A DNA stretch of 64,000 bases from Pectobacterium colocasium (GTDB lineage: Bacteria > Pseudomonadota > Gammaproteobacteria > Enterobacterales > Enterobacteriaceae): the NCBI RefSeq assembly GCF_020181655.1, contig NZ_CP084032.1, positions 1,488,001-1,552,000 of the forward strand. The letters are read 5' to 3'. The notes beneath the pieces are model-generated. The model was not told where the DNA came from. It made no database searches and saw only the letters and a program-made list of their open reading frames with translations. Made by a program: the position numbers and the translations under genes. Shown piece by piece: positions 1-64,000 of this stretch. Every line of letters begins with the position of its first letter. Within the stretch, counting starts at the first letter, position 1.

Positions 1-2359
1 TGGGCAGGTCGCGCAATTTTTGCAGTGAATCACGTAATTCACGCGGATAGCGGATATTGATGGGGTAACGCTGACGACCTTCAATGGTTTCGCCGATATT
101 CTGCCCGCCGATGAGCGTTGCGACCACCGACTGAAGCTCCTCAACAGACACGCCGTAGCGCGCGGCGCGTGGGCGGTCGATATCAATATCGATATAGCGC
201 CCGCCTGCTAACCGCTCCGCCAGCGCAGAGGTCACGCCCGGCACCTGTTTTACCACCTGCTCGATTTGCTCGGCTGTACGCTCAATATCTGCCAGATTAT
301 TGCCGTTGACCTTGATGCCCACCGGGCTTTTGATGCCGGTAGCCAGCATGTCCAGTCGGTTGCGAATCGGTGGCACCCACACGTTGGCGATGCCCGGCAG
401 GCTGACGGTGCGATCCAACTCGGCCACCAGCTTGTCCATGGTCATGCCTTCACGCCACTGGTTGCGCGGTTTCAGCCGAATCGTACTTTCCAGCATGGTG
501 AGCGGAGCGGGGTCGGTTGCCGTTTCGGCCCGACCTGCTTTACCGAAAACCGATTCAACTTCGGGTACGGTTTTAATCAACCGATCCGTTTGTTGCAGCA
601 GGCGACCCGCTTCACGCGCGGAGATGCCGGGCAGGGTAGAAGGCATATACAGCAGAGCGCCTTCATCCAGCGGCGGCATAAATTCGCTTCCCAGACGGCT
701 GAGCGGAAAGAGCGTGAGCAGCAACAGCAGGCCGGAGACCAGCAGCGTGATCTTTGGATAGCTCAGCACTTTTTGCAGCACCGGGTGATACAGGGCGATA
801 AGCCAACGGTTAATCGGATTTGCCTGCTCGTCCGGTATCTTACCGCGCACGAAATACCCCATTAATACCGGAACCAGCGTAATCCCTAATCCGGCGGCAA
901 CGGCCATGGCATAGGTTTTGGTAAAAGCCAGCGGTGAAAACATGCGGCCTTCTTGCGCCTCCAGTGAGAACACCGGTACAAACGACAGCGTAATGATCAG
1001 CAGGCTGCAAAACAGCGCGGGACCGACTTCCACCGCCGCCCGTTCCGCTAACTGCCACCACTCGTTATTTTGCGGCTGCTTGCCCGGGTTTTCATGCCGC
1101 CACTGCTCAATGACTTTATGCATATTTTCTATCATCACAATCGCGGCATCCACCATGGCACCGATAGCAATCGCGATTCCGCCTAGTGACATGATATTCG
1201 CGTTCACGCCCTGATAGCGCATGATGATAAACGCCCCCAGTATCCCCAGCGGCAGGCTGATAATCGCCACCAGCGCCGAGCGGAAGTGGAACAAAAACAG
1301 GGCGCAGATGACGGCGACAACTGCAAACTCTTCCAACAGCTTAAAGCTGAGCGTGTCGATAGCGTGTTCTATCAACTGCGAGCGATCGTAGGTTGGGACG
1401 ATCTCAACGCCCGCTGGCAGGCTTTTTTGTATCTCCTGTAACCGTGCCTTGACGGCATGCAGCGTATTCAGCGCATTTTTACCATAGCGCAGGACGATAA
1501 TGCCGCCCGCCACTTCACCTTCGCCATTCAGTTCGGCGATGCCGCGTCGCATCTCCGGCCCTTCTCTGAGCGTAGCCACGTCCTGTAACAGCACAGGAAT
1601 GCCGTTGCGGGTGGTAATCACCACGTGGTTAAAGTCTTGCGCGGTTTTCAGATAGCCAGTGGTGCGTACCATATACTCCGCTTCACCCAGCTCAAGCACG
1701 GAGCCGCCATTTTCCTGATTGGCTGCCTGCACGGCACTCACGATCTGCTGGTGGGTGATGCCCTGCGTCCGCATCCGTTCTGGAGCGACGATGATCTGAT
1801 ACTGCTTGACCATACCGCCCACACTGGCGACTTCTGCCACATCAGGAACCGTTTTCAGCTCATATTTCAGCAGCCAATCCTGAAACCCGCGCAGGTCGGC
1901 CAGGCTGTATTTGCCGCTGCGATCGACCAGCGCGTATTCGTAGATCCAGCCTACGCCAGTGGCATCCGGCCCCAGCGAGGTTTTGGCCTCGGCGGGCAGG
2001 CTGGATTGCACCTGACTGAGGTACTCCAGCACGCGGGAGCGCGCCCAGTAAGGATCGGTTCCGTCCTCAAACAGCACGTAGACGTAGGCATCGCCGAACA
2101 TGGAAAAGCCCCGGACTGTCTTGGCGCCCGGCACGGAAAGCATGGTGGTGGTGAGCGGATAGGTCACCTGATTTTCCACCACCTGTGGCGCTTTCCCCGG
2201 ATAGCTGACGCGAATGATGACCTGCACGTCAGACAGATCGGGAAGAGCATCCAGCGGCGTTTTTTGCAGGGAAAGCAGCCCCCACGCCGCCATGAATAGC
2301 GCCGCCAGCAAAACCAGCAGGCGATTGTTGAGCGACCAGCGAATTACGTAGGCAATCAT
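1..2359 (-). CDS. cusA: Cu(I)/Ag(I) efflux RND transporter CusA (3' part beyond window)
   Basis: Inner-membrane RND pump of the Cus copper/silver efflux complex, exporting Cu(I)/Ag(I) by proton antiport through CusB and CusC. The reverse-strand frame is open from an ATG at 2359 to the window edge, about 786 residues of a family that is usually near 1045, so the C-terminal part is missing. It begins with the usual N-terminal membrane helix followed by a [13 protein letters not shown] stretch typical of heavy-metal RND pumps. The membrane motif [13 protein letters not shown] carries the proton-relay Asp. Periplasmic Met-rich stretches (LTMLEST, GMTMDK, LDMLATG) match the region where CusA binds metal. 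The start overlaps the cusB stop by 4 nt (ATGA), so translation is coupled. Last known gene of a leftward operon. Confidence 0.93.
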
Positions 2360-3858
2360 GGATGGCCTCCGTGTCCGGCATGCGGATCGTCAGTAGCGGA
2401 AAAATGCAGAACGTGTATCCCGCTGTCGTCCATGCTGAACTGGAAACGCACGGTGCTGCCGAGCCCTACGCCCTGAGGCAGCCCTGATGGTGGCAGAGTG
2501 AAGTCCATCGTCATTGGTGACCAGTTGAGCGCCGGAACGGCTTCGTGCTCAATGGTAACCTGATTGCCGTTGATTGCCCTGATGACGCCCTGTGTTTGAT
2601 AGCCAGCCGAGGTAGCTGGCGTTGCTGGGTTTTCTGATGTCTCTGCATCAAATTGCGGTAAGGCGCTGCGCAGGCTGGCTTCGGAATCAATCAGGAACTG
2701 GCCAGAGGTGACTACGCTGTCGCCCGCCTTTAAGCCCTCGATGATTTCGACCCAGTCGCCTAGCGACGCACCCACAGTGACGTTACGCGGGGTAAAATGG
2801 CCGTTCCCGTCGCTCAGCAAGACCCGATTCTGGCTACCACTGACCAATAGTGCTTCCTGTGGGATCGCCAGACGCGGCTGTGCCTGAGCGTGAGAAAGCT
2901 GTACGGTGAGGTACATGCCGGGTTTTAGCTGCTGCTGTGGGTTGTCGAGTACAACACGCGCTTTTAACGTGCGCGTGGTGCTATCCAGCACGGGCAGCAG
3001 CTCGCTGATTTTGCCGTGGAAGGTTTTGCCCGGCCAGGCAGTGCTGGCGGCGCTGATGTCGCTGCCAATCGTGAGCTGCGCCGCCTGTGACTCGGGATAA
3101 TCGACATCGACCCAAACTGGATTCAGGCTGGCAAGCTCAAATAACGACTGAGCAGGGCTTAACTGCATGCCTTGCCGTACTTCGAGCTTGTTCACGTAGC
3201 CATCTTCCGGTGCAGTAATGGCGATCCTATCCTGCGGCTTGCCGCTACGCTCGACCTGACGAATCACCGTTTCCGGCATGAAGAGCAGCGACAGCCGCTG
3301 TCGGGCCGATTGGCTAAGGATATCGTCGCCCAACTGCCGCACTGCCAAATATTCGCGCTGCGCCGCTGCCCAGGTTGGGTTCCACAATGTGGCCAACGTT
3401 TCGCCTTTCTTCACCTGCTGTTGCAGCGCATTAACCGTAAGTTTTTCGACAATGCCACCGCTGGGCGCGACGAGCGTGTGCAATCCGCGCTCGTTGATCG
3501 CGACGGTGCCGTAACCCGTGCTACGGTCGGCAAGTTCGCGAATTTCCGCGCGGGCGGTGCGGACGCCGAGGTTTTGCTGCTGGCGGGCGCTGACGGTGAT
3601 ACCGCCATCATCCTGTACTTCATCGGCGTAGCGGGGCACCAGTTCCATATCCATAAAGGGGGATTTTCCCGGCTTGTCGAAACGTTTATCCGGCACCATT
3701 GGGTCGTACCAGTAGAGGGCGGTACGTTCTGTCTCAATTTCCACGGGGGCGTGCGATGTTTGCTGTTGACCCACCAGATAGCCCACGCCGCCCGCACTGA
3801 TCACAGCCAGTGTCACCAGACTAAACATGAGTGATTTTCTCGTTACGTTTTTGTTCAT
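2356..3858 (-). CDS. cusB: CusB periplasmic adaptor with C-terminal CusF-like domain
   Basis: Membrane-fusion protein linking CusA to the outer-membrane channel. Predicted 500 aa: an N-terminal membrane anchor (about residues 9-30), a heavy-metal-binding segment [12 protein letters not shown] (about 48-60), the barrel-sandwich/hairpin core, then an extra C-terminal domain. The extra domain (about residues 415-490) carries His, Trp, Met and Met in EH-x7-WSPMTM with the same spacing as the metal ligands of CusF, and ends in a His-rich tail. E. coli CusB is about 407 aa and lacks this domain; from memory, SilB proteins of other bacteria have one. The ATG at 3858 is preferred over one at 3903 because it overlaps the cusC stop by 4 nt and starts directly before the anchor. 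Confidence 0.92.
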
Positions 3859-5114
3859 CGCGCAGGGCTTCCTTGTGGTGTCAGATAGCGGATGGCAGCC
3901 CAATATTGTGCCATCTCCCGGGCGGTATCCTGAACCGCGATCCGGCTTTCAAGCAGCGCTCGGCGGGCATCCAGTACGGCAGCGAGATTACTGCTGCCGG
4001 ATTGATACTGAGCCTGAATCAGCTTGATGCGCTGCTGTTGTAGCGGGAGAACGTCGTTACTCTGACGCTGCCAGCGTGACTGTGCGGCGAGATATTGGGC
4101 AATCAGCGTATCGAGCTGCGCCTGATGTTCTCGTTCGGTGAGTAAGACTTTGTCGCGTGCCTCCATACTGCGCGAGACGTCTGCGGCGTAGTCCTTGTCC
4201 TGACGTTTGGAGGTGAACAGCGGCAAATCAACCGTCACCATCATGCCCGCCATGTCGTCGTAATCGTCACCACGTTTCGCGTAATAGACTTCAACATCGA
4301 CATTAGGGATGGCAGCAACGGCTGACTGCGCGGAGCGAGCCTGTGCCAGTTCGGCTTCACGCCGTGCCTGTTGCATTTCCGGGTGCTGGTGAATGGCGCT
4401 GCTCAACACTTCTGGTGACGCTGGCAGTCGTTCAAAACGGGGCAGTTCGCCGTGCACGTTAATGGCCGTCATGCCGGTCAACTGCACGAGTCGAACGTGC
4501 GCGATCTGAGTATCTCGTTCCGCGTCGGCCAGCTTGTCCTGCATGGTTGCTAGTGTCAGACGAGCATCCAGCACGCTACTGGTTTCACCGCCAGCCGCCA
4601 CATTCGCTTTTTGTGACGCGATCTGCCGTTGGCTTTCGTTGACCAGTGCAACGACGTCGGCCAATGCTTTTTGCGAGAGTGCCAAATCCAGCCACGCCTG
4701 TGCCGTTTCCCGTTGCAGGCGAGCACGGATACTTTCGCTATTACTTTGCAGTGCGTCGGCTTCGACCCGAATAGCCTGTGCCTTACTATCACGCTTACGG
4801 CTGCTGACGTAGGTTTGCATGACGCCGATACGTTGCATCGTCATGCCTTCACGCGTGAGTCGGCTACCGTTGTTACCGCCTAATGGCAAATTCTCGACGC
4901 CAAATTTTAATTTGGGATCGGGGAGTTGCGTGGCGGAGTCGGCCATGTTCTGTAGTGCATTAATCTGGTGTTGATTGGCGGACAGATCGGCGGAATAACG
5001 TTCCGCCGCCTGTAAGGCCTGTTCAAGACTCAGATCTGCCGCAAATACGGCGGCAGGCAGCCACAGCAACATCGCCAGACACGCGCGCGCGGCATCGTGT
5101 TTGGATAAGTTCAT
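3855..5114 (-). CDS. cusC: CusC-type outer-membrane channel (TolC family)
   Basis: Outer-membrane efflux protein that forms the exit duct for the Cus pump. 419 aa with an N-terminal signal peptide (hydrophobic LAMLLWLPAAVFA, cleavage likely after residue 25) and the repeated helical OEP pattern, including DLSLEQALQAAERYS near the mature start and a second repeat around SPEVLSSAIHQHPEMQQA. No lipobox cysteine follows the signal sequence, unlike E. coli CusC, which is a lipoprotein; in this it resembles CzcC-type channels. It is separated from cusF by 12 nt and overlaps cusB by 4 nt, so it belongs to the same transcript. The operon context rather than the sequence alone fixes the metal-efflux role. 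Confidence 0.88.
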   Translation of the reverse strand: MNLSKHDAARACLAMLLWLPAAVFAADLSLEQALQAAERYSADLSANQHQINALQNMADSATQLPDPKLKFGVENLPLGGNNGSRLTREGMTMQRIGVMQTYVSSRKRDSKAQAIRVEADALQSNSESIRARLQRETAQAWLDLALSQKALADVVALVNESQRQIASQKANVAAGGETSSVLDARLTLATMQDKLADAERDTQIAHVRLVQLTGMTAINVHGELPRFERLPASPEVLSSAIHQHPEMQQARREAELAQARSAQSAVAAIPNVDVEVYYAKRGDDYDDMAGMMVTVDLPLFTSKRQDKDYAADVSRSMEARDKVLLTEREHQAQLDTLIAQYLAAQSRWQRQSNDVLPLQQQRIKLIQAQYQSGSSNLAAVLDARRALLESRIAVQDTAREMAQYWAAIRYLTPQGSPAR

Positions 5115-5126
5115 GATGTGCTCCGG

Positions 5127-5480
5127 TTAAGGCTGCTGTGGTGTAATCGCGGTCAGAATGTAGCCGTTGTCGTTCTGGATAAAGCTGAACGAAACGGACG
5201 TGTTGATGGGTAACGGCGCTATTTTTCCCTCTGATGGCAGCGTGAAGGCCATCGTCATAGCCGGCCATTTTAGGTCGGCGATGGGGGCGTGAGAGATCGT
5301 CACGCTATTGGCGTTCCACTGTTTAACCATCCCGGTGCTCTGATAAACAACGGGAGTGGCCGCAGGAGGTGTGGTATGCATCATCGCGTGATGCTGGTGG
5401 TCGTTTGCCCACGCGGAAAAGGTAACGGAAGAAACAGAAAAAAGCAGGCCGCTAATCAGAGCCAGATAAGTGATATGCAT
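5127..5480 (-). CDS. cusF: CusF periplasmic copper/silver-binding chaperone
   Basis: Small periplasmic metallochaperone that hands Cu(I)/Ag(I) to the CusB/CusA pump. 117 aa with a signal peptide (YLALISGLLFSVSSVTFSAWA) and an OB-fold domain. The metal ligands are visible in ISHAPIADLKWPAMTMAF: His, then Trp 8 residues later, then Met at +3 and +5, the exact spacing known for E. coli CusF. The mature N-terminus is His/Met rich (HQHHAMMH). The ATG at 5480 is chosen because it immediately precedes the signal peptide; an upstream in-frame start at 5552 would lie inside the repeat element that abuts this gene. A second CusF domain is fused to CusB in the same operon. Confidence 0.9.
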   Translation of the reverse strand: MHITYLALISGLLFSVSSVTFSAWANDHQHHAMMHTTPPAATPVVYQSTGMVKQWNANSVTISHAPIADLKWPAMTMAFTLPSEGKIAPLPINTSVSFSFIQNDNGYILTAITPQQP

Positions 5481-5495
5481 AAAAATAATCCCAAT

Positions 5496-5690
5496 ATACT
5501 CGTAATACTTCAAGTTGCATGTGCGTTGGCCGCGTTCAGTCACCCGAATCACTTACCTGAGTAAGCTCATCGGGATGCCTTCTCTTGCCGCGTTACGAGG
5601 CGCATAAATGAGCCTCGCCCTGCGGGCCAACGCTTTGCGTTGTTCAAAACGCTAACGTTTTGTCCTGAAACTCGAATTATTTGGAGTGTA
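5496..5690. repeat. Intergenic repeat with imperfect terminal inverted repeats
   Basis: A stretch of about 195 bp whose ends are imperfect inverted copies: left arm ATACTCGTAATACTTCAAGT from 5496 and, read from the other strand, the right arm ACACTCCAAATAATTCGAGT ending near 5689. The flanking 9-mer AAAAATAAT occurs at 5481-5489 and again at 5690-5698, possibly a target duplication, though it is AT-rich and could be chance. The internal phrases (AGTCACCCGAATCACTTACC, GTAAGCTCATCGGGAT) match a non-coding repeat I recall as common in Pectobacterium, Serratia and Yersinia intergenic regions. It lies between the His/Cys-rich gene and cusF, so it would be transcribed into the cusF leader. Confidence 0.7.
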
Positions 5691-5749
5691 AAAATAATTG
5701 ATAAACAAGGTATTGCGCTCGCTGGCGCAGGGGTTATCAATCGCTTGGG

Positions 5750-6202
5750 TTATTCTCTGAATCGACAGAAGCGGATCTCAGCTGGCGGGCCAGCTGCGGG
5801 AGGAGAGAGCCAGGCATCGCATGCCTGATTAAGGGTGACAGGGTTGTCTGCTAAAACCAGCTCACCGCTGACCGGCAGTGCGAGTAATGCCAGCGAACCG
5901 TTATCCTGCTTAACGCTATCCGGTATGCAGTGCTTTTCGCACAGTGATGTTTGCTGGTCGGCAGTGTAAGACGCTTCAGCCGTATGCTGAGCGTGAGACG
6001 ATAATGGCTGAACGTCAGCCTGTTGCAGATGTGCCTGATGCTGAAGAGCGGGGGATGTCTGGCTGAGCGTCATATCGCATTGGTGACCTGCGATATCCAG
6101 TTGTGCATTCAGGAAAAGCCAGCACATCGCCAATAGCCATCCCCACCTGCCTTTATGGCGCAGATGATGAATGAGTAATGGAGACCGTGATGATGCGGAC
6201 AT
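5750..6202 (-). CDS. Hypothetical secreted or membrane-anchored His/Cys-rich protein, first gene of cus operon
   Basis: Not a family I can name with confidence. 150 aa with a basic start and one hydrophobic segment (WGWLLAMCWLFLNAQLDIAG, about residues 20-39) that could be a signal peptide or anchor. The rest is rich in His and Gln, with CDM after the hydrophobic stretch and a CEKHC motif near residue 97, which would suit metal binding. The ATG at 6202 follows a clear AAGGGA ribosome-binding site. It is codirectional with and upstream of cusF-cusC-cusB-cusA, separated from cusF by the repeat at 5496-5690. Short His/Cys proteins of this shape often sit at the head of copper operons; a copper-related role is inference from position. 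Confidence 0.65.
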   Translation of the reverse strand: MSASSRSPLLIHHLRHKGRWGWLLAMCWLFLNAQLDIAGHQCDMTLSQTSPALQHQAHLQQADVQPLSSHAQHTAEASYTADQQTSLCEKHCIPDSVKQDNGSLALLALPVSGELVLADNPVTLNQACDAWLSPPAAGPPAEIRFCRFRE

Positions 6203-6295
6203 GGCATTCCCTTTTTGGATGTCATAGAAGTGTAAGCGTCTGAACTGGAAGCGAGCAAGCGGGGAATGGCATAGTTTTGTAAAGTCGTGTAGTAA

Positions 6296-6319
6296 ATTGG
6301 CAGAACCCTATCTGCCAAT
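6296..6319. terminator. Hairpin downstream of galM
   Basis: Perfect 9-bp inverted repeat ATTGGCAGA / TCTGCCAAT with a 6-nt loop, 35 nt beyond the galM stop codon. Read on the minus strand it is followed by TTTACTACACG, a weak T tract, so it is a plausible but imperfect intrinsic terminator for galM. It also lies about 95 nt upstream of the first gene of the cus operon. Confidence 0.45.
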
Positions 6320-6353
6320 GTTATCAATGGGTTAATTATCTTTTGCGGTTCGG

Positions 6354-7400
6354 TTACTGTACGAGAAACTGGTACGTAGTATCCGAACGGTAGACTTTTC
6401 CCGGTTTGAGCCAGCAGTCGGGCTGCGGCCAGTCTGGGTGATTCGGGCTGTCCGGCAGGAATTCGCTTTCCAGCGCGACGCCAGCATAGTTTTCATACTG
6501 ACCACCGTCTCGCGAAGGCGTTCCAGCCAGAAAGTTGCCGCTGTAGAGCTGCAAGGCGGGGGCGCTGGTGAAGACGCTCATCAGCACGCGGCCATCGGAT
6601 GACCAGAGATTAGCTGCCGGGCTCTCGCTGGAAGCGCAGGTGCGATGCAGTAAGTAAGCGTGATCGTAACCGCCGACGGCCATTTGATCGCTGTCGCGCA
6701 GGAAATCCTCTTCGAGCGTTTTTGGCTGGCGGAAATCCATTCCGGTCGTGTTTACTGGTGTCAGGTCAGCGTTGGGAATTCCCGAGCTATTGACCGGTAA
6801 ATAATAGTCAGCAAACAGCTGCAATTGGTGTTTACGTACGTCAGTCAGATCGCCGTCAAGGTTGAAATAGGCGTGGTTAGTCAGACAGACGGGGCAGGCT
6901 TTCTCTACGGTCGCCTGATACGAAATTTCCAGCGAATTATGTTCGGTCAGCGCGTAGGTCACCTGTACGTTGAGATGCCCTGGATATCCTTGATCGCCAT
7001 CCGGCGAGTGCAACTGATACGTCACCTGCGCGGCATCCTGACTGGCTATTCGCCAGCGACGGGCGTGAAAGCCTTCCGGGCCACCGTGCAACTGGTGCTC
7101 GTTCTGGTTTGGAACCAGATGGAACGTTTCGGTTTCTCGACTGAATGTGGCTTTGGCTATGCGGTTGGCATAGCGGCCAATTGATGCACCGAGATAAGCG
7201 CTTTGTTGCGGATACTGCTCGGGCGATGCACAGCCCAATAAAACCTCTCGTACTTCACCTTCAGGCAGCGGGAGTTCACAGGAAAGCCAGGTTGCCCCCC
7301 AGTCCATCAGGCACACGCGCATGCCCGCCTGATTCTGCAAGGTTGTTAATTGAAACGGCTGACCATCTGGCGCCAGCGAAGTGAGACTTTCATTCAACAT
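6354..7400 (-). CDS. galM: Galactose mutarotase (aldose 1-epimerase)
   Basis: Interconverts the alpha and beta anomers of galactose (and glucose) in the cytoplasm, the entry step of the Leloir pathway. 348 aa, against 346 in E. coli. The catalytic His motif NHAYFNLDG (about residue 180) and the Glu of LESEFLPDSPNHP near the C-terminus are present, as is the substrate Arg region GRYANRI. The ATG at 7400 is chosen because AGGAG stands 7 nt upstream and it matches the family N-terminus; the frame continues upstream to 7454 without support. It lies about 125 bp downstream of galE, whereas in E. coli galT and galK separate the two. Confidence 0.95.
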   Translation of the reverse strand: MLNESLTSLAPDGQPFQLTTLQNQAGMRVCLMDWGATWLSCELPLPEGEVREVLLGCASPEQYPQQSAYLGASIGRYANRIAKATFSRETETFHLVPNQNEHQLHGGPEGFHARRWRIASQDAAQVTYQLHSPDGDQGYPGHLNVQVTYALTEHNSLEISYQATVEKACPVCLTNHAYFNLDGDLTDVRKHQLQLFADYYLPVNSSGIPNADLTPVNTTGMDFRQPKTLEEDFLRDSDQMAVGGYDHAYLLHRTCASSESPAANLWSSDGRVLMSVFTSAPALQLYSGNFLAGTPSRDGGQYENYAGVALESEFLPDSPNHPDWPQPDCWLKPGKVYRSDTTYQFLVQ

Positions 7401-7525
7401 GACTTGCTCCTGTAGAGGTCTGAGAAGATAGAGAGGATTGGCCGATAGTTTCAAATAGGGGAAGGTTGCAGAAATTAGCTCTGCTACGCTTCCCTTAATT
7501 TGTCACTCGGCGTGAAAAAACGCCG

Positions 7526-8545
7526 TTATGCTTCGTCGAACCCATTGGGGTGGTTGGACTGCCAGCGCCAGGTGTCCTGCGCCATTTCTTGCAGTGAGCG
7601 TGTGACTCGCCAGTTAAGGTCTTTCGCTGCACGCTCGGCATCTGCCCAATAAGCGGGCAGATCGCCCTGACGACGCGGGGCAAAATGGTAAGCCAGCGGC
7701 TTGCCACAGGCCTGACTAAAGGCTTCGACGACCTGCAATACACTGTAGCCTATGCCTGCACCCAGATTATAAATATGCACGCCAGCACGATTTTTCAGGG
7801 TGTTCATGGCGGCGATATGACCGTCAGCCAGATCGACAACGTGGATGTAATCTCGCACGCCAGTGCCGTCAGCGGTAGGGTAGTCATTACCGAAAATCGC
7901 CAGCGAGTCGCGACGTCCGACAGCAACCTGAGCGATGTAAGGCATCAGGTTATTGGGCACGCCCTGCGGATCTTCGCCCATTTCACCCGATGGATGTGCG
8001 CCAACCGGGTTGAAATACCGCAACAGCGTAATACTCCATTCCGGTTCTGCATGCTGTAAGTCTTGCAGGATTTGCTCGACCATCAGCTTGCTGCGGCCAT
8101 AGGGGCTGGCTGGGTGGCCCGTTGGGAAACTTTCCTGATAGGGGGTACGTGGTTGATCGCCATAGACGGTGGCTGAGGAACTAAAAATCAGGTTTTTCAC
8201 GCCTGCTTTCTTCATTGCCTCTACCAGCACAAGTGTACCGTAGACATTATTGTCATAGTAACTCAGCGGTTCACGCACCGATTCCCCCACGGCTTTCAAG
8301 CCGGCAAAGTGGATGACAGAATCAATGGAATGCTTAGCGAAAATATCGTCCAGTAGCGCGCTGTCGCGAATATCGCCTTGATAAAAAATGGGCGTTTTGT
8401 CGGTTAAGCGTGTAATAGTTTTAACGACGCTAGCCTTGCTGTTGCACAAGTTATCGAGAATGACCGGCGTGTGCCCAGCAGCCAGCAATTGTACGCATGT
8501 ATGACTTCCTATGTAACCGCTACCACCTGTGACGAGAACGTTCAT
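7526..8545 (-). CDS. galE: UDP-glucose 4-epimerase
   Basis: NAD-dependent SDR enzyme interconverting UDP-glucose and UDP-galactose; it supplies UDP-Gal for surface polysaccharides as well as serving galactose use. 339 aa (338 in E. coli). Visible motifs: the NAD-binding TGGSGYIGS at residue 7, the Ser/Thr of FSSSATVYG, and the catalytic pair in YGRSK. The ATG at 8545 has an AGGGGT ribosome-binding site. galT and galK are absent between this gene and galM, so here galE may serve mainly to make UDP-Gal for the WbaP-initiated polysaccharide encoded further right; this last point is inference. Confidence 0.96.
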   Translation of the reverse strand: MNVLVTGGSGYIGSHTCVQLLAAGHTPVILDNLCNSKASVVKTITRLTDKTPIFYQGDIRDSALLDDIFAKHSIDSVIHFAGLKAVGESVREPLSYYDNNVYGTLVLVEAMKKAGVKNLIFSSSATVYGDQPRTPYQESFPTGHPASPYGRSKLMVEQILQDLQHAEPEWSITLLRYFNPVGAHPSGEMGEDPQGVPNNLMPYIAQVAVGRRDSLAIFGNDYPTADGTGVRDYIHVVDLADGHIAAMNTLKNRAGVHIYNLGAGIGYSVLQVVEAFSQACGKPLAYHFAPRRQGDLPAYWADAERAAKDLNWRVTRSLQEMAQDTWRWQSNHPNGFDEA

Positions 8546-8712
8546 AATAACCCCTATTATCGCAATGCTGCAAAATAACATGGCTAGACGCTGAAAAAGG
8601 TGATCTACAGCGAGAATCTGCCTCTGTTATCGATGATTTATTTACGAATAAATTTAGTGAAGCGTAGGCTACAGTGTATATGAGCTCAGCTTTCTGCCCT
8701 ACATTTTATTTT

Positions 8713-8728
8713 GTGGTAGCGTTATCAT
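8713..8728. promoter_or_regulatory. Possible GalR/GalS operator
   Basis: GTGGTAGCGTTATCAT fits 9 of the 12 fixed positions of the GalR/GalS consensus GTGnAAnCGnTTnCAC. It lies about 170 bp upstream of the galE start, in the galE/modF intergenic region. The match is imperfect at the symmetric outer positions and the site could be chance. Confidence 0.3.
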
Positions 8729-8743
8729 TCCTGTTTTTAGGTG

Positions 8744-10219
8744 TTATTTACATAGCTCATCAATTTGGTAGCGATAGATGTCGTTGTGAGGCACAAAAGT
8801 GAGCCGGTGTGTAATACACTCTGGCGCGTCTTCCGCATGGTGAGAGACAAAGAGGAGCTGCGTTTCGCCCTCGCCAATCAGGATGTCTAACCAGCGGCGC
8901 ACCAGTTGGCGATTGAGTGGATCCAGCCCCTGTAGGGGTTCGTCAAGAATGAGCAGGGCGGGGTGCTTGACTAACGCACGTGCAATCAACGTCAGACGCT
9001 GCTGACCCCAGGAGAGCGACTGAAATGGCGTATCAGCGATCGCGCCATTAAGCCCAAGCAGGGTGAGCCACTGCTCGGTCAGGTGGCGCTGGCGGTCGGA
9101 AACAGCCTGATAAATACCGATAGAGTCAAAGAAGCCAGACAGGATAACGTTGCGAACGCTGGTGCTGACGCGGTAATCCAGATGGAAACTGCTGCTGACA
9201 TAGCCGATGTGGCGCTTGATATCCCAGATGGTTTCCCCGCTGCCGCGTTTACGGCCAAACAGCGTGAGATCGTTGCTATAGCCTTGCGGATGATCGCCGG
9301 TAATCAGACTCAACAGCGTCGATTTTCCTGCGCCATTGGGGCCGACAATCTGCCAATGCTGTCCAGGCAGTACGTCCCATGTCAGTGCATGCAGAATGGG
9401 GCGATCGTTGTATTGCACCACGCCGTTACGCAACTGAATACGCGCTTCGTCAGCGGGAAGTGTCATGTAGCGCAGCGGATCTTCGGGTTCTGGCAGCGAA
9501 CTCCCTGACAGCTTTTCGCTAAAAGCAAGTTGAGCCACCAGCGCTTCAGAGAGGATCGTTTCACGCTCGCCGAGGCGGGTCAGGGTACAGTCTGCCAGTA
9601 CGCCGACATGGTTGATAAAATCAGGAATGTCGTCAAAGCGATTGAGAATAAGCACCAGCATATAACCCGTGCCTGCCAGTTTTCGCAGCTCATCAGCAAG
9701 CTGCTGGCGAGAGGCAACGTCCAGCCCATCAAAAGGCTCATCGAGAATCAGCAAGTCGGGCTGGGGCATCAGCGCCTGACACAGCATCGCTTTACGGGTT
9801 TCCCCTGTAGAGAGGTATTTGAAACGACGCTCCAGCAAATGCGCAATACCAAATTGGCGTGCCAGCTGTTGGCAACGTTCGGGATCGTTGAAGCTATCCT
9901 GAATCACTTCTGCCGTCGTGCGGCCAGTGTCATCTTCACCTTCACTCAGTAGATCGGTGTTATTGCGTTGCCACTCGTCAGAAACCAGTTTTTGTAATTG
10001 TTCAAACGACAGACGAACGGGGCGTTGGAATTCCGTTGTTCGTTCACCACGCAATAGCGGCAGCTCGCCGGATAGCGCCCGCGCCAGCGCTGATTTACCA
10101 CTCCCGTTGGCCCCGACAAAGGCCCAGCACTGGTTTTCGTCGAGCGTCAGTTCGTCCAGACGCAGCATGCGGGTATCGCTGAGACGAAACAGTCCCTGCG
10201 TGATTTTCAACAATGACAT
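8744..10219 (-). CDS. modF: ModF, double ABC-ATPase of the molybdate regulon
   Basis: 491-aa cytoplasmic protein made of two fused ABC ATPase domains, homologous to E. coli ModF (PhrA). Domain 1 has Walker A GANGSGKSA (about residue 36), signature LSTGETRK and Walker B LLILDEP; domain 2 has GPNGAGKST (about 294), LSWGQQRL and LLILDEP. There are no membrane segments. Its biochemical role is unresolved; it is cotranscribed with modE in E. coli and has been linked to molybdate or photorepair by older work. Here it directly follows modE on the same strand with 43 nt between them, preserving the E. coli order modE-modF-galE. Confidence 0.93.
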   Translation of the reverse strand: MSLLKITQGLFRLSDTRMLRLDELTLDENQCWAFVGANGSGKSALARALSGELPLLRGERTTEFQRPVRLSFEQLQKLVSDEWQRNNTDLLSEGEDDTGRTTAEVIQDSFNDPERCQQLARQFGIAHLLERRFKYLSTGETRKAMLCQALMPQPDLLILDEPFDGLDVASRQQLADELRKLAGTGYMLVLILNRFDDIPDFINHVGVLADCTLTRLGERETILSEALVAQLAFSEKLSGSSLPEPEDPLRYMTLPADEARIQLRNGVVQYNDRPILHALTWDVLPGQHWQIVGPNGAGKSTLLSLITGDHPQGYSNDLTLFGRKRGSGETIWDIKRHIGYVSSSFHLDYRVSTSVRNVILSGFFDSIGIYQAVSDRQRHLTEQWLTLLGLNGAIADTPFQSLSWGQQRLTLIARALVKHPALLILDEPLQGLDPLNRQLVRRWLDILIGEGETQLLFVSHHAEDAPECITHRLTFVPHNDIYRYQIDELCK

Positions 10220-10262
10220 TTTCTATCCTTCGTCAGTCGGCGATAAGCGATGTTGGTAAATG

Positions 10263-11054
10263 TTAGCAAAGCGTGGCGATGATGACCCGATCAGCATTGA
10301 AACAGGCATTCACGTCCGTTCCCTGTTGCAGCTTTTGTTGCTCAAGCAGGGCGTTCGGTACCATTGCGCACAGTGCTTCTCCCCCTGTCAGCGTAATCAG
10401 AACTTCGCTGTTTTCCACACCGTGCTGAATGGTCTCAATTCGCCCAGGCAAGACGTTATCAACGGCGGGCGCAGCGGACGTGGCAGCGTACACATCGATC
10501 CACGGGGCTTTGATCAGCGCCAGCACCTCTTTTCCTTTCTGTAATTGCAGACGTTCGGCGCTTTGCTGCGTAATCAGGGCGCTGATCGTTGTTTTACCAT
10601 TAGCGAGTAAAATATCCAGATGTTGTTGCACCTGTTCTTCACCGCGTGCGAGCACGGTTCCAAAAAATTGGTTACGTGCGCTGGTTTGCAGCGAGAAACG
10701 CGCGATGGCTGCCAGCAGGCTATCCAGCGGTAGTCCGTCTTCCTGCAAGACATCAAAGGCTTTTTGCTGAATCTGCGCGAGCAAATCGTACAGCTGGAGA
10801 AGACGTTCGCCGTAGCGGGTGAGCTGAGCCCCGCCACCGCCTTTGCCACCGGTCATACGCTCGACGATGGTCTGTTCGGCCAATTGATTCATCTCATTGA
10901 TGGCATCCCACGCGCTTTTATAGCTAATCCCCGCTAGCTTGGCGCCCTGACTGATTGAACCGGTATGACGAATTTGCTTGAGCAATTCAATGCGCCGCGG
11001 ATCGGCGAATAAACGCTGTTGGAGTTTCAGGGTGAGAAGAATTTCAGCCTGCAT
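10263..11054 (-). CDS. modE: ModE, molybdate-responsive transcriptional regulator
   Basis: Molybdate-sensing regulator that represses modABC and activates some molybdoenzyme genes. 263 aa (262 in E. coli). The N-terminal winged helix-turn-helix region (GSISQGAKLAGISYKSAWDAI, about residues 30-50) is followed by two MOP domains: SARNQFFGTVLARGEEQVQ (about 125-143) and a second near IDVYAATSAAPAVDNVLPGR. The ATG at 11054 gives the conserved N-terminus MQAEILLTLK; the frame extends upstream to 11126 but without family support. Divergent from acrZ and modABC, whose likely operator is at 11506-11537. Confidence 0.95.
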   Translation of the reverse strand: MQAEILLTLKLQQRLFADPRRIELLKQIRHTGSISQGAKLAGISYKSAWDAINEMNQLAEQTIVERMTGGKGGGGAQLTRYGERLLQLYDLLAQIQQKAFDVLQEDGLPLDSLLAAIARFSLQTSARNQFFGTVLARGEEQVQQHLDILLANGKTTISALITQQSAERLQLQKGKEVLALIKAPWIDVYAATSAAPAVDNVLPGRIETIQHGVENSEVLITLTGGEALCAMVPNALLEQQKLQQGTDVNACFNADRVIIATLC

Positions 11055-11250
11055 AGTGAGGGCACCGTCGGTGAGTTTAATTCTCTGTATTGTCGCTATT
11101 TTCTTCATCAGGGGCAAATCGCACAAATAGACGCACTATTTTCTATTACTGCGGTAGACTACGTGGCAATAATGACGATCTCGGTTTACAGTGAAATAGC
11201 ACATTCGACGAGCTAAAGTAGCGGTAACCGTTGCAATAAGTGAGGTAAGC

Positions 11251-11406
11251 ATGTTGGAGTTGTTGAAGAGCCTGCTGTTTGCAGTTGCCATGGTTCCTGT
11301 GATGATGGTGGTTATCATGGGCGCGATTTATTGCCTGGGCGAAGTGTTTAACGTGTTGTCCCGTATCGGTCATTCCGACGGTCAGCGCGCAAAGAATCAG
11401 CACTGA
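11251..11406 (+). CDS. acrZ: AcrZ, small membrane subunit of the AcrAB-TolC pump
   Basis: 51-aa single-pass inner-membrane protein that binds AcrB and tunes its substrate range. The N-terminus [20 protein letters not shown] is nearly identical to that of E. coli AcrZ (49 aa, formerly YbhT), and the helix plus the GEVFNVLS segment after it are conserved. A GAGGTAAGC sequence stands just before the ATG. It sits between modE and modA exactly as in E. coli, on the strand of modABC, and is followed by an intrinsic terminator at 11431-11460 that separates it from modA. Confidence 0.95.
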
Positions 11407-11430
11407 TTCACGATCCTTTCCTATTTTGAT

Positions 11431-11460
11431 GTCCGGCTTTTTTGCCGGACATTTCTTTTC
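11431..11460 (+). terminator. Intrinsic terminator after acrZ
   Basis: Perfect 7-bp stem GTCCGGC / GCCGGAC closing a T6 loop, followed by ATTTCTTTTC. It starts 25 nt after the acrZ stop and ends before the putative ModE operator of modA. Confidence 0.8.
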
Positions 11461-11505
11461 TACCCCCCATATCTACCTCTTTAAAGCGCATGACACTGCT
11501 TTATG

Positions 11506-11537
11506 ATTCGTTATATCATTATTTACACAACGATAAT
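11506..11537. promoter_or_regulatory. Putative ModE operator upstream of modA
   Basis: Imperfect inverted repeat with half-sites TCGTTATAT and, on the other strand, TCGTTGTGT (7 of 9 identical), separated by about 12 nt. ModE boxes in enterobacteria carry TATA/CGTT-type half-sites of this arrangement, and the site lies 16-47 nt upstream of the modA ATG, where E. coli has its mod operator. Confidence 0.6.
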
Positions 11538-11552
11538 TGTCAGGAGACAAGA

Positions 11553-12323
11553 ATGAAGCAGCAATGGTTAAAATGGTTTGCCGCACTGACCCTCAGTGCA
11601 GGAATTGCGCTGCCTGCGGCGGCAGAAGATAAAGTCACGGTGTTCGCCGCGGCATCACTGACGAATGCGTTGCAGGACATTGCTACGCAATATCAGAAAG
11701 AGAAAAACGTTGCCGTTGTAGCGTCTTACGCATCATCTTCAACGCTGGCGCGCCAGATTGAGCAAGGTGCGCCTGCCGATCTGTTCATTTCTGCTGATCA
11801 ACAATGGATGGACTACGCGCAGGATAAAAACCTGATGGATACCACCACGCGTCACACGCTGCTGGGCAATGAGCTGGTGGTGATTGCGCCGAAAGCCAGT
11901 GCGCAGAAAGATCTCAAAATTGATGATAAAACCGACTGGAAAAGCCTGCTGAAAGGCGGACGTCTGGCCGTTGGCGACCCGGATCATGTGCCTGCCGGAA
12001 TCTATGCGAAAGAAGCGTTACAGAATCTGAAAGCCTGGGATGAACTCTCCCCACTGATGGCTCGGGCGAACAACGTACGTGCAGCGATGGCGCTGGTGGA
12101 ACGTGAAGAAGCGCCTCTGGGCATTGTTTACGGTTCTGACGCGGTTGCCAGCGATAAAGTCAAAGTTGTCGGTATGTTCCCGGCAACGAGCCATAAGCCT
12201 GTCGAATATCCGATGGCGATCGTAAAAGAACATAAAAACCCAGCGGTTACCGGGTTTTATGACTACCTGAAAACGCCGGAAGCAGCAGCTGTATTTAAAC
12301 GTTACGGCTTCGCGCCGCGTTAA
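11553..12323 (+). CDS. modA: Molybdate-binding periplasmic protein ModA
   Basis: Periplasmic receptor of the high-affinity molybdate ABC transporter, also able to bind tungstate. 256 aa (257 in E. coli). A signal peptide (LSAGIALPAAAEDK) is followed by ligand-site motifs FAAASLTNALQDIA, SYASSSTLARQIEQGAPADLF and, later, GDPDHVPAG. The ATG at 11553 is chosen because it has a CAGGAGACAAG ribosome-binding site and starts the signal peptide; the frame upstream to 11442 runs through a terminator hairpin. The stop codon overlaps the modB start, so translation of modA, modB and modC is coupled. Confidence 0.96.
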   Translation: MKQQWLKWFAALTLSAGIALPAAAEDKVTVFAAASLTNALQDIATQYQKEKNVAVVASYASSSTLARQIEQGAPADLFISADQQWMDYAQDKNLMDTTTRHTLLGNELVVIAPKASAQKDLKIDDKTDWKSLLKGGRLAVGDPDHVPAGIYAKEALQNLKAWDELSPLMARANNVRAAMALVEREEAPLGIVYGSDAVASDKVKVVGMFPATSHKPVEYPMAIVKEHKNPAVTGFYDYLKTPEAAAVFKRYGFAPR

Positions 12324-13012
12324 TGATGCTGAGTGATTACGAATGGCAGGCAGTTGAGCTGAGCCTCAAAGTTTCCGTTGTGGCTGTGGCGTGCAGCTTG
12401 CCGTTTGGGATACTGATGGCGTGGATTTTGGTGCGCTGTCGGTTCCCCGGCAAATCGCTGTTAGATAGCATTATCCATTTACCACTGGTGTTGCCGCCAG
12501 TGGTCATTGGTTATCTGCTGCTGGTGGCGATGGGAAGACGCGGCGTAATCGGTTCCTGGCTCTATGACTGGTTCGGCTTCAGCTTTAGTTTTAGCTGGCG
12601 CGGTGCTGCATTAGCGTCGGCGATTGTCGCGTTCCCGCTGATGGTTCGAGCGATTCGGCTGTCACTGGATGCTGTCGATAAGCATCTGGAACAGGCTGCC
12701 CGAACACTGGGTGCCACACCCTGGCGTGTGTTTTTCACCATCACATTACCTCTCTCTTTTCCTGGCATCGTTGTTGGAACCGTATTGGCGTTTGCCCGTT
12801 CGCTGGGTGAATTTGGCGCGACCATTACGTTTGTTTCTAACATTCCCGGTGAAACCCGAACCATTCCACTGGCGATGTATACCCTGATTGAAACGCCCGG
12901 TGCGGAGGCTGATGCAGCAAGACTGTGTATCATTGCCATTGTCTTGTCGCTGGCTGCGCTGTTGGCATCGGAATGGTTAACAAACTGGAGCCGCAAGCGG
13001 TTGGGGGGATAA
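12323..13012 (+). CDS. modB: Molybdate ABC transporter permease ModB
   Basis: Inner-membrane channel subunit of ModABC. 229 aa with about five membrane segments and the ABC permease EAA loop [21 protein letters not shown], which contacts ModC. The start at 12323 (MMLSDYEW) aligns with the E. coli N-terminus MILTDPEW; a second ATG follows at 12326. The start overlaps the modA stop by one base and its stop overlaps the modC start by one base. Confidence 0.95.
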
Positions 13013-14070
13013 TGCTGCAACTCGATTTTCATCAACAACTGGGCAACCTCGAACTCCGCGTTCAGTCTGAACTGCCCGCGAACGGGATTACCGCTATTTT
13101 TGGCGTATCCGGTGCGGGGAAAACCTCGCTGATTAATGCCGTTGTTGGCCTGACTCGCCCAGATAGCGGGCGGATTGTGCTCAATGAGCATGTCTTGGTG
13201 GATACGCAGCAGCGTGTTTTTCTTCCACCGGAAAAGCGTCGAATCGGCTACGTATTTCAGGACGCTCGCCTGTTTCCACATTATCGTGTACGTGGCAATT
13301 TACGCTACGGTATGGCTGAGGTCATGGAATCGCAGTTCGATGATATTGTCGGTTTACTGGGTATTGAACCGTTGCTGAATCGCTATCCACGGACGCTGTC
13401 CGGTGGAGAAAAACAGCGTGTCGCGATTGGCCGGGCATTGCTGACTGCGCCGGAGCTGTTGCTCATGGATGAACCGCTGGCGTCGCTGGATTTGCCCAGA
13501 AAGCGTGAGCTGTTGCCGTATCTGGAGCGTCTGGCGAAAGAAGTCAAGATTCCGATTCTGTATGTCAGCCACAGTCTGGAAGAAATTGTTCGATTAGCCG
13601 ATCATGTTGTAGTGCTCGATAAAGGCAAAGTGAAAGCACAAGGGATTCTGGAAGAAGTGTGGGCCAGCAGCGCACTACGCCCCTGGTTACCGAAAGAAGA
13701 GCAGAGCAGTATTCTGAGTGCGCGCGTGTTGGCTCAACATGAGCATTACGCGATGACGGCGCTGGCATTAGGTGACCAGCAGGTGTGGGTCGGTAAAGTC
13801 GACTTGCCGCAGGATGCTGCATTACGCATTCGGGTGAATGCGGCGGATGTTTCTCTGGTGCTACAGCCGCCGGAAAAAAGCAGTATCCGCAATGTGCTGT
13901 GTGCCAGCGTGGTGGAATACCTTGATGTAGACGGACAGGTTGAAGTGAAACTTGAGGTTGGTCAGCAGACGCTGTGGTCCCGCATTACGCCGTGGGCACG
14001 AGACGATCTCGCACTTCATCCCGGGCAAGCGCTCTATGCGCAGGTTAAGAGCGTGTCCATTACGGCGTAA
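13012..14070 (+). CDS. modC: Molybdate ABC transporter ATPase ModC
   Basis: ATP-hydrolysing subunit of the molybdate importer. 352 aa, the same length as E. coli ModC. Walker [10 protein letters not shown] (about residue 31), signature [15 protein letters not shown], Walker [13 protein letters not shown] and the switch His in YVSHSLEE are present; the C-terminal MOP domain, which can bind molybdate and feed back on transport, includes [12 protein letters not shown]. The ATG at 13012 sits on the modB stop. Last gene of the modABC operon, followed by a hairpin at 14280-14308. Confidence 0.96.
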
Positions 14071-14504
14071 TGGAGGTCAATGCGGTTTTTCTCTGTTGCA
14101 GTGAGTTGGTCGATAATAAAGTCGTGACTTTCTGGCAGTAGCCTGTGGTTTATGGACGCATGTTGTCAGGTTCGAAGCCTCATCGCCGTGTGCTACGGTG
14201 ATGAGGCTTCCGTATAGATGCCTCGCACCGTGGTAGCCCTCGCTCTCTCAAGCCTTACACGATCGACATTCTTCTCAGTAACGACGTTTTAACCGTCGTT
14301 TTCTTCCCTATTGTCAGGGTGATCAACATGTTGTGACGACAATCACTTGCGGCAACACTGTCACCGCATGTTTCCCAGCTTGAGCTGTCATTCATTGAAT
14401 GACGCGAATGAGATCCTTATCACTGGAAAGTGATATAGCCATAGCGTAGCTGGCTGTTTTCGCGCAATGATCGGGTATCTGCTTTGCTTGAGGGGAAAAG
14501 AAGA
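14071..14504. other. Non-coding region between modC and glk
   Basis: 434 bp with no convincing gene. It holds a strong 37-nt hairpin at 14174-14210 (GAAGCCTCATC ... GATGAGGCTTC) with no T tract, a second hairpin with a T-rich tail at 14280-14308 and, presumably, the glk promoter. An AGGGGA ribosome-binding site lies just before glk. Confidence 0.6.
14280..14308 (+). terminator. Probable terminator of modABC
   Basis: Inverted repeat AACGACG / CGTCGTT with a 7-nt loop, followed by TTCTTCCCTATT. It lies about 210 nt beyond the modC stop; an earlier hairpin at 14174-14210 lacks a T tract. Confidence 0.5.
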
Positions 14505-15470
14505 ATGACGCACTTTGTTTTAGTGGGCGATGTCGGCGGCACCAATACGCGTTTGGCGCTGTGTGACGCCATGACGGGCGAGCTGTCGCAAATCGAGACG
14601 TATTCCGGGCTGGATTTCCCTTCTTTGGAAGGGGCAGTCCGTGATTATCTCGATTCGCGACAGGTCACGGTGCAGGATGCCTGTATCGCGATTGCCTGTC
14701 CGATTACCGGTGACTGGGTGGCGATGACGAATCACACCTGGGCATTTTCCATCGCTGAAATGAAAGTGAGTCTGGGCTTACGCCACTTTGAAGTCATCAA
14801 CGACTTTACCGCAGTTTCTATGGCGGTGCCGGTGTTGGGGAGTGAGAGTCTGCTCCAGTTCGGAGGCGGGGAGCCAGTACCGGGTAAGCCCGTCGCCGTG
14901 TATGGTGCAGGCACGGGTCTGGGGGTTGCTCACTTGGTTCATGTTGCCAATCAATGGATTAGTTTGCCGAGTGAGGGCGGGCACGTGGATTTCGCGCCGA
15001 ATAGCGATGAAGAAGACAACATTCTGGCGGTATTGCGCCAGTCGCTGGGGCACGTTTCCGCAGAGCGCTTACTCTCCGGTCAGGGGCTGGTGAATATTTA
15101 CCGTGCCGTGGTGCTGTCCGATGACCGTACGCCGGAGGCGCTCGAGCCGAAAGATATTACCGAACGGGCCGTCAACAACACGGATGTGGATTGCCGTCGC
15201 GCGCTGTCGCTATTCTGCGTCATCATGGGACGATTTGGTGGCAATCTGGCGTTAAATTTAGGCACATTTGGCGGTGTTTATATTGCGGGCGGCATCGTGC
15301 CGCGTTTTCTTGAGTTTTTTAAAGCTTCCGGCTTTCGGGCAGCCTTTGAAGACAAAGGACGATTGAAGAGCTATATGCAGGATATCCCTGTGTACCTGAT
15401 TACCCATGAACAGCCGGGATTAATGGGAGCGGGCGCTTACCTGCGTCAGGTGCTCGGCAACGCGCTATAA
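14505..15470 (+). CDS. glk: Glucokinase
   Basis: Phosphorylates cytoplasmic glucose to glucose 6-phosphate with ATP. 321 aa, the same length as E. coli Glk. The phosphate-binding motif [14 protein letters not shown] is at residue 8, the catalytic Asp region reads VINDFTAVS, and the family pattern [12 protein letters not shown] and the conserved EGGHVDFAP follow. The ATG at 14505 has an AGGGGAAAAG ribosome-binding site and matches the family N-terminus; an upstream frame start at 14484 does not. In E. coli glk lies elsewhere, so its place between modC and ybhA is a local difference in gene order. Transcribed alone. Confidence 0.94.
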
Positions 15471-15490
15471 GTGAGCGTGTTCGTTGAACG

Positions 15491-15530
15491 CAATCAGGCA
15501 ATCGCCTAATACGGCTTGCTTGCCTGATTG
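15491..15530. terminator. Bidirectional hairpin between glk and ybhA
   Basis: Inverted repeat CAATCAGGCAA / TTGCCTGATTG (11 bp) between the convergent 3' ends of glk and ybhA. There is no long T tract on either side, so termination efficiency is uncertain. Confidence 0.5.
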
Positions 15531-15542
15531 CATCATCGTTGG

Positions 15543-16364
15543 TTAGGCCAGAATGCGGGTGCGGATGACATCTGCGATGCTGGGTTCCTCATTGCTGCCA
15601 ATCACCAAATCGGCACGTGCTTTGATTTCATCGGCGCTGTTGCCCATGGCGACACCCAATCCAACGCCTTCCAGCATGCTGATATCGTTAAAGTTATCGC
15701 CGAATGCCACGACGTCTTTCATACTGATGCCCTGTTCGCCAAGCCATTGCTGAAGCAGTTTGCCTTTGCTGTTACCGGTTTGAGCGATATCAACTTGATC
15801 TTGCCATGACCACTCACAGGCCAGTCCGAGCTGCTTTTCCACTTCCGCGGCGAAATGGTTTAGCGTAGGGACATCGGCGTGTGTGGTCGCGAATTTCCAG
15901 ATGGCGTGGGAGGCTTCCGTTTGGCGCACCAGATTTTCCACCTGCGCAAAGCGGGGGCGCTGTTGTTCCGGCAGGTTAGCCGCCCATGCCAGCGTGCGAA
16001 CGACGTGCCCGGTAGGATACTGGTAATACATATCGTCATCAGCATACATCAGCCCATGAATATCACATTCCTCCAGCAGTGCGATGACGTTTTTTGCCTG
16101 TTCAACAGAGAGTGGATTGGTGTGTGATGCCTGGCCCTGCTGGTAATCATAGACGTAGGTACCGTTACAGCAGATAGCGGGCGTATCTAACTGCAATCCC
16201 TGATAAAAAGGGTGAATGGCTGAGTGGTGGCGCCCGGTGACGATCATCACTTTTATACCTTGCTGGCGGGCTAGCGCGAGTGCGCTAAGCGATTCGGGCA
16301 GGATTTTTTTCTGTTGATTCAGCAGCGTACCATCAAGATCAAGTGCAATTACTCGGTAGGTCAT
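15543..16364 (-). CDS. ybhA: HAD-family phosphatase YbhA (pyridoxal phosphate phosphatase)
   Basis: Cytoplasmic Cof-type HAD hydrolase; E. coli YbhA dephosphorylates pyridoxal 5'-phosphate and some sugar phosphates. 273 aa. Motif I ALDLDGTLL (nucleophile Asp9 and Asp11), motif II MIVTGRHH, and motif IV GDNFNDISML with the Mg-binding Asp residues are present. The stretch TPAICCNGTYVYDY is nearly identical to E. coli YbhA, which supports the specific assignment over other Cof-like proteins. The position between the mod operon and pgl is as in E. coli, apart from the glk, tRNA and DUF4186 genes found here. Confidence 0.92.
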   Translation of the reverse strand: MTYRVIALDLDGTLLNQQKKILPESLSALALARQQGIKVMIVTGRHHSAIHPFYQGLQLDTPAICCNGTYVYDYQQGQASHTNPLSVEQAKNVIALLEECDIHGLMYADDDMYYQYPTGHVVRTLAWAANLPEQQRPRFAQVENLVRQTEASHAIWKFATTHADVPTLNHFAAEVEKQLGLACEWSWQDQVDIAQTGNSKGKLLQQWLGEQGISMKDVVAFGDNFNDISMLEGVGLGVAMGNSADEIKARADLVIGSNEEPSIADVIRTRILA

Positions 16365-16596
16365 CGTTGTCTCGCAAATAAAAATGTGGATATCGAATTA
16401 ACCTTACGATAAAGGACGCGGCGAGAAATAGACAGACAACAACGAGATAAAAGTGTCTTAGATCTATTTGATGACGAATGATGCCGTGAGGCGGTGGGAA
16501 ATCGGGCTAAACGGACGATTTTACAACGCTATTGTCGATTTTCTATGCTTTCAACGGCTTATCATCTATTTTTTAAGCAGTTGACCACAACGTTGC

Positions 16597-16625
16597 TTTA
16601 CAATGTGCGGCTTACTGTTTATAGT
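16597..16625 (+). promoter_or_regulatory. Sigma-70 promoter of the tRNA-Ser gene
   Basis: TTTACA (16597-16602) and TATAGT (16620-16625) with a 17-bp spacer, followed by a GCGCG discriminator as in stringently controlled stable-RNA promoters. The mature tRNA begins 13 nt after the -10 hexamer. Confidence 0.7.
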
Positions 16626-16637
16626 GCGCGTCATTGC

Positions 16638-16725
16638 GGAGGAGTGGCCGAGTGGTTGAAGGCACCGGTCTTGAAAACCGGCGACGCGAAAGTGTTCTAG
16701 AGTTCGAATCTCTACTCCTCCGCCA
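16638..16725 (+). tRNA. serT: tRNA-Ser (UGA anticodon)
   Basis: 88-nt class II tRNA with an encoded CCA end. The acceptor arms GGAGGAG and CTCCTCC pair over 7 bp, the anticodon stem-loop CCGGTCTTGAAAACCGG gives anticodon TGA (reads UCA codons), the long variable arm is present, and the T loop is GTTCGAATC. The sequence is close to E. coli serT. No integrase or second attachment-like copy is seen next to it. Confidence 0.97.
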
Positions 16726-16832
16726 CTTTCAATATTCAAATCTTCATCTTTTTTATCTCGTTATTTCCTGCTTCTTCATTCTCTCTGACGATTTACCGTC
16801 GCAATATCTCTTCATTCATTATCGCTACATCT

Positions 16833-17195
16833 TCAGCGTCTATTAATCAAATCGTTTTCCAGCCAGTATAAAATTACGCCGACGACATAACGCTGCTCTT
16901 CGTCACTCAGCGGCTGGTGTTGGGCGATATGATGCCATTTTTCCAGACATCCGCGACAGCAGGTTGCGGTGGCGTGTTGTGCAATAAATACGGGATGGCC
17001 GCGCATCGGGGTCTGCTTGCCATCATTGGCCGGATCCGCCGGTGCCAGTTTGCGTGCGATAAAATCGGCGGCGTGGGAGGCGATCGTTTCTTTACCTTTG
17101 CTGTAGCAATAGTCTCGCTCTTTGGCACCCAACTTAAAACGCTGGCGGAAAGGGGAACGCGACAGCCGGGAAAACAGCGAATCAAACGTGGTCAT
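16833..17195 (-). CDS. DUF4186 family protein
   Basis: Uncharacterised 120-aa cytoplasmic protein. I recognise the DUF4186 signature: N-terminal LFSRLSRSPFRQRFKLG, then the highly conserved block RGHPVFIAQHATATCCRGCL followed by KWH (about residues 65-87), whose Cys and His residues look like a metal or nucleic-acid binding site. No signal peptide or membrane segment. It is transcribed toward the tRNA gene and divergently from pgl. Function unknown. Confidence 0.8.
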   Translation of the reverse strand: MTTFDSLFSRLSRSPFRQRFKLGAKERDYCYSKGKETIASHAADFIARKLAPADPANDGKQTPMRGHPVFIAQHATATCCRGCLEKWHHIAQHQPLSDEEQRYVVGVILYWLENDLINRR

Positions 17196-17260
17196 AACCT
17201 AAAGTCCGTAAAACATGAACGATGCAAAAAATAGGGACATGCGGACGCTGCCGTATCAAT

Positions 17261-17292
17261 CATTACTTAAATCAGCCATTGCTTAAATCAAT
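17261..17292. repeat. Short imperfect tandem repeat
   Basis: CATTACTTAAATCAGC is followed directly by CATTGCTTAAATCAAT: two 16-bp units differing at three positions, in the divergent DUF4186/pgl intergenic region. It could be a regulator binding pair or simple duplication. Confidence 0.5.
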
Positions 17293-17439
17293 AGTAGCCT
17301 TGCGATGTCTCTGTAGAATAAAGTGATTAGTCATTTATGGTATACCGTGCGTCAGGTTGAGCAAGTTCGTTATCCTTCTGATGAACCTCTTTTTGAGCCT
17401 TCCTGAGCCGCTACATTCGCGTGAAACAAGGAGAATACG

Positions 17440-18438
17440 ATGCAGCAAGTGGTTTATGTCGCCAGCCCGGAAAGCCAGCAGATTCATGTTTGGCAACTCG
17501 GTGCTCAGGGAAATCTGACATTATTGCAAACCGTTGAGGTTCCAGGGCAAGTTCAGCCGATGGTGATCGCACCGAACAAGCGCCACCTGTATGTTGGCGT
17601 TCGTCCTGATTTCCGGGTTCTGAGCTATCGTATTGATGAACAGGGTAAATTGACGCAAGCAGGTGTGGCATCTTTACCTGGCAGCCCGACGCATTTGTCG
17701 ACCGATAATGACGGACGTTTCCTGTTCAGCGCATCTTACAGTGGCGCTTGCGTGAGTGTTAGCCCAATCGGTGCTGACGGCATCGTTGGCGAGCCTATTC
17801 AGCAGTTGGATGGATTGGAAGGATGCCACTCTACCAATGTCGATCCAACCAACAGTGTTGTATGGGCGCCTTGCCTGAAAGAAGACCGCATCCGTTTGTA
17901 CGATCTGGGGACGGCGGGCGAATTGAGCGAGCATCGTCAGGCTGAAATAACGACGGTAGCGTGTGCCGGTCCACGCCATATGGCTTTCCACCCCAATCAG
18001 CGTTTTGCCTATTGTGTGAATGAACTGGACAGCTCGGTGGATGTGTACCAGTTGGATGCAGCCAGCGGCGACTTGCAGAAAGTACAAACGCTGGATGCTA
18101 TGCCAGCAGGTTTCAGCGACACGCGCTGGGCGGCAGATATTCACATTACGCCGAATGGCCGTTTCCTGTACATCAGCGATCGTACTGCCAGCCTGCTGAG
18201 TGTTTTCCAAGTGTCTGAAGACGGCAGCACGTTAACGCTGGCGGGTCATCAGCCAACCGAAACGCAGCCGCGCGGTTTCAATATCGACAATACCGGTGAG
18301 TTCCTTATTTCAGCAGGGCAGAAATCTCAGCACATCGAGGTGTATCACATCGACCAGAACACGGGCGATCTGCAACCGCTGGCGCGTTATGCCGTCGGTC
18401 AGGGGCCAATGTGGGTGTCGGTGCTGGCGCTGAACTAA
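17440..18438 (+). CDS. pgl: 6-phosphogluconolactonase
   Basis: Hydrolyses 6-phosphogluconolactone to 6-phosphogluconate, the second step of the oxidative pentose phosphate pathway. 332 aa, a seven-bladed beta-propeller of the YbhE type (331 aa in E. coli). Recognisable conserved stretches are [13 protein letters not shown] at the start, [32 protein letters not shown] and, near the C-terminus, [13 protein letters not shown]. An AAGGAG ribosome-binding site precedes the ATG. Monocistronic, closed by the intrinsic terminator at 18464-18494. Confidence 0.96.
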
Positions 18439-18463
18439 ACAAGCCAGGCACAACATTGAGATT

Positions 18464-18494
18464 AAGCCCTGTATTTATCCGCAGGGCTTTTTTT
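18464..18494 (+). terminator. Intrinsic terminator of pgl
   Basis: AAGCCCTG / CAGGGCTT stem with a 10-nt loop followed by TTTTTCG. It lies between the convergent ends of pgl and the LVIVD-repeat gene. Confidence 0.85.
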
Positions 18495-18497
18495 CGA

Positions 18498-19748
18498 TTA
18501 ACCCCGGTATTCGATAATCGACAAACCCGCGTTGTAATCCGTGCTGTAGATGATGCCGTCGGCATCCACAAACACATCGCAGGACTGAATAATCTGCGGC
18601 CTGCCGGGACGTTTATCGACCATGCTGGCTGGTGCAGCAGGCACCAGCGCACCGGTTTCTTTCGGCTGGTACGGGTTACTGATGTCGTAAGCCCGCACGC
18701 CCGCATTTTGATACGTTGCGAAGATCAGTGACGAACTGATGAAGCTGCCGGGTCGGTTTTCATGCAGATTATGTGGGCCAAAGTGTGCGCCTTTTTTCAC
18801 ATAGTCTGTTTCTTTTGGCTGCGGGAAGGTGGCGATGCTCACCGGGTTACTCGGTTCACGAATATCGAACACCCAAATCAACTTCTCGCCATCTTCCTGA
18901 TTATCCAATACGGCTTCATCCAACACGATTAGCAAATCGCGATCCGGCAGCGGCAGCGCCGTGTGTGTGCCGCCGCCAAACGGTGGACTCCAGTTACGGT
19001 GACTGATGAGCTGTGGATTGGTGCGATCGCTCACGTCCAACAGCGTTAGCCCGCCATCGCGCCAGCTTCCATAGGCGGTGTCGCCGCTGATGATGGCGTG
19101 GTGCAGGGCATAACGTTTGCCCTCTGGCCAGTTTGCGGTTTCCCCACCGGCGGTGTGCATGCCGGGTAGCCAGTAGCGGCCAGCAACCTCAGGGCGCTGT
19201 GGATCGGCCAGATCGATAGTCAGAAAAATATAGTCGCTGTAGCCATCGAGCAGCGCGGAGACGTAGGCCCAGCGTCCACCCACGTACCAGATGCGATGAA
19301 TGCCAATGCCGTCCAGCGGCAGGAAGCTGATTTCACGCGGTTTATCCGGCGTTGAAATATCGAAAATCCGTAATCCGGCGCTCCAGCTTTTGCCCTGCTG
19401 TTTGGTACTGACCGTATTGGCGACGGAGCGGGTGTAATAGACCTTTTCCTCGGCGAAGTTGGCATCGGCAAACAAATCGCGTGCGTTAACGACAAGCAGC
19501 AGGTCATCATGGGTTTGTAGGTGGATATTCCAGGTACCGGGCGGGGCAGCAATAAACCCCGCAGGCTTGGGATTTTTGGCATCGCGCACATCCACAATCG
19601 ACACGCCTTGTGAAACCATGTGCCCGATGTAAGCGTAGCCGCGATGAACCATCACCTGCACGCCGTCGGGTCTGCCGCCCTGATCGCTGTGTCCAATCAG
19701 CCGCATATTGCGGCTGTAATCAGGAGTGGGCAGAGGAGTCGATGCCAT
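18498..19748 (-). CDS. LVIVD repeat-containing protein
   Basis: 416-aa protein built from LVIVD-type beta-propeller repeats (for example SIVDVRDAKNPK, RIFDISTPDKPR, TLLDVSDRTNPQ, WVFDIREPSNPV, RAYDISNPYQPK). No signal peptide or membrane segment is visible. Conserved His-containing segments (HRIWYVGG, ALHHAIIS, FGPHNLHENRPG) suggest an active or metal site rather than a purely structural propeller. The ATG at 19748 follows CGGAGATAACG. It is 15 nt downstream of the gene for a periplasmic sugar-binding protein on the same strand, so both are likely cotranscribed. Substrate and role are unknown to me. Confidence 0.75.
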   Translation of the reverse strand: MASTPLPTPDYSRNMRLIGHSDQGGRPDGVQVMVHRGYAYIGHMVSQGVSIVDVRDAKNPKPAGFIAAPPGTWNIHLQTHDDLLLVVNARDLFADANFAEEKVYYTRSVANTVSTKQQGKSWSAGLRIFDISTPDKPREISFLPLDGIGIHRIWYVGGRWAYVSALLDGYSDYIFLTIDLADPQRPEVAGRYWLPGMHTAGGETANWPEGKRYALHHAIISGDTAYGSWRDGGLTLLDVSDRTNPQLISHRNWSPPFGGGTHTALPLPDRDLLIVLDEAVLDNQEDGEKLIWVFDIREPSNPVSIATFPQPKETDYVKKGAHFGPHNLHENRPGSFISSSLIFATYQNAGVRAYDISNPYQPKETGALVPAAPASMVDKRPGRPQIIQSCDVFVDADGIIYSTDYNAGLSIIEYRG

Positions 19749-19763
19749 AACGTTATCTCCGTA

Positions 19764-20840
19764 TTATTTTGCCTGTTTGGCTTCCAGTGTAGCAAACCAC
19801 GGTGCGATAAAATCATCCGTGTGACCCCAGCCTGGGATGATTTTCGCTAATCCTGCGACGTTGACTGCACCAGCCTGACTGGCTAACAGCGCCTGCGGAA
19901 TGGCTGCGGCGCGGAACTCGTAGGTTGCTGGCGTGGGTTCACCGGCTATCTTGTTGGCAACCAGACGCAGGTTAACTTTACCGATCAGTTTTGGATCCAC
20001 CGCCACACTGACTTTCCACGGGCTGCTCGCTTCACGCATCAGCTGTAAATCCTGATTGGAGATGTCGATGCTGTACAGTTTGATTTCAGTCCGGCCGTTT
20101 TCTTTCAATGCCTTATAAGCGCCCTGGCTGAAGGCATCCCACGATCCCCAAATTGCGTCAATTTTGCCTTTCGGGTATTTCGCCAGCACCGCGCCAACTT
20201 TGTTGGCGGTATCGCCCTGTACGTCAGAGGACACGGCACCAATCGATTCCAGTTCCTTGATGCCGGGGTTAGCTTTCAGGATCTGCTGATAGGCGAGCTG
20301 GCGGCGTTCCATCGGTGGGAAGCCTGCGACCCACAGCTTGATGATATTGGCTTTACCGTTGAAATCTTTCACCAGTTGGCCGAGTGACTCGTTAGTTAGC
20401 GAGGTGTCATCCTGTTGGGTAACGGTCACGCCGGGAATGTCGCCATTCACGGCAGTATCAAACACGGAAACGGCAATACCGCTGTCGACGATACGTTTAA
20501 TCAAATCGGTAGAGTAGGGATCGCGCCCCTGTGACAGGATGATGCCGTCATATTTCTGGCTAATAGCCTGATTCACGAAATCCTGAAAGCGGGCATCGTC
20601 GCCGTTGCTCAGGAAGGTGCTGACCTTGAAGCCCAGCTTTTTGCCTTCTTCGAGTACGCCGGAAACAAACTGCGTGGTGTTGTCGTCCGATCCCAGATTA
20701 CGGATAACCGCGATGCGAACCGGGCCATCATGATTGGCGATAGCCGCTGGAACGGGAGCAATTGTGGCGTTCTGATTGGCCAGTGCCGGTAATGCAGTCA
20801 GTAAGCTCAGTGCAAGCAGGGCGGGCGTAAATCTCTTCAT
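19764..20840 (-). CDS. Periplasmic sugar-binding protein (RbsB-like, orphan)
   Basis: 358-aa substrate-binding protein of the Peripla_BP_4/ribose-binding class. It has a signal peptide (LLALSLLTALPALA), then the class pattern VRIAVIRNLGSDDNTTQFV, GIILSQGRDP and a C-terminal VDPKLIGKVNLRL, and conserved Asp residues at VFDTAV and WGSWDAFS of the kind that bind sugar hydroxyls. The ATG at 20840 is chosen over 20852 because GGAGCTGATA precedes it. No ABC permease or ATPase gene is adjacent; its only partner is the LVIVD protein 15 nt downstream. The ligand cannot be told from sequence. Confidence 0.8.
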   Translation of the reverse strand: MKRFTPALLALSLLTALPALANQNATIAPVPAAIANHDGPVRIAVIRNLGSDDNTTQFVSGVLEEGKKLGFKVSTFLSNGDDARFQDFVNQAISQKYDGIILSQGRDPYSTDLIKRIVDSGIAVSVFDTAVNGDIPGVTVTQQDDTSLTNESLGQLVKDFNGKANIIKLWVAGFPPMERRQLAYQQILKANPGIKELESIGAVSSDVQGDTANKVGAVLAKYPKGKIDAIWGSWDAFSQGAYKALKENGRTEIKLYSIDISNQDLQLMREASSPWKVSVAVDPKLIGKVNLRLVANKIAGEPTPATYEFRAAAIPQALLASQAGAVNVAGLAKIIPGWGHTDDFIAPWFATLEAKQAK

Positions 20841-21044
20841 TATCAGCTCCATGGCGTTTTATAAATTGATGTCGTGTTGATTGCAGTATTGTTATGTTCT
20901 CTGCGTCATTACTTTATAGCTGTCTTTATGTCTGGATGTCTATTTAAAAATGATACTGCATCATAGCCGCTGAGCGATAGTCGGGAAAGAGGGGAGCATT
21001 ATGACGTTTGGGTTTAAGTTATAACGATTCGTGCTGACTGCGGA

Positions 21045-21075
21045 TAAAAAAGAAAATGCCCGCAGGGCGGGCATT
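21045..21075 (-). terminator. Intrinsic terminator for the fdo operon
   Basis: Read on the minus strand: AATGCCCGC / GCGGGCATT with a 3-nt loop followed by TTCTTTTTTATC. It lies about 220 nt beyond the fdoI stop and forms the outer end of a larger inverted-repeat element. Confidence 0.7.
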
Positions 21076-21267
21076 CGAGGTTGCTGACAAAGTCCGTATG
21101 GCGGTAGTAACGGATAGATCGTAAAGACGCTGTAAATACATCCCTGTACGCTCGGATTGCGCCATCCCTGGCGCAAACGCTTTACTCTTCTATTCCGTTA
21201 CTCCCGTTCTCGTTCGATAAATAGGTTTGTCAACAGCCTGAAATGCCCGCGAGGCGCGGCATTTCAG
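21055..21267. repeat. Intergenic element with long inverted ends
   Basis: The left arm 21067-21091 and the right arm 21226-21250 (read on the opposite strand) agree at most positions (GCGGGCATT, AGG, TG, TGACAAA in register). Each arm also folds locally into a hairpin of the AATGCCCGC type. The interior contains GCGCCATCCCTGGCGC, a smaller palindrome. The structure resembles the non-autonomous intergenic repeats common in Pectobacterium and relatives; no coding capacity is seen. Confidence 0.6.
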
Positions 21268-21295
21268 GTGAGTGGTAGGATGAAGAAAGAGCGAG

Positions 21296-21931
21296 TTATT
21301 TCTTCGCTTCTTTCTCTTCCATTTCACGTGCCCAGCGCGGGTGGTGTTTACGCGCCCAGCGTTTAGAGACTTTGCCTTCAATCATCCCTTTGATCGACCC
21401 TTTGACCCAGAACGCCATATACATATGGATCAGAATGGCATGGATGAGGACGATGGCTGCAACCGCATGAATCAGAATGGCATAGCGCACGATATCAATC
21501 GGGAACAGGTGGGCAAAGTAAGGACGCCACATAATCACACCGGTAATCAACAGCACCAGTGCTAGCCCCATAATGCTCCAGAACATCATCTTCTGACCTG
21601 GATTGTATTTACCCACTTCTGCGACTTCATGCTCATTGCCTTTCAACACTTCAATAATGTTGAGGAACCACGGCAGATCGCGCTTCTTCGGAATGTTATG
21701 ACTAACAAACCGGAAGAACATCGGAATCAGACAAATGACGATCAACACACCAAAAAACGGGTGCAGAATACGTCCCATTTGTGGTGTACCAAACGTCTGC
21801 GTCAACCATTGCAGGGTTGGGAAAAACAAAGCAATACCCGAGAGTGCGACCAGGAAAAAGCTAATCACCACAATCCAGTGACAGATGCGATCGATAAACT
21901 TGGTACGCAAAATCATTTGTGGTTTACTCAT
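21296..21931 (-). CDS. fdoI: Formate dehydrogenase-O cytochrome b556 subunit
   Basis: Integral-membrane gamma subunit that anchors the periplasm-facing FdoGH dimer and passes electrons from formate to quinone via two b haems. 211 aa, the same length as E. coli FdoI. Four hydrophobic segments with haem-ligand His residues ([37 protein letters not shown]) are visible. The ATG at 21931 gives the family N-terminus [15 protein letters not shown]; the start overlaps the end of fdoH by 8 nt. Last gene of the fdoGHI operon. Confidence 0.95.
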
Positions 21932-22832
21932 GTTTGTCTCCCCCTTCTTTGTCTTCTCCCTCGTGCTCATGCTCCATTTCTTCCGTGTTTGGACCCACAC
22001 CGACGTAGTGGAACATTAACCCAGCGAATGTGGCGACAAACCCTAACGCGGACAGCGGTTTCAGAATGCCTTTCCACAGATTGACCGGCGTGGAAATCTG
22101 CGGGTTATCTGGCAGATTGTGATAGAGCGATGGTCTGTCCGCGTGGTGCAGAACATACATCACGTGCGTACCGCCCACGCCCTGCGGATCGTAGAGGCCT
22201 GCGTGCTCATAGCCACGGTTTTTGAGATCGGCGATACGTTCTTCCGCCAGATACTTCATCTCTTCTTTCGTACCGAAACGAATGGCACCTGTCGGACAGG
22301 TTTTCACGCAGGCAGGTTCTTGCCCAACGCTGACTCTATCGACGCACAGCGTACATTTATAGACGCGGTTATCTTCTTTATTCAGACGTGGGATATTGAA
22401 CGGGCAACCGGCGATGCAATAGCCGCAGCCGATGCAATGCTCGGACTGGAAATCGACGATACCGTTGGCGTACTGAATAACCGCGCCAGCGGAAGGGCAA
22501 GCTTTCAGGCAGCCCGGATCGCTACAGTGCATACAGCCATCTTTACGGATCAGCCATTCCAGACGATCGTTCTCTTCCACTTCGGAAAAGCGCATCAGCG
22601 TCCAGGATTTGGCGCTCAGATCCGCTGGGTTATCATAAACCCCGAGGTTATGGCCGACTTCATCGCGGATGTCGTTCCATTCTGAGCAGGCAACCTGGCA
22701 GGCTTTACAGCCGATGCAGGTTGTCACATCAATCAGTTTTGCCACTTCGCTTTTGTCATTACGCACATGCGGAGGCGGTGTAAAGCCGTTGGTGGCCGAA
22801 CGTTTAATAATATCTTGTGATTGCATTGACAT
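21924..22832 (-). CDS. fdoH: Formate dehydrogenase-O iron-sulfur subunit
   Basis: Beta subunit carrying four [4Fe-4S] clusters between the molybdenum site and the cytochrome. 302 aa (300 in E. coli). The Cys clusters are visible: [11 protein letters not shown] (about residue 39), [26 protein letters not shown] and CTLCVDR with CVKTCP. A C-terminal hydrophobic segment (about residues 258-280) anchors it to the membrane, followed by an acidic, His-containing tail. Strong identity to E. coli FdoH in [20 protein letters not shown] supports the assignment. It lies 12 nt after fdoG. Confidence 0.95.
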
Positions 22833-22844
22833 AATTGGCTACCC

Positions 22845-25800
22845 TTACACCTTCTCTACATTAACCAGAAACGCTTTGTATTCAGGCGTTTGTGAATTAG
22901 CGTCGCCGACGCTTGGGGTGAGTGTATTAGCCAGGAACCCTTTACGCGTGGTTCCTTCAAAGCCCCAGTGGCAGGGGATACCCACGGTTTCCACGCTGCG
23001 TCCGGCAATTTCCAGCGTCTTGATACGCTTGGTGACTACCGCTTTGGCTTTGATGTAGCCACGCTGGCAGGAGACTTTGATTTCATCGCCCGCTTTAATG
23101 CCTTTGCTCTTCGCCAGATTTTCACCGATCTCAACAAACTGTTCCGGCTGCACAATCGCGTTCAGACGTGCGTGTTTTGTCCAGTGACGGAACAATTCGG
23201 TAATCGAGTACGTTGTCGCCACGTAAGGGAAGTCCTTCGCGGTGCCCATGGTTTTCGCATCGCGTTCAAACAAACGCGCTGCCGGGCTGGACACCACCGA
23301 TGGATGCAGCGGGTTGGTGCCGATAGGGGATTCGATCGGTTCGTAGTGCTCAGGGAACGGCCCATCGACCAGCTTGTCTACGGAGAACAGACGTGCCAGA
23401 CCTTCCGGCAGCATGATGAACGGCCCGGTGTCTTTGCCCGGTGGTACGGTCGCGGCGAAATCAGGCACATCAATGCCTTGCCATTTCTGACCATTCCATT
23501 CCAGTAATTTACGTTTGCTGTCCCACGGCTTACCTTGTAGGTCGGCAGAAGCGCGGTTATAGAGGATGCGACGGTTTTGCGGCCAGCACCATGACCAGTT
23601 CGGTGTGCAGCCCAGACCGGCATCCGCATTGTCGCGTCTGTCCATCTGGTTACCCGCTTCCGTCCAGCTACCGGCATAGATCCAGCAGAAGCTGGATGTG
23701 GAGCCGTCATCGCGCAACTGCGAGAAGTCAGCGACCTGTTGGCCTTTCTTCAGGATCAGTTTGCCGCTGTCATCGTAGATATCGGCCAGCGCCATGCCGT
23801 TGGCTTCACGAGCGATCTCTTCCGGTGTCGGATCTTCCGGGTCTTTATAGTTCCAGTTGATGTTCATCAACGGATCGGGATACGTACCACCTTCTTCGCG
23901 ATACAGCTCACGCAGGCGCATCAGCAGTTTACCGAGGATCTTGCCGTCGTGATGGGCTTCTCCTGGTGGCTCAGCCGCCGCCCAGTGCCATTGCAGCCAG
24001 CGGCCTGAGTTGGCGATAGAGCCATTCTCTTCGGCAAAACAGGAAGAAGGCAGACGGAAAACTTCAGTCTGAATGGACTTCGTATCCACGTCATTGAATT
24101 CGCCATAGTTCTGCCAGAACGTGGATGTCTCGGTGACCAGAGGATCGATGATGACCATATACTTGAGTTTGGAGAGGGCTTCTGTCGCTTTATTTTTGTT
24201 GGAAAACGCAGCAACGGGGTTGAAGCCCTGAACGATATAGCCGTTCATTTTGCCTTCCACCATCAACTCGGTTTGCACCATAACATCGTAACTACGATCC
24301 CACTTCGGCAGCCAGTCATAACCCCAGTTATTCGACGCTTGAGCATTATCGCCGTAGAAACTCTTCATCATGCTGATAAAGAATTTCGGCGTGTTCTTCC
24401 AATAGTTAACCTGGTCGGGCAGCAGTGCGGTCGGCGTGATTTGTCCCAGATAGGTTTTCAGATCCGTTTGTTTTTCTGACGGCAGCGGCATATAGCCCGG
24501 AAGATTTAATGACAGCAGACCAAGGTCGGTATAACCCTGAATATTTGAGTGGCCGCGCAGCGCGTTGATACCGCCGCCAGCCATACCGATGTTGCCAAGT
24601 AAAAGTTGGATCATCGCCGCTGAACGAATGATTTGTGCACCGTTAGTGTGGTGCGTCCAGCCTAAGGCGTACATAAACGTCGCCGTTTTATTCGGTACAC
24701 AGGTTTCGGCTAGCGTGCGACAGATCGTTTCATAATCTTTGGCGGATGTACCGCACAGGGATGTCACCATTTCTGGCGTATAGCGGGAAACGTGTTTCTT
24801 CAGCAGGTTCCACACACAGCGCGGGTGAGATAGCGTGGTGTCGCGTTTGGCAAAGCCGGATTCATCAAGCTCATACTGCCAGCTGGATTTATCATATTGA
24901 CGTTTTTGTGCGTCGTAACCGCTGAACAAGCCTTCGTCAAAGCTGAAATCGTCTCGTACGATCAGGCTGGCGCTGGTGTAAGATACCACATACTCATGAT
25001 GAATTTTATCGTGTGTAATGAGGTAGTTAACGATACCTAACAGAAAGGCGGCATCTGAACCTGCGCGAATGGGAGCGTAGAGGTCGGCAACGGCTGCGGA
25101 GCGGTTAAAACGTGGATCGACAACGATCAGTTTCGCATTATTGTGCGTTTTTGCTTCAACGGCCCACTTGAAACCGACCGGGTGTGCTTCTGCCGGGTTG
25201 CCGCCCATGACGATGATGACGTTGGCGTTTTTGATATCAACCCAGTTGTTGGTCATGGCGCCACGGCCGAATGTCGGTGCCAGCGCGGCAACCGTTGGCC
25301 CGTGGCACAGGCGAGCCTGGCAGTCGATGGCGATCATGCCCAGAGAACGGGCAAATTTTTGGTCGAGAATACCCGTTTCGTTGCTGGCGGCAGAAGAACA
25401 CAGCATACCGGTAGTCAGCCAGCGGTTGACGGTGTCGCCTTTGGCGTTAGTCCGTTGGAAGTTGGCGTCACGGTCTGCTTTCATCAGGCGTGCGATACGT
25501 TCGATCGCATCGTCCCAGCTGATTCGCTGCCATTTGTCGGAGCCGGGGGCGCGGTATTCAGGGTAGAGCAGGCGGTTTTCGCTGTGGATATAGTCGACCA
25601 GACCCGCACCTTTCGGGCAAAGGGAGCCGCGGCTGACTGGATGATCCGCGTCACCCTCGATATGAAAAACGGAAGGTTTTGCATTCTTGGCGCCATCGCC
25701 CAGGCTATACATGAGCACACCGCAACCGACCGAGCAGTATGTGCAGTTGTTACGTGTCTCTTTCGCGCGTAACAGCTTATATTGACGTACTGATGCCATT

Positions 25801-25892
25801 GCTTCTGTGGGTGTAAAGCCCAATACCGCGAGAGTGGTTCCAGCCATTCCCCCCGCGCAAACTTTAAAGAAACCTCTTCTATTGAGTTGCAT
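22845..25892 (-). CDS. fdoG: Formate dehydrogenase-O catalytic subunit, cysteine form
   Basis: Molybdopterin (bis-MGD) catalytic subunit oxidising formate to CO2 on the periplasmic side. 1015 aa. A twin-arginine signal (NRRGFFKVCAGG) shows Tat export. An N-terminal [4Fe-4S] site is formed by Cys50, Cys53, Cys57 and Cys92. In E. coli FdoG/FdnG the Mo ligand is selenocysteine 196 encoded by UGA; here the aligned residue, in ARLCHGPTVAALAPTFGRG, is Cys196 encoded by TGC at 25305-25307, so the frame is open without recoding. The ATG at 25892 begins the Tat signal and matches the family start. First gene of fdoGHI; the mod genes in this window supply its metal. Confidence 0.95.
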   Translation of the reverse strand: MQLNRRGFFKVCAGGMAGTTLAVLGFTPTEAMASVRQYKLLRAKETRNNCTYCSVGCGVLMYSLGDGAKNAKPSVFHIEGDADHPVSRGSLCPKGAGLVDYIHSENRLLYPEYRAPGSDKWQRISWDDAIERIARLMKADRDANFQRTNAKGDTVNRWLTTGMLCSSAASNETGILDQKFARSLGMIAIDCQARLCHGPTVAALAPTFGRGAMTNNWVDIKNANVIIVMGGNPAEAHPVGFKWAVEAKTHNNAKLIVVDPRFNRSAAVADLYAPIRAGSDAAFLLGIVNYLITHDKIHHEYVVSYTSASLIVRDDFSFDEGLFSGYDAQKRQYDKSSWQYELDESGFAKRDTTLSHPRCVWNLLKKHVSRYTPEMVTSLCGTSAKDYETICRTLAETCVPNKTATFMYALGWTHHTNGAQIIRSAAMIQLLLGNIGMAGGGINALRGHSNIQGYTDLGLLSLNLPGYMPLPSEKQTDLKTYLGQITPTALLPDQVNYWKNTPKFFISMMKSFYGDNAQASNNWGYDWLPKWDRSYDVMVQTELMVEGKMNGYIVQGFNPVAAFSNKNKATEALSKLKYMVIIDPLVTETSTFWQNYGEFNDVDTKSIQTEVFRLPSSCFAEENGSIANSGRWLQWHWAAAEPPGEAHHDGKILGKLLMRLRELYREEGGTYPDPLMNINWNYKDPEDPTPEEIAREANGMALADIYDDSGKLILKKGQQVADFSQLRDDGSTSSFCWIYAGSWTEAGNQMDRRDNADAGLGCTPNWSWCWPQNRRILYNRASADLQGKPWDSKRKLLEWNGQKWQGIDVPDFAATVPPGKDTGPFIMLPEGLARLFSVDKLVDGPFPEHYEPIESPIGTNPLHPSVVSSPAARLFERDAKTMGTAKDFPYVATTYSITELFRHWTKHARLNAIVQPEQFVEIGENLAKSKGIKAGDEIKVSCQRGYIKAKAVVTKRIKTLEIAGRSVETVGIPCHWGFEGTTRKGFLANTLTPSVGDANSQTPEYKAFLVNVEKV

Positions 25893-26130
25893 TAGTTTCC
25901 CTGTGTCATTATGTGTCATTTTTGTTGCGAGCAATTTAACAACACATAAAATGTGGGTTTTGCGCGAAATCAAAATTTAAGTATTTAACCCCCCATTGCA
26001 CCCATAAAGAGGTATGTTTTTTATTCGCTATATATTATAATGCATAACGATTTTGTTATTTCATGGTTACAAATCATGCGAAGCAGCGAGTCAGCCAGAA
26101 AGAAATAAGCGGGGATTTGTGGCGAAATTG

Positions 26131-26162
26131 TTGCAGAAAAAAGCCGGATAAGAATCCGGCTT
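26131..26162 (-). terminator. Intrinsic terminator of metG
   Basis: On the minus strand, AAGCCGGAT / ATCCGGCTT closes a short loop and is followed by TTTTCTGC. It starts about 11 nt beyond the metG stop. Confidence 0.85.
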
Positions 26163-26172
26163 GATGGGGAGG

Positions 26173-28203
26173 TTATTTGACTTGCATACCTGGCTGAGCG
26201 CCGCTGTCTGGGCTTAGCAGGAAGATATCTTTCCCACCTGGCCCAGCAGCCATCACCATCCCTTCCGATATGCCGAAGCGCATTTTACGCGGTGCCAGAT
26301 TAGCAACCATCACGGTTAAGCGGCCTTCCAGCTTTGCCGGATCGGGATAGGCTTCACGGATGCCGGAGAAGACCTGGCGGGTTTCGCCACCGAGATCCAA
26401 CGTCAAACGTAATAGTTTGTCAGAACCATCAACCAATTCAGCCTGTTTAATCAAGGCGATACGCATATCGACTTTGGCAAAATCGTCAAAGCTAATCGTG
26501 TCCTGTACCGGATTGTCCGCCAGCGGACCGGACACGACTTTTTGCGCCGTGACCATGTCTTCTTTAGAGGCGTCAACCATCGCGTTGACTTTATCCAGAT
26601 CGATGCGGTTGAACAGCGCTTTGAATGGACTTACCTGATGGCTCAGCAGCGGGGCGGTGATCGCGTCCCAGCTCAGTTCCGTGTTCAAGAACGCTTCTGT
26701 CCGCTGTGCCAGTGCAGGCAGCACCGGCTTCAGGTATGTCATCAGCACGCGGAACAGGTTGATGCCCATTGAGCAAATGGCCTGAAGATCGGCATCCCGG
26801 CCTTCTTCTTTCGCCACAACCCACGGTGCTTGTTCGTCGACATAGCGGTTGGCGATATCCGCCAGCGCCATAATTTCACGAATGGCACGGCCTGATTCAC
26901 GACTGCTATAGGCTTCCGCAATACTCGTGGCAGCGTCGGTGAAGGTTTTGTACAGCTCGGCGTCGGCCAGTTGGTCCGCCAGTTTGCCGTCAAAACGTTT
27001 GTTAATAAAACCGGCATTGCGCGATGCCAGGTTTACGACCTTGTTCACGATGTCAGCATTCACGCGCTGCACGAAATCTTCCAGATTAAGATCGATGTCA
27101 TCAATGCGAGAAGACAGTTTTGCCGCGTAGTAGTAGCGCAGGCAATCAGCATCCAAATGTTGAAGATAGGTGCCTGCTTTAATGAAGGTGCCGCGTGATT
27201 TAGACATCTTGGCGCCGTTGACCGTGACATAACCGTGTACGAACAGGTTCGTCGGCTTACGGAACCCGCTGCCTTCCAACATCGCCGGCCAGAACAGGCT
27301 GTGGAAATAAACGATGTCTTTACCGATGAAGTGATACAAATCTGCGTCTGAGTCTTTCTTCCAGAAATCATCAAAATTCAGATCGCCACGTCTGTCGCAC
27401 AGATTTTTGAACGACCCCATGTAGCCGATTGGTGCATCCAGCCAGACATAAAAGTATTTGCCCGGTGCATCAGGAATTTCAAAACCGAAATACGGTGCGT
27501 CGCGGGTAATGTCCCACTGTTGCAGACCAGAATCGAACCACTCCTGCATCTTGTTGGCGACTTGCTCCTGCAATGCGCCAGAGCGCGTCCAGGCTTGAAG
27601 CATCTCGCTGAACGCGGGCAAATCGAAGAAAAAGTGCTCAGTGTCACGCATCTCTGGCGTGGCACCAGACACCACTGACTTCGGTTCGATCAGCTCTGTC
27701 GGGCTGTAGGTCGCGCCGCAGACTTCGCAGTTATCGCCATATTGGTCAGCAGCCTTACATTTCGGGCAGGTGCCTTTAACGAAACGATCCGGCAGGAACA
27801 TGCCTTTTTCTGGATCGTACAGCTGAGAAATCGTGCGATTTTTAATAAAGCCGTTCTCTTTCAGGCGGCGATAAATCAGACCAGACAGCTCACGGTTCTC
27901 TTCGCTATGCGTGGAGTGGTAGTTGTCATAGCTGATATTGAAACCGGCAAAGTCCTGTTGATGCTCTTGACTCATTGCCGCAATCATCTGTTCTGGCGCA
28001 ATCCCCATCTGCTGTGCTTTCAGCATGATTGGCGTGCCGTGGGCGTCGTCCGCACAGATAAAGTGAACCTGGTTGCCGCGCATTCGCTGGTAACGAACCC
28101 AAATATCAGCCTGAACGTGTTCAAGCATATGACCGAGGTGAATCGAACCATTAGCGTAAGGCAGCGCGCACGTTACCAGGATTTTCTTTGCGACTTGAGT
28201 CAT
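26173..28203 (-). CDS. metG: Methionyl-tRNA synthetase
   Basis: Charges tRNA-Met with methionine. 676 aa (677 in E. coli). The class I signature HLGH follows ANGSIH near residue 20, the zinc-knuckle cysteines [17 protein letters not shown] occur near residue 146, the KMSKS loop reads GAKMSKSRG (about 332), and the C-terminal EMAP-type dimerisation/tRNA-binding domain includes [12 protein letters not shown] and [10 protein letters not shown]. Divergent from mrp, as in E. coli. Confidence 0.97.
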
Positions 28204-28425
28204 GAGGAACTTGCTTTCTTTTGTGAATAGAGGGAGATCGATGTTAACCGATAGCGCCTTGCTGCGTAAACCGCTGGCGTGAGTAAAACGGCAGGAAATC
28301 CCCTAGCTGATTTTAATTTGCGTAGTGTTTCCACGTTTTTGATGACGAAGGGCCTCACGCTTTCCTCGCTCTGGTATGCTATATACGATCTCAACGGTCA
28401 AATATGAGAATTTCAAGGAGCCGGA

Positions 28426-29535
28426 ATGAACGCGACAGTCCCCGAACAACGCCCTGAAGCACTACGTGCGATGGTCGCCGGGGTTTTATCTACTTTTCAG
28501 CACCCGACACTGAAAAATAATCTGACGACACTCAATGCGCTGCGCCATTGTGCGCTGTTGGATAACGTGTTGCATATCGAACTGACGATGCCGTTTGTCT
28601 GGCTGAGCGGTTTGGCAGTATTAAAAGAAACGGTTAGCGATGAGCTATTACGTTTATCAGGCGCAAAGGCGGTCGAATGGCGTTTAACGCATGACATCGC
28701 TACGCTGCGGCGGGTTAACGAGCAGGCTGGTGTGAAGGGCGTGAAAAACATCATCGCCGTCAGTTCCGGGAAAGGCGGCGTCGGCAAATCCAGTACGGCG
28801 GTCAACATGGCGCTGGCATTGGCGGCTGAAGGTGCCAATGTGGGCATTCTGGATGCCGATATCTACGGTCCTTCCATTCCGACCATGCTGGGATCGGCCA
28901 GTGAGCGCCCAACCTCGCCGGACGGTCAACATATGGCTCCGATTATCGCGCATGGTCTGGCAACCAACTCGATTGGTTATCTGGTTACGGACGATAACGC
29001 GATGGTGTGGCGTGGGCCGATGGCCAGCAAGGCATTATTGCAACTGTTGCAGGATACGCTTTGGCCGGATCTGGATTATCTGGTGCTAGATATGCCGCCG
29101 GGTACGGGCGATATTCAATTGACGCTGGCGCAAAATATTCCCGTCACCGGTGCCGTCGTCGTGACGACCCCGCAGGATATCGCGCTGATGGATGCCATGA
29201 AAGGTATCGCGATGTTTGAAAAAGTCAGCGTGCCGGTACTGGGTATTGTTGAGAATATGAGCGTGCATATCTGTAGCAACTGTGGGCATCTGGAGCCGAT
29301 TTTCGGTACGGGTGGCGCGCAGAAGCTGGCGGAGAAATACCACTGTTCCCTGTTAGGTCAGCTTCCGCTGCACATCTCCCTGCGTGAGGATCTTGATCGC
29401 GGTGAGCCGACGGTCGTCAGCCAGCCGGAGAGTGAATTCACGTCTCTGTACCGTGAGCTGGCGGGACAGGTTGCCGCTCAGCTTTATTGGCAGGGTGCCG
29501 TTATTCCCGGCGAAATTTCTTTCCGCGCGCTGTGA
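28426..29535 (+). CDS. mrp: Mrp/ApbC iron-sulfur cluster carrier ATPase
   Basis: P-loop ATPase that carries and delivers Fe-S clusters. 369 aa, the same length as E. coli Mrp. An N-terminal MIP18-like domain is followed by the deviant Walker A SSGKGGVGKSST at residue 113, the switch LDMPPGTGD, and the CxxC cluster-binding motif in HICSNCGH. A GGAGCC ribosome-binding site precedes the ATG. Divergent from metG with about 220 bp between them holding both promoters. Confidence 0.96.
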   Translation: MNATVPEQRPEALRAMVAGVLSTFQHPTLKNNLTTLNALRHCALLDNVLHIELTMPFVWLSGLAVLKETVSDELLRLSGAKAVEWRLTHDIATLRRVNEQAGVKGVKNIIAVSSGKGGVGKSSTAVNMALALAAEGANVGILDADIYGPSIPTMLGSASERPTSPDGQHMAPIIAHGLATNSIGYLVTDDNAMVWRGPMASKALLQLLQDTLWPDLDYLVLDMPPGTGDIQLTLAQNIPVTGAVVVTTPQDIALMDAMKGIAMFEKVSVPVLGIVENMSVHICSNCGHLEPIFGTGGAQKLAEKYHCSLLGQLPLHISLREDLDRGEPTVVSQPESEFTSLYRELAGQVAAQLYWQGAVIPGEISFRAL

Positions 29536-29614
29536 TTCAACACTGTCCCACTCACCTGTTGCCTGGTAACGCGTGTTAGCAGGCAACAATGGGGGGAGGT
29601 GCGTGATACAGAAC

Positions 29615-30757
29615 TTATCGCCTCATGCGGTTAAAGCTATCGATGATGTCTATGTCCGCAAAGAAATATTGCTCACTAGCGTAGCGTTCTCTCAGGCACT
29701 CTTTCAGCACCGTTAAAGAGCGAAGATGCGCAGTTTGTGTTTTTTCAATTTTGATTGATTCCAACAAATTTTGCCGATGCTGGTCGATTTTCTTTTCTCG
29801 TGTTTTTTGTGATGCCGCACCAAGCTCTTGCCAGATCATGCCCGATAGTGATGGATCGTGTTCTTGTTCTTTCAACTGATTTTTGATCGCTTCCATCCGA
29901 TTTTTAAGTAACGCATTAATAGCCGGAATGACTTGTGAGTCAAAATTGAAAGAAACATCAACATATTTATGGTACATGTTCAAAATGGTCCAAATATCAT
30001 TATCTTTCTTGGCTTGTGACAAAATTACCATAAGGTGATGTTTTTTCTCTTTTTCATCAGAATCTTGTTCACGGTCGGGATGAAGTACTTTCGCGATCTT
30101 CCGGTATAACTGTGTGAGATGATTCAAATCTAATGCGCTATCAGTAGGGGGGGTAGACTCGTCTTCGTCCTGCTCGTCACTGTCACTAAAAAAATCGCTC
30201 TCGTGATGCTGAATATATTCTTCAATTTTTTCCCGCATTTTATTGGGATCTTTCATCATATCGAGTAATTCATCATCGGAAAGTTCTTCAACAAAACTAA
30301 ATCGTTCTTCCAGAACATCACGGACAAAATCCAACTGTTCTTCTAAAGGTGGTTCATCCTTTTGATGCAACGCATTCAAGGCGAAGAACTGATCGGATAA
30401 TTTATCGATATCAAGATGGCTATTGAAGGGGTAATTACGTAGCCTAGATAGCTCTTCATCGATCCAATGGAAGAGATCCTCTCGATCTCCTTTGCCCAAT
30501 GATTTTTTCTCAGCAAAAGAAAGCAAACGTGCCGTTTTATTATAAACAGCCTGCATGTAGTCGTGTTCGTATGGCAGAAGTTCGCGCTGAAAATCACTGA
30601 ATAGATCTGCCTGGTTTTTCTTCAGCTTATCGATTTTTTTCTGGTACTTCTCAATATTTAACCAGTAAAATTGAAATTGCTCTTGGGGAGTTTGAGGAGG
30701 GGCTGCCTTGTCGACTTTCTTGACAACCTTCTTTTTTACCAGTTTTGAGTGAGCCAT
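29615..30757 (-). CDS. J-domain-like protein of unknown function
   Basis: 380-aa soluble protein that I do not recognise as a named gene. It has a Lys-rich N-terminus, a coiled-coil-prone segment (YQKKIDKLKKNQADLFSDF, about residues 38-56), an acidic Asp/Glu/Ser linker (about 188-207), then a J-domain-like stretch LTQLYRKIAKVLHPD with the HPD tripeptide at residues 226-228, followed by more charged helices. This suggests a DnaK co-chaperone or a protein using a degenerate J fold. The ATG at 30757 is chosen; a TTG 12 nt upstream is an alternative, and neither has a strong ribosome-binding site. It lies between mrp and udk, where E. coli has no such gene as far as I recall. Confidence 0.7.
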   Translation of the reverse strand: MAHSKLVKKKVVKKVDKAAPPQTPQEQFQFYWLNIEKYQKKIDKLKKNQADLFSDFQRELLPYEHDYMQAVYNKTARLLSFAEKKSLGKGDREDLFHWIDEELSRLRNYPFNSHLDIDKLSDQFFALNALHQKDEPPLEEQLDFVRDVLEERFSFVEELSDDELLDMMKDPNKMREKIEEYIQHHESDFFSDSDEQDEDESTPPTDSALDLNHLTQLYRKIAKVLHPDREQDSDEKEKKHHLMVILSQAKKDNDIWTILNMYHKYVDVSFNFDSQVIPAINALLKNRMEAIKNQLKEQEHDPSLSGMIWQELGAASQKTREKKIDQHRQNLLESIKIEKTQTAHLRSLTVLKECLRERYASEQYFFADIDIIDSFNRMRR

Positions 30758-30960
30758 CGTATCTACCAAGTCAAAACAGCCAAAGAAACCAAAGCTTAAA
30801 TACTACCGATTCTCACCAGTCGCTGTCCATGAGTTATTCCATTTCCTTTGCGATAATAGTGAAACTGTAACCATTGAGAATTTTTGCTACCGGTAGCTGA
30901 AAATAGATATTGGACATAGCCAATTCAGGGAAAGGGTGGCGTGAAGGGGGGTAACTCCCT

Positions 30961-30966
30961 ATAATT
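30961..30966 (+). promoter_or_regulatory. Candidate -10 element of udk
   Basis: A perfect TATAAT lies about 68 nt upstream of the udk ATG. The expected -35 position has only a poor match (TGGCGT around 30938), so promoter strength cannot be judged. Confidence 0.4.
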
Positions 30967-31033
30967 GCCGCGTCAAAGCGCCCGTTGGCGCATTCCCCTC
31001 TCTTTTATTTATGTTAATCAGGTCGTTAATACC

Positions 31034-31675
31034 ATGACTGATCAGTCTCACCAGTGCGTCATCATCGGGATCTCAGGAGCATCCGCTTCGGGTAAAAGTC
31101 TTATTTCCAGCACCTTGTATCGAGAATTGCGCGATCAGGTTGGCGATCAGCATATCGGGGTGATATCTGAAGACAGCTATTATAAAGATCAAAGCCACCT
31201 GACGATGGAAGAGCGGGTAAAAACCAACTATGACCACCCAAGCTCAATGGATCACAGCCTGTTGCTGAAACATTTGCAAATGCTGAAAGCGGGTCAGGCG
31301 ATTGAAGTCCCGCAGTACAGCTATGTTGAACATACCCGCAAGCAGGAAACGGTGCATATCGAGCTGAAAAAGGTCATTATTCTGGAAGGTATTCTGCTGC
31401 TGACGGATGCACGTCTGCGCGATGAGATGAATTTCTCTATTTTTGTTGATACACCGCTGGATATTTGTCTGTTGCGTCGCATGCGCCGTGACGTGAATGA
31501 GCGCGGACGCTCCATGGATTCCGTGATGGAACAGTATCAGAAAACCGTGCGTCCGATGTTCCTGCAATTTATTGAGCCATCCAAGCAGTACGCCGATATT
31601 ATCGTGCCGCGCGGCGGGAAAAACCGTATTGCGATTGATATTTTGAAAGCCAAGATAAGCCAGTTCTTTGAATAA
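31034..31675 (+). CDS. udk: Uridine kinase
   Basis: Phosphorylates uridine and cytidine using GTP or ATP in pyrimidine salvage. 213 aa, the same length as E. coli Udk. P-loop [12 protein letters not shown] at residue 14, conserved [10 protein letters not shown] and [10 protein letters not shown] substrate segments, and the lid [12 protein letters not shown] are present. The ATG at 31034 gives the family N-terminus MTDQSHQC; the frame continues upstream without support. It starts the conserved udk-dcd-asmA block. Confidence 0.96.
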
Positions 31676-31799
31676 TATCTCCTGAAGCATTCAGGTTGCG
31701 TGACCGGCGTTGACGTTTGGTACACGCCGCCGCAGTGTAATGTATGACGGAAAGAGATGAGGTTTATCTGATAGATACCGGTGTCGAATGGAGAATAAG

Positions 31800-32381
31800 A
31801 TGAGACTGTGTGACCGTGACATTGAAGCCTGGCTGGATGATGGCCGACTGGTGATTACGCCCCGTCCGCCAACCGAGAGAATCTCTGGCGCGACCGTTGA
31901 TGTTCGCCTGGGAAATCAGTTTCGCGTCTTCCGCGGACACACTGCGCCTTTTATTGATTTAAGCGGGCCGAAGGATGAGGTCAGTGCGGCGTTGGATCGC
32001 GTCATGAGTGATGAAATCAATTTACCGGAAGGCGAAGCATTCTTCCTGCATCCGGGAGAGTTAGCGCTGGCGGTGACGTTTGAGTCAGTGACGCTGCCCG
32101 ATGATTTGGTCGGCTGGCTGGATGGTCGCTCTTCGCTGGCACGTCTGGGATTGATGGTTCACGTCACCGCACACCGTATTGATCCAGGTTGGCAAGGAAG
32201 AATTGTGCTGGAGTTCTATAATTCAGGTAAGTTGCCGCTGGCGCTACGCCCCGGCATGATGATTGGCGCTCTGAGTTTTGAACCGCTTTCCGGGCCAGCG
32301 GCTCGTCCATACAACCGCCGTCAGGATGCCAAATATAAAGACCAACAGGGTGCGGTAGCGAGCCGGATCGATAAAGACTAA
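31800..32381 (+). CDS. dcd: dCTP deaminase
   Basis: Deaminates dCTP to dUTP for thymidylate synthesis. 193 aa, identical in length to E. coli Dcd. The N-terminus [17 protein letters not shown], the catalytic region [20 protein letters not shown] and the Glu of [12 protein letters not shown] are conserved. The ATG at 31800 has a GGAGAATAAG ribosome-binding site, which decides against the in-frame ATG 12 nt upstream. Confidence 0.97.
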
Positions 32382-32384
32382 GCC

Positions 32385-32414
32385 TCTTAGGGCTAGGTAT
32401 CTTAGGGCTAGGCA
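32385..32414. repeat. Two tandem 15-bp units after dcd
   Basis: TCTTAGGGCTAGGTA is followed directly by TCTTAGGGCTAGGCA, differing at one base. It lies in the short dcd-asmA gap, probably a slippage duplication. Confidence 0.7.
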
Positions 32415-32474
32415 TCTGGCGACAGGCTTGCAAGGTAAACAGCAGGTGGCCGTGCGTTTCGCAATGAGGATGGC

Positions 32475-34310
32475 ATGAGAAGATTTCTGACGACGCTGGC
32501 AATTCTGCTTGTCGTGCTGATAGCAGGAATGACGGCTTTGGTCGTACTGGTTAATCCCAATGACTTCCGCGCCTACATGGTGAAGCAAGTTGAGGAACGT
32601 AGCGGCTATCGCCTTCAATTGGATGGCGATCTGCGCTGGCATGTGTGGCCGCAACTGAGCATATTATCAGGCGGGATGTCGTTGAGCGCGCCGGGAGCCC
32701 GTGCGCCGATTGTCAGCGCCGAGAACATGCGTCTTGATGTGCAGCTGTGGCCGCTGCTTTCGCACAAGCTAGCGGTCAAGCAGGTGATGCTGAAAGGTGC
32801 CATTATTCGCCTGACGCCGGAAAGTGAAGCCAAACAGGCCAACAATGCGCCCATTGCCCCTGCGGGATCGCAGACTCCATCCGAAGAACAGCGCTGGCGG
32901 TTGGATATTGATAAGATAAAAGTCGCCGATAGCCTGTTAGTTCTGCAACGCAGCAATAATGAACAGATTAATGTTCGCGATATTAATCTTGCGCTGGAGC
33001 AGAGCAGCGACCGTCAGGTCAACATCGAATTATCAAGCCGTATCAATCGCGATCAGCGCGATGTTGCCTTTTCGCTTAATGCCGATGTCGATCTGTTGCA
33101 CTTCCCTCTGCAGGTTAATGCCAATATCACCAGGCTGGACTTCCAGCTTCAGGGCGCTGACGTACCGGCAAGTGGGATAAGCGGAACAGGGAGCGTTCAG
33201 GCCAGTTATCAACAGCAGCCTGAAAAAATCACGTTTAGCCAGCTTTCATTGAATACCAATAATAGCCAACTGTCGGGGGCGGGGAGCGTGACGCTGGGCG
33301 ATATCCCACATTACGATTTGGATCTGCTGTCGGAGAAGCTGGATGTAGACTCCCTGCTGGGAATTGCGGCGACAAAGGAAAACAGTACTTCCAACGCGCC
33401 GGCTAAATCCTCAGCGCCTGTTATTTCAAATGAAAGTGGGTTAACCAAGCCAGAAGACAGTCTACAGGCATTCACCGCGCGTCTGTCGCTACAGGCTGCG
33501 ACGGTGGTCTATCGCGGGCTTGATGTCCGTCAGTTCACGCTACGGGCAGAAAATCAGCCGGGATTGTTGGATATTACGACGTTGAGCGGTGAACTGGGCA
33601 GTGGGCATTTCTCATTACCTGGTAAAGTCGTGACGAAGCCATCAACCAGCATCACGCTACGGCCAGAACTCAAGGATGTTGAATTATCTCAACTCATGTC
33701 CGCGTTTGCGTTGCCCGCCGAGACGGTCAGCGGAAAATTGTCGATGGCAGGACAGTTCAACGGCAACAGTTTTACGCTACCTGCGTTGCTCCATCAGTGG
33801 CAGGGAACGGCGACGTTGCAGGCCAATAGCGTCCGTCTGCAAGGGTTGAATATTCAGCAAATGGTGCAGATGGCTGTCGCGCGTAGCAACGGTAATGTGC
33901 GGGGACAAGAGCGCTACGAGCGTTATACCGAGCTGCAACAGCTGACAGGAAAAGCCCAGTTGAATGCGGGTAAATTGCGTCTTACCGATCTCAATGGCCG
34001 TTCAGAACTGCTATCACTCAGCGGGGGGGGACAATTCGATCTGCCTGCCCAGACCTGCGATGTTAATGTGAATGTCTCTATCACTCAAGGATGGCAGGGC
34101 GATGAGCAACTGGTCAGCGTGCTGAAAAACACGGCGATCCCGTTACGCGTCTATGGCGAGTGGGATAAATTAAACTACCAGCTACAGGTAGACCAACTGC
34201 TGCGTAAACGCCTACAGGACGAGCTGAAGAAACGCCTGAATGACTGGGCAAGCCAGAATCAGCAAAGTCAGAAGGGTAAAGACCTGAAGCAACTCCTCGA
34301 CCGTCTTTAA
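32475..34310 (+). CDS. asmA: AsmA family outer-membrane assembly protein
   Basis: Periplasmic protein with an N-terminal membrane anchor; AsmA-like proteins influence outer-membrane biogenesis and lipid transfer to the outer membrane. 611 aa (617 in E. coli). Anchor FLTTLAILLVVLIAGMTALV at residue 4, then the family motif GDLRWHVWPQLSILSGGMSL, and a C-terminal beta-rich AsmA_2 region with the QTCDVNVNVSITQGW and PLRVYGEWDKLNYQ segments. It follows dcd as in E. coli. Confidence 0.94.
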   Translation: MRRFLTTLAILLVVLIAGMTALVVLVNPNDFRAYMVKQVEERSGYRLQLDGDLRWHVWPQLSILSGGMSLSAPGARAPIVSAENMRLDVQLWPLLSHKLAVKQVMLKGAIIRLTPESEAKQANNAPIAPAGSQTPSEEQRWRLDIDKIKVADSLLVLQRSNNEQINVRDINLALEQSSDRQVNIELSSRINRDQRDVAFSLNADVDLLHFPLQVNANITRLDFQLQGADVPASGISGTGSVQASYQQQPEKITFSQLSLNTNNSQLSGAGSVTLGDIPHYDLDLLSEKLDVDSLLGIAATKENSTSNAPAKSSAPVISNESGLTKPEDSLQAFTARLSLQAATVVYRGLDVRQFTLRAENQPGLLDITTLSGELGSGHFSLPGKVVTKPSTSITLRPELKDVELSQLMSAFALPAETVSGKLSMAGQFNGNSFTLPALLHQWQGTATLQANSVRLQGLNIQQMVQMAVARSNGNVRGQERYERYTELQQLTGKAQLNAGKLRLTDLNGRSELLSLSGGGQFDLPAQTCDVNVNVSITQGWQGDEQLVSVLKNTAIPLRVYGEWDKLNYQLQVDQLLRKRLQDELKKRLNDWASQNQQSQKGKDLKQLLDRL

Positions 34311-34332
34311 TTTTCTAAATATGCCGTTTTAG

Positions 34333-34362
34333 CTGGTTTGCTGACTCCTGTCAGCAAACCAG
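34333..34362 (+). terminator. Hairpin after asmA
   Basis: Perfect 12-bp inverted repeat CTGGTTTGCTGA / TCAGCAAACCAG with a 6-nt loop, 22 nt after the asmA stop. The following sequence is C-rich rather than T-rich, so termination is likely but not certain. Confidence 0.55.
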
Positions 34363-34572
34363 CAGCCTCTCCCCAACATTTTCTTTTGGTTTGTCATCCT
34401 TCTCCAGGCCGGCTTTGTGCTCGGTGTCTCTTTTTTAATGCTACATATTAATATTTTTCTCTTTTTTTATTTTCTAAAGCAGTAAACTTCGCTCCCTATT
34501 TTCGGTGCGGTGCGACTCCGTTGCCGGGGAATGTCTGTCAGATCATTTATTACTCAGGTATCGAAACACACT

Positions 34573-35925
34573 ATGCTCGAACTTTTGATTGGTGTTGCTG
34601 TAACGATTCTGGTTGGTCGTTACATTATAAAAGGGTATTCCGCGACTGGCGTATTGCTGGTTGGGGGCCTATTACTTTTGGCAATCAGTGCCATGCTGGG
34701 GAAAAACGTCCTGCCTGCCAGCGCGAAAGCGACAGGCTGGAGCGCAACGGATATTGTTGAATACGTAAAAATTTTGCTGATGAGCCGCGGTGGCGATCTC
34801 GGCATGATGATTATGGTGCTGTGTGGTTTTGCCGCTTATATGACGCACATTGGTGCCAATGATGTCGTCGTCAAGCTGGTTTCCCGTCCGCTGAAAATGA
34901 TTAACTCGCCTTATCTACTGATGATTGCGGCCTATTTTGTCGCCTGTCTGATGTCGCTGGCGGTGTCATCGGCAACCGGGCTGGGGGTGCTGTTAATGGC
35001 TACGTTATTCCCGGTTATGGTGAACGTTGGTATTAGTCGCGGAGCCGCTGCCGCAATCTGTGCCTCTCCGGTGGCGCTGATCCTGTCGCCGACGTCAGGC
35101 GACGTCGTGCTGGCGGCTCAGGCATCGCAGATGAAACTCGTGGATTTCGCCTTTAAGGCCACGTTACCTATTTCTATCATGGCGATCGTGTGCATGGCCG
35201 TCGCGCATTTCTTCTGGCAGCGCTATCTGGATAATAAAGCGAATGTCAGCCATGAAATTCTGGACGTCAGTGAAATCAAGACCGATGCCCCACGTTTTTA
35301 CGCCATTCTGCCGTTTACGCCGATCATTGGTGTACTGGTCTTTGATGGTAAATGGGGGCCGGAACTTCACATTATTACCGTGCTGGTGATCTGTATGGTG
35401 CTGGCTGCGGTGCTGGAATTCGCCCGTTCGTTCAATGCGCAAAAGGTGTTTGATGGGCTGGATGTGGCTTACCGTGGGATGGCCGATGCTTTCTCGAGTG
35501 TGGTCATTCTGTTGGTCGCAGCCGGTGTCTTTGCTCAGGGGCTTGGCACTATTGGCTTTATCAGCGGCCTGATTGGCCTTGCGCAGTCATTTGGCAGCGG
35601 TGGGTTAGTGATTATGCTGGTGTTGGTTGCGATCACGATGCTGGCTGCGATGACGACGGGTTCGGGTAACGCGCCGTTTTATGCGTTTGTTGAACTGATT
35701 CCAAAGCTGGCGTCGCAAATGGGCATCAACCCGGCCTATCTGGCCATTCCGATGCTTCAGGCTTCCAATCTGGGCCGTACTATTTCTCCGGTATCTGGCG
35801 TAGTGGTTGCTGTTGCCGGTATGGCAAAAATATCACCGTTTGAGGTGGTGAAGCGTACGTCGGTTCCGGTTTTGGTTGGGCTGATAGTGGTGGTTATCGC
35901 CACCGAGATCATGGTGCCTGCCTGA
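34573..35925 (+). CDS. dcuC: Anaerobic C4-dicarboxylate transporter DcuC
   Basis: Inner-membrane carrier exchanging or exporting C4-dicarboxylates, mainly succinate efflux during fermentation in E. coli. 450 aa with about 12 membrane segments; long blocks such as MSRGGDLGMMIM, CGFAAYMTHIGAND and NLGRTISPVSGVVVAVAG are almost identical to E. coli DcuC (461 aa). The ATG at 34573 (MLELLIGV) matches the family start; the frame runs upstream to 34510 without support. In E. coli dcuC is elsewhere and asmA is followed by yegH, so dcuC together with the next two genes is an insertion in the asmA-yegH interval. Confidence 0.93.
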   Translation: MLELLIGVAVTILVGRYIIKGYSATGVLLVGGLLLLAISAMLGKNVLPASAKATGWSATDIVEYVKILLMSRGGDLGMMIMVLCGFAAYMTHIGANDVVVKLVSRPLKMINSPYLLMIAAYFVACLMSLAVSSATGLGVLLMATLFPVMVNVGISRGAAAAICASPVALILSPTSGDVVLAAQASQMKLVDFAFKATLPISIMAIVCMAVAHFFWQRYLDNKANVSHEILDVSEIKTDAPRFYAILPFTPIIGVLVFDGKWGPELHIITVLVICMVLAAVLEFARSFNAQKVFDGLDVAYRGMADAFSSVVILLVAAGVFAQGLGTIGFISGLIGLAQSFGSGGLVIMLVLVAITMLAAMTTGSGNAPFYAFVELIPKLASQMGINPAYLAIPMLQASNLGRTISPVSGVVVAVAGMAKISPFEVVKRTSVPVLVGLIVVVIATEIMVPA

Positions 35926-35947
35926 TAGCAGAAATTAGGTAAACAGC

Positions 35948-35979
35948 AGCACCTTTAAGCTATGTGCTCTAAAGGTGCT
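35948..35979. terminator. Hairpin between convergent dcuC and hepT
   Basis: AGCACCTTTA / TAAAGGTGCT, 10-bp stem with a 12-nt loop, 22 nt after the dcuC stop and overlapping the 3' end of hepT by about 11 nt. It could terminate transcription in either direction. Confidence 0.5.
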
Positions 35980-36388
35980 GGCTGTCGCTGTACCGGGCTA
36001 TTTGTTTGATAAAATGTTCAAAGTCGCTTAAACGATGAGAAATGACGTGGATGACAATATCCAGATTGAGCGCCTGATAGTCATGCACGGCAATATTTCT
36101 TAATCCCACCATTTTTTGCAAATTATCAGAGAGATCAATCGTAATAATCTGGTTTGCAGCAAGAAGCGCGAAGCTATCGCGGCTACTTTGTGGTATGCCT
36201 AGCTGCTTGATACGGATAAGATAATTAGCGATATCAATAGCGGCTTCGCAGGCACGCTGTATGTTAAGTATGACGGAATCTTGCTTGGTGAAGTTTTGAC
36301 GAAACCCTTCCTCAGTATCGAATTCCTCACGAATACGACGCAGGCATCTTTGTATGGTGCTGCTTTTGTTGAGCAAGATATCTGTCAT
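35969..36388 (-). CDS. hepT: HEPN-domain toxin HepT
   Basis: 139-aa HEPN (DUF86) protein, the toxin half of an MNT-HEPN toxin-antitoxin pair; HepT toxins are RNases. The HEPN catalytic motif R-x4-H-x-Y is intact: Arg97, His102 and Tyr104 in RNIAVHDYQ. In characterised pairs the partner nucleotidyltransferase adds AMP to the Tyr of this motif. The start codon overlaps the end of the antitoxin gene by 4 nt (ATGA), the usual arrangement with the antitoxin first. Confidence 0.88.
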   Translation of the reverse strand: MTDILLNKSSTIQRCLRRIREEFDTEEGFRQNFTKQDSVILNIQRACEAAIDIANYLIRIKQLGIPQSSRDSFALLAANQIITIDLSDNLQKMVGLRNIAVHDYQALNLDIVIHVISHRLSDFEHFIKQIARYSDSQHL

Positions 36389-36768
36389 GCTTTTAGATCC
36401 TGATTAAAGCTACGAATGATATCCGCACGCTCTTTTTGCAGATGCTGGTACATCGAAAGTGTTGTCATTTCAAATTCTCCCGCTGCTGTTTCCGCATCAT
36501 AAAGCAGCTTGCCGTTACGAACGATCTCCATTTTTAATACCGTTGAAGCCTGCAATAAATCGATAAGATCGACGTCATGACCCACTTCTTTTGCTAATTG
36601 ATTAGATAGCTCCCAACGTTCAACGGGATCCAGTGCTCTCGTAGCCATGATGGCGATATCAATGTCGCTGTCCGCTCTGGCATTGCCTGTAGCCTGAGAA
36701 CCAAAGAGATAAATAATTTTGATGTCGGGTATCTGTTTTTTCAGTGTCAAAACGATCTTATCGAACAT
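36385..36768 (-). CDS. mntA: MNT-domain nucleotidyltransferase antitoxin MntA
   Basis: 127-aa minimal nucleotidyltransferase; antitoxin that neutralises HepT by polyadenylylating its active-site Tyr. The catalytic GSx10DxD motif is intact in FGSQATGNARADSDIDIA (about residues 22-39), and a third acidic residue is offered by VDLIDLL. It is the first gene of a two-gene operon with hepT downstream and overlapping by 4 nt. The symbol follows the Shewanella system and must not be confused with manganese-transport mntA. Confidence 0.87.
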   Translation of the reverse strand: MFDKIVLTLKKQIPDIKIIYLFGSQATGNARADSDIDIAIMATRALDPVERWELSNQLAKEVGHDVDLIDLLQASTVLKMEIVRNGKLLYDAETAAGEFEMTTLSMYQHLQKERADIIRSFNQDLKA

Positions 36769-36881
36769 ATGATAGCCCCCATTCCTACGATTCTCTTATT
36801 GTCTGATAGGATTGCTCGAACATCAATGTATTGCCCGTCAGGGGAGGGGAACAGATAAGTCATCCCCCAGCCCCTATTTAA

Positions 36882-38468
36882 TCACACTTCAAAATCAGTC
36901 TGTGGTTCGTCGTTTGGCGTGATGCGAACCTCCATGATTCGATGGCTTTCCACCGCCAGAATAGTGAACTGATAACCATCGATTGATAGGGTATCACCCA
37001 CCTGTGGAACCCGCTGTGCGTGTTCCATCAACAGCCCCGCTAATGTGTAGTATTCGCGCTTTTCATCCAGCGTCAGCGGAACATACATCGTCAGGTCTTC
37101 CAGCGGAATATAGCCATTTGCGGTCCAACTGCCGTCGTCATTCTGCTGAATGCTGTGGCGCGCATCGCGATCTTCTCCTTCGCGCGGTAGGTTACCCGCA
37201 ATGGTTTCCATCACGTCACTTAATGTAACAATCCCTTCCATCGAACCAAATTCATCAACGACAAACGCAAAATGTGTTCTCCCTTCTCTGAACTGTTCTA
37301 GAGCCTGCAAAAGCGAAAGTTGTTCGGGGAAAACCAGCGGCTGACGAATCAGAATGCGCAGGTTAAACGGTTCGCGGTTTAGCTGCTGCTGTAGTAAGTC
37401 CGCAACATGTACTATGCCCAGCGGCTCGTCAGACGTCTTGCTGTCGGTCACCACTAATCGGGAATGCTGGTTGCTCGTTAACAGCTTAGCGAGTGCACCT
37501 TGCGTAATATCCAGCTCAACGGCATCGATATCATGCCGCGATGTCATGATGCTGCTAATGGTTCGTTGTGCTAGCCCTAATACCCGCTTTATCATCCGGC
37601 GTTCCTGAAGGTTGAATACCTCCTGACCTGCCCGGGTGTTGTCTGCAATCATCGACGAGGTTTGATTATCCAGCTCGGCTTCTTCGTGGTTGCCGCGCAA
37701 GATACGCAAAACCACTTCTGCGGTACGCTGACGTAGCGGGACCGAAGATGAAAGGAAGCGGCGGCGGTTAAACATGGAGACCTGATTCAACATCTCAATC
37801 AGCACCGAGAAACCTATCGCAGCGTAGAGATAACCTTTAGGGATGTGATAACCAAAGGCGTCTGCGACCAGACTGAAACCAATCATCAGCAGGAAGCTGA
37901 GGCACAGGATGACGATGGTTGGGTGTTCCGCGACAAAGCGGGTCAGTGGTTTACTGGCCAGCAGCATCAGGAAGATGGCAATTGTCACGGCGGACATCAT
38001 CACCAGCAGATGGTCGGTCATGCCGACGGCGGTAATCACGGAGTCCAGTGAGAATATCGCATCCAGTACTACGATCTGTGCAACGACGGGCCAGAAGCGT
38101 GCACCTTTACGTTGGGCGTGCTGCTCTTCATCTTTTCCTTCAAGGCGCTCGTTGAGCTCCATCGTGGCTTTAAAGAGTAGAAACAGCCCGCCAATCAGCA
38201 TGATGACATCGCGAGCGCTGAATGTGTGCCCAAGGAGCGTGAAAAGTGGGGTAGTCAAAGAGGCTAGCCAGGAAATGGACGCCAGCAGGCCCAGTCGCAT
38301 AAGCAGGGCAAGTAACAGCCCGACGACTCTGGCTTTATCGCGTTGTTCTTTTGGTAGTTTCTCAGCCAGAATGGCGATGAAGATAAGATTATCAATGCCC
38401 AGAACCAGTTCCAGGACAACCAGCGTGGCCAACCCGGCCCATATTGTTGGATCAGCGATCCACTCCAT
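36882..38468 (-). CDS. yegH: YegH, TerC/CBS/CorC-HlyC membrane protein
   Basis: 528-aa inner-membrane protein (527 in E. coli) of unresolved function, probably handling metal ions. The N-terminal TerC domain has about seven membrane helices with the acidic motifs [13 protein letters not shown] and [14 protein letters not shown] that mark the family. It is followed by a CBS pair ([22 protein letters not shown]) and a C-terminal CorC_HlyC domain. It lies leftward, divergent from the polysaccharide cluster. Confidence 0.9.
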
Positions 38469-39208
38469 ATCTATTTTTTCACCTTTAAATGAAGATAACC
38501 TCGATAGCGTATCAGGGCAGACACAGATGAACCAGAATTTGCAGGGATATTCTTTTTTTGGCGAGTCCGGTACGAGCGTCGGCAGCCTGTCGACCCGCGC
38601 TTTCCTCCACTTTTACACGGCAGTTAGCCTATATAAATCTTGTGTGACAAGTTATTTAAAACAGCGTGAAAAAGCAGCAATAAGCAAGATTTTCAGAATT
38701 ATGAGCGGGATAGCTCGCGTTAGTGTTTGATAGTGTTGGTAGACAACGCATAGAATATGCCAGCCTATTTAACAGGATTTTTACGACAGGAAGGCGCGGG
38801 TTTTTGCTATGATTTTTTATTCGCATCTTACAGCTTCCTGCAAAAACGCCTCTTAGGTTGGCGGTGCATGAGGGGAAGCGAGTGCGTAGTCTTATTCTGA
38901 AAAGCTCGTCCTGGAACATCTTACCCTTGTACTCTTTACTTCGTCATCAATACTATTGGGGTGAAAATTGGCGTTGTAGACTTAGCTATATTTTTATAAA
39001 TAAATCTATTGATGAGAAATATTTTGTTAGCAATGTCAGTTAGCTAGCAAATTTATGAAGTATTTACATAAAAGCAGAGGGCTTACGGAGCCAGATATGT
39101 TGCCACAGGATGGTGTTCCGTACGTTGTTGACAGCGCATTGGTTGCTATAAGCCAAGGGCGGTAGCGTGTCTGATGCAGAATATTTAACGGTTGATGATG
39201 GTGCAAAA
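38469..39208. other. Long leader and promoter region of the polysaccharide cluster
   Basis: 740 bp between divergent yegH and the first polysaccharide gene. It carries the JUMPstart/ops element at its right end and must hold the cluster promoter. The middle is AT-rich. No clear gene, RcsAB box or well-spaced sigma-70 promoter could be picked by eye. Confidence 0.6.
39131..39169 (+). promoter_or_regulatory. JUMPstart element with RfaH ops site
   Basis: CAGCGCATTGG ... AAGGGCGGTAGCGT fits the 39-bp JUMPstart consensus, and GGCGGTAGCGTG at 39158-39169 is an exact ops element. RfaH is recruited to the ops hairpin in the paused transcription complex and gives long-range antitermination in surface-polysaccharide operons. 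It lies 40 nt before the chosen start of the first gene. Confidence 0.9.
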
Positions 39209-40294
39209 ATGCAAGATTTCATCGTTGTATTTTTAAGCGCATTCGTCGCGCTGTTCTTGGTTAGAAAGGTCGCAATCAACGTCGGATTGGTGGATAAACC
39301 ATGTGCACGTAAAAAGCACCGTGGAAATGTTCCTCTTGTCGGGGGCGTGTCGATTTATCTCGCGCTCTGCGTTTTATTTATGCTGCATTCTGACTGGCTT
39401 CCTGATTTCTCCCTATACATGATTTGCACTACCTTGCTATTGGTTGTCGGTGTGATTGATGACCGTTTTGACCTCCCCGTTTTTCCCCGGTTCGTTGTTC
39501 AACTGCTGGTGGGTAGTTTAATGATGTACTCGGGGTTATACCTTTCATCATTAGGGGACGTGGTGTTTGGTCATGAACTGCTTTTAGGGGGATTCGGGTA
39601 CGTCATTACATTGTTTGCCGTATGCGGGGCTATCAATGCCTTTAATATGATCGATGGTATTGATGGTTTACTGGGCTCACTCGCCTGTATCGCATTTTGC
39701 TCACTGTTTTTTTTATTCTATTCAGGGGGCGAACGCCAATTTGGGCTCTGGAGCCTATGCATGATGGCGGCTATGCTACCTTATCTTTTCCTGAATCTTG
39801 GCATCCCTCTGGGAAAAAGATTTAAGGTTTTTATGGGGGATGCAGGTAGCACCGTTATAGGATTTACCGTACTTTGGTTGCTGATTCTTGCTTCTCAGGG
39901 AGAAAGCGCGGTAATGAATCCAGTGACGGCGCTTTGGTTAATTGCGATCCCTCTGATGGACATGGTTGCTATCACGCTACGGCGGTTTTTGAAAGGCGAT
40001 AGTCCGTTTAAGGCCGACAGGGGACATCTTCACCACATTCTGATGTCTTCAGGACTGACCGCGCGACAGTCGTTGATGATAATTACGTTTGTGGCACTAT
40101 TGTTTGCCGTTGTGGGAATCATCAGCGATCGCAATCACGTGAGCCAGCCTATGATGTTAGGCCTATTTTTTGTAATGTTTACCGGTTATTTCTATTTTAT
40201 ACCGCGTATAGAAAAGGTGATGCAGTGGGGACGACGAACTCGTTCCGACAGGCTGGTAAATGAGTTGCCAAACCGTACTGTTCAGCGTCGCTAA
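39209..40294 (+). CDS. WecA-like undecaprenyl-phosphate sugar-1-phosphate transferase
   Basis: Polyprenyl-phosphate N-acetylhexosamine-1-phosphate transferase family; it would start a lipid-linked repeat unit by moving GlcNAc-1-P or a related sugar phosphate from UDP onto undecaprenyl phosphate. 361 aa with about 11 membrane segments. WecA motifs are clear: RKVAINVGLVDKP, HRGNVPLVGG, NAFNMIDGIDGL, MGDAGS and the cytoplasmic DRGHLHH. The ATG at 39209 is chosen because it aligns with the family start and lies after the ops element; a GTG at 39167 would overlap ops. The chromosomal wecA of the enterobacterial common antigen cluster is presumably elsewhere, so this would be a second homologue. 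Confidence 0.85.
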   Translation: MQDFIVVFLSAFVALFLVRKVAINVGLVDKPCARKKHRGNVPLVGGVSIYLALCVLFMLHSDWLPDFSLYMICTTLLLVVGVIDDRFDLPVFPRFVVQLLVGSLMMYSGLYLSSLGDVVFGHELLLGGFGYVITLFAVCGAINAFNMIDGIDGLLGSLACIAFCSLFFLFYSGGERQFGLWSLCMMAAMLPYLFLNLGIPLGKRFKVFMGDAGSTVIGFTVLWLLILASQGESAVMNPVTALWLIAIPLMDMVAITLRRFLKGDSPFKADRGHLHHILMSSGLTARQSLMIITFVALLFAVVGIISDRNHVSQPMMLGLFFVMFTGYFYFIPRIEKVMQWGRRTRSDRLVNELPNRTVQRR

Positions 40295-40417
40295 GCGGAA
40301 AATTACCGACTTTTTACACGTTAGACTGCGGGTTCAGTTGAATAAAGATTCTCTATAATCATTTGATATTTTGTAGGGATTTGTGCAATTTTGAATTAAA
40401 AGTGATGGAATAACAGG

Positions 40418-41554
40418 ATGATAAAGCACAAGTTAAAATTGGCACCCTTAGTCGTGTCACTAGCCTTCCTTAGCGGCTGTACCATAATCCCCGGAAGTCA
40501 TCTATCGACGAGTGGCAAAGAGGTTATTGAGCAGCAAGACGCTGATTTCAATATTGATAAACTCGTTAATGTTTATCCTCTTACGCCTTATCTGGTCGAT
40601 AAAATGCGGCCTAAGCCATTAATCGCACAAACTAATCCTGCATTGGAACGTGAACTACAGCAATATGAGTACCGCATTGGTATTGGTGACGTCATCATGG
40701 TTACCGTGTGGGATCATCCAGAACTCACGACACCCGCAGGAACATATCGCACTGCTGCTGATACGGGGAACTGGGTACACTCCGACGGTACAATCTTCTA
40801 TCCGTATATTGGCAAGGTCAAAGTTGCTGGTAAAACGGTGATGGAAGTGCGTAGTGAAATTTCTTCCCGTTTGGCAACTTATATCGAGTCTCCACAAGTT
40901 GATGTTAATATCGCATCCTTCCGCTCTCAGAAAGCTTATGTCACGGGAGAAGTAAAAACCTCCGGTGAGCAGCCTATCACTAATGTGCCGTTAACGATTT
41001 TGGATGCCATTAACAAGGCTGGCGGATTAAGTGAAGATGCCGACTGGCGTAATATTGTGCTGACGCACAATGGCCAAGAAAAACGCATCTCTCTTCAGGC
41101 TTTGATGCAAAACGGCGACTTATCTCAGAACACACTGTTATATCCTGGAGATATCCTCTATATCCCTCGTAACGACGACTTAAAAGTTTTCGTTATGGGC
41201 GAGGTTAAGAAACAGAGTACGCTCAAGATGGATCGCAGCGGTATGACCTTGACAGAAGCTTTAGGTAACGCTGAAGGTATGGATCAAACGATGGCTGATG
41301 CAACAGGTGTCTTTGTTATCCGTCCCCTAAGAGGAACCCAAGGGCCGAAATTGGCTGATATTTACCAGCTCAATGCTGCCGATGCTACATCCCTTGTGAT
41401 GGGCGCAGAATTCCAGTTACAGCCGTATGATGTAGTCTATGTCACTACTGCACCTGTCGCGCGTTGGAACCGTTTGATTTCACAACTTGCACCGACGATC
41501 TCTGCGTTTAACGATTTGAGTGAAGGTAGCCTGCGAGTTCGTACCTGGCCATAG
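40418..41554 (+). CDS. wza: Wza outer-membrane polysaccharide export channel
   Basis: Octameric outer-membrane lipoprotein through which capsule or exopolysaccharide leaves the cell. 378 aa (379 in E. coli). Lipobox SLAFLSGC puts the lipidated Cys near residue 21. Poly_export and SLBB domains follow: [16 protein letters not shown] and [20 protein letters not shown], then [15 protein letters not shown]; a C-terminal amphipathic stretch forms the pore helix barrel. First of the wza-wzb-wzc export trio. Confidence 0.95.
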
Positions 41555-41562
41555 AGATAATT

Positions 41563-41997
41563 ATGTTTGATTCAATATTAGTTGTCTGTGTAGGTAATAT
41601 TTGTCGTTCCCCTACAGGGGAGAGATTGCTAAAACAGGCATTACCTGCAAAAAAAGTGGCGTCCGCTGGGTTAGGGGCGCTGGTGGGAAAACCCGCTGAC
41701 GCTATGGCAACTGACGTTGCAAATAAATACGATCTTTCTCTTGAAGGACATGTTGCACAGCAGCTAACTTCCGCATTATGTCGGCAGTACGACCTCATTT
41801 TAGTTATGGAGAAAGAGCATATTGAGGCAGTGTGCCGCATTGCTCCTGAGGTTCGTGGTAAGACCATGTTATTCGGTCGTTGGCTGGAGCAACAAGAGAT
41901 CGCGGATCCTTATCGAAAGAGCCGCGAAGCTTTTGAATTTGTCTATTCACAACTTGAGCAGTCTGCCCAGAAATGGGTGCAGGTACTAAGCCGTTAA
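41563..41997 (+). CDS. wzb: Wzb low-molecular-weight protein tyrosine phosphatase
   Basis: Cytoplasmic phosphatase that dephosphorylates the Wzc tyrosine kinase, a cycle needed for high-molecular-weight polymer. 144 aa. The catalytic P-loop CVGNICRSPTGE is at residue 9 (Cys nucleophile, Arg) and the general acid Asp is in IADPYRKS. It starts 8 nt after wza and lies 16 nt before wzc. Confidence 0.95.
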   Translation: MFDSILVVCVGNICRSPTGERLLKQALPAKKVASAGLGALVGKPADAMATDVANKYDLSLEGHVAQQLTSALCRQYDLILVMEKEHIEAVCRIAPEVRGKTMLFGRWLEQQEIADPYRKSREAFEFVYSQLEQSAQKWVQVLSR

Positions 41998-42013
41998 CAA
42001 GTCAGGGAAACCC

Positions 42014-44182
42014 ATGGCAGAGAAAATTTCAGTAAAAACCGCCGATTCAAACGCGGATGAGATTGATTTAGGTCGTTTATTAGGGACATTATTAGATAAC
42101 AGATGGCTAATAATCGGTGTAACGGTAATTTTTCTAATATTCGGTATTCTCTATGCTACGCTGGCAACGCCAATATATAAAGCGGATGCCTTGGTTCAGG
42201 TAGAGAAAAACAGCAGTAATAAGTTAATTAACGATATAACCAGCATGCTACCAGACGCTAAGCCAGAATCGGCAGCGGAGATAGAGTTAATAACTTCTCG
42301 AATGATAATAGGGAAGACCGTTAATGATTTAGCGCTGGATATTAATGTTCAGCAAAATTACTTTCCTTTTTTTGGTAAAGGAATTGCCAGATTGACAGGT
42401 GCCACGAAAGGGGTACTTGCTGTTTCTCGTCTGGATGTACCTGATTCCTGGAAAGATGAACCTATTACGTTAAAGGTTATTGATAATAAAAACTATAGTA
42501 TATCTGCTGGCGATACTGTTCAGTTTGACGGTCAGGTTGGTAAACTAGAACGTCATGATGGGATTACGTTGTTAATTAGTGATATTGCTGCTGATGAAGG
42601 AACAACGTTTAGTATCAAAAAACTTAATCAGTTAACAGCAATTAATAATATACTAAAAACATTGAGTGTCGCTGATAGAGGAAAAGATACGGGCGTCTTA
42701 GCGTTAAGCCTCGAAGGTGAAGACCCGGTACTGACCAATAAAATACTTAATAGTATTAGTGAAAACTATTTACAACAAAATGTCGAACGTAAGTCAGAAG
42801 AGTCTGGGCGCAGCCTTGAGTTTTTAAAGGAACAGTTGCCTAACGTAAGAAGTATATTGGATGAAGCTGATAATAAATTGAATCTGTTTCGCCAGAAAAA
42901 TGAATCAGTAGATTTATCATTAGAAGCTAAATCCGTTTTAGAAACAATGGTTGCTCTAGAGGCTCAGTTAAATGAACTAACATTTAAAGAAGCCGAGATA
43001 TCAAAACTTTATACAAAAGAACACCCTGCTTATCGGGCATTATTAGAAAAACGTAGAACGCTTGAAGAAGAAAAGGAAAAAATTAACAAACGAGTTGGAG
43101 CAATGCCGAAGACGCAACAGGAAATTATTCGGTTAACTCGTGATGTTAAGGCTGGTCAAGAAGTATATATGCAGCTGCTGAACAAACAGCAGGAATTAAG
43201 CATTAATAAAGCCAGCACAGTAGGTAATGTTCGAATCATTGATAGTGCAGTTGTGCAGCTTAAACCCGTTAAGCCTGAGAAAGTATTTATTGTTTTATTA
43301 TCTATAATACTGGGCGGGTTACTCTCTGTATCATTTGTTCTGATAAGAACCATACTGCATAAAGGCATTGAGAGCCCTGAACAGCTTGCTGAGTTGGGTA
43401 TCAGCGTCTATGCAAGTGTGCCGTTGTCAGCTTGGCAACAGAAGAAAGACCGAGCCCTATTAGGGAAGGGTAAAAGAGGCAATACTCGATCTACAGAATT
43501 GCTTGCCGTTGGGAATCCTGCAGATCTCGCGATTGAAGCCATCAGAAGTTTACGCACCAGTCTGCATTTCGCCATGATGGAAGCCAAAAACAATGTGCTG
43601 ATGATCTCTGGTGCAAGCCCTGCGATTGGTAAAACATTCGTCAGTGCGAACCTCGGAGCCGTTATCGCTCAGTCAGGGCAACGAGTACTCATCGTCGACT
43701 GTGATATGCGCAAAGGCTACGCCCATGAGCTGATGGGATGTCAGGGTACAGACGGGCTTTCCGATATACTGTCAGGACAAATTACGACAGAGAAAAGTAT
43801 TCGTAAAACGGCTGTAGAAAATATGGATTTTATCCCTCGTGGACAGATCCCACCTAATCCTTCTGAATTGTTAATGCATAGCCGTTTCTCACAATTCATC
43901 GATTGGGCGACGAAGAACTACGACATTGTGTTGCTGGATACACCTCCAATTCTTGCTGTAACTGATGCTGCTGTTATTAGCAGACATGCTGGAACTTCAC
44001 TTCTGGTTGCTCGCTTTGAGGTGAATACACTGAAAGAAATTGAAGTGAGTATTCGTCGTTTTGAACAGAATGGTACGGAAATCAAAGGTGTTATTCTGAA
44101 TGCGATTGTAAAACGTGCGGCTAGCTACTATAGCTACGGAAATTATGATTATTATTCATACGAATATAAATCAGATAAGTAG
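42014..44182 (+). CDS. wzc: Wzc tyrosine autokinase / polysaccharide co-polymerase
   Basis: Inner-membrane PCP-2a protein controlling polymer length and export with Wza. 722 aa. An N-terminal Wzz domain is flanked by membrane helices (WLIIGVTVIFLIFGILYATL near residue 30 and a second around 425), then comes a cytoplasmic BY-kinase domain with Walker A SGASPAIGKTFVSANLG, Walker A' VLIVDCDMRKG and Walker B VLLDTPP. The C-terminus is a tyrosine cluster (SYYSYGNYDYYSYEY) that is autophosphorylated. A perfect hairpin follows 33 nt after the stop. Confidence 0.95.
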   Translation: MAEKISVKTADSNADEIDLGRLLGTLLDNRWLIIGVTVIFLIFGILYATLATPIYKADALVQVEKNSSNKLINDITSMLPDAKPESAAEIELITSRMIIGKTVNDLALDINVQQNYFPFFGKGIARLTGATKGVLAVSRLDVPDSWKDEPITLKVIDNKNYSISAGDTVQFDGQVGKLERHDGITLLISDIAADEGTTFSIKKLNQLTAINNILKTLSVADRGKDTGVLALSLEGEDPVLTNKILNSISENYLQQNVERKSEESGRSLEFLKEQLPNVRSILDEADNKLNLFRQKNESVDLSLEAKSVLETMVALEAQLNELTFKEAEISKLYTKEHPAYRALLEKRRTLEEEKEKINKRVGAMPKTQQEIIRLTRDVKAGQEVYMQLLNKQQELSINKASTVGNVRIIDSAVVQLKPVKPEKVFIVLLSIILGGLLSVSFVLIRTILHKGIESPEQLAELGISVYASVPLSAWQQKKDRALLGKGKRGNTRSTELLAVGNPADLAIEAIRSLRTSLHFAMMEAKNNVLMISGASPAIGKTFVSANLGAVIAQSGQRVLIVDCDMRKGYAHELMGCQGTDGLSDILSGQITTEKSIRKTAVENMDFIPRGQIPPNPSELLMHSRFSQFIDWATKNYDIVLLDTPPILAVTDAAVISRHAGTSLLVARFEVNTLKEIEVSIRRFEQNGTEIKGVILNAIVKRAASYYSYGNYDYYSYEYKSDK

Positions 44183-44215
44183 TTTCTCTAGGTAAACGTT
44201 CTATTCTTATCCTAT

Positions 44216-44246
44216 GGCAAGTAATTCTCTTATAGAATTACTTGCC
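44216..44246 (+). terminator. Attenuator-like hairpin between wzc and wbaP
   Basis: Perfect 12-bp stem GGCAAGTAATTC / GAATTACTTGCC with a 7-nt loop, followed by TGAATTTCATTCC. It splits the export genes from the repeat-unit genes. I recall a stem-loop attenuator overcome by RfaH at the same place in the E. coli K30 capsule operon. Confidence 0.65.
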
Positions 44247-44397
44247 TGAATTTCATTCCTCACCCTTCATTTAAAATATAATAAATCTACTAAAATAATG
44301 TAACTAAAGCATTAGCAGTCTAAATGCCAAAGTGTTTATTGATTTTTAAACGTGTTAATTAATGAATCATTAGCAATTGCTAAGGTGTGTAACAATC

Positions 44398-45831
44398 ATG
44401 CATTCATTTTTAAATCTTAGAAAAATAAATATAATAAAGTTCTCATTGGCATTTTCAGATTTTTTCTTTTTTAATATTTCCCTAACGCTCACTTTTATTT
44501 TTATTAAGCTATTTGGTTTTAATATATATTCTTTTATCCCAAAGGATGAATTCTTTGCCAGATTTGCTTCGCATGTTGTTTTCTCTGTTATTTGTGTAAG
44601 CTGGTTCTGGGTCAGATTAAGACATTACTCCTATCGTAAACCATTCTGGTTCGAGTTAAAGGAAGTTCTAAGAACCCTGGTTATTTTCTCCATATTGGAT
44701 TTGGCGTTTGTTGCGTTTTCAAAGTGGGATTTTTCCCGATATGTTTGGGTTCTAACGTGGTTTTTTGCGCTGATTTTAGTTCCTTTTGGACGTTCGTTAA
44801 CCAAACGAATTTTAGACAAGTTGAATCTTTGGAAAAAACAAACGGTCATCATTGGAAACGGTAAAAACGCCAGAGATGCCTATGCTGCTTTACAAAGCGA
44901 AGAAATCTTGGGTTTTAGCATAGTGGCGTTTTTTTCAACTAAGAAAAGCGATGATAGCCAGATCTTTAATATTCCTGTTCTCTCTTCGGAAGAGGAACTT
45001 TGGGAACAGTGCTGTTCTGAAGAAACACAGTTCATTGTTGCGGTTGACGCAGAAGATTATGAGCTGAGGGATTATTGGTTAAAATCACTAGCCAAGAAGA
45101 AGTGCCGCTCCGTCTCCGTCATTCCAACGCTGCGCGGCGTTCCTTTATATGGAACTGAAATGTCTTTCATTTTTAGCCATGAAGTCATGATTCTGCGCGT
45201 CAGCAATAATCTGGCTAAAAGAACATCACGAATAGTAAAAAGAACGTTTGATATTGTGGGATCCATCTCTATTATTTTTGTCGCTTCCCCTTTGCTGCTA
45301 TTTTTGGCTTTCTTGATTTCCAAAGATGGTGGCCCAGCTATATATGGGCACGAACGCGTAGGGCGTAATGCAAAGAAATTTAAATGCCTGAAGTTTCGTT
45401 CAATGATTGTCAACTCTCAGGAGGTACTGCAGGAGTTACTCGACAACGATCCTGAGGCAAGGGCTGAGTGGGAAAAAGATTTTAAGTTAAAAAATGATCC
45501 CAGAATCACCAAAGTAGGTAATTTCATCCGGAAGACCAGCCTGGATGAGTTACCGCAATTGTTCAATGTGCTGAAAGGGGAGATGAGCTTGGTTGGCCCT
45601 CGCCCTATTGTTGAGCAAGAGTTGGAGCGCTATGCCGGTGATGTCGACTATTATCTCATGGCAAAGCCAGGAATGACCGGATTATGGCAGGTCAGCGGTA
45701 GAAATGATGTTGATTATGATACCCGAGTGTACTTTGATGCGTGGTATGTAAAAAATTGGTCACTATGGAATGATATCGCTATTTTATTTAAGACAATTAA
45801 TGTTGTCTTAAAAAGAGATGGCGCGTATTAG
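44398..45831 (+). CDS. wbaP: WbaP-type undecaprenyl-phosphate galactose phosphotransferase
   Basis: Initiating polyprenol-phosphate hexose-1-phosphate transferase; WbaP uses UDP-Gal, related WcaJ uses UDP-Glc. 477 aa (about 476 in Salmonella WbaP). Several N-terminal membrane helices, a Rossmann-like middle region (VIIGNGKNARDAYAAL), one further helix (about residue 285), then the catalytic domain with KFRSMI, TSLDELPQLFNVLKGEMSLV and KPGMTGLWQVSGRN. The ATG at 44398 has AAGGTG upstream and gives the family length. Galactose as substrate is favoured by length and the C-terminal match but is not proven. It is separated from ddhD by about 125 bp. Confidence 0.85.
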   Translation: MHSFLNLRKINIIKFSLAFSDFFFFNISLTLTFIFIKLFGFNIYSFIPKDEFFARFASHVVFSVICVSWFWVRLRHYSYRKPFWFELKEVLRTLVIFSILDLAFVAFSKWDFSRYVWVLTWFFALILVPFGRSLTKRILDKLNLWKKQTVIIGNGKNARDAYAALQSEEILGFSIVAFFSTKKSDDSQIFNIPVLSSEEELWEQCCSEETQFIVAVDAEDYELRDYWLKSLAKKKCRSVSVIPTLRGVPLYGTEMSFIFSHEVMILRVSNNLAKRTSRIVKRTFDIVGSISIIFVASPLLLFLAFLISKDGGPAIYGHERVGRNAKKFKCLKFRSMIVNSQEVLQELLDNDPEARAEWEKDFKLKNDPRITKVGNFIRKTSLDELPQLFNVLKGEMSLVGPRPIVEQELERYAGDVDYYLMAKPGMTGLWQVSGRNDVDYDTRVYFDAWYVKNWSLWNDIAILFKTINVVLKRDGAY

Positions 45832-45955
45832 TGATTTATCAAATGAAATCGACATTGGACAGAACATATCAATGTGCATGTTTCATGTTTTGTAATCAGT
45901 ACTAAATCAGCTAATTGAAATTAGTCGAAAGTGTAAATAATAGTTGGCTTCCATT

Positions 45956-46915
45956 ATGACGAATAAAATCACATTAATGCCTTCTGGTGTTGTTTTCGAA
46001 TGTGGCTCAGAAAAAACAATTTTAGATTCAGCAATAGAACAAGGGATTGTTCTGGAACATAGCTGTAAAAATGGTTCGTGTAATGCGTGTGAAGCCCACA
46101 TTCTTGGTCCGCAGGGTGAAGTCCTTACTACCATTTTGACTTGTCAGGTGAAACCTGACTGCGATATGACGCTGGAAGCTGAGTATTATCCAGAACTAGC
46201 GAATATTAAAAGTAAAACAGCACCGTGTAAGGTTGACTCTATAGAATATCCTCATGAGGATATTGCAATTATTACGCTTCGTTTACCACCTACAGCAAAT
46301 CTTACATTCTTGCCTGGGCAATATCTTGATCTGAAGTATCAAGGTATAGCCAGAAGCTACTCAATAGCTTCTATTCCACAAAACAATAGCAAAATTGAGC
46401 TTCATTTAAAGCGAGTGGAAAATGGTGCCATGAGTAGTAAAATATTTGGCCATCTATCTGCTAACCAATTAATGCAGCTTGAAGGACCAAAGGGCACTTT
46501 TTTCTATCGTAACAATGAACACTCAGGACCAATCATATTCCTGGCAACGGGAACAGGATTTGCGCCAATAAAATCGATTGTTACTGATTTACTTAATAAA
46601 GGTATTCAACGGGATATTTACATTTATTGGGGAAATAGAAAAAGTAAATTGTTCTATGACCCTTCCGTTGCGCTGTGGGAAAGCCAGCATGCTAATGTTA
46701 AGTGCAGTCTGGTTCTGTCTCGGCCTGAAGATGATTGGAATGGAAGATATGGTTATGTTCAAGAGTTTGTCGTTGCCGATATTAGCGACTTGAACACAGC
46801 CAGCGTCTATGCTTGTGGAAGCCAATCAATGATTGAGTCAGCAAAAGCGTTATTAATTGAGAATGGACTTCCTGCAGCTAATTTTTACTCAGATGCCTTT
46901 GTTGTATCGGGTTGA
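45956..46915 (+). CDS. ddhD: CDP-6-deoxy-delta-3,4-glucoseen reductase (E3)
   Basis: NADH-dependent flavoprotein that feeds electrons to DdhC during C3 deoxygenation of CDP-4-keto-6-deoxyglucose. 319 aa. The N-terminal plant-type [2Fe-2S] ferredoxin domain has HSCKNGSCNACEAHI (about residues 34-48) and a fourth Cys in LTCQV; it is followed by FAD-binding RSYSIAS and NAD-binding GTGFAPIKS. The ATG at 45956 is chosen; a TTG 12 nt upstream is the alternative. First of ddhD-ddhA-ddhB-ddhC, the same order as in Yersinia and Salmonella dideoxysugar clusters. Confidence 0.92.
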   Translation: MTNKITLMPSGVVFECGSEKTILDSAIEQGIVLEHSCKNGSCNACEAHILGPQGEVLTTILTCQVKPDCDMTLEAEYYPELANIKSKTAPCKVDSIEYPHEDIAIITLRLPPTANLTFLPGQYLDLKYQGIARSYSIASIPQNNSKIELHLKRVENGAMSSKIFGHLSANQLMQLEGPKGTFFYRNNEHSGPIIFLATGTGFAPIKSIVTDLLNKGIQRDIYIYWGNRKSKLFYDPSVALWESQHANVKCSLVLSRPEDDWNGRYGYVQEFVVADISDLNTASVYACGSQSMIESAKALLIENGLPAANFYSDAFVVSG

Positions 46916-47009
46916 ATGATAAAGCGATTAAGAAATATATATTGAATGTATTATTTGTCATCAGCAGATGACAAAAAATTAAAGAGTAGGAACCAACTAG
47001 GAGCGTTCC

Positions 47010-47783
47010 ATGAAAGCGGTGATACTTGCAGGTGGGTTAGGTACCAGACTGAGCGAAGAAACGGTGACTAAGCCTAAGCCCATGGTTGAAATTGGTGGGA
47101 AACCTATCTTATGGCATATCATGAAGATGTACTCTTATCATGGCATAAATGAATTCATCATATGCTGTGGATATAAGGGATATGTTATTAAGGAGTATTT
47201 TGCGAATTATTTCCTGCACATGTCTGATATCACCTTCAATATGAAGGATAATGAAATGACGGTGCTTCAAAAACGTGCAGAGCCCTGGAAGGTTACGCTC
47301 GTCGATACTGGCGATCACTCCATGACTGGAGGCCGCCTGCGCCGCGTTTCTGAATATATTAAAGATGATGAGTGCTTTTGCTTTACCTACGGTGACGGGG
47401 TATGCGGCGTTGATATTCAAGATACGATCGCCTTCCATAAGCGCCATGGTAAGCTTGCTACATTGACGGCGACATTACCGCCGGGTCGTTTCGGAGCACT
47501 CGAATTATCCAATGGACAGGTTCAAAGTTTTAAAGAGAAACCAAAAGGCGATGGTGCCTTGATTAATGGTGGTTTCTTTGTTTTATCTCCTAAGGTGCTG
47601 GACCTCATTGACGGTGACAGCAGCGTTTGGGAACAATCACCTCTGATGACTCTGGCCGCACAGGGTGAGTTGATGGCTTATGAGTACACGGGTTTCTGGC
47701 AGCCAATGGATACGTTGAGAGACAAAATGCTTCTTGATGAACTTTGGCAAAATGATGAGGCTCCTTGGAAAAAATGGGAGTAG
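47010..47783 (+). CDS. ddhA: Glucose-1-phosphate cytidylyltransferase
   Basis: Makes CDP-glucose from CTP and glucose 1-phosphate, the first committed step to CDP-3,6-dideoxysugars. 257 aa, the usual length for RfbF/DdhA. The nucleotidyltransferase signature [20 protein letters not shown] is at residue 8; the conserved [14 protein letters not shown] and the Asp of YGDGVCGVD are also present. A TAGGAGCG ribosome-binding site precedes the ATG. It ends 5 nt before the chosen start of ddhB. Confidence 0.96.
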
Positions 47784-47788
47784 ACAGC

Positions 47789-48880
47789 GTGGTAAATTCA
47801 GCATTTTGGCAAGGCAAAAAAGTCTTCGTGACGGGGCACACTGGCTTCAAAGGTAGTTGGTTATGCCTGTGGCTGCAGAGCATGGGTGCAGAGGTAAAAG
47901 GGTACGCGTTGGAGGCACCGACGACCCCTTCTATTTATCAATCTGCCTGTGTTGAAGAAGGGATGTCCAGCGAAATTGGGGATATCCGTGATTACCAGAA
48001 AATGGAAGACAGTATCAGAGCGTTTGGCCCTGAAATTGTTTTCCACATGGCGGCGCAGCCGCTTGTCAGGCTTTCGTACGATATTCCTGTTGATACTTAC
48101 GCGACGAATGTCATGGGTACTGTGCATTTGCTGGAAGCGGTGCGTAAAATCGGTGGCGTTAAAGCCGTAGTCAATATTACCAGCGATAAGTGCTACGAAA
48201 ACAAAGAATGGGTTTGGGGATATCGTGAGAACGAACCCATGGGTGGCTATGACCCTTACAGTAACAGCAAAGGCTGTGCTGAATTGGTCGCTGCAGCATA
48301 TCGACAGTCATACTTTAACGCTGATAAATATCAGGAACATGGCTGTGCGCTGGCTTCGGTCAGAGCGGGTAATGTGATCGGCGGTGGTGATTGGGCACTT
48401 GATCGTCTTATTCCCGATATTCTTAAGGCATTTGAAGAGCAACGTCCCGTCTTGATTCGCAGTCCGCACGCTATCCGCCCTTGGCAGCATGTGCTTGAGC
48501 CGCTGTCTGGTTATCTCTGCATTGCGCAGGCGCTTTATCTAAACGGTACGGCGTATGCGGAAGGCTGGAACTTTGGGCCGCTAGATGAAGATGCTCAACC
48601 TGTTCAATGGATTGTTGAGAAGATGGTTGGCGCGTGGGGTGACGATGCATCCTGGATTTTGGATGATGGTGAACATCCCCACGAGGCACATTACCTGAAA
48701 CTGGATTGTTCCAAGGCTAAAATGCGCTTGAATTGGGCACCAGTATGGCGGCTTAAAGAGACGCTAAACCGTATTGTTGCCTGGCATAAAGCCTGGTTAG
48801 CCGGTGCGGATATGCGTCAGACTACGCTAAATGAAATACATGATTATATGAAAACTCAAAATGATAAAGGTCACTATTGA
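47789..48880 (+). CDS. ddhB: CDP-glucose 4,6-dehydratase
   Basis: SDR enzyme converting CDP-glucose to CDP-4-keto-6-deoxy-D-glucose. 363 aa from the chosen start. NAD motif [11 protein letters not shown], the ITSDKCY catalytic strand and the YxxxK pair in [11 protein letters not shown] are clear; [12 protein letters not shown] and [13 protein letters not shown] are typical of RfbG/DdhB. A GTG at 47789 is chosen because GGGAG stands 8 nt upstream and it gives the family N-terminus ([16 protein letters not shown]); an in-frame ATG at 47774, inside ddhA, is the alternative. The stop overlaps the ddhC start by one base. Confidence 0.93.
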
Positions 48881-50193
48881 TGAGCACCCAAAACCTAAGA
48901 GAAGACATCGCTAAACTGGTTGAGCAATACGCTAACCAGGCTTTTGCCTCCAAAGTATTTTTGGCCGGTGAGAGTGTCATCCCTCCTGCGGGCAAAGTGA
49001 TCGGTGCTCCAGAAATCAAAATGATGGTCGATGCTTGTCTGGATGGCTGGCTGACAACAGGGCGTTTTAACCGTGAATTTGAACGCCGTTTGGGTGAATT
49101 CCTTGGTGTAAAACACGTTCTGACGACAGTATCTGGTTCTGCTGCTAACCTTCTGGCTCTGGCTACGCTGACTTCCCCTAAACTGGGCGATCGTGCGTTA
49201 AAGGCAGGCGATGAAGTGATTACTGTTGCTGCCGGGTTTCCAACCACGGTTAACCCATCGATTCAGTATGGCTTGATTCCTGTTTTTGTTGATGTTCATA
49301 TTCCTACTTACAATATCGACCCCAGCAAAATTGAAGCGGCAATCAGTGATAAAACCCGTGCGATTATGATCGCGCATACTTTGGGTAATGTGTTTGATTT
49401 ATCAGAAGTTAAGAGAATCGCTGATAAATACAATCTCTGGCTGATTGAAGACTGCTGCGATGCGCTGGGCGCCAAATACAACGGTCAGATCGTTGGTACA
49501 TTTGGTGACATTGCTACCGTCAGTTTCTACCCTGCGCACCATATTACGATGGGTGAAGGCGGTGCTGTCTTTACTAATTCATCCGAATTGAAAACGATCA
49601 CTGAATCTTTCCGCGACTGGGGACGTGATTGTTATTGTGAACCGGGCTGTGATAACACCTGTGGAAATCGATTCGGCCAGAAATTGGGTTCTCTGCCTTT
49701 TGGCTATGACCATAAATATACCTATTCACATGTTGGGTACAATCTCAAAATTTCGGACATGCAAGCGGCATGTGGCCTGGCGCAAATGGATCGTCTGCCT
49801 GATTTTGTAGCGAAACGTAATGCTAACTTCGACTATCTGAAAGCGGGTCTCGCATCATGTGAAGAGTTCATCGAGCTGCCTGAAGCTACACCGAATGCTG
49901 AGCCATCATGGTTCGGTTTCCCGATTACCCTTAAAGAAGAAAGCGGGATTAGTCGTGTTGATCTGATCAAATTCCTGGACGATGCCAAAATTGGTACTCG
50001 TTTATTATTTGCAGGTAACCTGACTCGCCAGCCTTACTTTGAAGGAGTGAAATATCGTGTTGTCGGTGAGTTAACCAATACTGACCGTATCATGAACCAG
50101 ACTTTCTGGATCGGTATTTATCCGGGATTAGATACTGAGCATCTGGATTTTGTGATCGGAAAATTTGAAGAATTCTTTGGGTTGAATTTTTAA
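48880..50193 (+). CDS. ddhC: CDP-4-keto-6-deoxyglucose 3-dehydrase (E1)
   Basis: PMP-dependent, [2Fe-2S]-containing dehydrase that, with DdhD, removes the C3 hydroxyl to give CDP-3,6-dideoxy-4-keto-D-glucose. 437 aa, the same length as RfbH/DdhC. The PLP lysine of aminotransferases is replaced by His220 in [13 protein letters not shown], the hallmark of this enzyme, and the cluster Cys residues are in [16 protein letters not shown]. The ATG at 48880 overlaps the ddhB stop. Its product is the expected acceptor for the ThDP enzyme encoded at 51181. Confidence 0.96.
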
Positions 50194-50204
50194 TTGAAAT
50201 AAAT

Positions 50205-50242
50205 AATAGGCGGATCGTCTTGTATATAGCTATCCGCCTATT
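50205..50242. terminator. Intercistronic hairpin after ddhC
   Basis: Perfect 11-bp inverted repeat AATAGGCGGAT / ATCCGCCTATT with a 16-nt loop, starting 12 nt after the ddhC stop. It is followed by AAATAGATTC with no T tract. It separates the ddh genes from the branched-sugar module, where a TATAAT at 50315 could be a secondary promoter. Confidence 0.45.
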
Positions 50243-50387
50243 AAATAGATTCATCTAAAAAGCATTTTTTAAATCGTAATGTAATTGTGCATGATGGCTA
50301 TCTTACTAATAAGTTATAATCCTATATAGCTACAGCCCAGCCGCTCTATAGTATTAAAATACTACTCTTACTGAAAATATAAATACG

Positions 50388-51161
50388 ATGAAACAGCTTA
50401 ACCCAATAAAGCAAAAGCTTGCCGCAGGTCAGCCCGTTATGGGGATCTGGTCTATTGTATCATCTCCTACCGTCGTTGAAATTTTATCAAGTTCAGGTAT
50501 CGATTTTTTAATACTGGATATGGAACATGGTATTTATGGCGTAGAAGCACTGGAAGCTTGTATTCGGGCTACTGAGGCTGCAGGTGCTTCTCCGATCGTC
50601 CGCGTGCCTGGCATGAACGCCTCCGCAGTACAATGGGCACTGGATCTGGGAAGCCACGGAATAATTGTTCCTCAGGTATTAGGTGAGCAACAAGCTCGAA
50701 TGGCGGTTGAAATGGCCAAATTCTCGCCTGATGGAACGAGAGGTTATAACCCGTTCACGCGTGCAGGTGGCTATGCGAATGCGTCTAGCAATCAAAATGG
50801 TAAATTAGCCAATTCGTTTGGCCTTACTTCAATTATTGTTGAAAATGCGGTTTCTCTTAAAGAAATTAATGAAATCTGCGCTATTGACGATCTTGACATG
50901 ATCTATGTCGGCGTTTATGACCTTTCAATTTCTCTTGGGTATAACGGTAACACACTTCACCCTGAACTGGTTAAAATAGTGGATGACACAGTTAAAACTA
51001 TTCGAAATTCAGGGAAAGCGGCTGGTGTGATGGTTCGGAATGAAAGCGAAATTACTTCTGCACTTAATTTAGGTGCAAATGTACTCGTATATGGCGTCGA
51101 TACATCATTAATCAGACAAGCAATGTCTGCGGCCGTAGACACCTTCAAGCATTCAATATAA
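50388..51161 (+). CDS. HpcH/HpaI-type class II pyruvate aldolase
   Basis: 257-aa metal-dependent aldolase of the HpaI/GarL family, which joins or releases pyruvate and an aldehyde. Active-site residues line up with HpaI: His47 in LDMEHGIYG, Arg72 in VRVPG, metal ligands Glu152 in IVENAV and Asp178 in VGVYDLSISLG, plus the GTRGYNPFTRAGGY phosphate/carboxylate loop. The ribosome-binding site is weak. It opens the branched-sugar module, 19 nt before the ThDP enzyme. Probable role: supplying a 2-keto-acid donor for that enzyme, in addition to or instead of the MhpE-type aldolase encoded downstream. The aldehyde substrate is unknown. Confidence 0.85.
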   Translation: MKQLNPIKQKLAAGQPVMGIWSIVSSPTVVEILSSSGIDFLILDMEHGIYGVEALEACIRATEAAGASPIVRVPGMNASAVQWALDLGSHGIIVPQVLGEQQARMAVEMAKFSPDGTRGYNPFTRAGGYANASSNQNGKLANSFGLTSIIVENAVSLKEINEICAIDDLDMIYVGVYDLSISLGYNGNTLHPELVKIVDDTVKTIRNSGKAAGVMVRNESEITSALNLGANVLVYGVDTSLIRQAMSAAVDTFKHSI

Positions 51162-51180
51162 AAATATATAAGAGGACATC

Positions 51181-52980
51181 ATGAAAATGCGAGTGGCAGA
51201 TTTTATTGTTCAACATCTCCGTAATATCGGTGTTGACACAGTATTTTTACTGAATGGCGGGGGCATGATGCATATGGTCGATGCCTTGGCTCGATGTGAA
51301 GGTATTCGCTATGTTTGTAGCCATCATGAGCAGGCGTCTGCTATTGCTGCTGATGCCTACGCCCGTCTTTCCGGTAAATTAGGGGTCTGCTACGCAACCG
51401 CCGGGCCGGGTGCAACCAACATTCTTACTGGTGTTGTCGGGGCATGGCAAGATAGTTCCCCTGCATTATTTATTACTGGCCAAAGTAAAAGTACACAAAC
51501 AATTGCGCTGTCTGGCATAAAAGGATTGCGCCAATTTGGTACATTTGAAGTGAATACCGTGCCCATCATGGAGAGCGTGACTAAATATAGCCATATGCTG
51601 ACTGATGCGAGCACGATTAAATATCATCTCGAAAAAGCAATACACGAAGCGACCTCGGGCCGACCTGGGCCTGTTTTGCTTGATATTCCGCTGGATATAC
51701 AGGGAGCGCTGATCGATCCTGAAACGTTACAAGGGTTTGTCGACGAGGAACCTGCTGCTGCGTTAGCACCGACGGAAAATGAGATTCAGCAGATTATTAC
51801 GGCTGTTTCGGGAGCCAAACGTCCGGTTATATTAGCGGGTGTAGGCGTGCGGGTGGCGAACGCATCTGAAGCATTTAGAAAACTCATTGAGGAATGGCAA
51901 ATTCCTGTTGTGACAACCCAACTGGGTAAGGATGCTATGTATTATGAGCATCCGCTATTTGTTGGCCATTCGGGTCCCAAAGGCGACAGGGCCGGTAACT
52001 TTGCCGTCCAGACTGCTGATGTTATTTTATCGCTTGGCACGAGTTTACACGGTCAAACGACAGGCTGGGAAAACAAGCTATTTGCCCCTACGGCGACGAA
52101 AATACAAATTGATCTTGATGATGCCGTGCTGGAAAGAGAGCAGATCAATGTCAATCTGAAAGTCAGGGCAGGCGTAGCCGAATTTATTGAGTGCATCAAA
52201 CCTTTTATTACGCCACACGCTTCTGAGAAATGGCGTGCATGCTGCCATAGCTGGAAAACACGTTATCCTGTGCATGCGGAGCCGCATCAGCATGAGGAGG
52301 ACGGTGCGAATTTCTATGATTTTGCAGAAATACTATCGCAGCTTCTGCCTGATAATGCTTGCGTTGTCTCAGATGCAGGATCGGCCTTTTATGTGGCGGG
52401 GCAGGCGATTCGTTTAAAAGACGGGCAGCGCTTTATTTCCTCTGGTTCACTGGGGGCCATGGGTTATGCGCTTCCAGCAGCAAATGGATGCTCGCTGTTT
52501 GACCGCAACCGTCCGATTGTGTGCGTCACTGGCGATGGTTCGCTGATGACAAACGTACATGAGCTCGCCACTATGCGAATGGAGCAGCGTAACGTCAAAT
52601 TGTTCGTGATTAACAATTCTGGCTATGTCTCTATGCGTAATACGCACCGTGAATTCTTCCAGGGATTAATCGTCGGTGCCGATTATGAATCAGGTGTCTT
52701 TATTCCGGCGATGGAGTCTTTGGCGAAGAGCTATGAGCTTCCTTACCTCTGCTGCAAAACGGATGAAGAAATACGCCATACGATCAGAGAAGCATTGGAG
52801 ATGGACGGGCCAGTGCTTGTTGAAGTTATCACAATGAAGAATCAGCGTATTATTCCTACCGTAGCGTCTAAGCGTTTGCCTGACGGCAGAATGGTGTCAA
52901 CGCCTATTCATGAGATGCAGCCTGCTTTACCTGACGATGTTATTGCGAAGGAAATGTCAGCGGCTATTTCTGAGGATTAA
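51181..52980 (+). CDS. YerE-like thiamine-diphosphate C-branch transferase
   Basis: 599-aa acetolactate-synthase-like ThDP enzyme. The catalytic Glu50 is in SHHEQASAIAADAYAR, TAGPGATN and the ThDP/Mg motif GDGSLMTN (451-458) with NN at 478-479 are present, and the central domain has the FAD-type LAGVGVRVANA segment. No ilvN-like small subunit is adjacent. In Yersinia pseudotuberculosis, YerE of this family uses pyruvate to place an acetyl group on C4 of CDP-3,6-dideoxy-4-keto-D-glucose. Here the ddh genes make that acceptor, while the following genes make 4-hydroxy-2-oxopentanoate, so I infer transfer of a 3-hydroxybutanoyl group. Good ribosome-binding site AGAGGACATC; the next gene starts 5 nt after the stop. 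Confidence 0.85.
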   Translation: MKMRVADFIVQHLRNIGVDTVFLLNGGGMMHMVDALARCEGIRYVCSHHEQASAIAADAYARLSGKLGVCYATAGPGATNILTGVVGAWQDSSPALFITGQSKSTQTIALSGIKGLRQFGTFEVNTVPIMESVTKYSHMLTDASTIKYHLEKAIHEATSGRPGPVLLDIPLDIQGALIDPETLQGFVDEEPAAALAPTENEIQQIITAVSGAKRPVILAGVGVRVANASEAFRKLIEEWQIPVVTTQLGKDAMYYEHPLFVGHSGPKGDRAGNFAVQTADVILSLGTSLHGQTTGWENKLFAPTATKIQIDLDDAVLEREQINVNLKVRAGVAEFIECIKPFITPHASEKWRACCHSWKTRYPVHAEPHQHEEDGANFYDFAEILSQLLPDNACVVSDAGSAFYVAGQAIRLKDGQRFISSGSLGAMGYALPAANGCSLFDRNRPIVCVTGDGSLMTNVHELATMRMEQRNVKLFVINNSGYVSMRNTHREFFQGLIVGADYESGVFIPAMESLAKSYELPYLCCKTDEEIRHTIREALEMDGPVLVEVITMKNQRIIPTVASKRLPDGRMVSTPIHEMQPALPDDVIAKEMSAAISED

Positions 52981-52985
52981 TTACC

Positions 52986-53921
52986 ATGCACATTGCGATT
53001 CTCGGGTGTACCAGCCAAATAGCGAAAGATCTTATTCGTTCTATCTATGCTTACAGCCAGCACGATTTGATTCTTTTTGGCCGAACACCTCAGCAAACAC
53101 TGTCGTGGCTTGTTGAAAATGGCATAACGTCACGCTGTAGCGTGAATCAATACGAAGAATATCCAAATATTGATCATGATGTGGTCATTAACTTCGTGGG
53201 TATTGGCGACCCCTCTAAAGCTGCTGCTATGGGGGGAAACATCTTCGATATTACGCTGCACTATGATGAGTTAGTGCTTAATGGGCTAAAAAAACATCCC
53301 GAGCGTCGCTATCTATTCTTATCCAGTGGTGCGGCCTACGGTTCGTCATTTTTAGAACCTGCGGACGTCAACACACCATCAACGATTAATATTAATAATC
53401 TGCTTCCACAAGAATATTATTCAGTCGCAAAACTACATGCTGAATGCAGACACCGGTCGTTGAAAGAGTATGCCATCGTTGATTTACGCGTCTTCAATGT
53501 ATTTAGTCGGACTCAAGATTTGGAAGCGCGCTTTTTCATTACGGATATTGTCAGAGCGATTCAAGCCGGTACAGAGTTGATTACCTCGTCTGATATGATT
53601 TATCGCGATTTTATGCATCCGAAGGATTTCTATCAGTTGGTTGAAAGTGTATTAAAAGCACCACCGATGAATATTTCTCTGGATTGTTATAGTCGCCAAC
53701 CAGTGGATAAAATCACATTACTTGACGAAATGAAAAAGACGTTCGGTTTATCCTATCGTGTTCAGGAATCGAATACGTCCATTAATGCGACGGGTGTTAA
53801 ACCCTACTATTACTCAAAGAACAAAAGAGCTGCCGAGCTCGGCTATCTGCCAGAGTATTCATCTCTTGAAACTATCATTGAGGAGACCAACGCTATTCTT
53901 GGCCTCCAAAAAACAGTCTAG
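52986..53921 (+). CDS. SDR-family NAD(P)-dependent reductase of the branched-sugar module
   Basis: 311-aa extended-type short-chain dehydrogenase with an atypical cofactor loop (ILGCTSQIAKDL at residue 5 instead of GxxGxxG). Catalytic residues: Ser in LSSGAAYG (about 113) and the Tyr145/Lys149 pair in YYSVAK. Its place directly after the ThDP gene, as yerF follows yerE in my recollection of the Yersinia cluster, makes it the best candidate for reducing the ketone of the newly added branch. It could instead act at another sugar carbon. Gap to the next gene 27 nt. Confidence 0.75.
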   Translation: MHIAILGCTSQIAKDLIRSIYAYSQHDLILFGRTPQQTLSWLVENGITSRCSVNQYEEYPNIDHDVVINFVGIGDPSKAAAMGGNIFDITLHYDELVLNGLKKHPERRYLFLSSGAAYGSSFLEPADVNTPSTININNLLPQEYYSVAKLHAECRHRSLKEYAIVDLRVFNVFSRTQDLEARFFITDIVRAIQAGTELITSSDMIYRDFMHPKDFYQLVESVLKAPPMNISLDCYSRQPVDKITLLDEMKKTFGLSYRVQESNTSINATGVKPYYYSKNKRAAELGYLPEYSSLETIIEETNAILGLQKTV

Positions 53922-53948
53922 AGAGAAAAATTCAGTAGAGACTAATAG

Positions 53949-54839
53949 ATGACAAATCTAACTAAGAAAGTACGTGTTGGCATTATTGGTAGCGGTAACA
54001 TTGGTACTGATTTGCTAATCAAAACCATGCGTTCTGAATCGCTTACGTGCACCATTTTTGCTGGAAGAAACTTTAATTCTGCTGGCATGAAACGGGCCAA
54101 TGAGCTGGGAGTACACATTTCAGATCGCGGTATTCAAGCCATTCTGGACGACCCTTCAATTTGTGATGTCGTTTTTGATGCAACGTCTGCTCAGGCGCAT
54201 ATTGAGCACTGGCGCGAACTGGAACAGCTTGATAAAACCGTTATTGATATGACGCCTGCCAAAGTTGGTGGTTTCTGCATTCCAGCGATTAATGCTGAAG
54301 AGATATTGGCGTCAGGTAACCGAAATATCAATATGGTCACCTGCGGCGGACAATCCTCGATTCCAATTGCGAATGCGATTTCTTCTGTTCACCCTGAGTT
54401 TGAATATATCGAAGTGGCATCAAGCATTGCATCACGGAGTGCAGGACCAGCAACACGCGCAAATCTGGATGAGTATATTGATACTACAGAGAAAGCGCTT
54501 AAGCAGTTCACTGGGGCTCAACGAGCGAAAGCCATTCTGATATTAAATCCTGCGGTACCGCCTATTGATATGCAGACGACGATTTACGCCAAGATAGATC
54601 GTCCAAATATTGCTGCAATCGATGCATCGGTAAGAGAAATGGTTGAACGACTAAAACGCTACGTACCTGGATATCAACTGGTGCTGCCGCCAACGCTTGA
54701 TGGCAACCGTGTTATCACCACGGTCAAAGTCATGGGCAATGGCGACTACCTGCCACAATACGCTGGCAACCTTGATATTATTAATTGTGCGGCGATTGCT
54801 GTAACGGAAATGATTTCTTCATTGAGATATGGGAAATAA
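53949..54839 (+). CDS. Acylating acetaldehyde dehydrogenase (MhpF/DmpF family)
   Basis: Interconverts acetaldehyde, CoA and NAD+ with acetyl-CoA and NADH. 296 aa. Rossmann motif GIIGSGNIGTDLL at residue 11, catalytic Cys132 in NMVTCGGQSSIP, and the conserved PAVPPIDMQTTIYA dimer/aldolase interface region. In catabolic meta-cleavage pathways it channels acetaldehyde made by the partner aldolase; here no ring-cleavage genes are present and the same pair sits in a sugar cluster, so reduction of acetyl-CoA to acetaldehyde is the likely direction (inference). The MhpE-type gene follows 4 nt later, as in catabolic operons where the two proteins form a complex. Confidence 0.9.
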   Translation: MTNLTKKVRVGIIGSGNIGTDLLIKTMRSESLTCTIFAGRNFNSAGMKRANELGVHISDRGIQAILDDPSICDVVFDATSAQAHIEHWRELEQLDKTVIDMTPAKVGGFCIPAINAEEILASGNRNINMVTCGGQSSIPIANAISSVHPEFEYIEVASSIASRSAGPATRANLDEYIDTTEKALKQFTGAQRAKAILILNPAVPPIDMQTTIYAKIDRPNIAAIDASVREMVERLKRYVPGYQLVLPPTLDGNRVITTVKVMGNGDYLPQYAGNLDIINCAAIAVTEMISSLRYGK

Positions 54840-54843
54840 GACG

Positions 54844-55875
54844 ATGGCGAAGAAAATTCTATTATGTGATCCAACTCTCCGTGATGGTAATCATGCTGTA
54901 AGACATCAACTGACGCGTGAAAGCTTTGCAGCCTATTGTCAGGCCGCTGAGGCCGCTAATGTCCCCGTCGTGGAAGTCGGCCACGGTAATGGTCTGGGTG
55001 CATCGTCAATGCTTGTTGGCGAATGCTTGCTGAGCGATGAAGATATTTTTACCATCTCGCGTGAGCACTTGCATAAATCTCGCATGGCCATTCACTTGAT
55101 TCCTGGCTTTTGTACTATCAAGAAAGATCTGACCCGTGCGCTGGATCTTGGCGTAGATTTATTCCGCGTTGCATCGCATTGTACCGAAGCTGATATCACC
55201 GATCGCCATATTCATTTTGTCAGGAATTCGGGCAAAGAGGCGTGGGGGATTTTGATGATGAGTCATATGACTTCTCCTGCGGTTCTTTTAGAAGAAGCCA
55301 GAAAAATGGAGTCCTATGGTGCGGAAGCGATTGTTATCATGGATTCTGCAGGGGCATATTTCCCAGATGATGTGAAAGAGCGTATTTCGACTCTGGTTAA
55401 TGGGCTAACTGTACCTGTCGGTTTTCACGGTCATAATAATCTGGGTATGTCAGTTATTAACTCAGTGGTGGCGGTGCAAGAAGGCGCAACCATTATTGAC
55501 GGCACTATTCGTGGATTTGGTGCCGGCGCAGGAAATACCCAGTTAGAAGTATTGGTGGCTGTGTTTGAACGTTTGGGTTACGAAACAGGGATCGATCTCT
55601 ATAAAATTCTGGATGCAGCAGATATCGCTGAAAAAGGGTTTAATCCTGTCGCACCGTCAATATCGCCTTTATCGATTGTAAGTGGCCTTGCCGGGGTATT
55701 TTCAGGATTCGCCAAGCCAGTGGCAAAAGCGGCAAAAGATTATAATGTTGATCCCAGAGATATCTTTTTTGGGCTGGGTGAGCGTAAAGCGGTTGCTGGC
55801 CAGGAAAGCTTGATTTACGAAGTTGCACAAGATCTTGCCAAGCGTAATGAAAACTCCGTTAAAAAGGGACAATAA
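54844..55875 (+). CDS. 4-hydroxy-2-oxovalerate aldolase (MhpE/DmpG family)
   Basis: Divalent-metal aldolase joining or splitting pyruvate and acetaldehyde (4-hydroxy-2-oxopentanoate). 343 aa. Active-site residues are visible: Arg13, Asp14 and His17 in DPTLRDGNHAVRHQ and metal ligands His195 and His197 in VGFHGHNNLG; the C-terminal communication domain SPLSIVSGLAGVFSGF is conserved. The ATG at 54844 is chosen (GGGAAATAAG upstream); an ATG at 54829 inside the preceding gene is the alternative. It pairs with the acylating dehydrogenase and, in this context, probably runs in the synthetic direction to make the donor for the ThDP enzyme. Confidence 0.9.
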   Translation: MAKKILLCDPTLRDGNHAVRHQLTRESFAAYCQAAEAANVPVVEVGHGNGLGASSMLVGECLLSDEDIFTISREHLHKSRMAIHLIPGFCTIKKDLTRALDLGVDLFRVASHCTEADITDRHIHFVRNSGKEAWGILMMSHMTSPAVLLEEARKMESYGAEAIVIMDSAGAYFPDDVKERISTLVNGLTVPVGFHGHNNLGMSVINSVVAVQEGATIIDGTIRGFGAGAGNTQLEVLVAVFERLGYETGIDLYKILDAADIAEKGFNPVAPSISPLSIVSGLAGVFSGFAKPVAKAAKDYNVDPRDIFFGLGERKAVAGQESLIYEVAQDLAKRNENSVKKGQ

Positions 55876-55877
55876 TA

Positions 55878-56933
55878 ATGAAAACATCATCATTGTCAGA
55901 ATGTCGTTCAGATTGCTTGCTGGCCTGTGCTGAGGCTGAGGACGTAAGAAAGGTACTAGCTGGAAAGCATATCAGCATGACCGGAGGAACTGGATTCCTC
56001 GGTACCTGGATTGCTGAAATGATATCGGCACTGAACGATGAATATAATGCGGGCATTACGTTAGACATCTATGCTACCCGAGTTCAGGAGTGGCCGAGAC
56101 GATTACCGCATTTGGCTTCAAGATCGGATATCAACATTTATACTCAGGATGTCAGATCGCCTTTTGAGTTTGCAAAAGCAACGAATTTTATTATTCATGC
56201 CGCAGGTATTCCCAATACGCGCGTTCATTCATCAGATCCCCTGAGAGTTTATGAAACGACGGTCACTGGGACTGCAAACTGTCTGGAAGCGGCGACCAAA
56301 CTTGGTTCGCTTATTCGGATGGTTAATGTCAGTTCATGTCTGGTAAATGGCCAACCCGATCGTCCTGGATCAACAGCAGAGGATGATACATTTATACAGC
56401 GTGCCGGTGAATTGCACGGTGTGTATGCCGAAGCCAAGCGTGCCTCTGAAACCGTAGCGGCTATCTACCGCAATCAGCATCGTCTGCCTATTTCTACCGT
56501 TCGACCATTTACGTTGGCTGGTCCTTATCATGAGCTTGATCTGCCGTGGGCGATTAATAACTTTATGAGGGATGCGCTCAATGGTTCGACAGTTCGCATC
56601 CATGGCGACGGTAATGTCCGCAGAAGTTATTTATACGGTAGTGATGCAGCCTGGTGGACACTGACTGCTTTGGCAAAAGGAGGAGATGGTGAAGTTTATA
56701 ATCTGGGGAGCGCCCATTCAATGAGCCATATTGAGCTTGTTAAGATGATTGGCGATCTTCTTGGGAAAGAACTCAATGTCGAGATTAATACCAACCCTGC
56801 TAAAAAGAATAAAGTTGATGATTTATACCCTAATACGCAACGTGTATCACAGCGACTTAAGGTTACAGAAACTGTAGATAGCTTAGGCATTCTTCGAAAA
56901 ATGTACGCGTGGCACAAATCTTCTGCTAAATAG
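55878..56933 (+). CDS. NAD-dependent epimerase/dehydratase-family SDR
   Basis: 351-aa extended SDR. The classical NAD motif TGGTGFLGTW starts at residue 35, after an unusual 30-residue N-terminal extension containing three Cys. Catalytic Ser in VSSCLVNG and Tyr183/Lys187 in VYAEAK are intact. The fold and C-terminal pattern (GDGNVRRSYLYGSDAAWW, VYNLGS) are those of nucleotide-sugar 4-epimerases, reductases and 4,6-dehydratases. It starts 2 nt after the aldolase gene, so it is part of the branched-sugar module; it may finish or epimerise the CDP-branched sugar or serve another sugar of the repeat. The exact reaction cannot be told. Confidence 0.75.
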   Translation: MKTSSLSECRSDCLLACAEAEDVRKVLAGKHISMTGGTGFLGTWIAEMISALNDEYNAGITLDIYATRVQEWPRRLPHLASRSDINIYTQDVRSPFEFAKATNFIIHAAGIPNTRVHSSDPLRVYETTVTGTANCLEAATKLGSLIRMVNVSSCLVNGQPDRPGSTAEDDTFIQRAGELHGVYAEAKRASETVAAIYRNQHRLPISTVRPFTLAGPYHELDLPWAINNFMRDALNGSTVRIHGDGNVRRSYLYGSDAAWWTLTALAKGGDGEVYNLGSAHSMSHIELVKMIGDLLGKELNVEINTNPAKKNKVDDLYPNTQRVSQRLKVTETVDSLGILRKMYAWHKSSAK

Positions 56934-57128
56934 TGGAGATGAGAAACCTTACGTTTCTTACGGGTGTGTAATTGCATGCTATCTGTCACAGATATTTATT
57001 TCTGATGTCTTATTTCTATATCATTTTATATATCGTCATTGACGACTAAATTGAGATGCTGACTTTTGCATCGATTCGGTTTCCTCGATTTTATATTGAG
57101 GTTTTTTGTTGTGATTTTTTAAGAAAAT

Positions 57129-57155
57129 CCTGCCTGGAAACTGTTGCCAGGCAGG
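57129..57155 (-). terminator. Terminator-shaped hairpin upstream of wzx, antisense orientation
   Basis: Perfect 9-bp stem CCTGCCTGG / CCAGGCAGG. On the minus strand it is followed by ATTTTCTT, as in an intrinsic terminator; on the plus strand no T tract follows. No minus-strand gene is nearby, so it may block antisense transcription or act as a leader structure for wzx, 22 nt downstream. Confidence 0.4.
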
Positions 57156-57177
57156 AATGAAATAGAAGAAGAGCAAG

Positions 57178-58497
57178 ATGATAAATGCGAAGTCAATTCT
57201 CATAACAACCATATTTTCATGGCTTTCTCGTATAATAATAATTGCCGCGCAGTTAATAAGTATAAGAATATTACTTAAGCATTCTAGCTTGGATGAGTTT
57301 GCTGTTTACTCACTTTTAGTTAGTATTGGTGGCTGGTTTATATTAATGGACTTTGGGATTGCAATTGCTCTGCAAAATTATATTTCCGAGCGATTGGCTA
57401 ACAAGGAGAAGTATCAGGATCTTATATCTAAGGCAATGTACTTTGTTATACCGTGGTACATTTTTTTAGTCGCAGTCTTATATTTATTTTCAACTAAAAT
57501 AGCATCCGTATTGTTACCTTTTAGTAACGTCAGCATTGATGTTAAAGCCGATATGATTTTTGTTACAGGGCTAATTTTTGTTACGACAGGGATTGGTAAT
57601 GTATGTTACAAAATTTGGTATGCTGAAAATAAAGGATATATCTCAAACATACTACCAGCGATTGGTGCAATAATAGGTTTTTTACTTCTTTATTTATTCA
57701 TTGACCGCATGGAGAACAAATCTCTTGGTGGGATAATGTTATTTTATTCTCCAACTGCGCTAATTGCTTTGTTTGCCTTGCTGAAGAAAACCGTTCCCTG
57801 TATTTCTCTTCCCCGAATTGAGCTATCTTTAGTTGTCAGAGGCAGTAAATTCTGGGTGTTATCTATCATGGTGGCGCTAACGCTACAGGTAGATTACATT
57901 ATTATGTCCCGATTTCTTTCTGCTGAAGATATCGTTATCTATACGCTGACAACGCGAATATTCGGATTTGGGTACTTTTTATATTCATCGGTGCTTGCAG
58001 CAACGTGGCCAACTTTTACCGAGCTCTCCGTAAAGAAAGATGCAGAGAAGATACTAGGAATACTTAAGAAATATGTTTTTTTCAGTTTGCTAGGTGTGGT
58101 GGTTTTTACTCTCGTCTTTATTCTTACCAAAGACATCGTAGTGAGTATATTTACGTCGGGAAGTGGAAAGGTTATTACAATACCCAACTCTTTCATTCTA
58201 TTAAATGGAGCTTACCAACTGGTTTTAATATGGACTGCATTGTTTTCAACCATCTTGCAAAGTGTTAATTTAGTTCGCCTCTTCTTGATACTTACCCCTA
58301 TTCAGGCTGCAATCAGTGCGTCATTCCAATGGGTGCTGGCTGAAAACATTGGTCTGTATGGAATCACGATAGGTTTATTGGTTTCATATCTGGCAATTGC
58401 GGTTTGGTTGCTACCAATAAAATGCATAAAATATATAAAATCATTGGATGAAAACAAAGATGAAAAAGATATTAGTGGGCATACCAAATTACAATAA
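57178..58497 (+). CDS. wzx: Wzx-type repeat-unit flippase
   Basis: 439-aa membrane protein of the polysaccharide transporter (MATE/MVF-like) class with about 12 hydrophobic segments, translocating undecaprenyl-linked repeat units to the periplasm. The N-terminus (SWLSRIIIIAAQLISIRILL) and DFGIAIALQNYISERLANKE are typical of O-antigen flippases. It opens an AT-rich block visibly different in base composition from the preceding sugar genes, a sign of separate acquisition. Its end overlaps the start of the next gene by 38 nt. Confidence 0.85.
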   Translation: MINAKSILITTIFSWLSRIIIIAAQLISIRILLKHSSLDEFAVYSLLVSIGGWFILMDFGIAIALQNYISERLANKEKYQDLISKAMYFVIPWYIFLVAVLYLFSTKIASVLLPFSNVSIDVKADMIFVTGLIFVTTGIGNVCYKIWYAENKGYISNILPAIGAIIGFLLLYLFIDRMENKSLGGIMLFYSPTALIALFALLKKTVPCISLPRIELSLVVRGSKFWVLSIMVALTLQVDYIIMSRFLSAEDIVIYTLTTRIFGFGYFLYSSVLAATWPTFTELSVKKDAEKILGILKKYVFFSLLGVVVFTLVFILTKDIVVSIFTSGSGKVITIPNSFILLNGAYQLVLIWTALFSTILQSVNLVRLFLILTPIQAAISASFQWVLAENIGLYGITIGLLVSYLAIAVWLLPIKCIKYIKSLDENKDEKDISGHTKLQ

Positions 58498-59239
58498 TGC
58501 GGCCTATATTATTGAGACGATAGAGTCAGTATTGAAACAGTCTTACTCAGGGGTTGATGTTGTTGTTTTTGATAATGCGTCAACTGATGACTCGGTCGAA
58601 GTAATCGAAAAAAATTTCCTGGACAACCCTAGAGTTGTATTAAAGAAAAGCGATAGTAATGTTGGTCCGACGATGAATCATAATCGTTGTATTGAGTATG
58701 CTATCGATAATAAATATGATTACCTGAAAGTGCTATCGTCCGATGATGTGTTATTACCGAATATCATACAGGAACAGTTTGATTCGTTAGAGTCTGAGCC
58801 GAGAGGATCGTTTGCTACATGTAATATGATCGTTACCGATGACAAATTGATGAAAGTAAAAGAGCACGCATTTTTAGGCAGTGATGTGGATGGCAATTCG
58901 GTTATTAAAAAGTGTGCTTCTCAGTCTGCAAACTATATTGGCGGGCCATCTAACGGATTACTTCGAGTTAGTTGCATTGGGGATATCCGATTCAGCCCTG
59001 AATATAAATGGCTGTCGGATTTGAAATTCTACTGCGACTTGCTAGCGAATCGACCTTTCATCAATACTGGTACTAATGGTTTCTTTTACAGAAGACATGA
59101 TAATACTGACTCAGGGCATGTTTCGAAAATAAAAAATTTGAAAAAGAGAGAGTCGATTCGATTTTCGGAGGAGTATGGTGGAAACTTCTTAACGAAAATA
59201 AAAATACACTTGAGGGATATCAAGTCAAGGTTATTATGA
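58460..59239 (+). CDS. Family 2 glycosyltransferase
   Basis: 259-aa GT-A fold glycosyltransferase: [20 protein letters not shown] at the N-terminus, [14 protein letters not shown], and the metal-binding SSDDVLLP in place of a DxD. It presumably transfers one sugar of the repeat unit on the cytoplasmic face. The ATG at 58460 is chosen ([12 protein letters not shown] start); an ATG 12 nt upstream is in frame. It overlaps the wzx end and, by 4 nt, the next gene. Confidence 0.82.
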
Positions 59240-59862
59240 AATTAAAAAATAGCTACCCAATCAAAACTGTTTTTTATTTTTTAGCACTTTTGATTTCGGA
59301 TGCATTAAAAACGCTGAAATCTTATCTCCGAAGAGCCCAATGCAGGGCGAACGGCATCTATATTGATAAAACCGCTATTATTCGAAGTGATGACAGAGGA
59401 TGTATAACACTGAATGACGGCGTAAGAATTTCTCATGGCGTTGTTGTTATCTGTACTAATGAGAAAGCAAGGGATAATGTTTTCTCTCAGCTGTTTATCG
59501 GAAAAGGGACTACAATTAATGAGTACTCAAATATAAGAGCATCTGGCGGAACAATTAGAATTGGCGAAAACTGTATGATCGCCCAATTTGTGAGCGTGGT
59601 TGCATCCAACCATATTGTCAATACTGAAAAATTGATGATTGATGAAAGCTGGGATGATAACAAGAATGAGATCACCATTGGGAATGATGTGTGGATTGGT
59701 GCCGGAGCTGTTATTTTGCCGGGTGTCACGATTGGTGATGGCGCAGTCATTGCTGCTGGCTCGGTGGTGACGAAAAATATCGATGCATTTACGATCAATG
59801 CCGGAGTGCCCTGCAAGAAAATAAAAAACAGGGAATTGTTTTTTAAAAATATCAATAGTTGA
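59236..59862 (+). CDS. Hexapeptide-repeat acyltransferase
   Basis: 208-aa left-handed beta-helix transferase (LbH/Xat class), probably O-acetylating a sugar of the repeat unit. Hexapeptide repeats run from about residue 60, and the C-terminal block [22 protein letters not shown] then [10 protein letters not shown] is diagnostic; the acceptor/catalytic His is probably in ASNHIV. An N-terminal hydrophobic segment may associate it with the membrane. Coupled to the preceding glycosyltransferase by an ATGA overlap. Confidence 0.82.
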
Positions 59863-59877
59863 TTTTTATAAGATTAT

Positions 59878-61023
59878 ATGAAAGAAAATAACTATACTTC
59901 ATCCTTTATTTTTCCCAACCACCTGTATGGTGGACATGAAGTTATGACAATAAACATTTTGAATTATATGGCGAGTCATAACTCTCTCGGTATTGAGTGT
60001 CATGTTAATAAAAGAAACATCAAGGTATTAGATTCTCTGAAGGCACTCAATGAAAAATTTGGCCATGAGAGAATAAAGATATTTTCTCACTCCTGGTCTT
60101 CAGATAAGAATCCGCTTCTTTCTTTTTTTCAACCGTTCTCTTTTGTTAGAAAACTCCTTTTTATCAAGAAACTCTTTTCCTCACGACAAAAAGCTGTCCT
60201 TGTGCAGGGGAGTATTGAGCTTGGCGCTGAGTTTATTTGGGTTTCTTATATTCTTGGGTGTCGAGATCTGTTGATAAGCTATATCCCCATGTGTCATACA
60301 TTTAAGCATATGGGGTTTAAGCTTGGCGAACTTCGTGATGTGGTTTCTGCATTGACCTATAAAATGTGCATGAATTACATAACGATATCTAAGCCTAATG
60401 AGGTTCTTTTAAAGAAAAGGAATGCTTCGGCTAAAGTAAGTATTGTTAATAACTTCATTGAGCCTATTTCTGCAATTATTCCTGCTGACAGTCATTCATC
60501 TGAAAAAATTAATCTAGCTATTATCGGTAGGGTGGAAATAAAGCAAAAAGGGCACGACATACTAATTAATGCATTAAAATATATCGATGATGAAATCGTT
60601 AAACGAATACATCTGATTATAGTCGGTGATGGGCCAGATATGAATATGGTGAAAGACATGATAGAGAGCAATCATCTTTCCGATAAGGTATCATTTACTG
60701 GCTGGGTCGACAAATGGTACCAAATAGATGAAAGAATTGATTATGTAGTTATGCCGTCGCGTTTTGAGGGCGTTCCTTTGACGATGCTTGAAGCATTATC
60801 CCTCGATATCCCATGCATCGGTGCAAATAGAGATGGCATGAGCGATTATATTTCGGAAGAATTACTATATGATGTAGGTGGTGGTGATGATATTGAGTCA
60901 AAAAATCTCGCCAAAAAGATTAACTATGCCTTATCTAACAATAAAATGACTAAAATGAAAATAAATCGTGATGATTTATTCTATCCTAAAGGCATTGAAG
61001 TATTAGACGAGACTTTTTTATGA
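59878..61023 (+). CDS. Family 4 glycosyltransferase
   Basis: 381-aa GT-B retaining glycosyltransferase. N-terminal NHLYGGHEVMTINIL, then AIIGRVEIKQKGHDILINAL, and the donor-site E-x7-E motif in SRFEGVPLTMLEALSLDIP (about residue 298). Sugar specificity is unknown. Its stop overlaps the start of wzy by 4 nt. Confidence 0.82.
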   Translation: MKENNYTSSFIFPNHLYGGHEVMTINILNYMASHNSLGIECHVNKRNIKVLDSLKALNEKFGHERIKIFSHSWSSDKNPLLSFFQPFSFVRKLLFIKKLFSSRQKAVLVQGSIELGAEFIWVSYILGCRDLLISYIPMCHTFKHMGFKLGELRDVVSALTYKMCMNYITISKPNEVLLKKRNASAKVSIVNNFIEPISAIIPADSHSSEKINLAIIGRVEIKQKGHDILINALKYIDDEIVKRIHLIIVGDGPDMNMVKDMIESNHLSDKVSFTGWVDKWYQIDERIDYVVMPSRFEGVPLTMLEALSLDIPCIGANRDGMSDYISEELLYDVGGGDDIESKNLAKKINYALSNNKMTKMKINRDDLFYPKGIEVLDETFL

Positions 61024-62222
61024 AGATTGTATTTATATTGTCATCTCTTTTTATCTGGTTGGTTCTATATTATTTTGTCTATAAAAAAAGCAAGAGTGTT
61101 GTAAATATATTTACCCCCTTAATTTTTATGATTGTACCGCAGTATTTTATTTTTGAGTTTTTTCATGAATATTATGTTGGTAGTTCATATAGCAATTTGA
61201 GTTATCTATTCATCTATTTGTGCTATACAGCTTCTTTTTTATTTCTTTTTATTGGGTACTTTTTTCCACTAAAGTTGAAAGAAATACCTAATCATGAAGC
61301 AGCACCAATAAATTATGATAAATATCTGATTTTTTCTATTTTCCTTACTGTCATCGCGTTCTATTCATTTCTTCCTATTATGCGGGAGTTCAAAGAATAT
61401 CTTTTTACTCCTCGGATAATTTATGAGAGAACGAGGACAGGATATGGAATGAGCTTCTTCCTTTCCATATTGTTTAGTCAATTAGCTGTGTTTCTAGGTT
61501 TTTACACAACATCTAAATACCGTTTTTTATCTATCGCAATTATTTTGATAAATTTGGTTCTTATTTATTTCCACGGTAATAAATCACCATTGCTAACGGT
61601 CGCTATAAACTACATTATTTATCAGCGCTATGTTTTGAATAAAATTATTTCTATCAAAACGTTTTTTATCTTTTCTGCTGTTGTTTCTTTCCTTATTGCG
61701 TTTATCTTTGTATTTACTTTTGGTATCGATTTCAAATCGGCCATATTAGTGATGGCAGGGTATTCCGACTATACCAGAAACTTTGCTTTGCTTATCGACA
61801 GTGGCTACGAGCCTCAGTTTGGCCGATTGTTATTGGAGAGTGAATTTTTTTCAAGGATCCCCAGAGCGATATACCCTGATAAGCCAGTTGACTTTGGTTA
61901 TTTCGAACTGGCTCGCCGTTTTTATTCTGAAAGTTTTTATAATAATCAGGGCGTACCATCCTTTGGCTTAGGCGATTTCTATGCTGATTTTGGATTCTTT
62001 TCCATCGTCATCATTTCTGTTACTTATTTTATTAAAGGTCTATTGCTTAAGGTTACTGTTCATATCCTCAAAACTAATAGGAATATTTACTACTTCATTC
62101 CTTTTGCTTTTTTATGTGGTGCGAACCTTCTCCCAATTGGTTTTGGCTGGCTGTTCTTTGAGCATTGCGTTCTTGCGTTGATTTTGTATTTCTTTTTAAA
62201 TGTACGTTTAAAAACAAAATAG
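61020..62222 (+). CDS. wzy: Wzy-type O-antigen/polysaccharide polymerase
   Basis: 400-aa very hydrophobic protein with about 10-11 membrane segments and one large periplasmic loop (around residues 245-310, containing GRLLLESEFFSRIPRAIYP), the topology of Wzy polymerases, which join repeat units in the periplasm. Wzy proteins share little sequence, so the call rests on topology and on its place between glycosyltransferase genes in a wzx-containing cluster. Strongly AT-rich codon use. Confidence 0.78.
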   Translation: MKIVFILSSLFIWLVLYYFVYKKSKSVVNIFTPLIFMIVPQYFIFEFFHEYYVGSSYSNLSYLFIYLCYTASFLFLFIGYFFPLKLKEIPNHEAAPINYDKYLIFSIFLTVIAFYSFLPIMREFKEYLFTPRIIYERTRTGYGMSFFLSILFSQLAVFLGFYTTSKYRFLSIAIILINLVLIYFHGNKSPLLTVAINYIIYQRYVLNKIISIKTFFIFSAVVSFLIAFIFVFTFGIDFKSAILVMAGYSDYTRNFALLIDSGYEPQFGRLLLESEFFSRIPRAIYPDKPVDFGYFELARRFYSESFYNNQGVPSFGLGDFYADFGFFSIVIISVTYFIKGLLLKVTVHILKTNRNIYYFIPFAFLCGANLLPIGFGWLFFEHCVLALILYFFLNVRLKTK

Positions 62223-62233
62223 GTCAGATAGCC

Positions 62234-63364
62234 ATGAAAGTTGAAAAGATAGCATTGAATTTATCAAGGGTAGGAAAATACGGCACAGGGATGTGGAATT
62301 ATTCCAAAAACATTGCTGACATGCTGCATGAATCTGGTTTTCTCGACTCGATCATATGCTCTAAAGACCACGTTGAATATTTTTCCAATAGATATAAAAA
62401 TCCCAAGGTTGAGATAATTATCACGCCGGAAATAGTATCTAATACTATGAAGGTATCAAAATTTAGACCGTTAATATGGCTTTCATACAGCTATTTATTG
62501 GGCTGTAAGCTCGTTATGAGTAAAAAGAAAAAAAATGTAGCGTTGCTAAGTACAACGCACCACTCTATACCTTTCTTTAAAAATCAATTTATTACTATTC
62601 ATGACTTGCGTCCGGCATTTTACCCAGACTCGAAATTACAGGAAATCTATTTCTCTCGTTACTTGCCTCGTAAGGTAAAAGAGCTAAGAGGCGTATTTAC
62701 TGTTTCGGAAACAGTGAAGAATGAAATAGAGGAGTATATGGGTGTTAAACGCACTGATATACAGGTTGTTTACAATTCCATTGATCCTTCTTTGCGTCCT
62801 GATGATATAGAAAAGGGTGAGCAAGAGGAGGTTAAAAACACTTTCTTAATGGTTGGCGCAAACTGGAAGCATAAGAATGCACATTCCTTTTTGAAGAACT
62901 TTCTTGCATACCATAAAGATATTTACAATGCGGTCATTGTTTGTGGTCAAACGGATTATTTTAATGAGTTAAAATCTTTGGTTGCCGCGCTGGGGCTTGA
63001 GAACAGTGTAACATTTAAACATCATATCAGTGATCAGGAATTAAGTTCACTGTATAAAACCTCTTTTGCACTCGTGTATCCTTCATTAAGCGAGGGGTTT
63101 GGTATACCGCCTATTGAAGCAATGAGTCTGTCTTTACCTGTTATTGTTTCGGATATTCCGGTGTTTAACGAGGTATTAGGGGATGCCGCTGTATATGTTG
63201 ATCCCAATGTTAGAGAAAGTTGGGAACAGGCCGTTGATACTTTGAAAGTATCCCGTGAAAGCATTATTGATGCTGGGTTGCAGAGAATCAATTTATACAG
63301 CTATGACAGATGCAAAGATATGCTTATGCGTGGGTTAAAGAATATCAATGAAAATGCTAGCTGA
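62234..63364 (+). CDS. Family 4 glycosyltransferase
   Basis: 376-aa GT-B glycosyltransferase resembling mannosyl/rhamnosyl transferases. N-terminal NLSRVGKYGTGMWNYSKNIA, middle VSETVKNEIEEYMGV and MVGANWKHKNAHSFL, and the E-x7-E motif SEGFGIPPIEAMSLSLPVIV (about residue 310). The ATG at 62234 is chosen because it lies after the wzy stop and begins the family N-terminus; the frame extends into wzy. Acceptor and donor are unknown. Confidence 0.82.
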   Translation: MKVEKIALNLSRVGKYGTGMWNYSKNIADMLHESGFLDSIICSKDHVEYFSNRYKNPKVEIIITPEIVSNTMKVSKFRPLIWLSYSYLLGCKLVMSKKKKNVALLSTTHHSIPFFKNQFITIHDLRPAFYPDSKLQEIYFSRYLPRKVKELRGVFTVSETVKNEIEEYMGVKRTDIQVVYNSIDPSLRPDDIEKGEQEEVKNTFLMVGANWKHKNAHSFLKNFLAYHKDIYNAVIVCGQTDYFNELKSLVAALGLENSVTFKHHISDQELSSLYKTSFALVYPSLSEGFGIPPIEAMSLSLPVIVSDIPVFNEVLGDAAVYVDPNVRESWEQAVDTLKVSRESIIDAGLQRINLYSYDRCKDMLMRGLKNINENAS

Positions 63365-63482
63365 CTCTTATGTATGTGGTAATTAATTTTGCTACGACAT
63401 AATGATTTTTTGAAATTACAGATAGCCTAAAATAAGTAACCTGATTAATTTAATTTCTAATTAAATTATTTTGGAAGTGACT

Positions 63483-64000
63483 ATGAAGTTTTCTCTTGTT
63501 ATACCGGTTTATAATGCAGGAACGATGTGGCCAGAGGTCATTAGTTCAATTAAATCTCAAACTACGAAGCCTGAAAGCGTTATTATTATTGATTCAAGCT
63601 CTACAGATAATACCGTAAAGTATGCCCTTGAGGCTGGCTTTGAAGTCCATCACATAGATAAATCGACCTTTGATCATGGAGGCACTCGCTCCATGGCATT
63701 AGAAAAAGTTAACACCGAGTTTGTGATTTATATGACTCAGGATGCGATATTGCAGAATGATGAGGCGTTTTTCCATCTTCTCAGCGCATTCAATAATGAA
63801 AGTGTGGGGGCCGTCTATGGGCGTCAACTCCCTCACCATGATGCGAACCCACTTGCCACGCATGCTCGGTTACATAGCTATGGCGAAGTTGGATATGTGA
63901 CATCGATGGAAGATTATTTTCCTCAGGGCTTCCGCAAGGCATTTATGTCCAACTCTTTTTCCGGATATCGAGTCAGTGCGCTGCGTCAGGCTGGCGGGTT
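63483..64000 (+). CDS. Family 2 glycosyltransferase, RfbN-like (cut by window end)
   Basis: The first 172 codons of a GT2 protein are present; the 3' end lies beyond the window. N-terminal FSLVIPVYNAGTMWPEVISS, IDSSSTDNTV, then FDHGGTRSMALEKV and IYMTQDAIL and AVYGRQLPHHDANPLA, a combination typical of rhamnosyltransferases such as RfbN. A TTGGAAGTGACT ribosome-binding site precedes the ATG. If the resemblance holds, the repeat unit contains rhamnose or a similar deoxyhexose. Confidence 0.8.
   Translation, partial: MKFSLVIPVYNAGTMWPEVISSIKSQTTKPESVIIIDSSSTDNTVKYALEAGFEVHHIDKSTFDHGGTRSMALEKVNTEFVIYMTQDAILQNDEAFFHLLSAFNNESVGAVYGRQLPHHDANPLATHARLHSYGEVGYVTSMEDYFPQGFRKAFMSNSFSGYRVSALRQAGG

Follow-up and report, generated by a model that had tools for sequence, protein, structure and literature searches.

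A probable CDP-erwiniose pathway in an exopolysaccharide locus of Pectobacterium colocasium

Which sugar is made by a polysaccharide locus that places the genes for a CDP-dideoxyketosugar next to two aldolases and a ThDP enzyme? We examined a window of 64,000 nt from Pectobacterium colocasium (NZ_CP084032.1, 1,488,001 to 1,552,000, forward strand), in which ten genes stand in tandem inside an exopolysaccharide locus: ddhD-A-B-C, an HpaI-type aldolase, a ThDP enzyme, SDR1, DmpF, DmpG and SDR2. In the ORF list of the window, all ten are intact, lie on the plus strand and follow the order given in the initial annotation. The gaps from HpaI to SDR2 are 19, 5, 27, -11 and 2 bases, so that the last six genes resemble a single operon. 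It is quite likely that this locus is the CDP-erwiniose pathway of the Pectobacterium exopolysaccharide, with a route through the ddh enzymes, DmpFG, an ErwE-type enzyme and an SDR. That the product is CDP-erwiniose, by whichever route, is highly probable.

The precursor genes are readily recognized. The ddhA product (47010..47783, +) is a glucose-1-phosphate cytidylyltransferase (TIGR02623, 472 bits; cut-off 300), ddhB (47765..48880, +) a CDP-glucose 4,6-dehydratase (TIGR02622, 512 bits; cut-off 278) and ddhC (48877..50193, +) a CDP-6-deoxy-4-ketoglucose 3-dehydrase of the RfbH family (NF011936, 756 bits; cut-off 423). These three, like DmpF and DmpG below, pass curated NCBIfam cut-offs, in agreement with the functions first assigned to them. 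The reductase partner of ddhC (2Fe-2S/FAD/NAD), ddhD (45944..46915, +), has the Pfam architecture Fer2, FAD_binding_6 and NAD_binding_1; no cut-off is reached among the best 25 of its 27 matching NCBIfam models. Its ORF opens at TTG 45944, and the start at 45956 given initially is an internal ATG. As the first step, ddhA-B-C-D would make CDP-3,6-dideoxy-4-keto-D-glucose.

Is the arrangement conserved? A search for co-occurrence of the six genes with ddh had been suggested. Six distinct loci with an ErwE-type ThDP enzyme were found, and all have the same nine-gene order (ddhA-B-C-HpaI-ThDP-SDR1-DmpF-DmpG-SDR2), even where protein identity falls to 54%, which excludes a chance arrangement. One of the genomes compared, G151, is 88-99% identical to the window locus gene for gene, from wza through the last transferase in the window. 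Its asparaginase is identical across 327 residues to PDB 1zcf, which we take to be the Erwinia carotovora asparaginase, and its HpaI differs at 2 of 257 places from that of P. atrosepticum SCRI1043, compared with 9 of 257 for the window. By these sequence comparisons, G151 is P. atrosepticum or a very near relative.

What does the ThDP enzyme (51181..52980, +) transfer? It has three TPP domains (Pfam) and the GDG cofactor motif, the latter present in 6/6 loci, and its gene adjoins those for CDP-3,6-dideoxy-4-ketoglucose, which places it among the YerE-like ThDP ketone-coupling enzymes. It stays under every cut-off among the best 25 of 54 matching NCBIfam models, and its PDB matches are distant: JanthE (8rph, 366 bits) and 5ahk (242 bits), presumably YerE from a Pseudomonas. 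The G151 protein, at the same position in the same locus, is 96% identical. Might it be an ordinary YerE, with yersiniose as the sugar and DmpFG and HpaI as catabolic passengers? It shares family and acceptor with YerE, and the yersiniose A system of Yersinia pseudotuberculosis likewise starts from the ddhA-D precursor, branches C4 by a ThDP-dependent transfer and reduces the ketone afterwards. YerE, however, moves two carbons from pyruvate, whereas a four-carbon hydroxyacyl unit and dedicated donor-making enzymes are expected here; the PDB matches are distant, and DmpFG is kept within the operon in all six loci and belongs to a non-canonical clade. Moreover, a 2025 review describes ErwE of P. 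atrosepticum as an enzyme that rejects pyruvate and, on the route to erwiniose, couples the CDP-dideoxyketosugar with 4-hydroxy-2-oxo acids (PMC12247030). We regard an ordinary YerE as very improbable.

The ErwE step, then, has been demonstrated by others in vitro, where the enzyme from P. atrosepticum was given 4-hydroxy-2-oxo acids together with a ketone that served as sugar analogue (PMC12247030). This report supports both the donor type and the acceptor that had been proposed for the window, while it overtakes the statement that no biosynthesis had been described. The window enzyme is expected, from the 96% identity of the G151 protein, to use 4-hydroxy-2-oxo acids, not pyruvate, with the same acceptor; the systems share a genus and a locus that corresponds gene for gene, but the species differ and the comparison runs through G151 rather than the published ErwE sequence itself. 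The enzyme would decarboxylate 4-hydroxy-2-oxopentanoate and attach the resulting 3-hydroxybutanoyl group to the ketosugar at C4. Erwiniose is described as a 10-carbon branched sugar (PMC8657720, PMC9671505), which implies 6 + 4 carbons, the skeleton originally drawn. The review's account of ErwE does not deal with DmpFG as the source of the donor, with donor stereochemistry or with the question of HpaI (PMC12247030).

The donor would come from a pair of enzymes encoded downstream. DmpF (53949..54839, +) is a CoA-acylating acetaldehyde dehydrogenase (TIGR03215, 420 bits; cut-off 282) that would reduce acetyl-CoA to acetaldehyde and hand it to a variant of DmpG (54829..55875, +), a 4-hydroxy-2-oxopentanoate aldolase (TIGR03217, 371 bits, cut-off 286; NF006049, 449 bits, cut-off 229). 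With pyruvate, the latter would yield 4-hydroxy-2-oxopentanoate, predicted to be the (4R) isomer. The pairing of aldolase and dehydrogenase is shared with DmpFG and BphIJ of meta-cleavage catabolism, as are the HMGL domain (PF00682) and communication domain (PF07836) of DmpG. Also shared are the catalytic residues R16, D17, H20, H199 and H201 (BphI numbers); all five are kept in the window and in 28/28 phylum loci examined, and among the 120 nearest homologues H199 is found in 119 and the other four in all. In contrast to the catabolic systems, the window pair is predicted to work in the synthetic direction, and its DmpG falls in a separate clade with Leu replaced by His at BphI position 87 and Tyr by Phe at 290, the two positions that govern stereochemistry in BphI. 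His87/Phe290 occurs in all 120 nearest homologues (one of them the window's own) and in 6/6 loci. Leu87/Tyr290, the pair of the strictly (4S)-selective BphI type, is absent from the window protein and present in all 11 canonical members examined (of 14 over the cut-off), as well as in the 3 PDB sequences compared out of 4 matches.

BphI is reported to make only the (4S) acid, while its variants L87N/Y290F and L87W/Y290F use only (4R) (PMC3962088). The natural His87/Phe290 is close to the engineered L87N/Y290F, although the BphI pairs tested were Asn/Phe and Trp/Phe, not His/Phe. The two residues cannot be singled out, because the clade that they characterize is, as a whole, changed at many further positions. 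Among five more distant His-87 proteins, two have Val or Cys at 290, and His-87 is also found in two DmpFG loci that adjoin an aminotransferase and are without ddh genes. Which isomer would erwiniose need? We take the sugar to be 3,6,8-trideoxy-4-C-[(R)-1-hydroxyethyl]-D-gulo-octose; its D-gulo configuration was not found in the literature searched. Worked from this name, C7 is R, C4 has the configuration of D-xylo yersiniose A, and C5 of the D-gluco precursor is R, as is the hydroxyethyl carbon of erwiniose. By this structure, a (4R) donor is needed. We lean towards a (4R)-selective DmpG variant as the prediction from its residues. Selectivity at this step would not matter if both isomers serve ErwE as donors.

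Why, then, does the operon contain another aldolase? The HpaI-type protein (50388..51161, +; PF03328, 100 bits, cut-off 25) has an intact class II pyruvate aldolase active site: the metal-binding and catalytic residues D42, H45, R70, E149 and D175, shared with HpaI and YfaU, are found in 120/120 nearest homologues. Its pocket is changed relative to these enzymes (Q147 to Ile, GPAD to GVYD), it is 27% identical to the other family member of the same genome, and it scores far under all four equivalog cut-offs touched (e.g., 155/369 bits for HpaI, 138/407 for GarL, 133/441 for RhmA), outside the HpaI, GarL and RhmA/YfaU equivalogs. Its gene is present, adjoining the ThDP gene, in all six ErwE-type loci. 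HpaI might itself produce the (4R) acid by condensing pyruvate with acetaldehyde, with DmpG mainly a docking partner of DmpF. The intact residues and constant position agree with this, and E. coli HpaI is reported to give both isomers of 4-hydroxy-2-oxopentanoate (PMC8560999). Furthermore, the match lists of the ThDP enzyme and HpaI (113 and 84 longest-sequence sizes of at least 3000) have 35 identical values against a mean of 0.43 and a maximum of 3 in an offset control, suggesting frequent joint inheritance or transfer of this gene pair. DmpG nevertheless retains its own catalytic residues, and no HpaI gene occurs in the stretch read at three more distant ddh-DmpFG loci, nor was one found in their genomes at E 1e-10 (one genome is 68% complete). 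This absence points to DmpFG as the likely source of the donor and leaves HpaI as an extra. We consider HpaI as the maker of the donor unlikely and DmpFG in this role very likely; HpaI may be accessory, as a second donor source or in removal of the wrong isomer.

Two candidate reductases remain, both extended SDRs of the nucleotide-sugar type (Pfam Epimerase). SDR1 (52986..53921, +) keeps YxxxK and matched no NCBIfam model. SDR2 (55878..56933, +), for which no NCBIfam model was over its cut-off, is present in 9/9 ddh-DmpFG loci found and is the best candidate ketoreductase; one SDR, more likely SDR2 than SDR1, would reduce the new ketone to give CDP-erwiniose. HpaI and one SDR are conserved, yet have no required step in this minimal route. 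The chemistry of the initial scheme is very probably right, but its single aldolase and single reductase leave these two genes unexplained. Could they make a further change, so that the product is a related C4-branched sugar instead of erwiniose? Their conservation would fit, and caryophyllose, gastriose and ropiose are listed as branched sugars of the same logic (PMC12247030). On the other hand, the P. atrosepticum polymer is described with ten-carbon erwiniose as its sole unusual sugar (PMC8657720), and P. atrosepticum SCRI1043 has a 96% identical HpaI, though the polymer strain may differ from SCRI1043. A further modified sugar seems improbable, and we retain erwiniose.

The rest of the locus was compared with the polymer. 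Upstream is an exact match (39158..39168, +) to GGCGGTAGCGT, an ops/JUMPstart-type element; with one mismatch allowed, the window has 4 matches, compared with 0.78 on average in shuffled sequence. It is followed by a WecA-like polyprenyl sugar-1-phosphate transferase of glycosyl transferase family 4 (39167..40294, +; PF00953, 104 bits, cut-off 27), a second possible initiator. The genes wza, wzb and wzc (40418..44182, +), for an export protein (NF011658), a phosphatase-like protein (by eye) and a Wzz/kinase (Pfam), are 94-98% identical in G151, and the WbaP-type undecaprenyl-phosphate galactose phosphotransferase (44377..45831, +; TIGR03022, 568 bits, cut-off 403) is the repeat-unit initiator. 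Downstream on the plus strand are wzx (57178-58497), a GT2-family transferase (58448-59239), a hexapeptide acyltransferase (59236-59862), a GT1-family transferase (59878-61023), wzy (61020-62222) and a second GT1-family transferase (62165-63364). The transferases were assigned by Pfam; wzx and wzy, without a Pfam match, by size, hydrophobicity and position. The published P. atrosepticum polymer has a Gal-Man-Rha backbone, an Erw-Gal side chain and an O-acetyl group (PMC8657720), which upholds the proposed link to a Pectobacterium polysaccharide. The locus holds WbaP, four glycosyltransferases from families 1 and 2 (the fourth lying just past the window), one acyltransferase, manC, cpsG and rmlA/C/D, with galE elsewhere in the window; the ORF list for the stretch read past the window contains no rmlB. 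Such a gene set is in broad agreement with the published repeat unit that contains erwiniose, with the WecA-like transferase left over. A glycosyltransferase of the locus would add the sugar of CDP-erwiniose to the side chain.

The joining chemistry of ErwE is already known; the DmpG residue pattern, the nine-gene conservation and the distribution of HpaI are new here. The findings tie a compact operon to a rare ten-carbon surface sugar and name the probable origin of its four-carbon branch. They also raise the question of why the ErwE clade has a second pyruvate aldolase in 6/6 loci. A broader proposal, for and against which we stand evenly balanced, is that a stereo-inverted natural branch of DmpFG, working in the synthetic direction, supplies (4R)-4-hydroxy-2-oxopentanoate specifically for sugar branching, and that at the aminotransferase loci it serves amino-acid pathways as well. 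If the (4R) prediction is true, the clade would offer a pyruvate aldolase that is (4R)-selective by nature and draws on acetyl-CoA, of synthetic use, and His87 with a residue other than Tyr at 290 would be a mark in genomes of a probably biosynthetic clade as against canonical DmpG. His87/Phe290 would then be nature's near-equivalent of the engineers' Asn87/Phe290 in BphI, and a fold familiar chiefly from the breakdown of pollutants would have a wider biosynthetic role.

All ten genes that the initial annotation had assigned to a pathway for a C4-branched sugar (ddhD-A-B-C, an HpaI-type aldolase, an ErwE-type ThDP enzyme, SDR1, DmpF, a DmpG variant and SDR2; window approximately 45944-56933, plus strand) are intact and lie on a single strand in the order claimed, and their family matches fit the functions stated for them. 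They are embedded in a polysaccharide locus within positions 1488001-1552000 of a chromosome of 4,912,018 bases. An ops element, a WecA-like transferase gene, wza-wzb-wzc and WbaP precede the ddh and branching genes, and transport, polymerase and transferase genes follow (the names wzb, wzx and wzy in the window were assigned by eye). The ops element is an exact match at window 39158, upstream of the locus. The ORF called for the WecA-like gene (39167-40294) begins with a GTG codon that falls within this element, so the true start is probably further downstream. Beyond the window, the locus continues with one further glycosyltransferase gene, manC, cpsG, rmlD, rmlC, rmlA and galF; rmlB is absent from the ORFs listed in that stretch. 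The G+C content is 0.34-0.40 at window 44000-46000 and 56000-64000 (initiating transferase; transport and transferase part) but 0.43-0.48 at 46000-56000, where the ddh and branching genes lie, and by this contrast between its parts the locus is a mosaic.

Does the locus fit a known polymer? In the available text of PMC8657720, the P. atrosepticum polymer has a Gal-Man-Rha backbone and an Erw-Gal side chain, with the Gal acetylated. From wza through the last in-window transferase, the window shares 88-99% identity with the corresponding locus of G151, a genome of the same genus. For assembly, the locus offers WbaP, four glycosyltransferases from families 1 and 2, a single acyltransferase and genes for Man, Rha and Gal precursors. 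This set would account for five sugar residues and an acetyl group, with the WecA-like gene to spare.

The biosynthesis had initially been taken as undescribed. This has to be given up: a review (PMC12247030, available portion) reports that ErwE of P. atrosepticum takes 4-hydroxy-2-oxo acids instead of pyruvate as donors on the way to erwiniose, and the central idea is therefore already in print for a sister species. The best two homologues of the HpaI-type aldolase come from P. atrosepticum SCRI1043 (96%) and P. aroidearum (89%). Because its asparaginase is identical to PDB 1zcf across 327 residues and its HpaI differs from that of SCRI1043 at only 2 of 257 positions (window: 9), G151 is, on sequence, P. 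atrosepticum or very near it, and the window belongs to another Pectobacterium species. At 96% identity or more, the ErwE-type protein is present in two of 25 genus genomes, 2/295 genomes of the family sample and 2/398 of the phylum sample (the last being the same two). At 63-69% it is present in four of the 392 genomes in the family of one Oxalobacteraceae carrier, the carrier counted. Plasmids gave no match of at least 60% to the ThDP protein, and E. coli genomes gave zero matches by megablast. Outside Pectobacterium, the order ddhA-B-C-HpaI-ThDP-SDR1-DmpF-DmpG-SDR2 is kept in BJB404 (locus L003; the same genome as G697), G1017, G789 and G1002, at 54-85% identity. With the Pectobacterium loci included, all six distinct loci conserve this nine-gene order (L003 and L059 are one and the same locus and were merged). 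In all six, SDR1 and SDR2 retain YxxxK and DmpF retains the Cys within TCGGQ.

Residues D42, H45, R70, E149 and D175 of HpaI are kept in 120/120 homologues, and the pocket residues are altered. The ThDP and HpaI match lists share 35 exact coincidences in the length of the longest contig (offset controls: mean 0.43, maximum 3), a comparison of lengths and not of the contigs themselves. At the ddh, DmpFG and SDR2 loci of three other genomes (G360, G375, G566), the stretch read holds no HpaI gene, and none was found in these genomes at E 1e-10 (G566 is 68% complete). On this distribution, DmpFG goes with the broader pathway, and HpaI with the ErwE clade alone. The ThDP enzymes of the three genomes are only 31-39% identical (that of G360, at 33%, is on another contig), so their sugars may differ; the loci (L113, L114 and L115, respectively) are probably for other long-branched sugars.

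Which SDR is the ketoreductase? SDR2 is the better candidate, since it is found in all nine ddh-DmpFG loci versus eight for SDR1, which is cut by the contig end in G566 and was not seen in 18.9 kb around the G375 locus. Against PDB sequences, SDR1 has zero matches at 1e-5, and SDR2 matches general nucleotide-sugar SDRs only (7 sequences at 1e-15). The structure models (SDR1: pLDDT 72, 7 sequences; SDR2: pLDDT 84, 9 sequences) resemble extended SDRs in a broad way only. Among the 50 matches listed for the SDR2 model, the top query-normalised TM-score (0.83) belongs to a Campylobacter reductase producing CDP-glucitol, a likeness that is no more than a hint. We rejected L082 (in G295), the nearest other ThDP locus in the genus, as a yersiniose-type comparator. 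Because it is a different island, a YerF counterpart among the SDRs is not identifiable from it. L082 (3335-14505) carries a YerE/JanthE-like ThDP enzyme (33% identical); its neighbours, classified by eye, are NeuB-like, AMP-ligase, acyl reductase and acyl-protein synthetase-like genes and large glycosyltransferases. It is a different system, possibly for flagellar or surface glycosylation.

Aligned to PDB 1nvm, the window DmpG has His at DmpG Leu88 and Phe at DmpG Tyr291, which correspond to Leu87 and Tyr290 of BphI. Numbering shifted by one in this way places Leu, Leu and Tyr at BphI 87, 89 and 290, the residues named in PMC3962088, which confirms the shift. According to the available text of that review, BphI both uses and makes the (4S) acid only, Y290F loses stereocontrol, and for L87N/Y290F and L87W/Y290F (4R) is the sole isomer used; the His/Phe pair is not among the BphI changes described there.

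His/Phe is found in the window DmpG, in 120/120 nearest homologues (the window's own counted) and in all six loci. Leu/Tyr is found in the three PDB sequences used and in 11/11 canonical members examined in the family sample (those with loci, of 14 over-cut-off rows outside the window); "canonical" is a label by sequence and implies no catabolic role. In the phylum sample, DmpG is detected at E 1e-60 in 33/388 genomes. Setting aside the window and G151 leaves 38 match rows, of which we examined the 28 with loci (L085-L112). In five, residue 87 is His and residue 290 is Phe, Phe, Val, Cys and Phe in turn; the remaining 23 have Leu87 (22) or Ile87 (1), and all have Tyr290. In a quick tree of 63 sequences (15 of the 120 homologues included) built without the two key columns, all 26 His rows fall on one side of a branch (SH-aLRT 99), implying one change. 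How deep the His clade reaches is uncertain, for the program warns that the placement of long branches (L087-L089, 4lrs) may be wrong. The window DmpG scores 371 bits against TIGR03217 versus 559-599 for the other over-cut-off rows of the family sample. The His/Phe pattern cannot be told apart from the other changes in its clade.

L090 (G641) and L092 (G335) form a third, small group of DmpG proteins, which carries GYANVYGGY in place of GYAGVYSSF and stands alone on a long branch of the tree. Pairs of DmpF with a His87-type DmpG also lie beside a class I/II aminotransferase gene in L116 (G430, 7572-12113) and L117 (G471, 7988-11165), the former also with an ATP-grasp protein bearing an L-amino acid ligase domain. 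Such pairs appear to lead to a 4-hydroxynorvaline-type amino acid or dipeptide. His87 thus also occurs outside ddh loci, in keeping with a biosynthetic clade but not with a mark of sugar pathways alone.

Erwiniose is taken here to be 3,6,8-trideoxy-4-C-[(R)-1-hydroxyethyl]-D-gulo-octose, a name that was not found in the open-licence literature searched by structural name. Worked from it, C7 is R, C5 is S, and C4 is the same as in D-xylo yersiniose A; C5 of the D-gluco precursor works out as R, like the hydroxyethyl carbon. The name agrees with the route at two checkable centres (for C4, provided that ErwE and YerE attack the same face), and it asks for a (4R) donor. We predict from the residue pattern that the His/Phe DmpG makes the (4R) acid, an idea that was not found in print in the open-licence literature searched. 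The text of PMC4753412 has yersiniose A as (7R) and two titles in its references write [(S)-1-hydroxyethyl]; only the D-xylo C4 was used from this source.

The pathway, very probably that of erwiniose, is already recognised; its genes are complete here in a further species of Pectobacterium and also in genomes of the Oxalobacteraceae type. The HpaI gene is a probable extra to this route, and what is new is one sharp, testable addition, on the aldolase.
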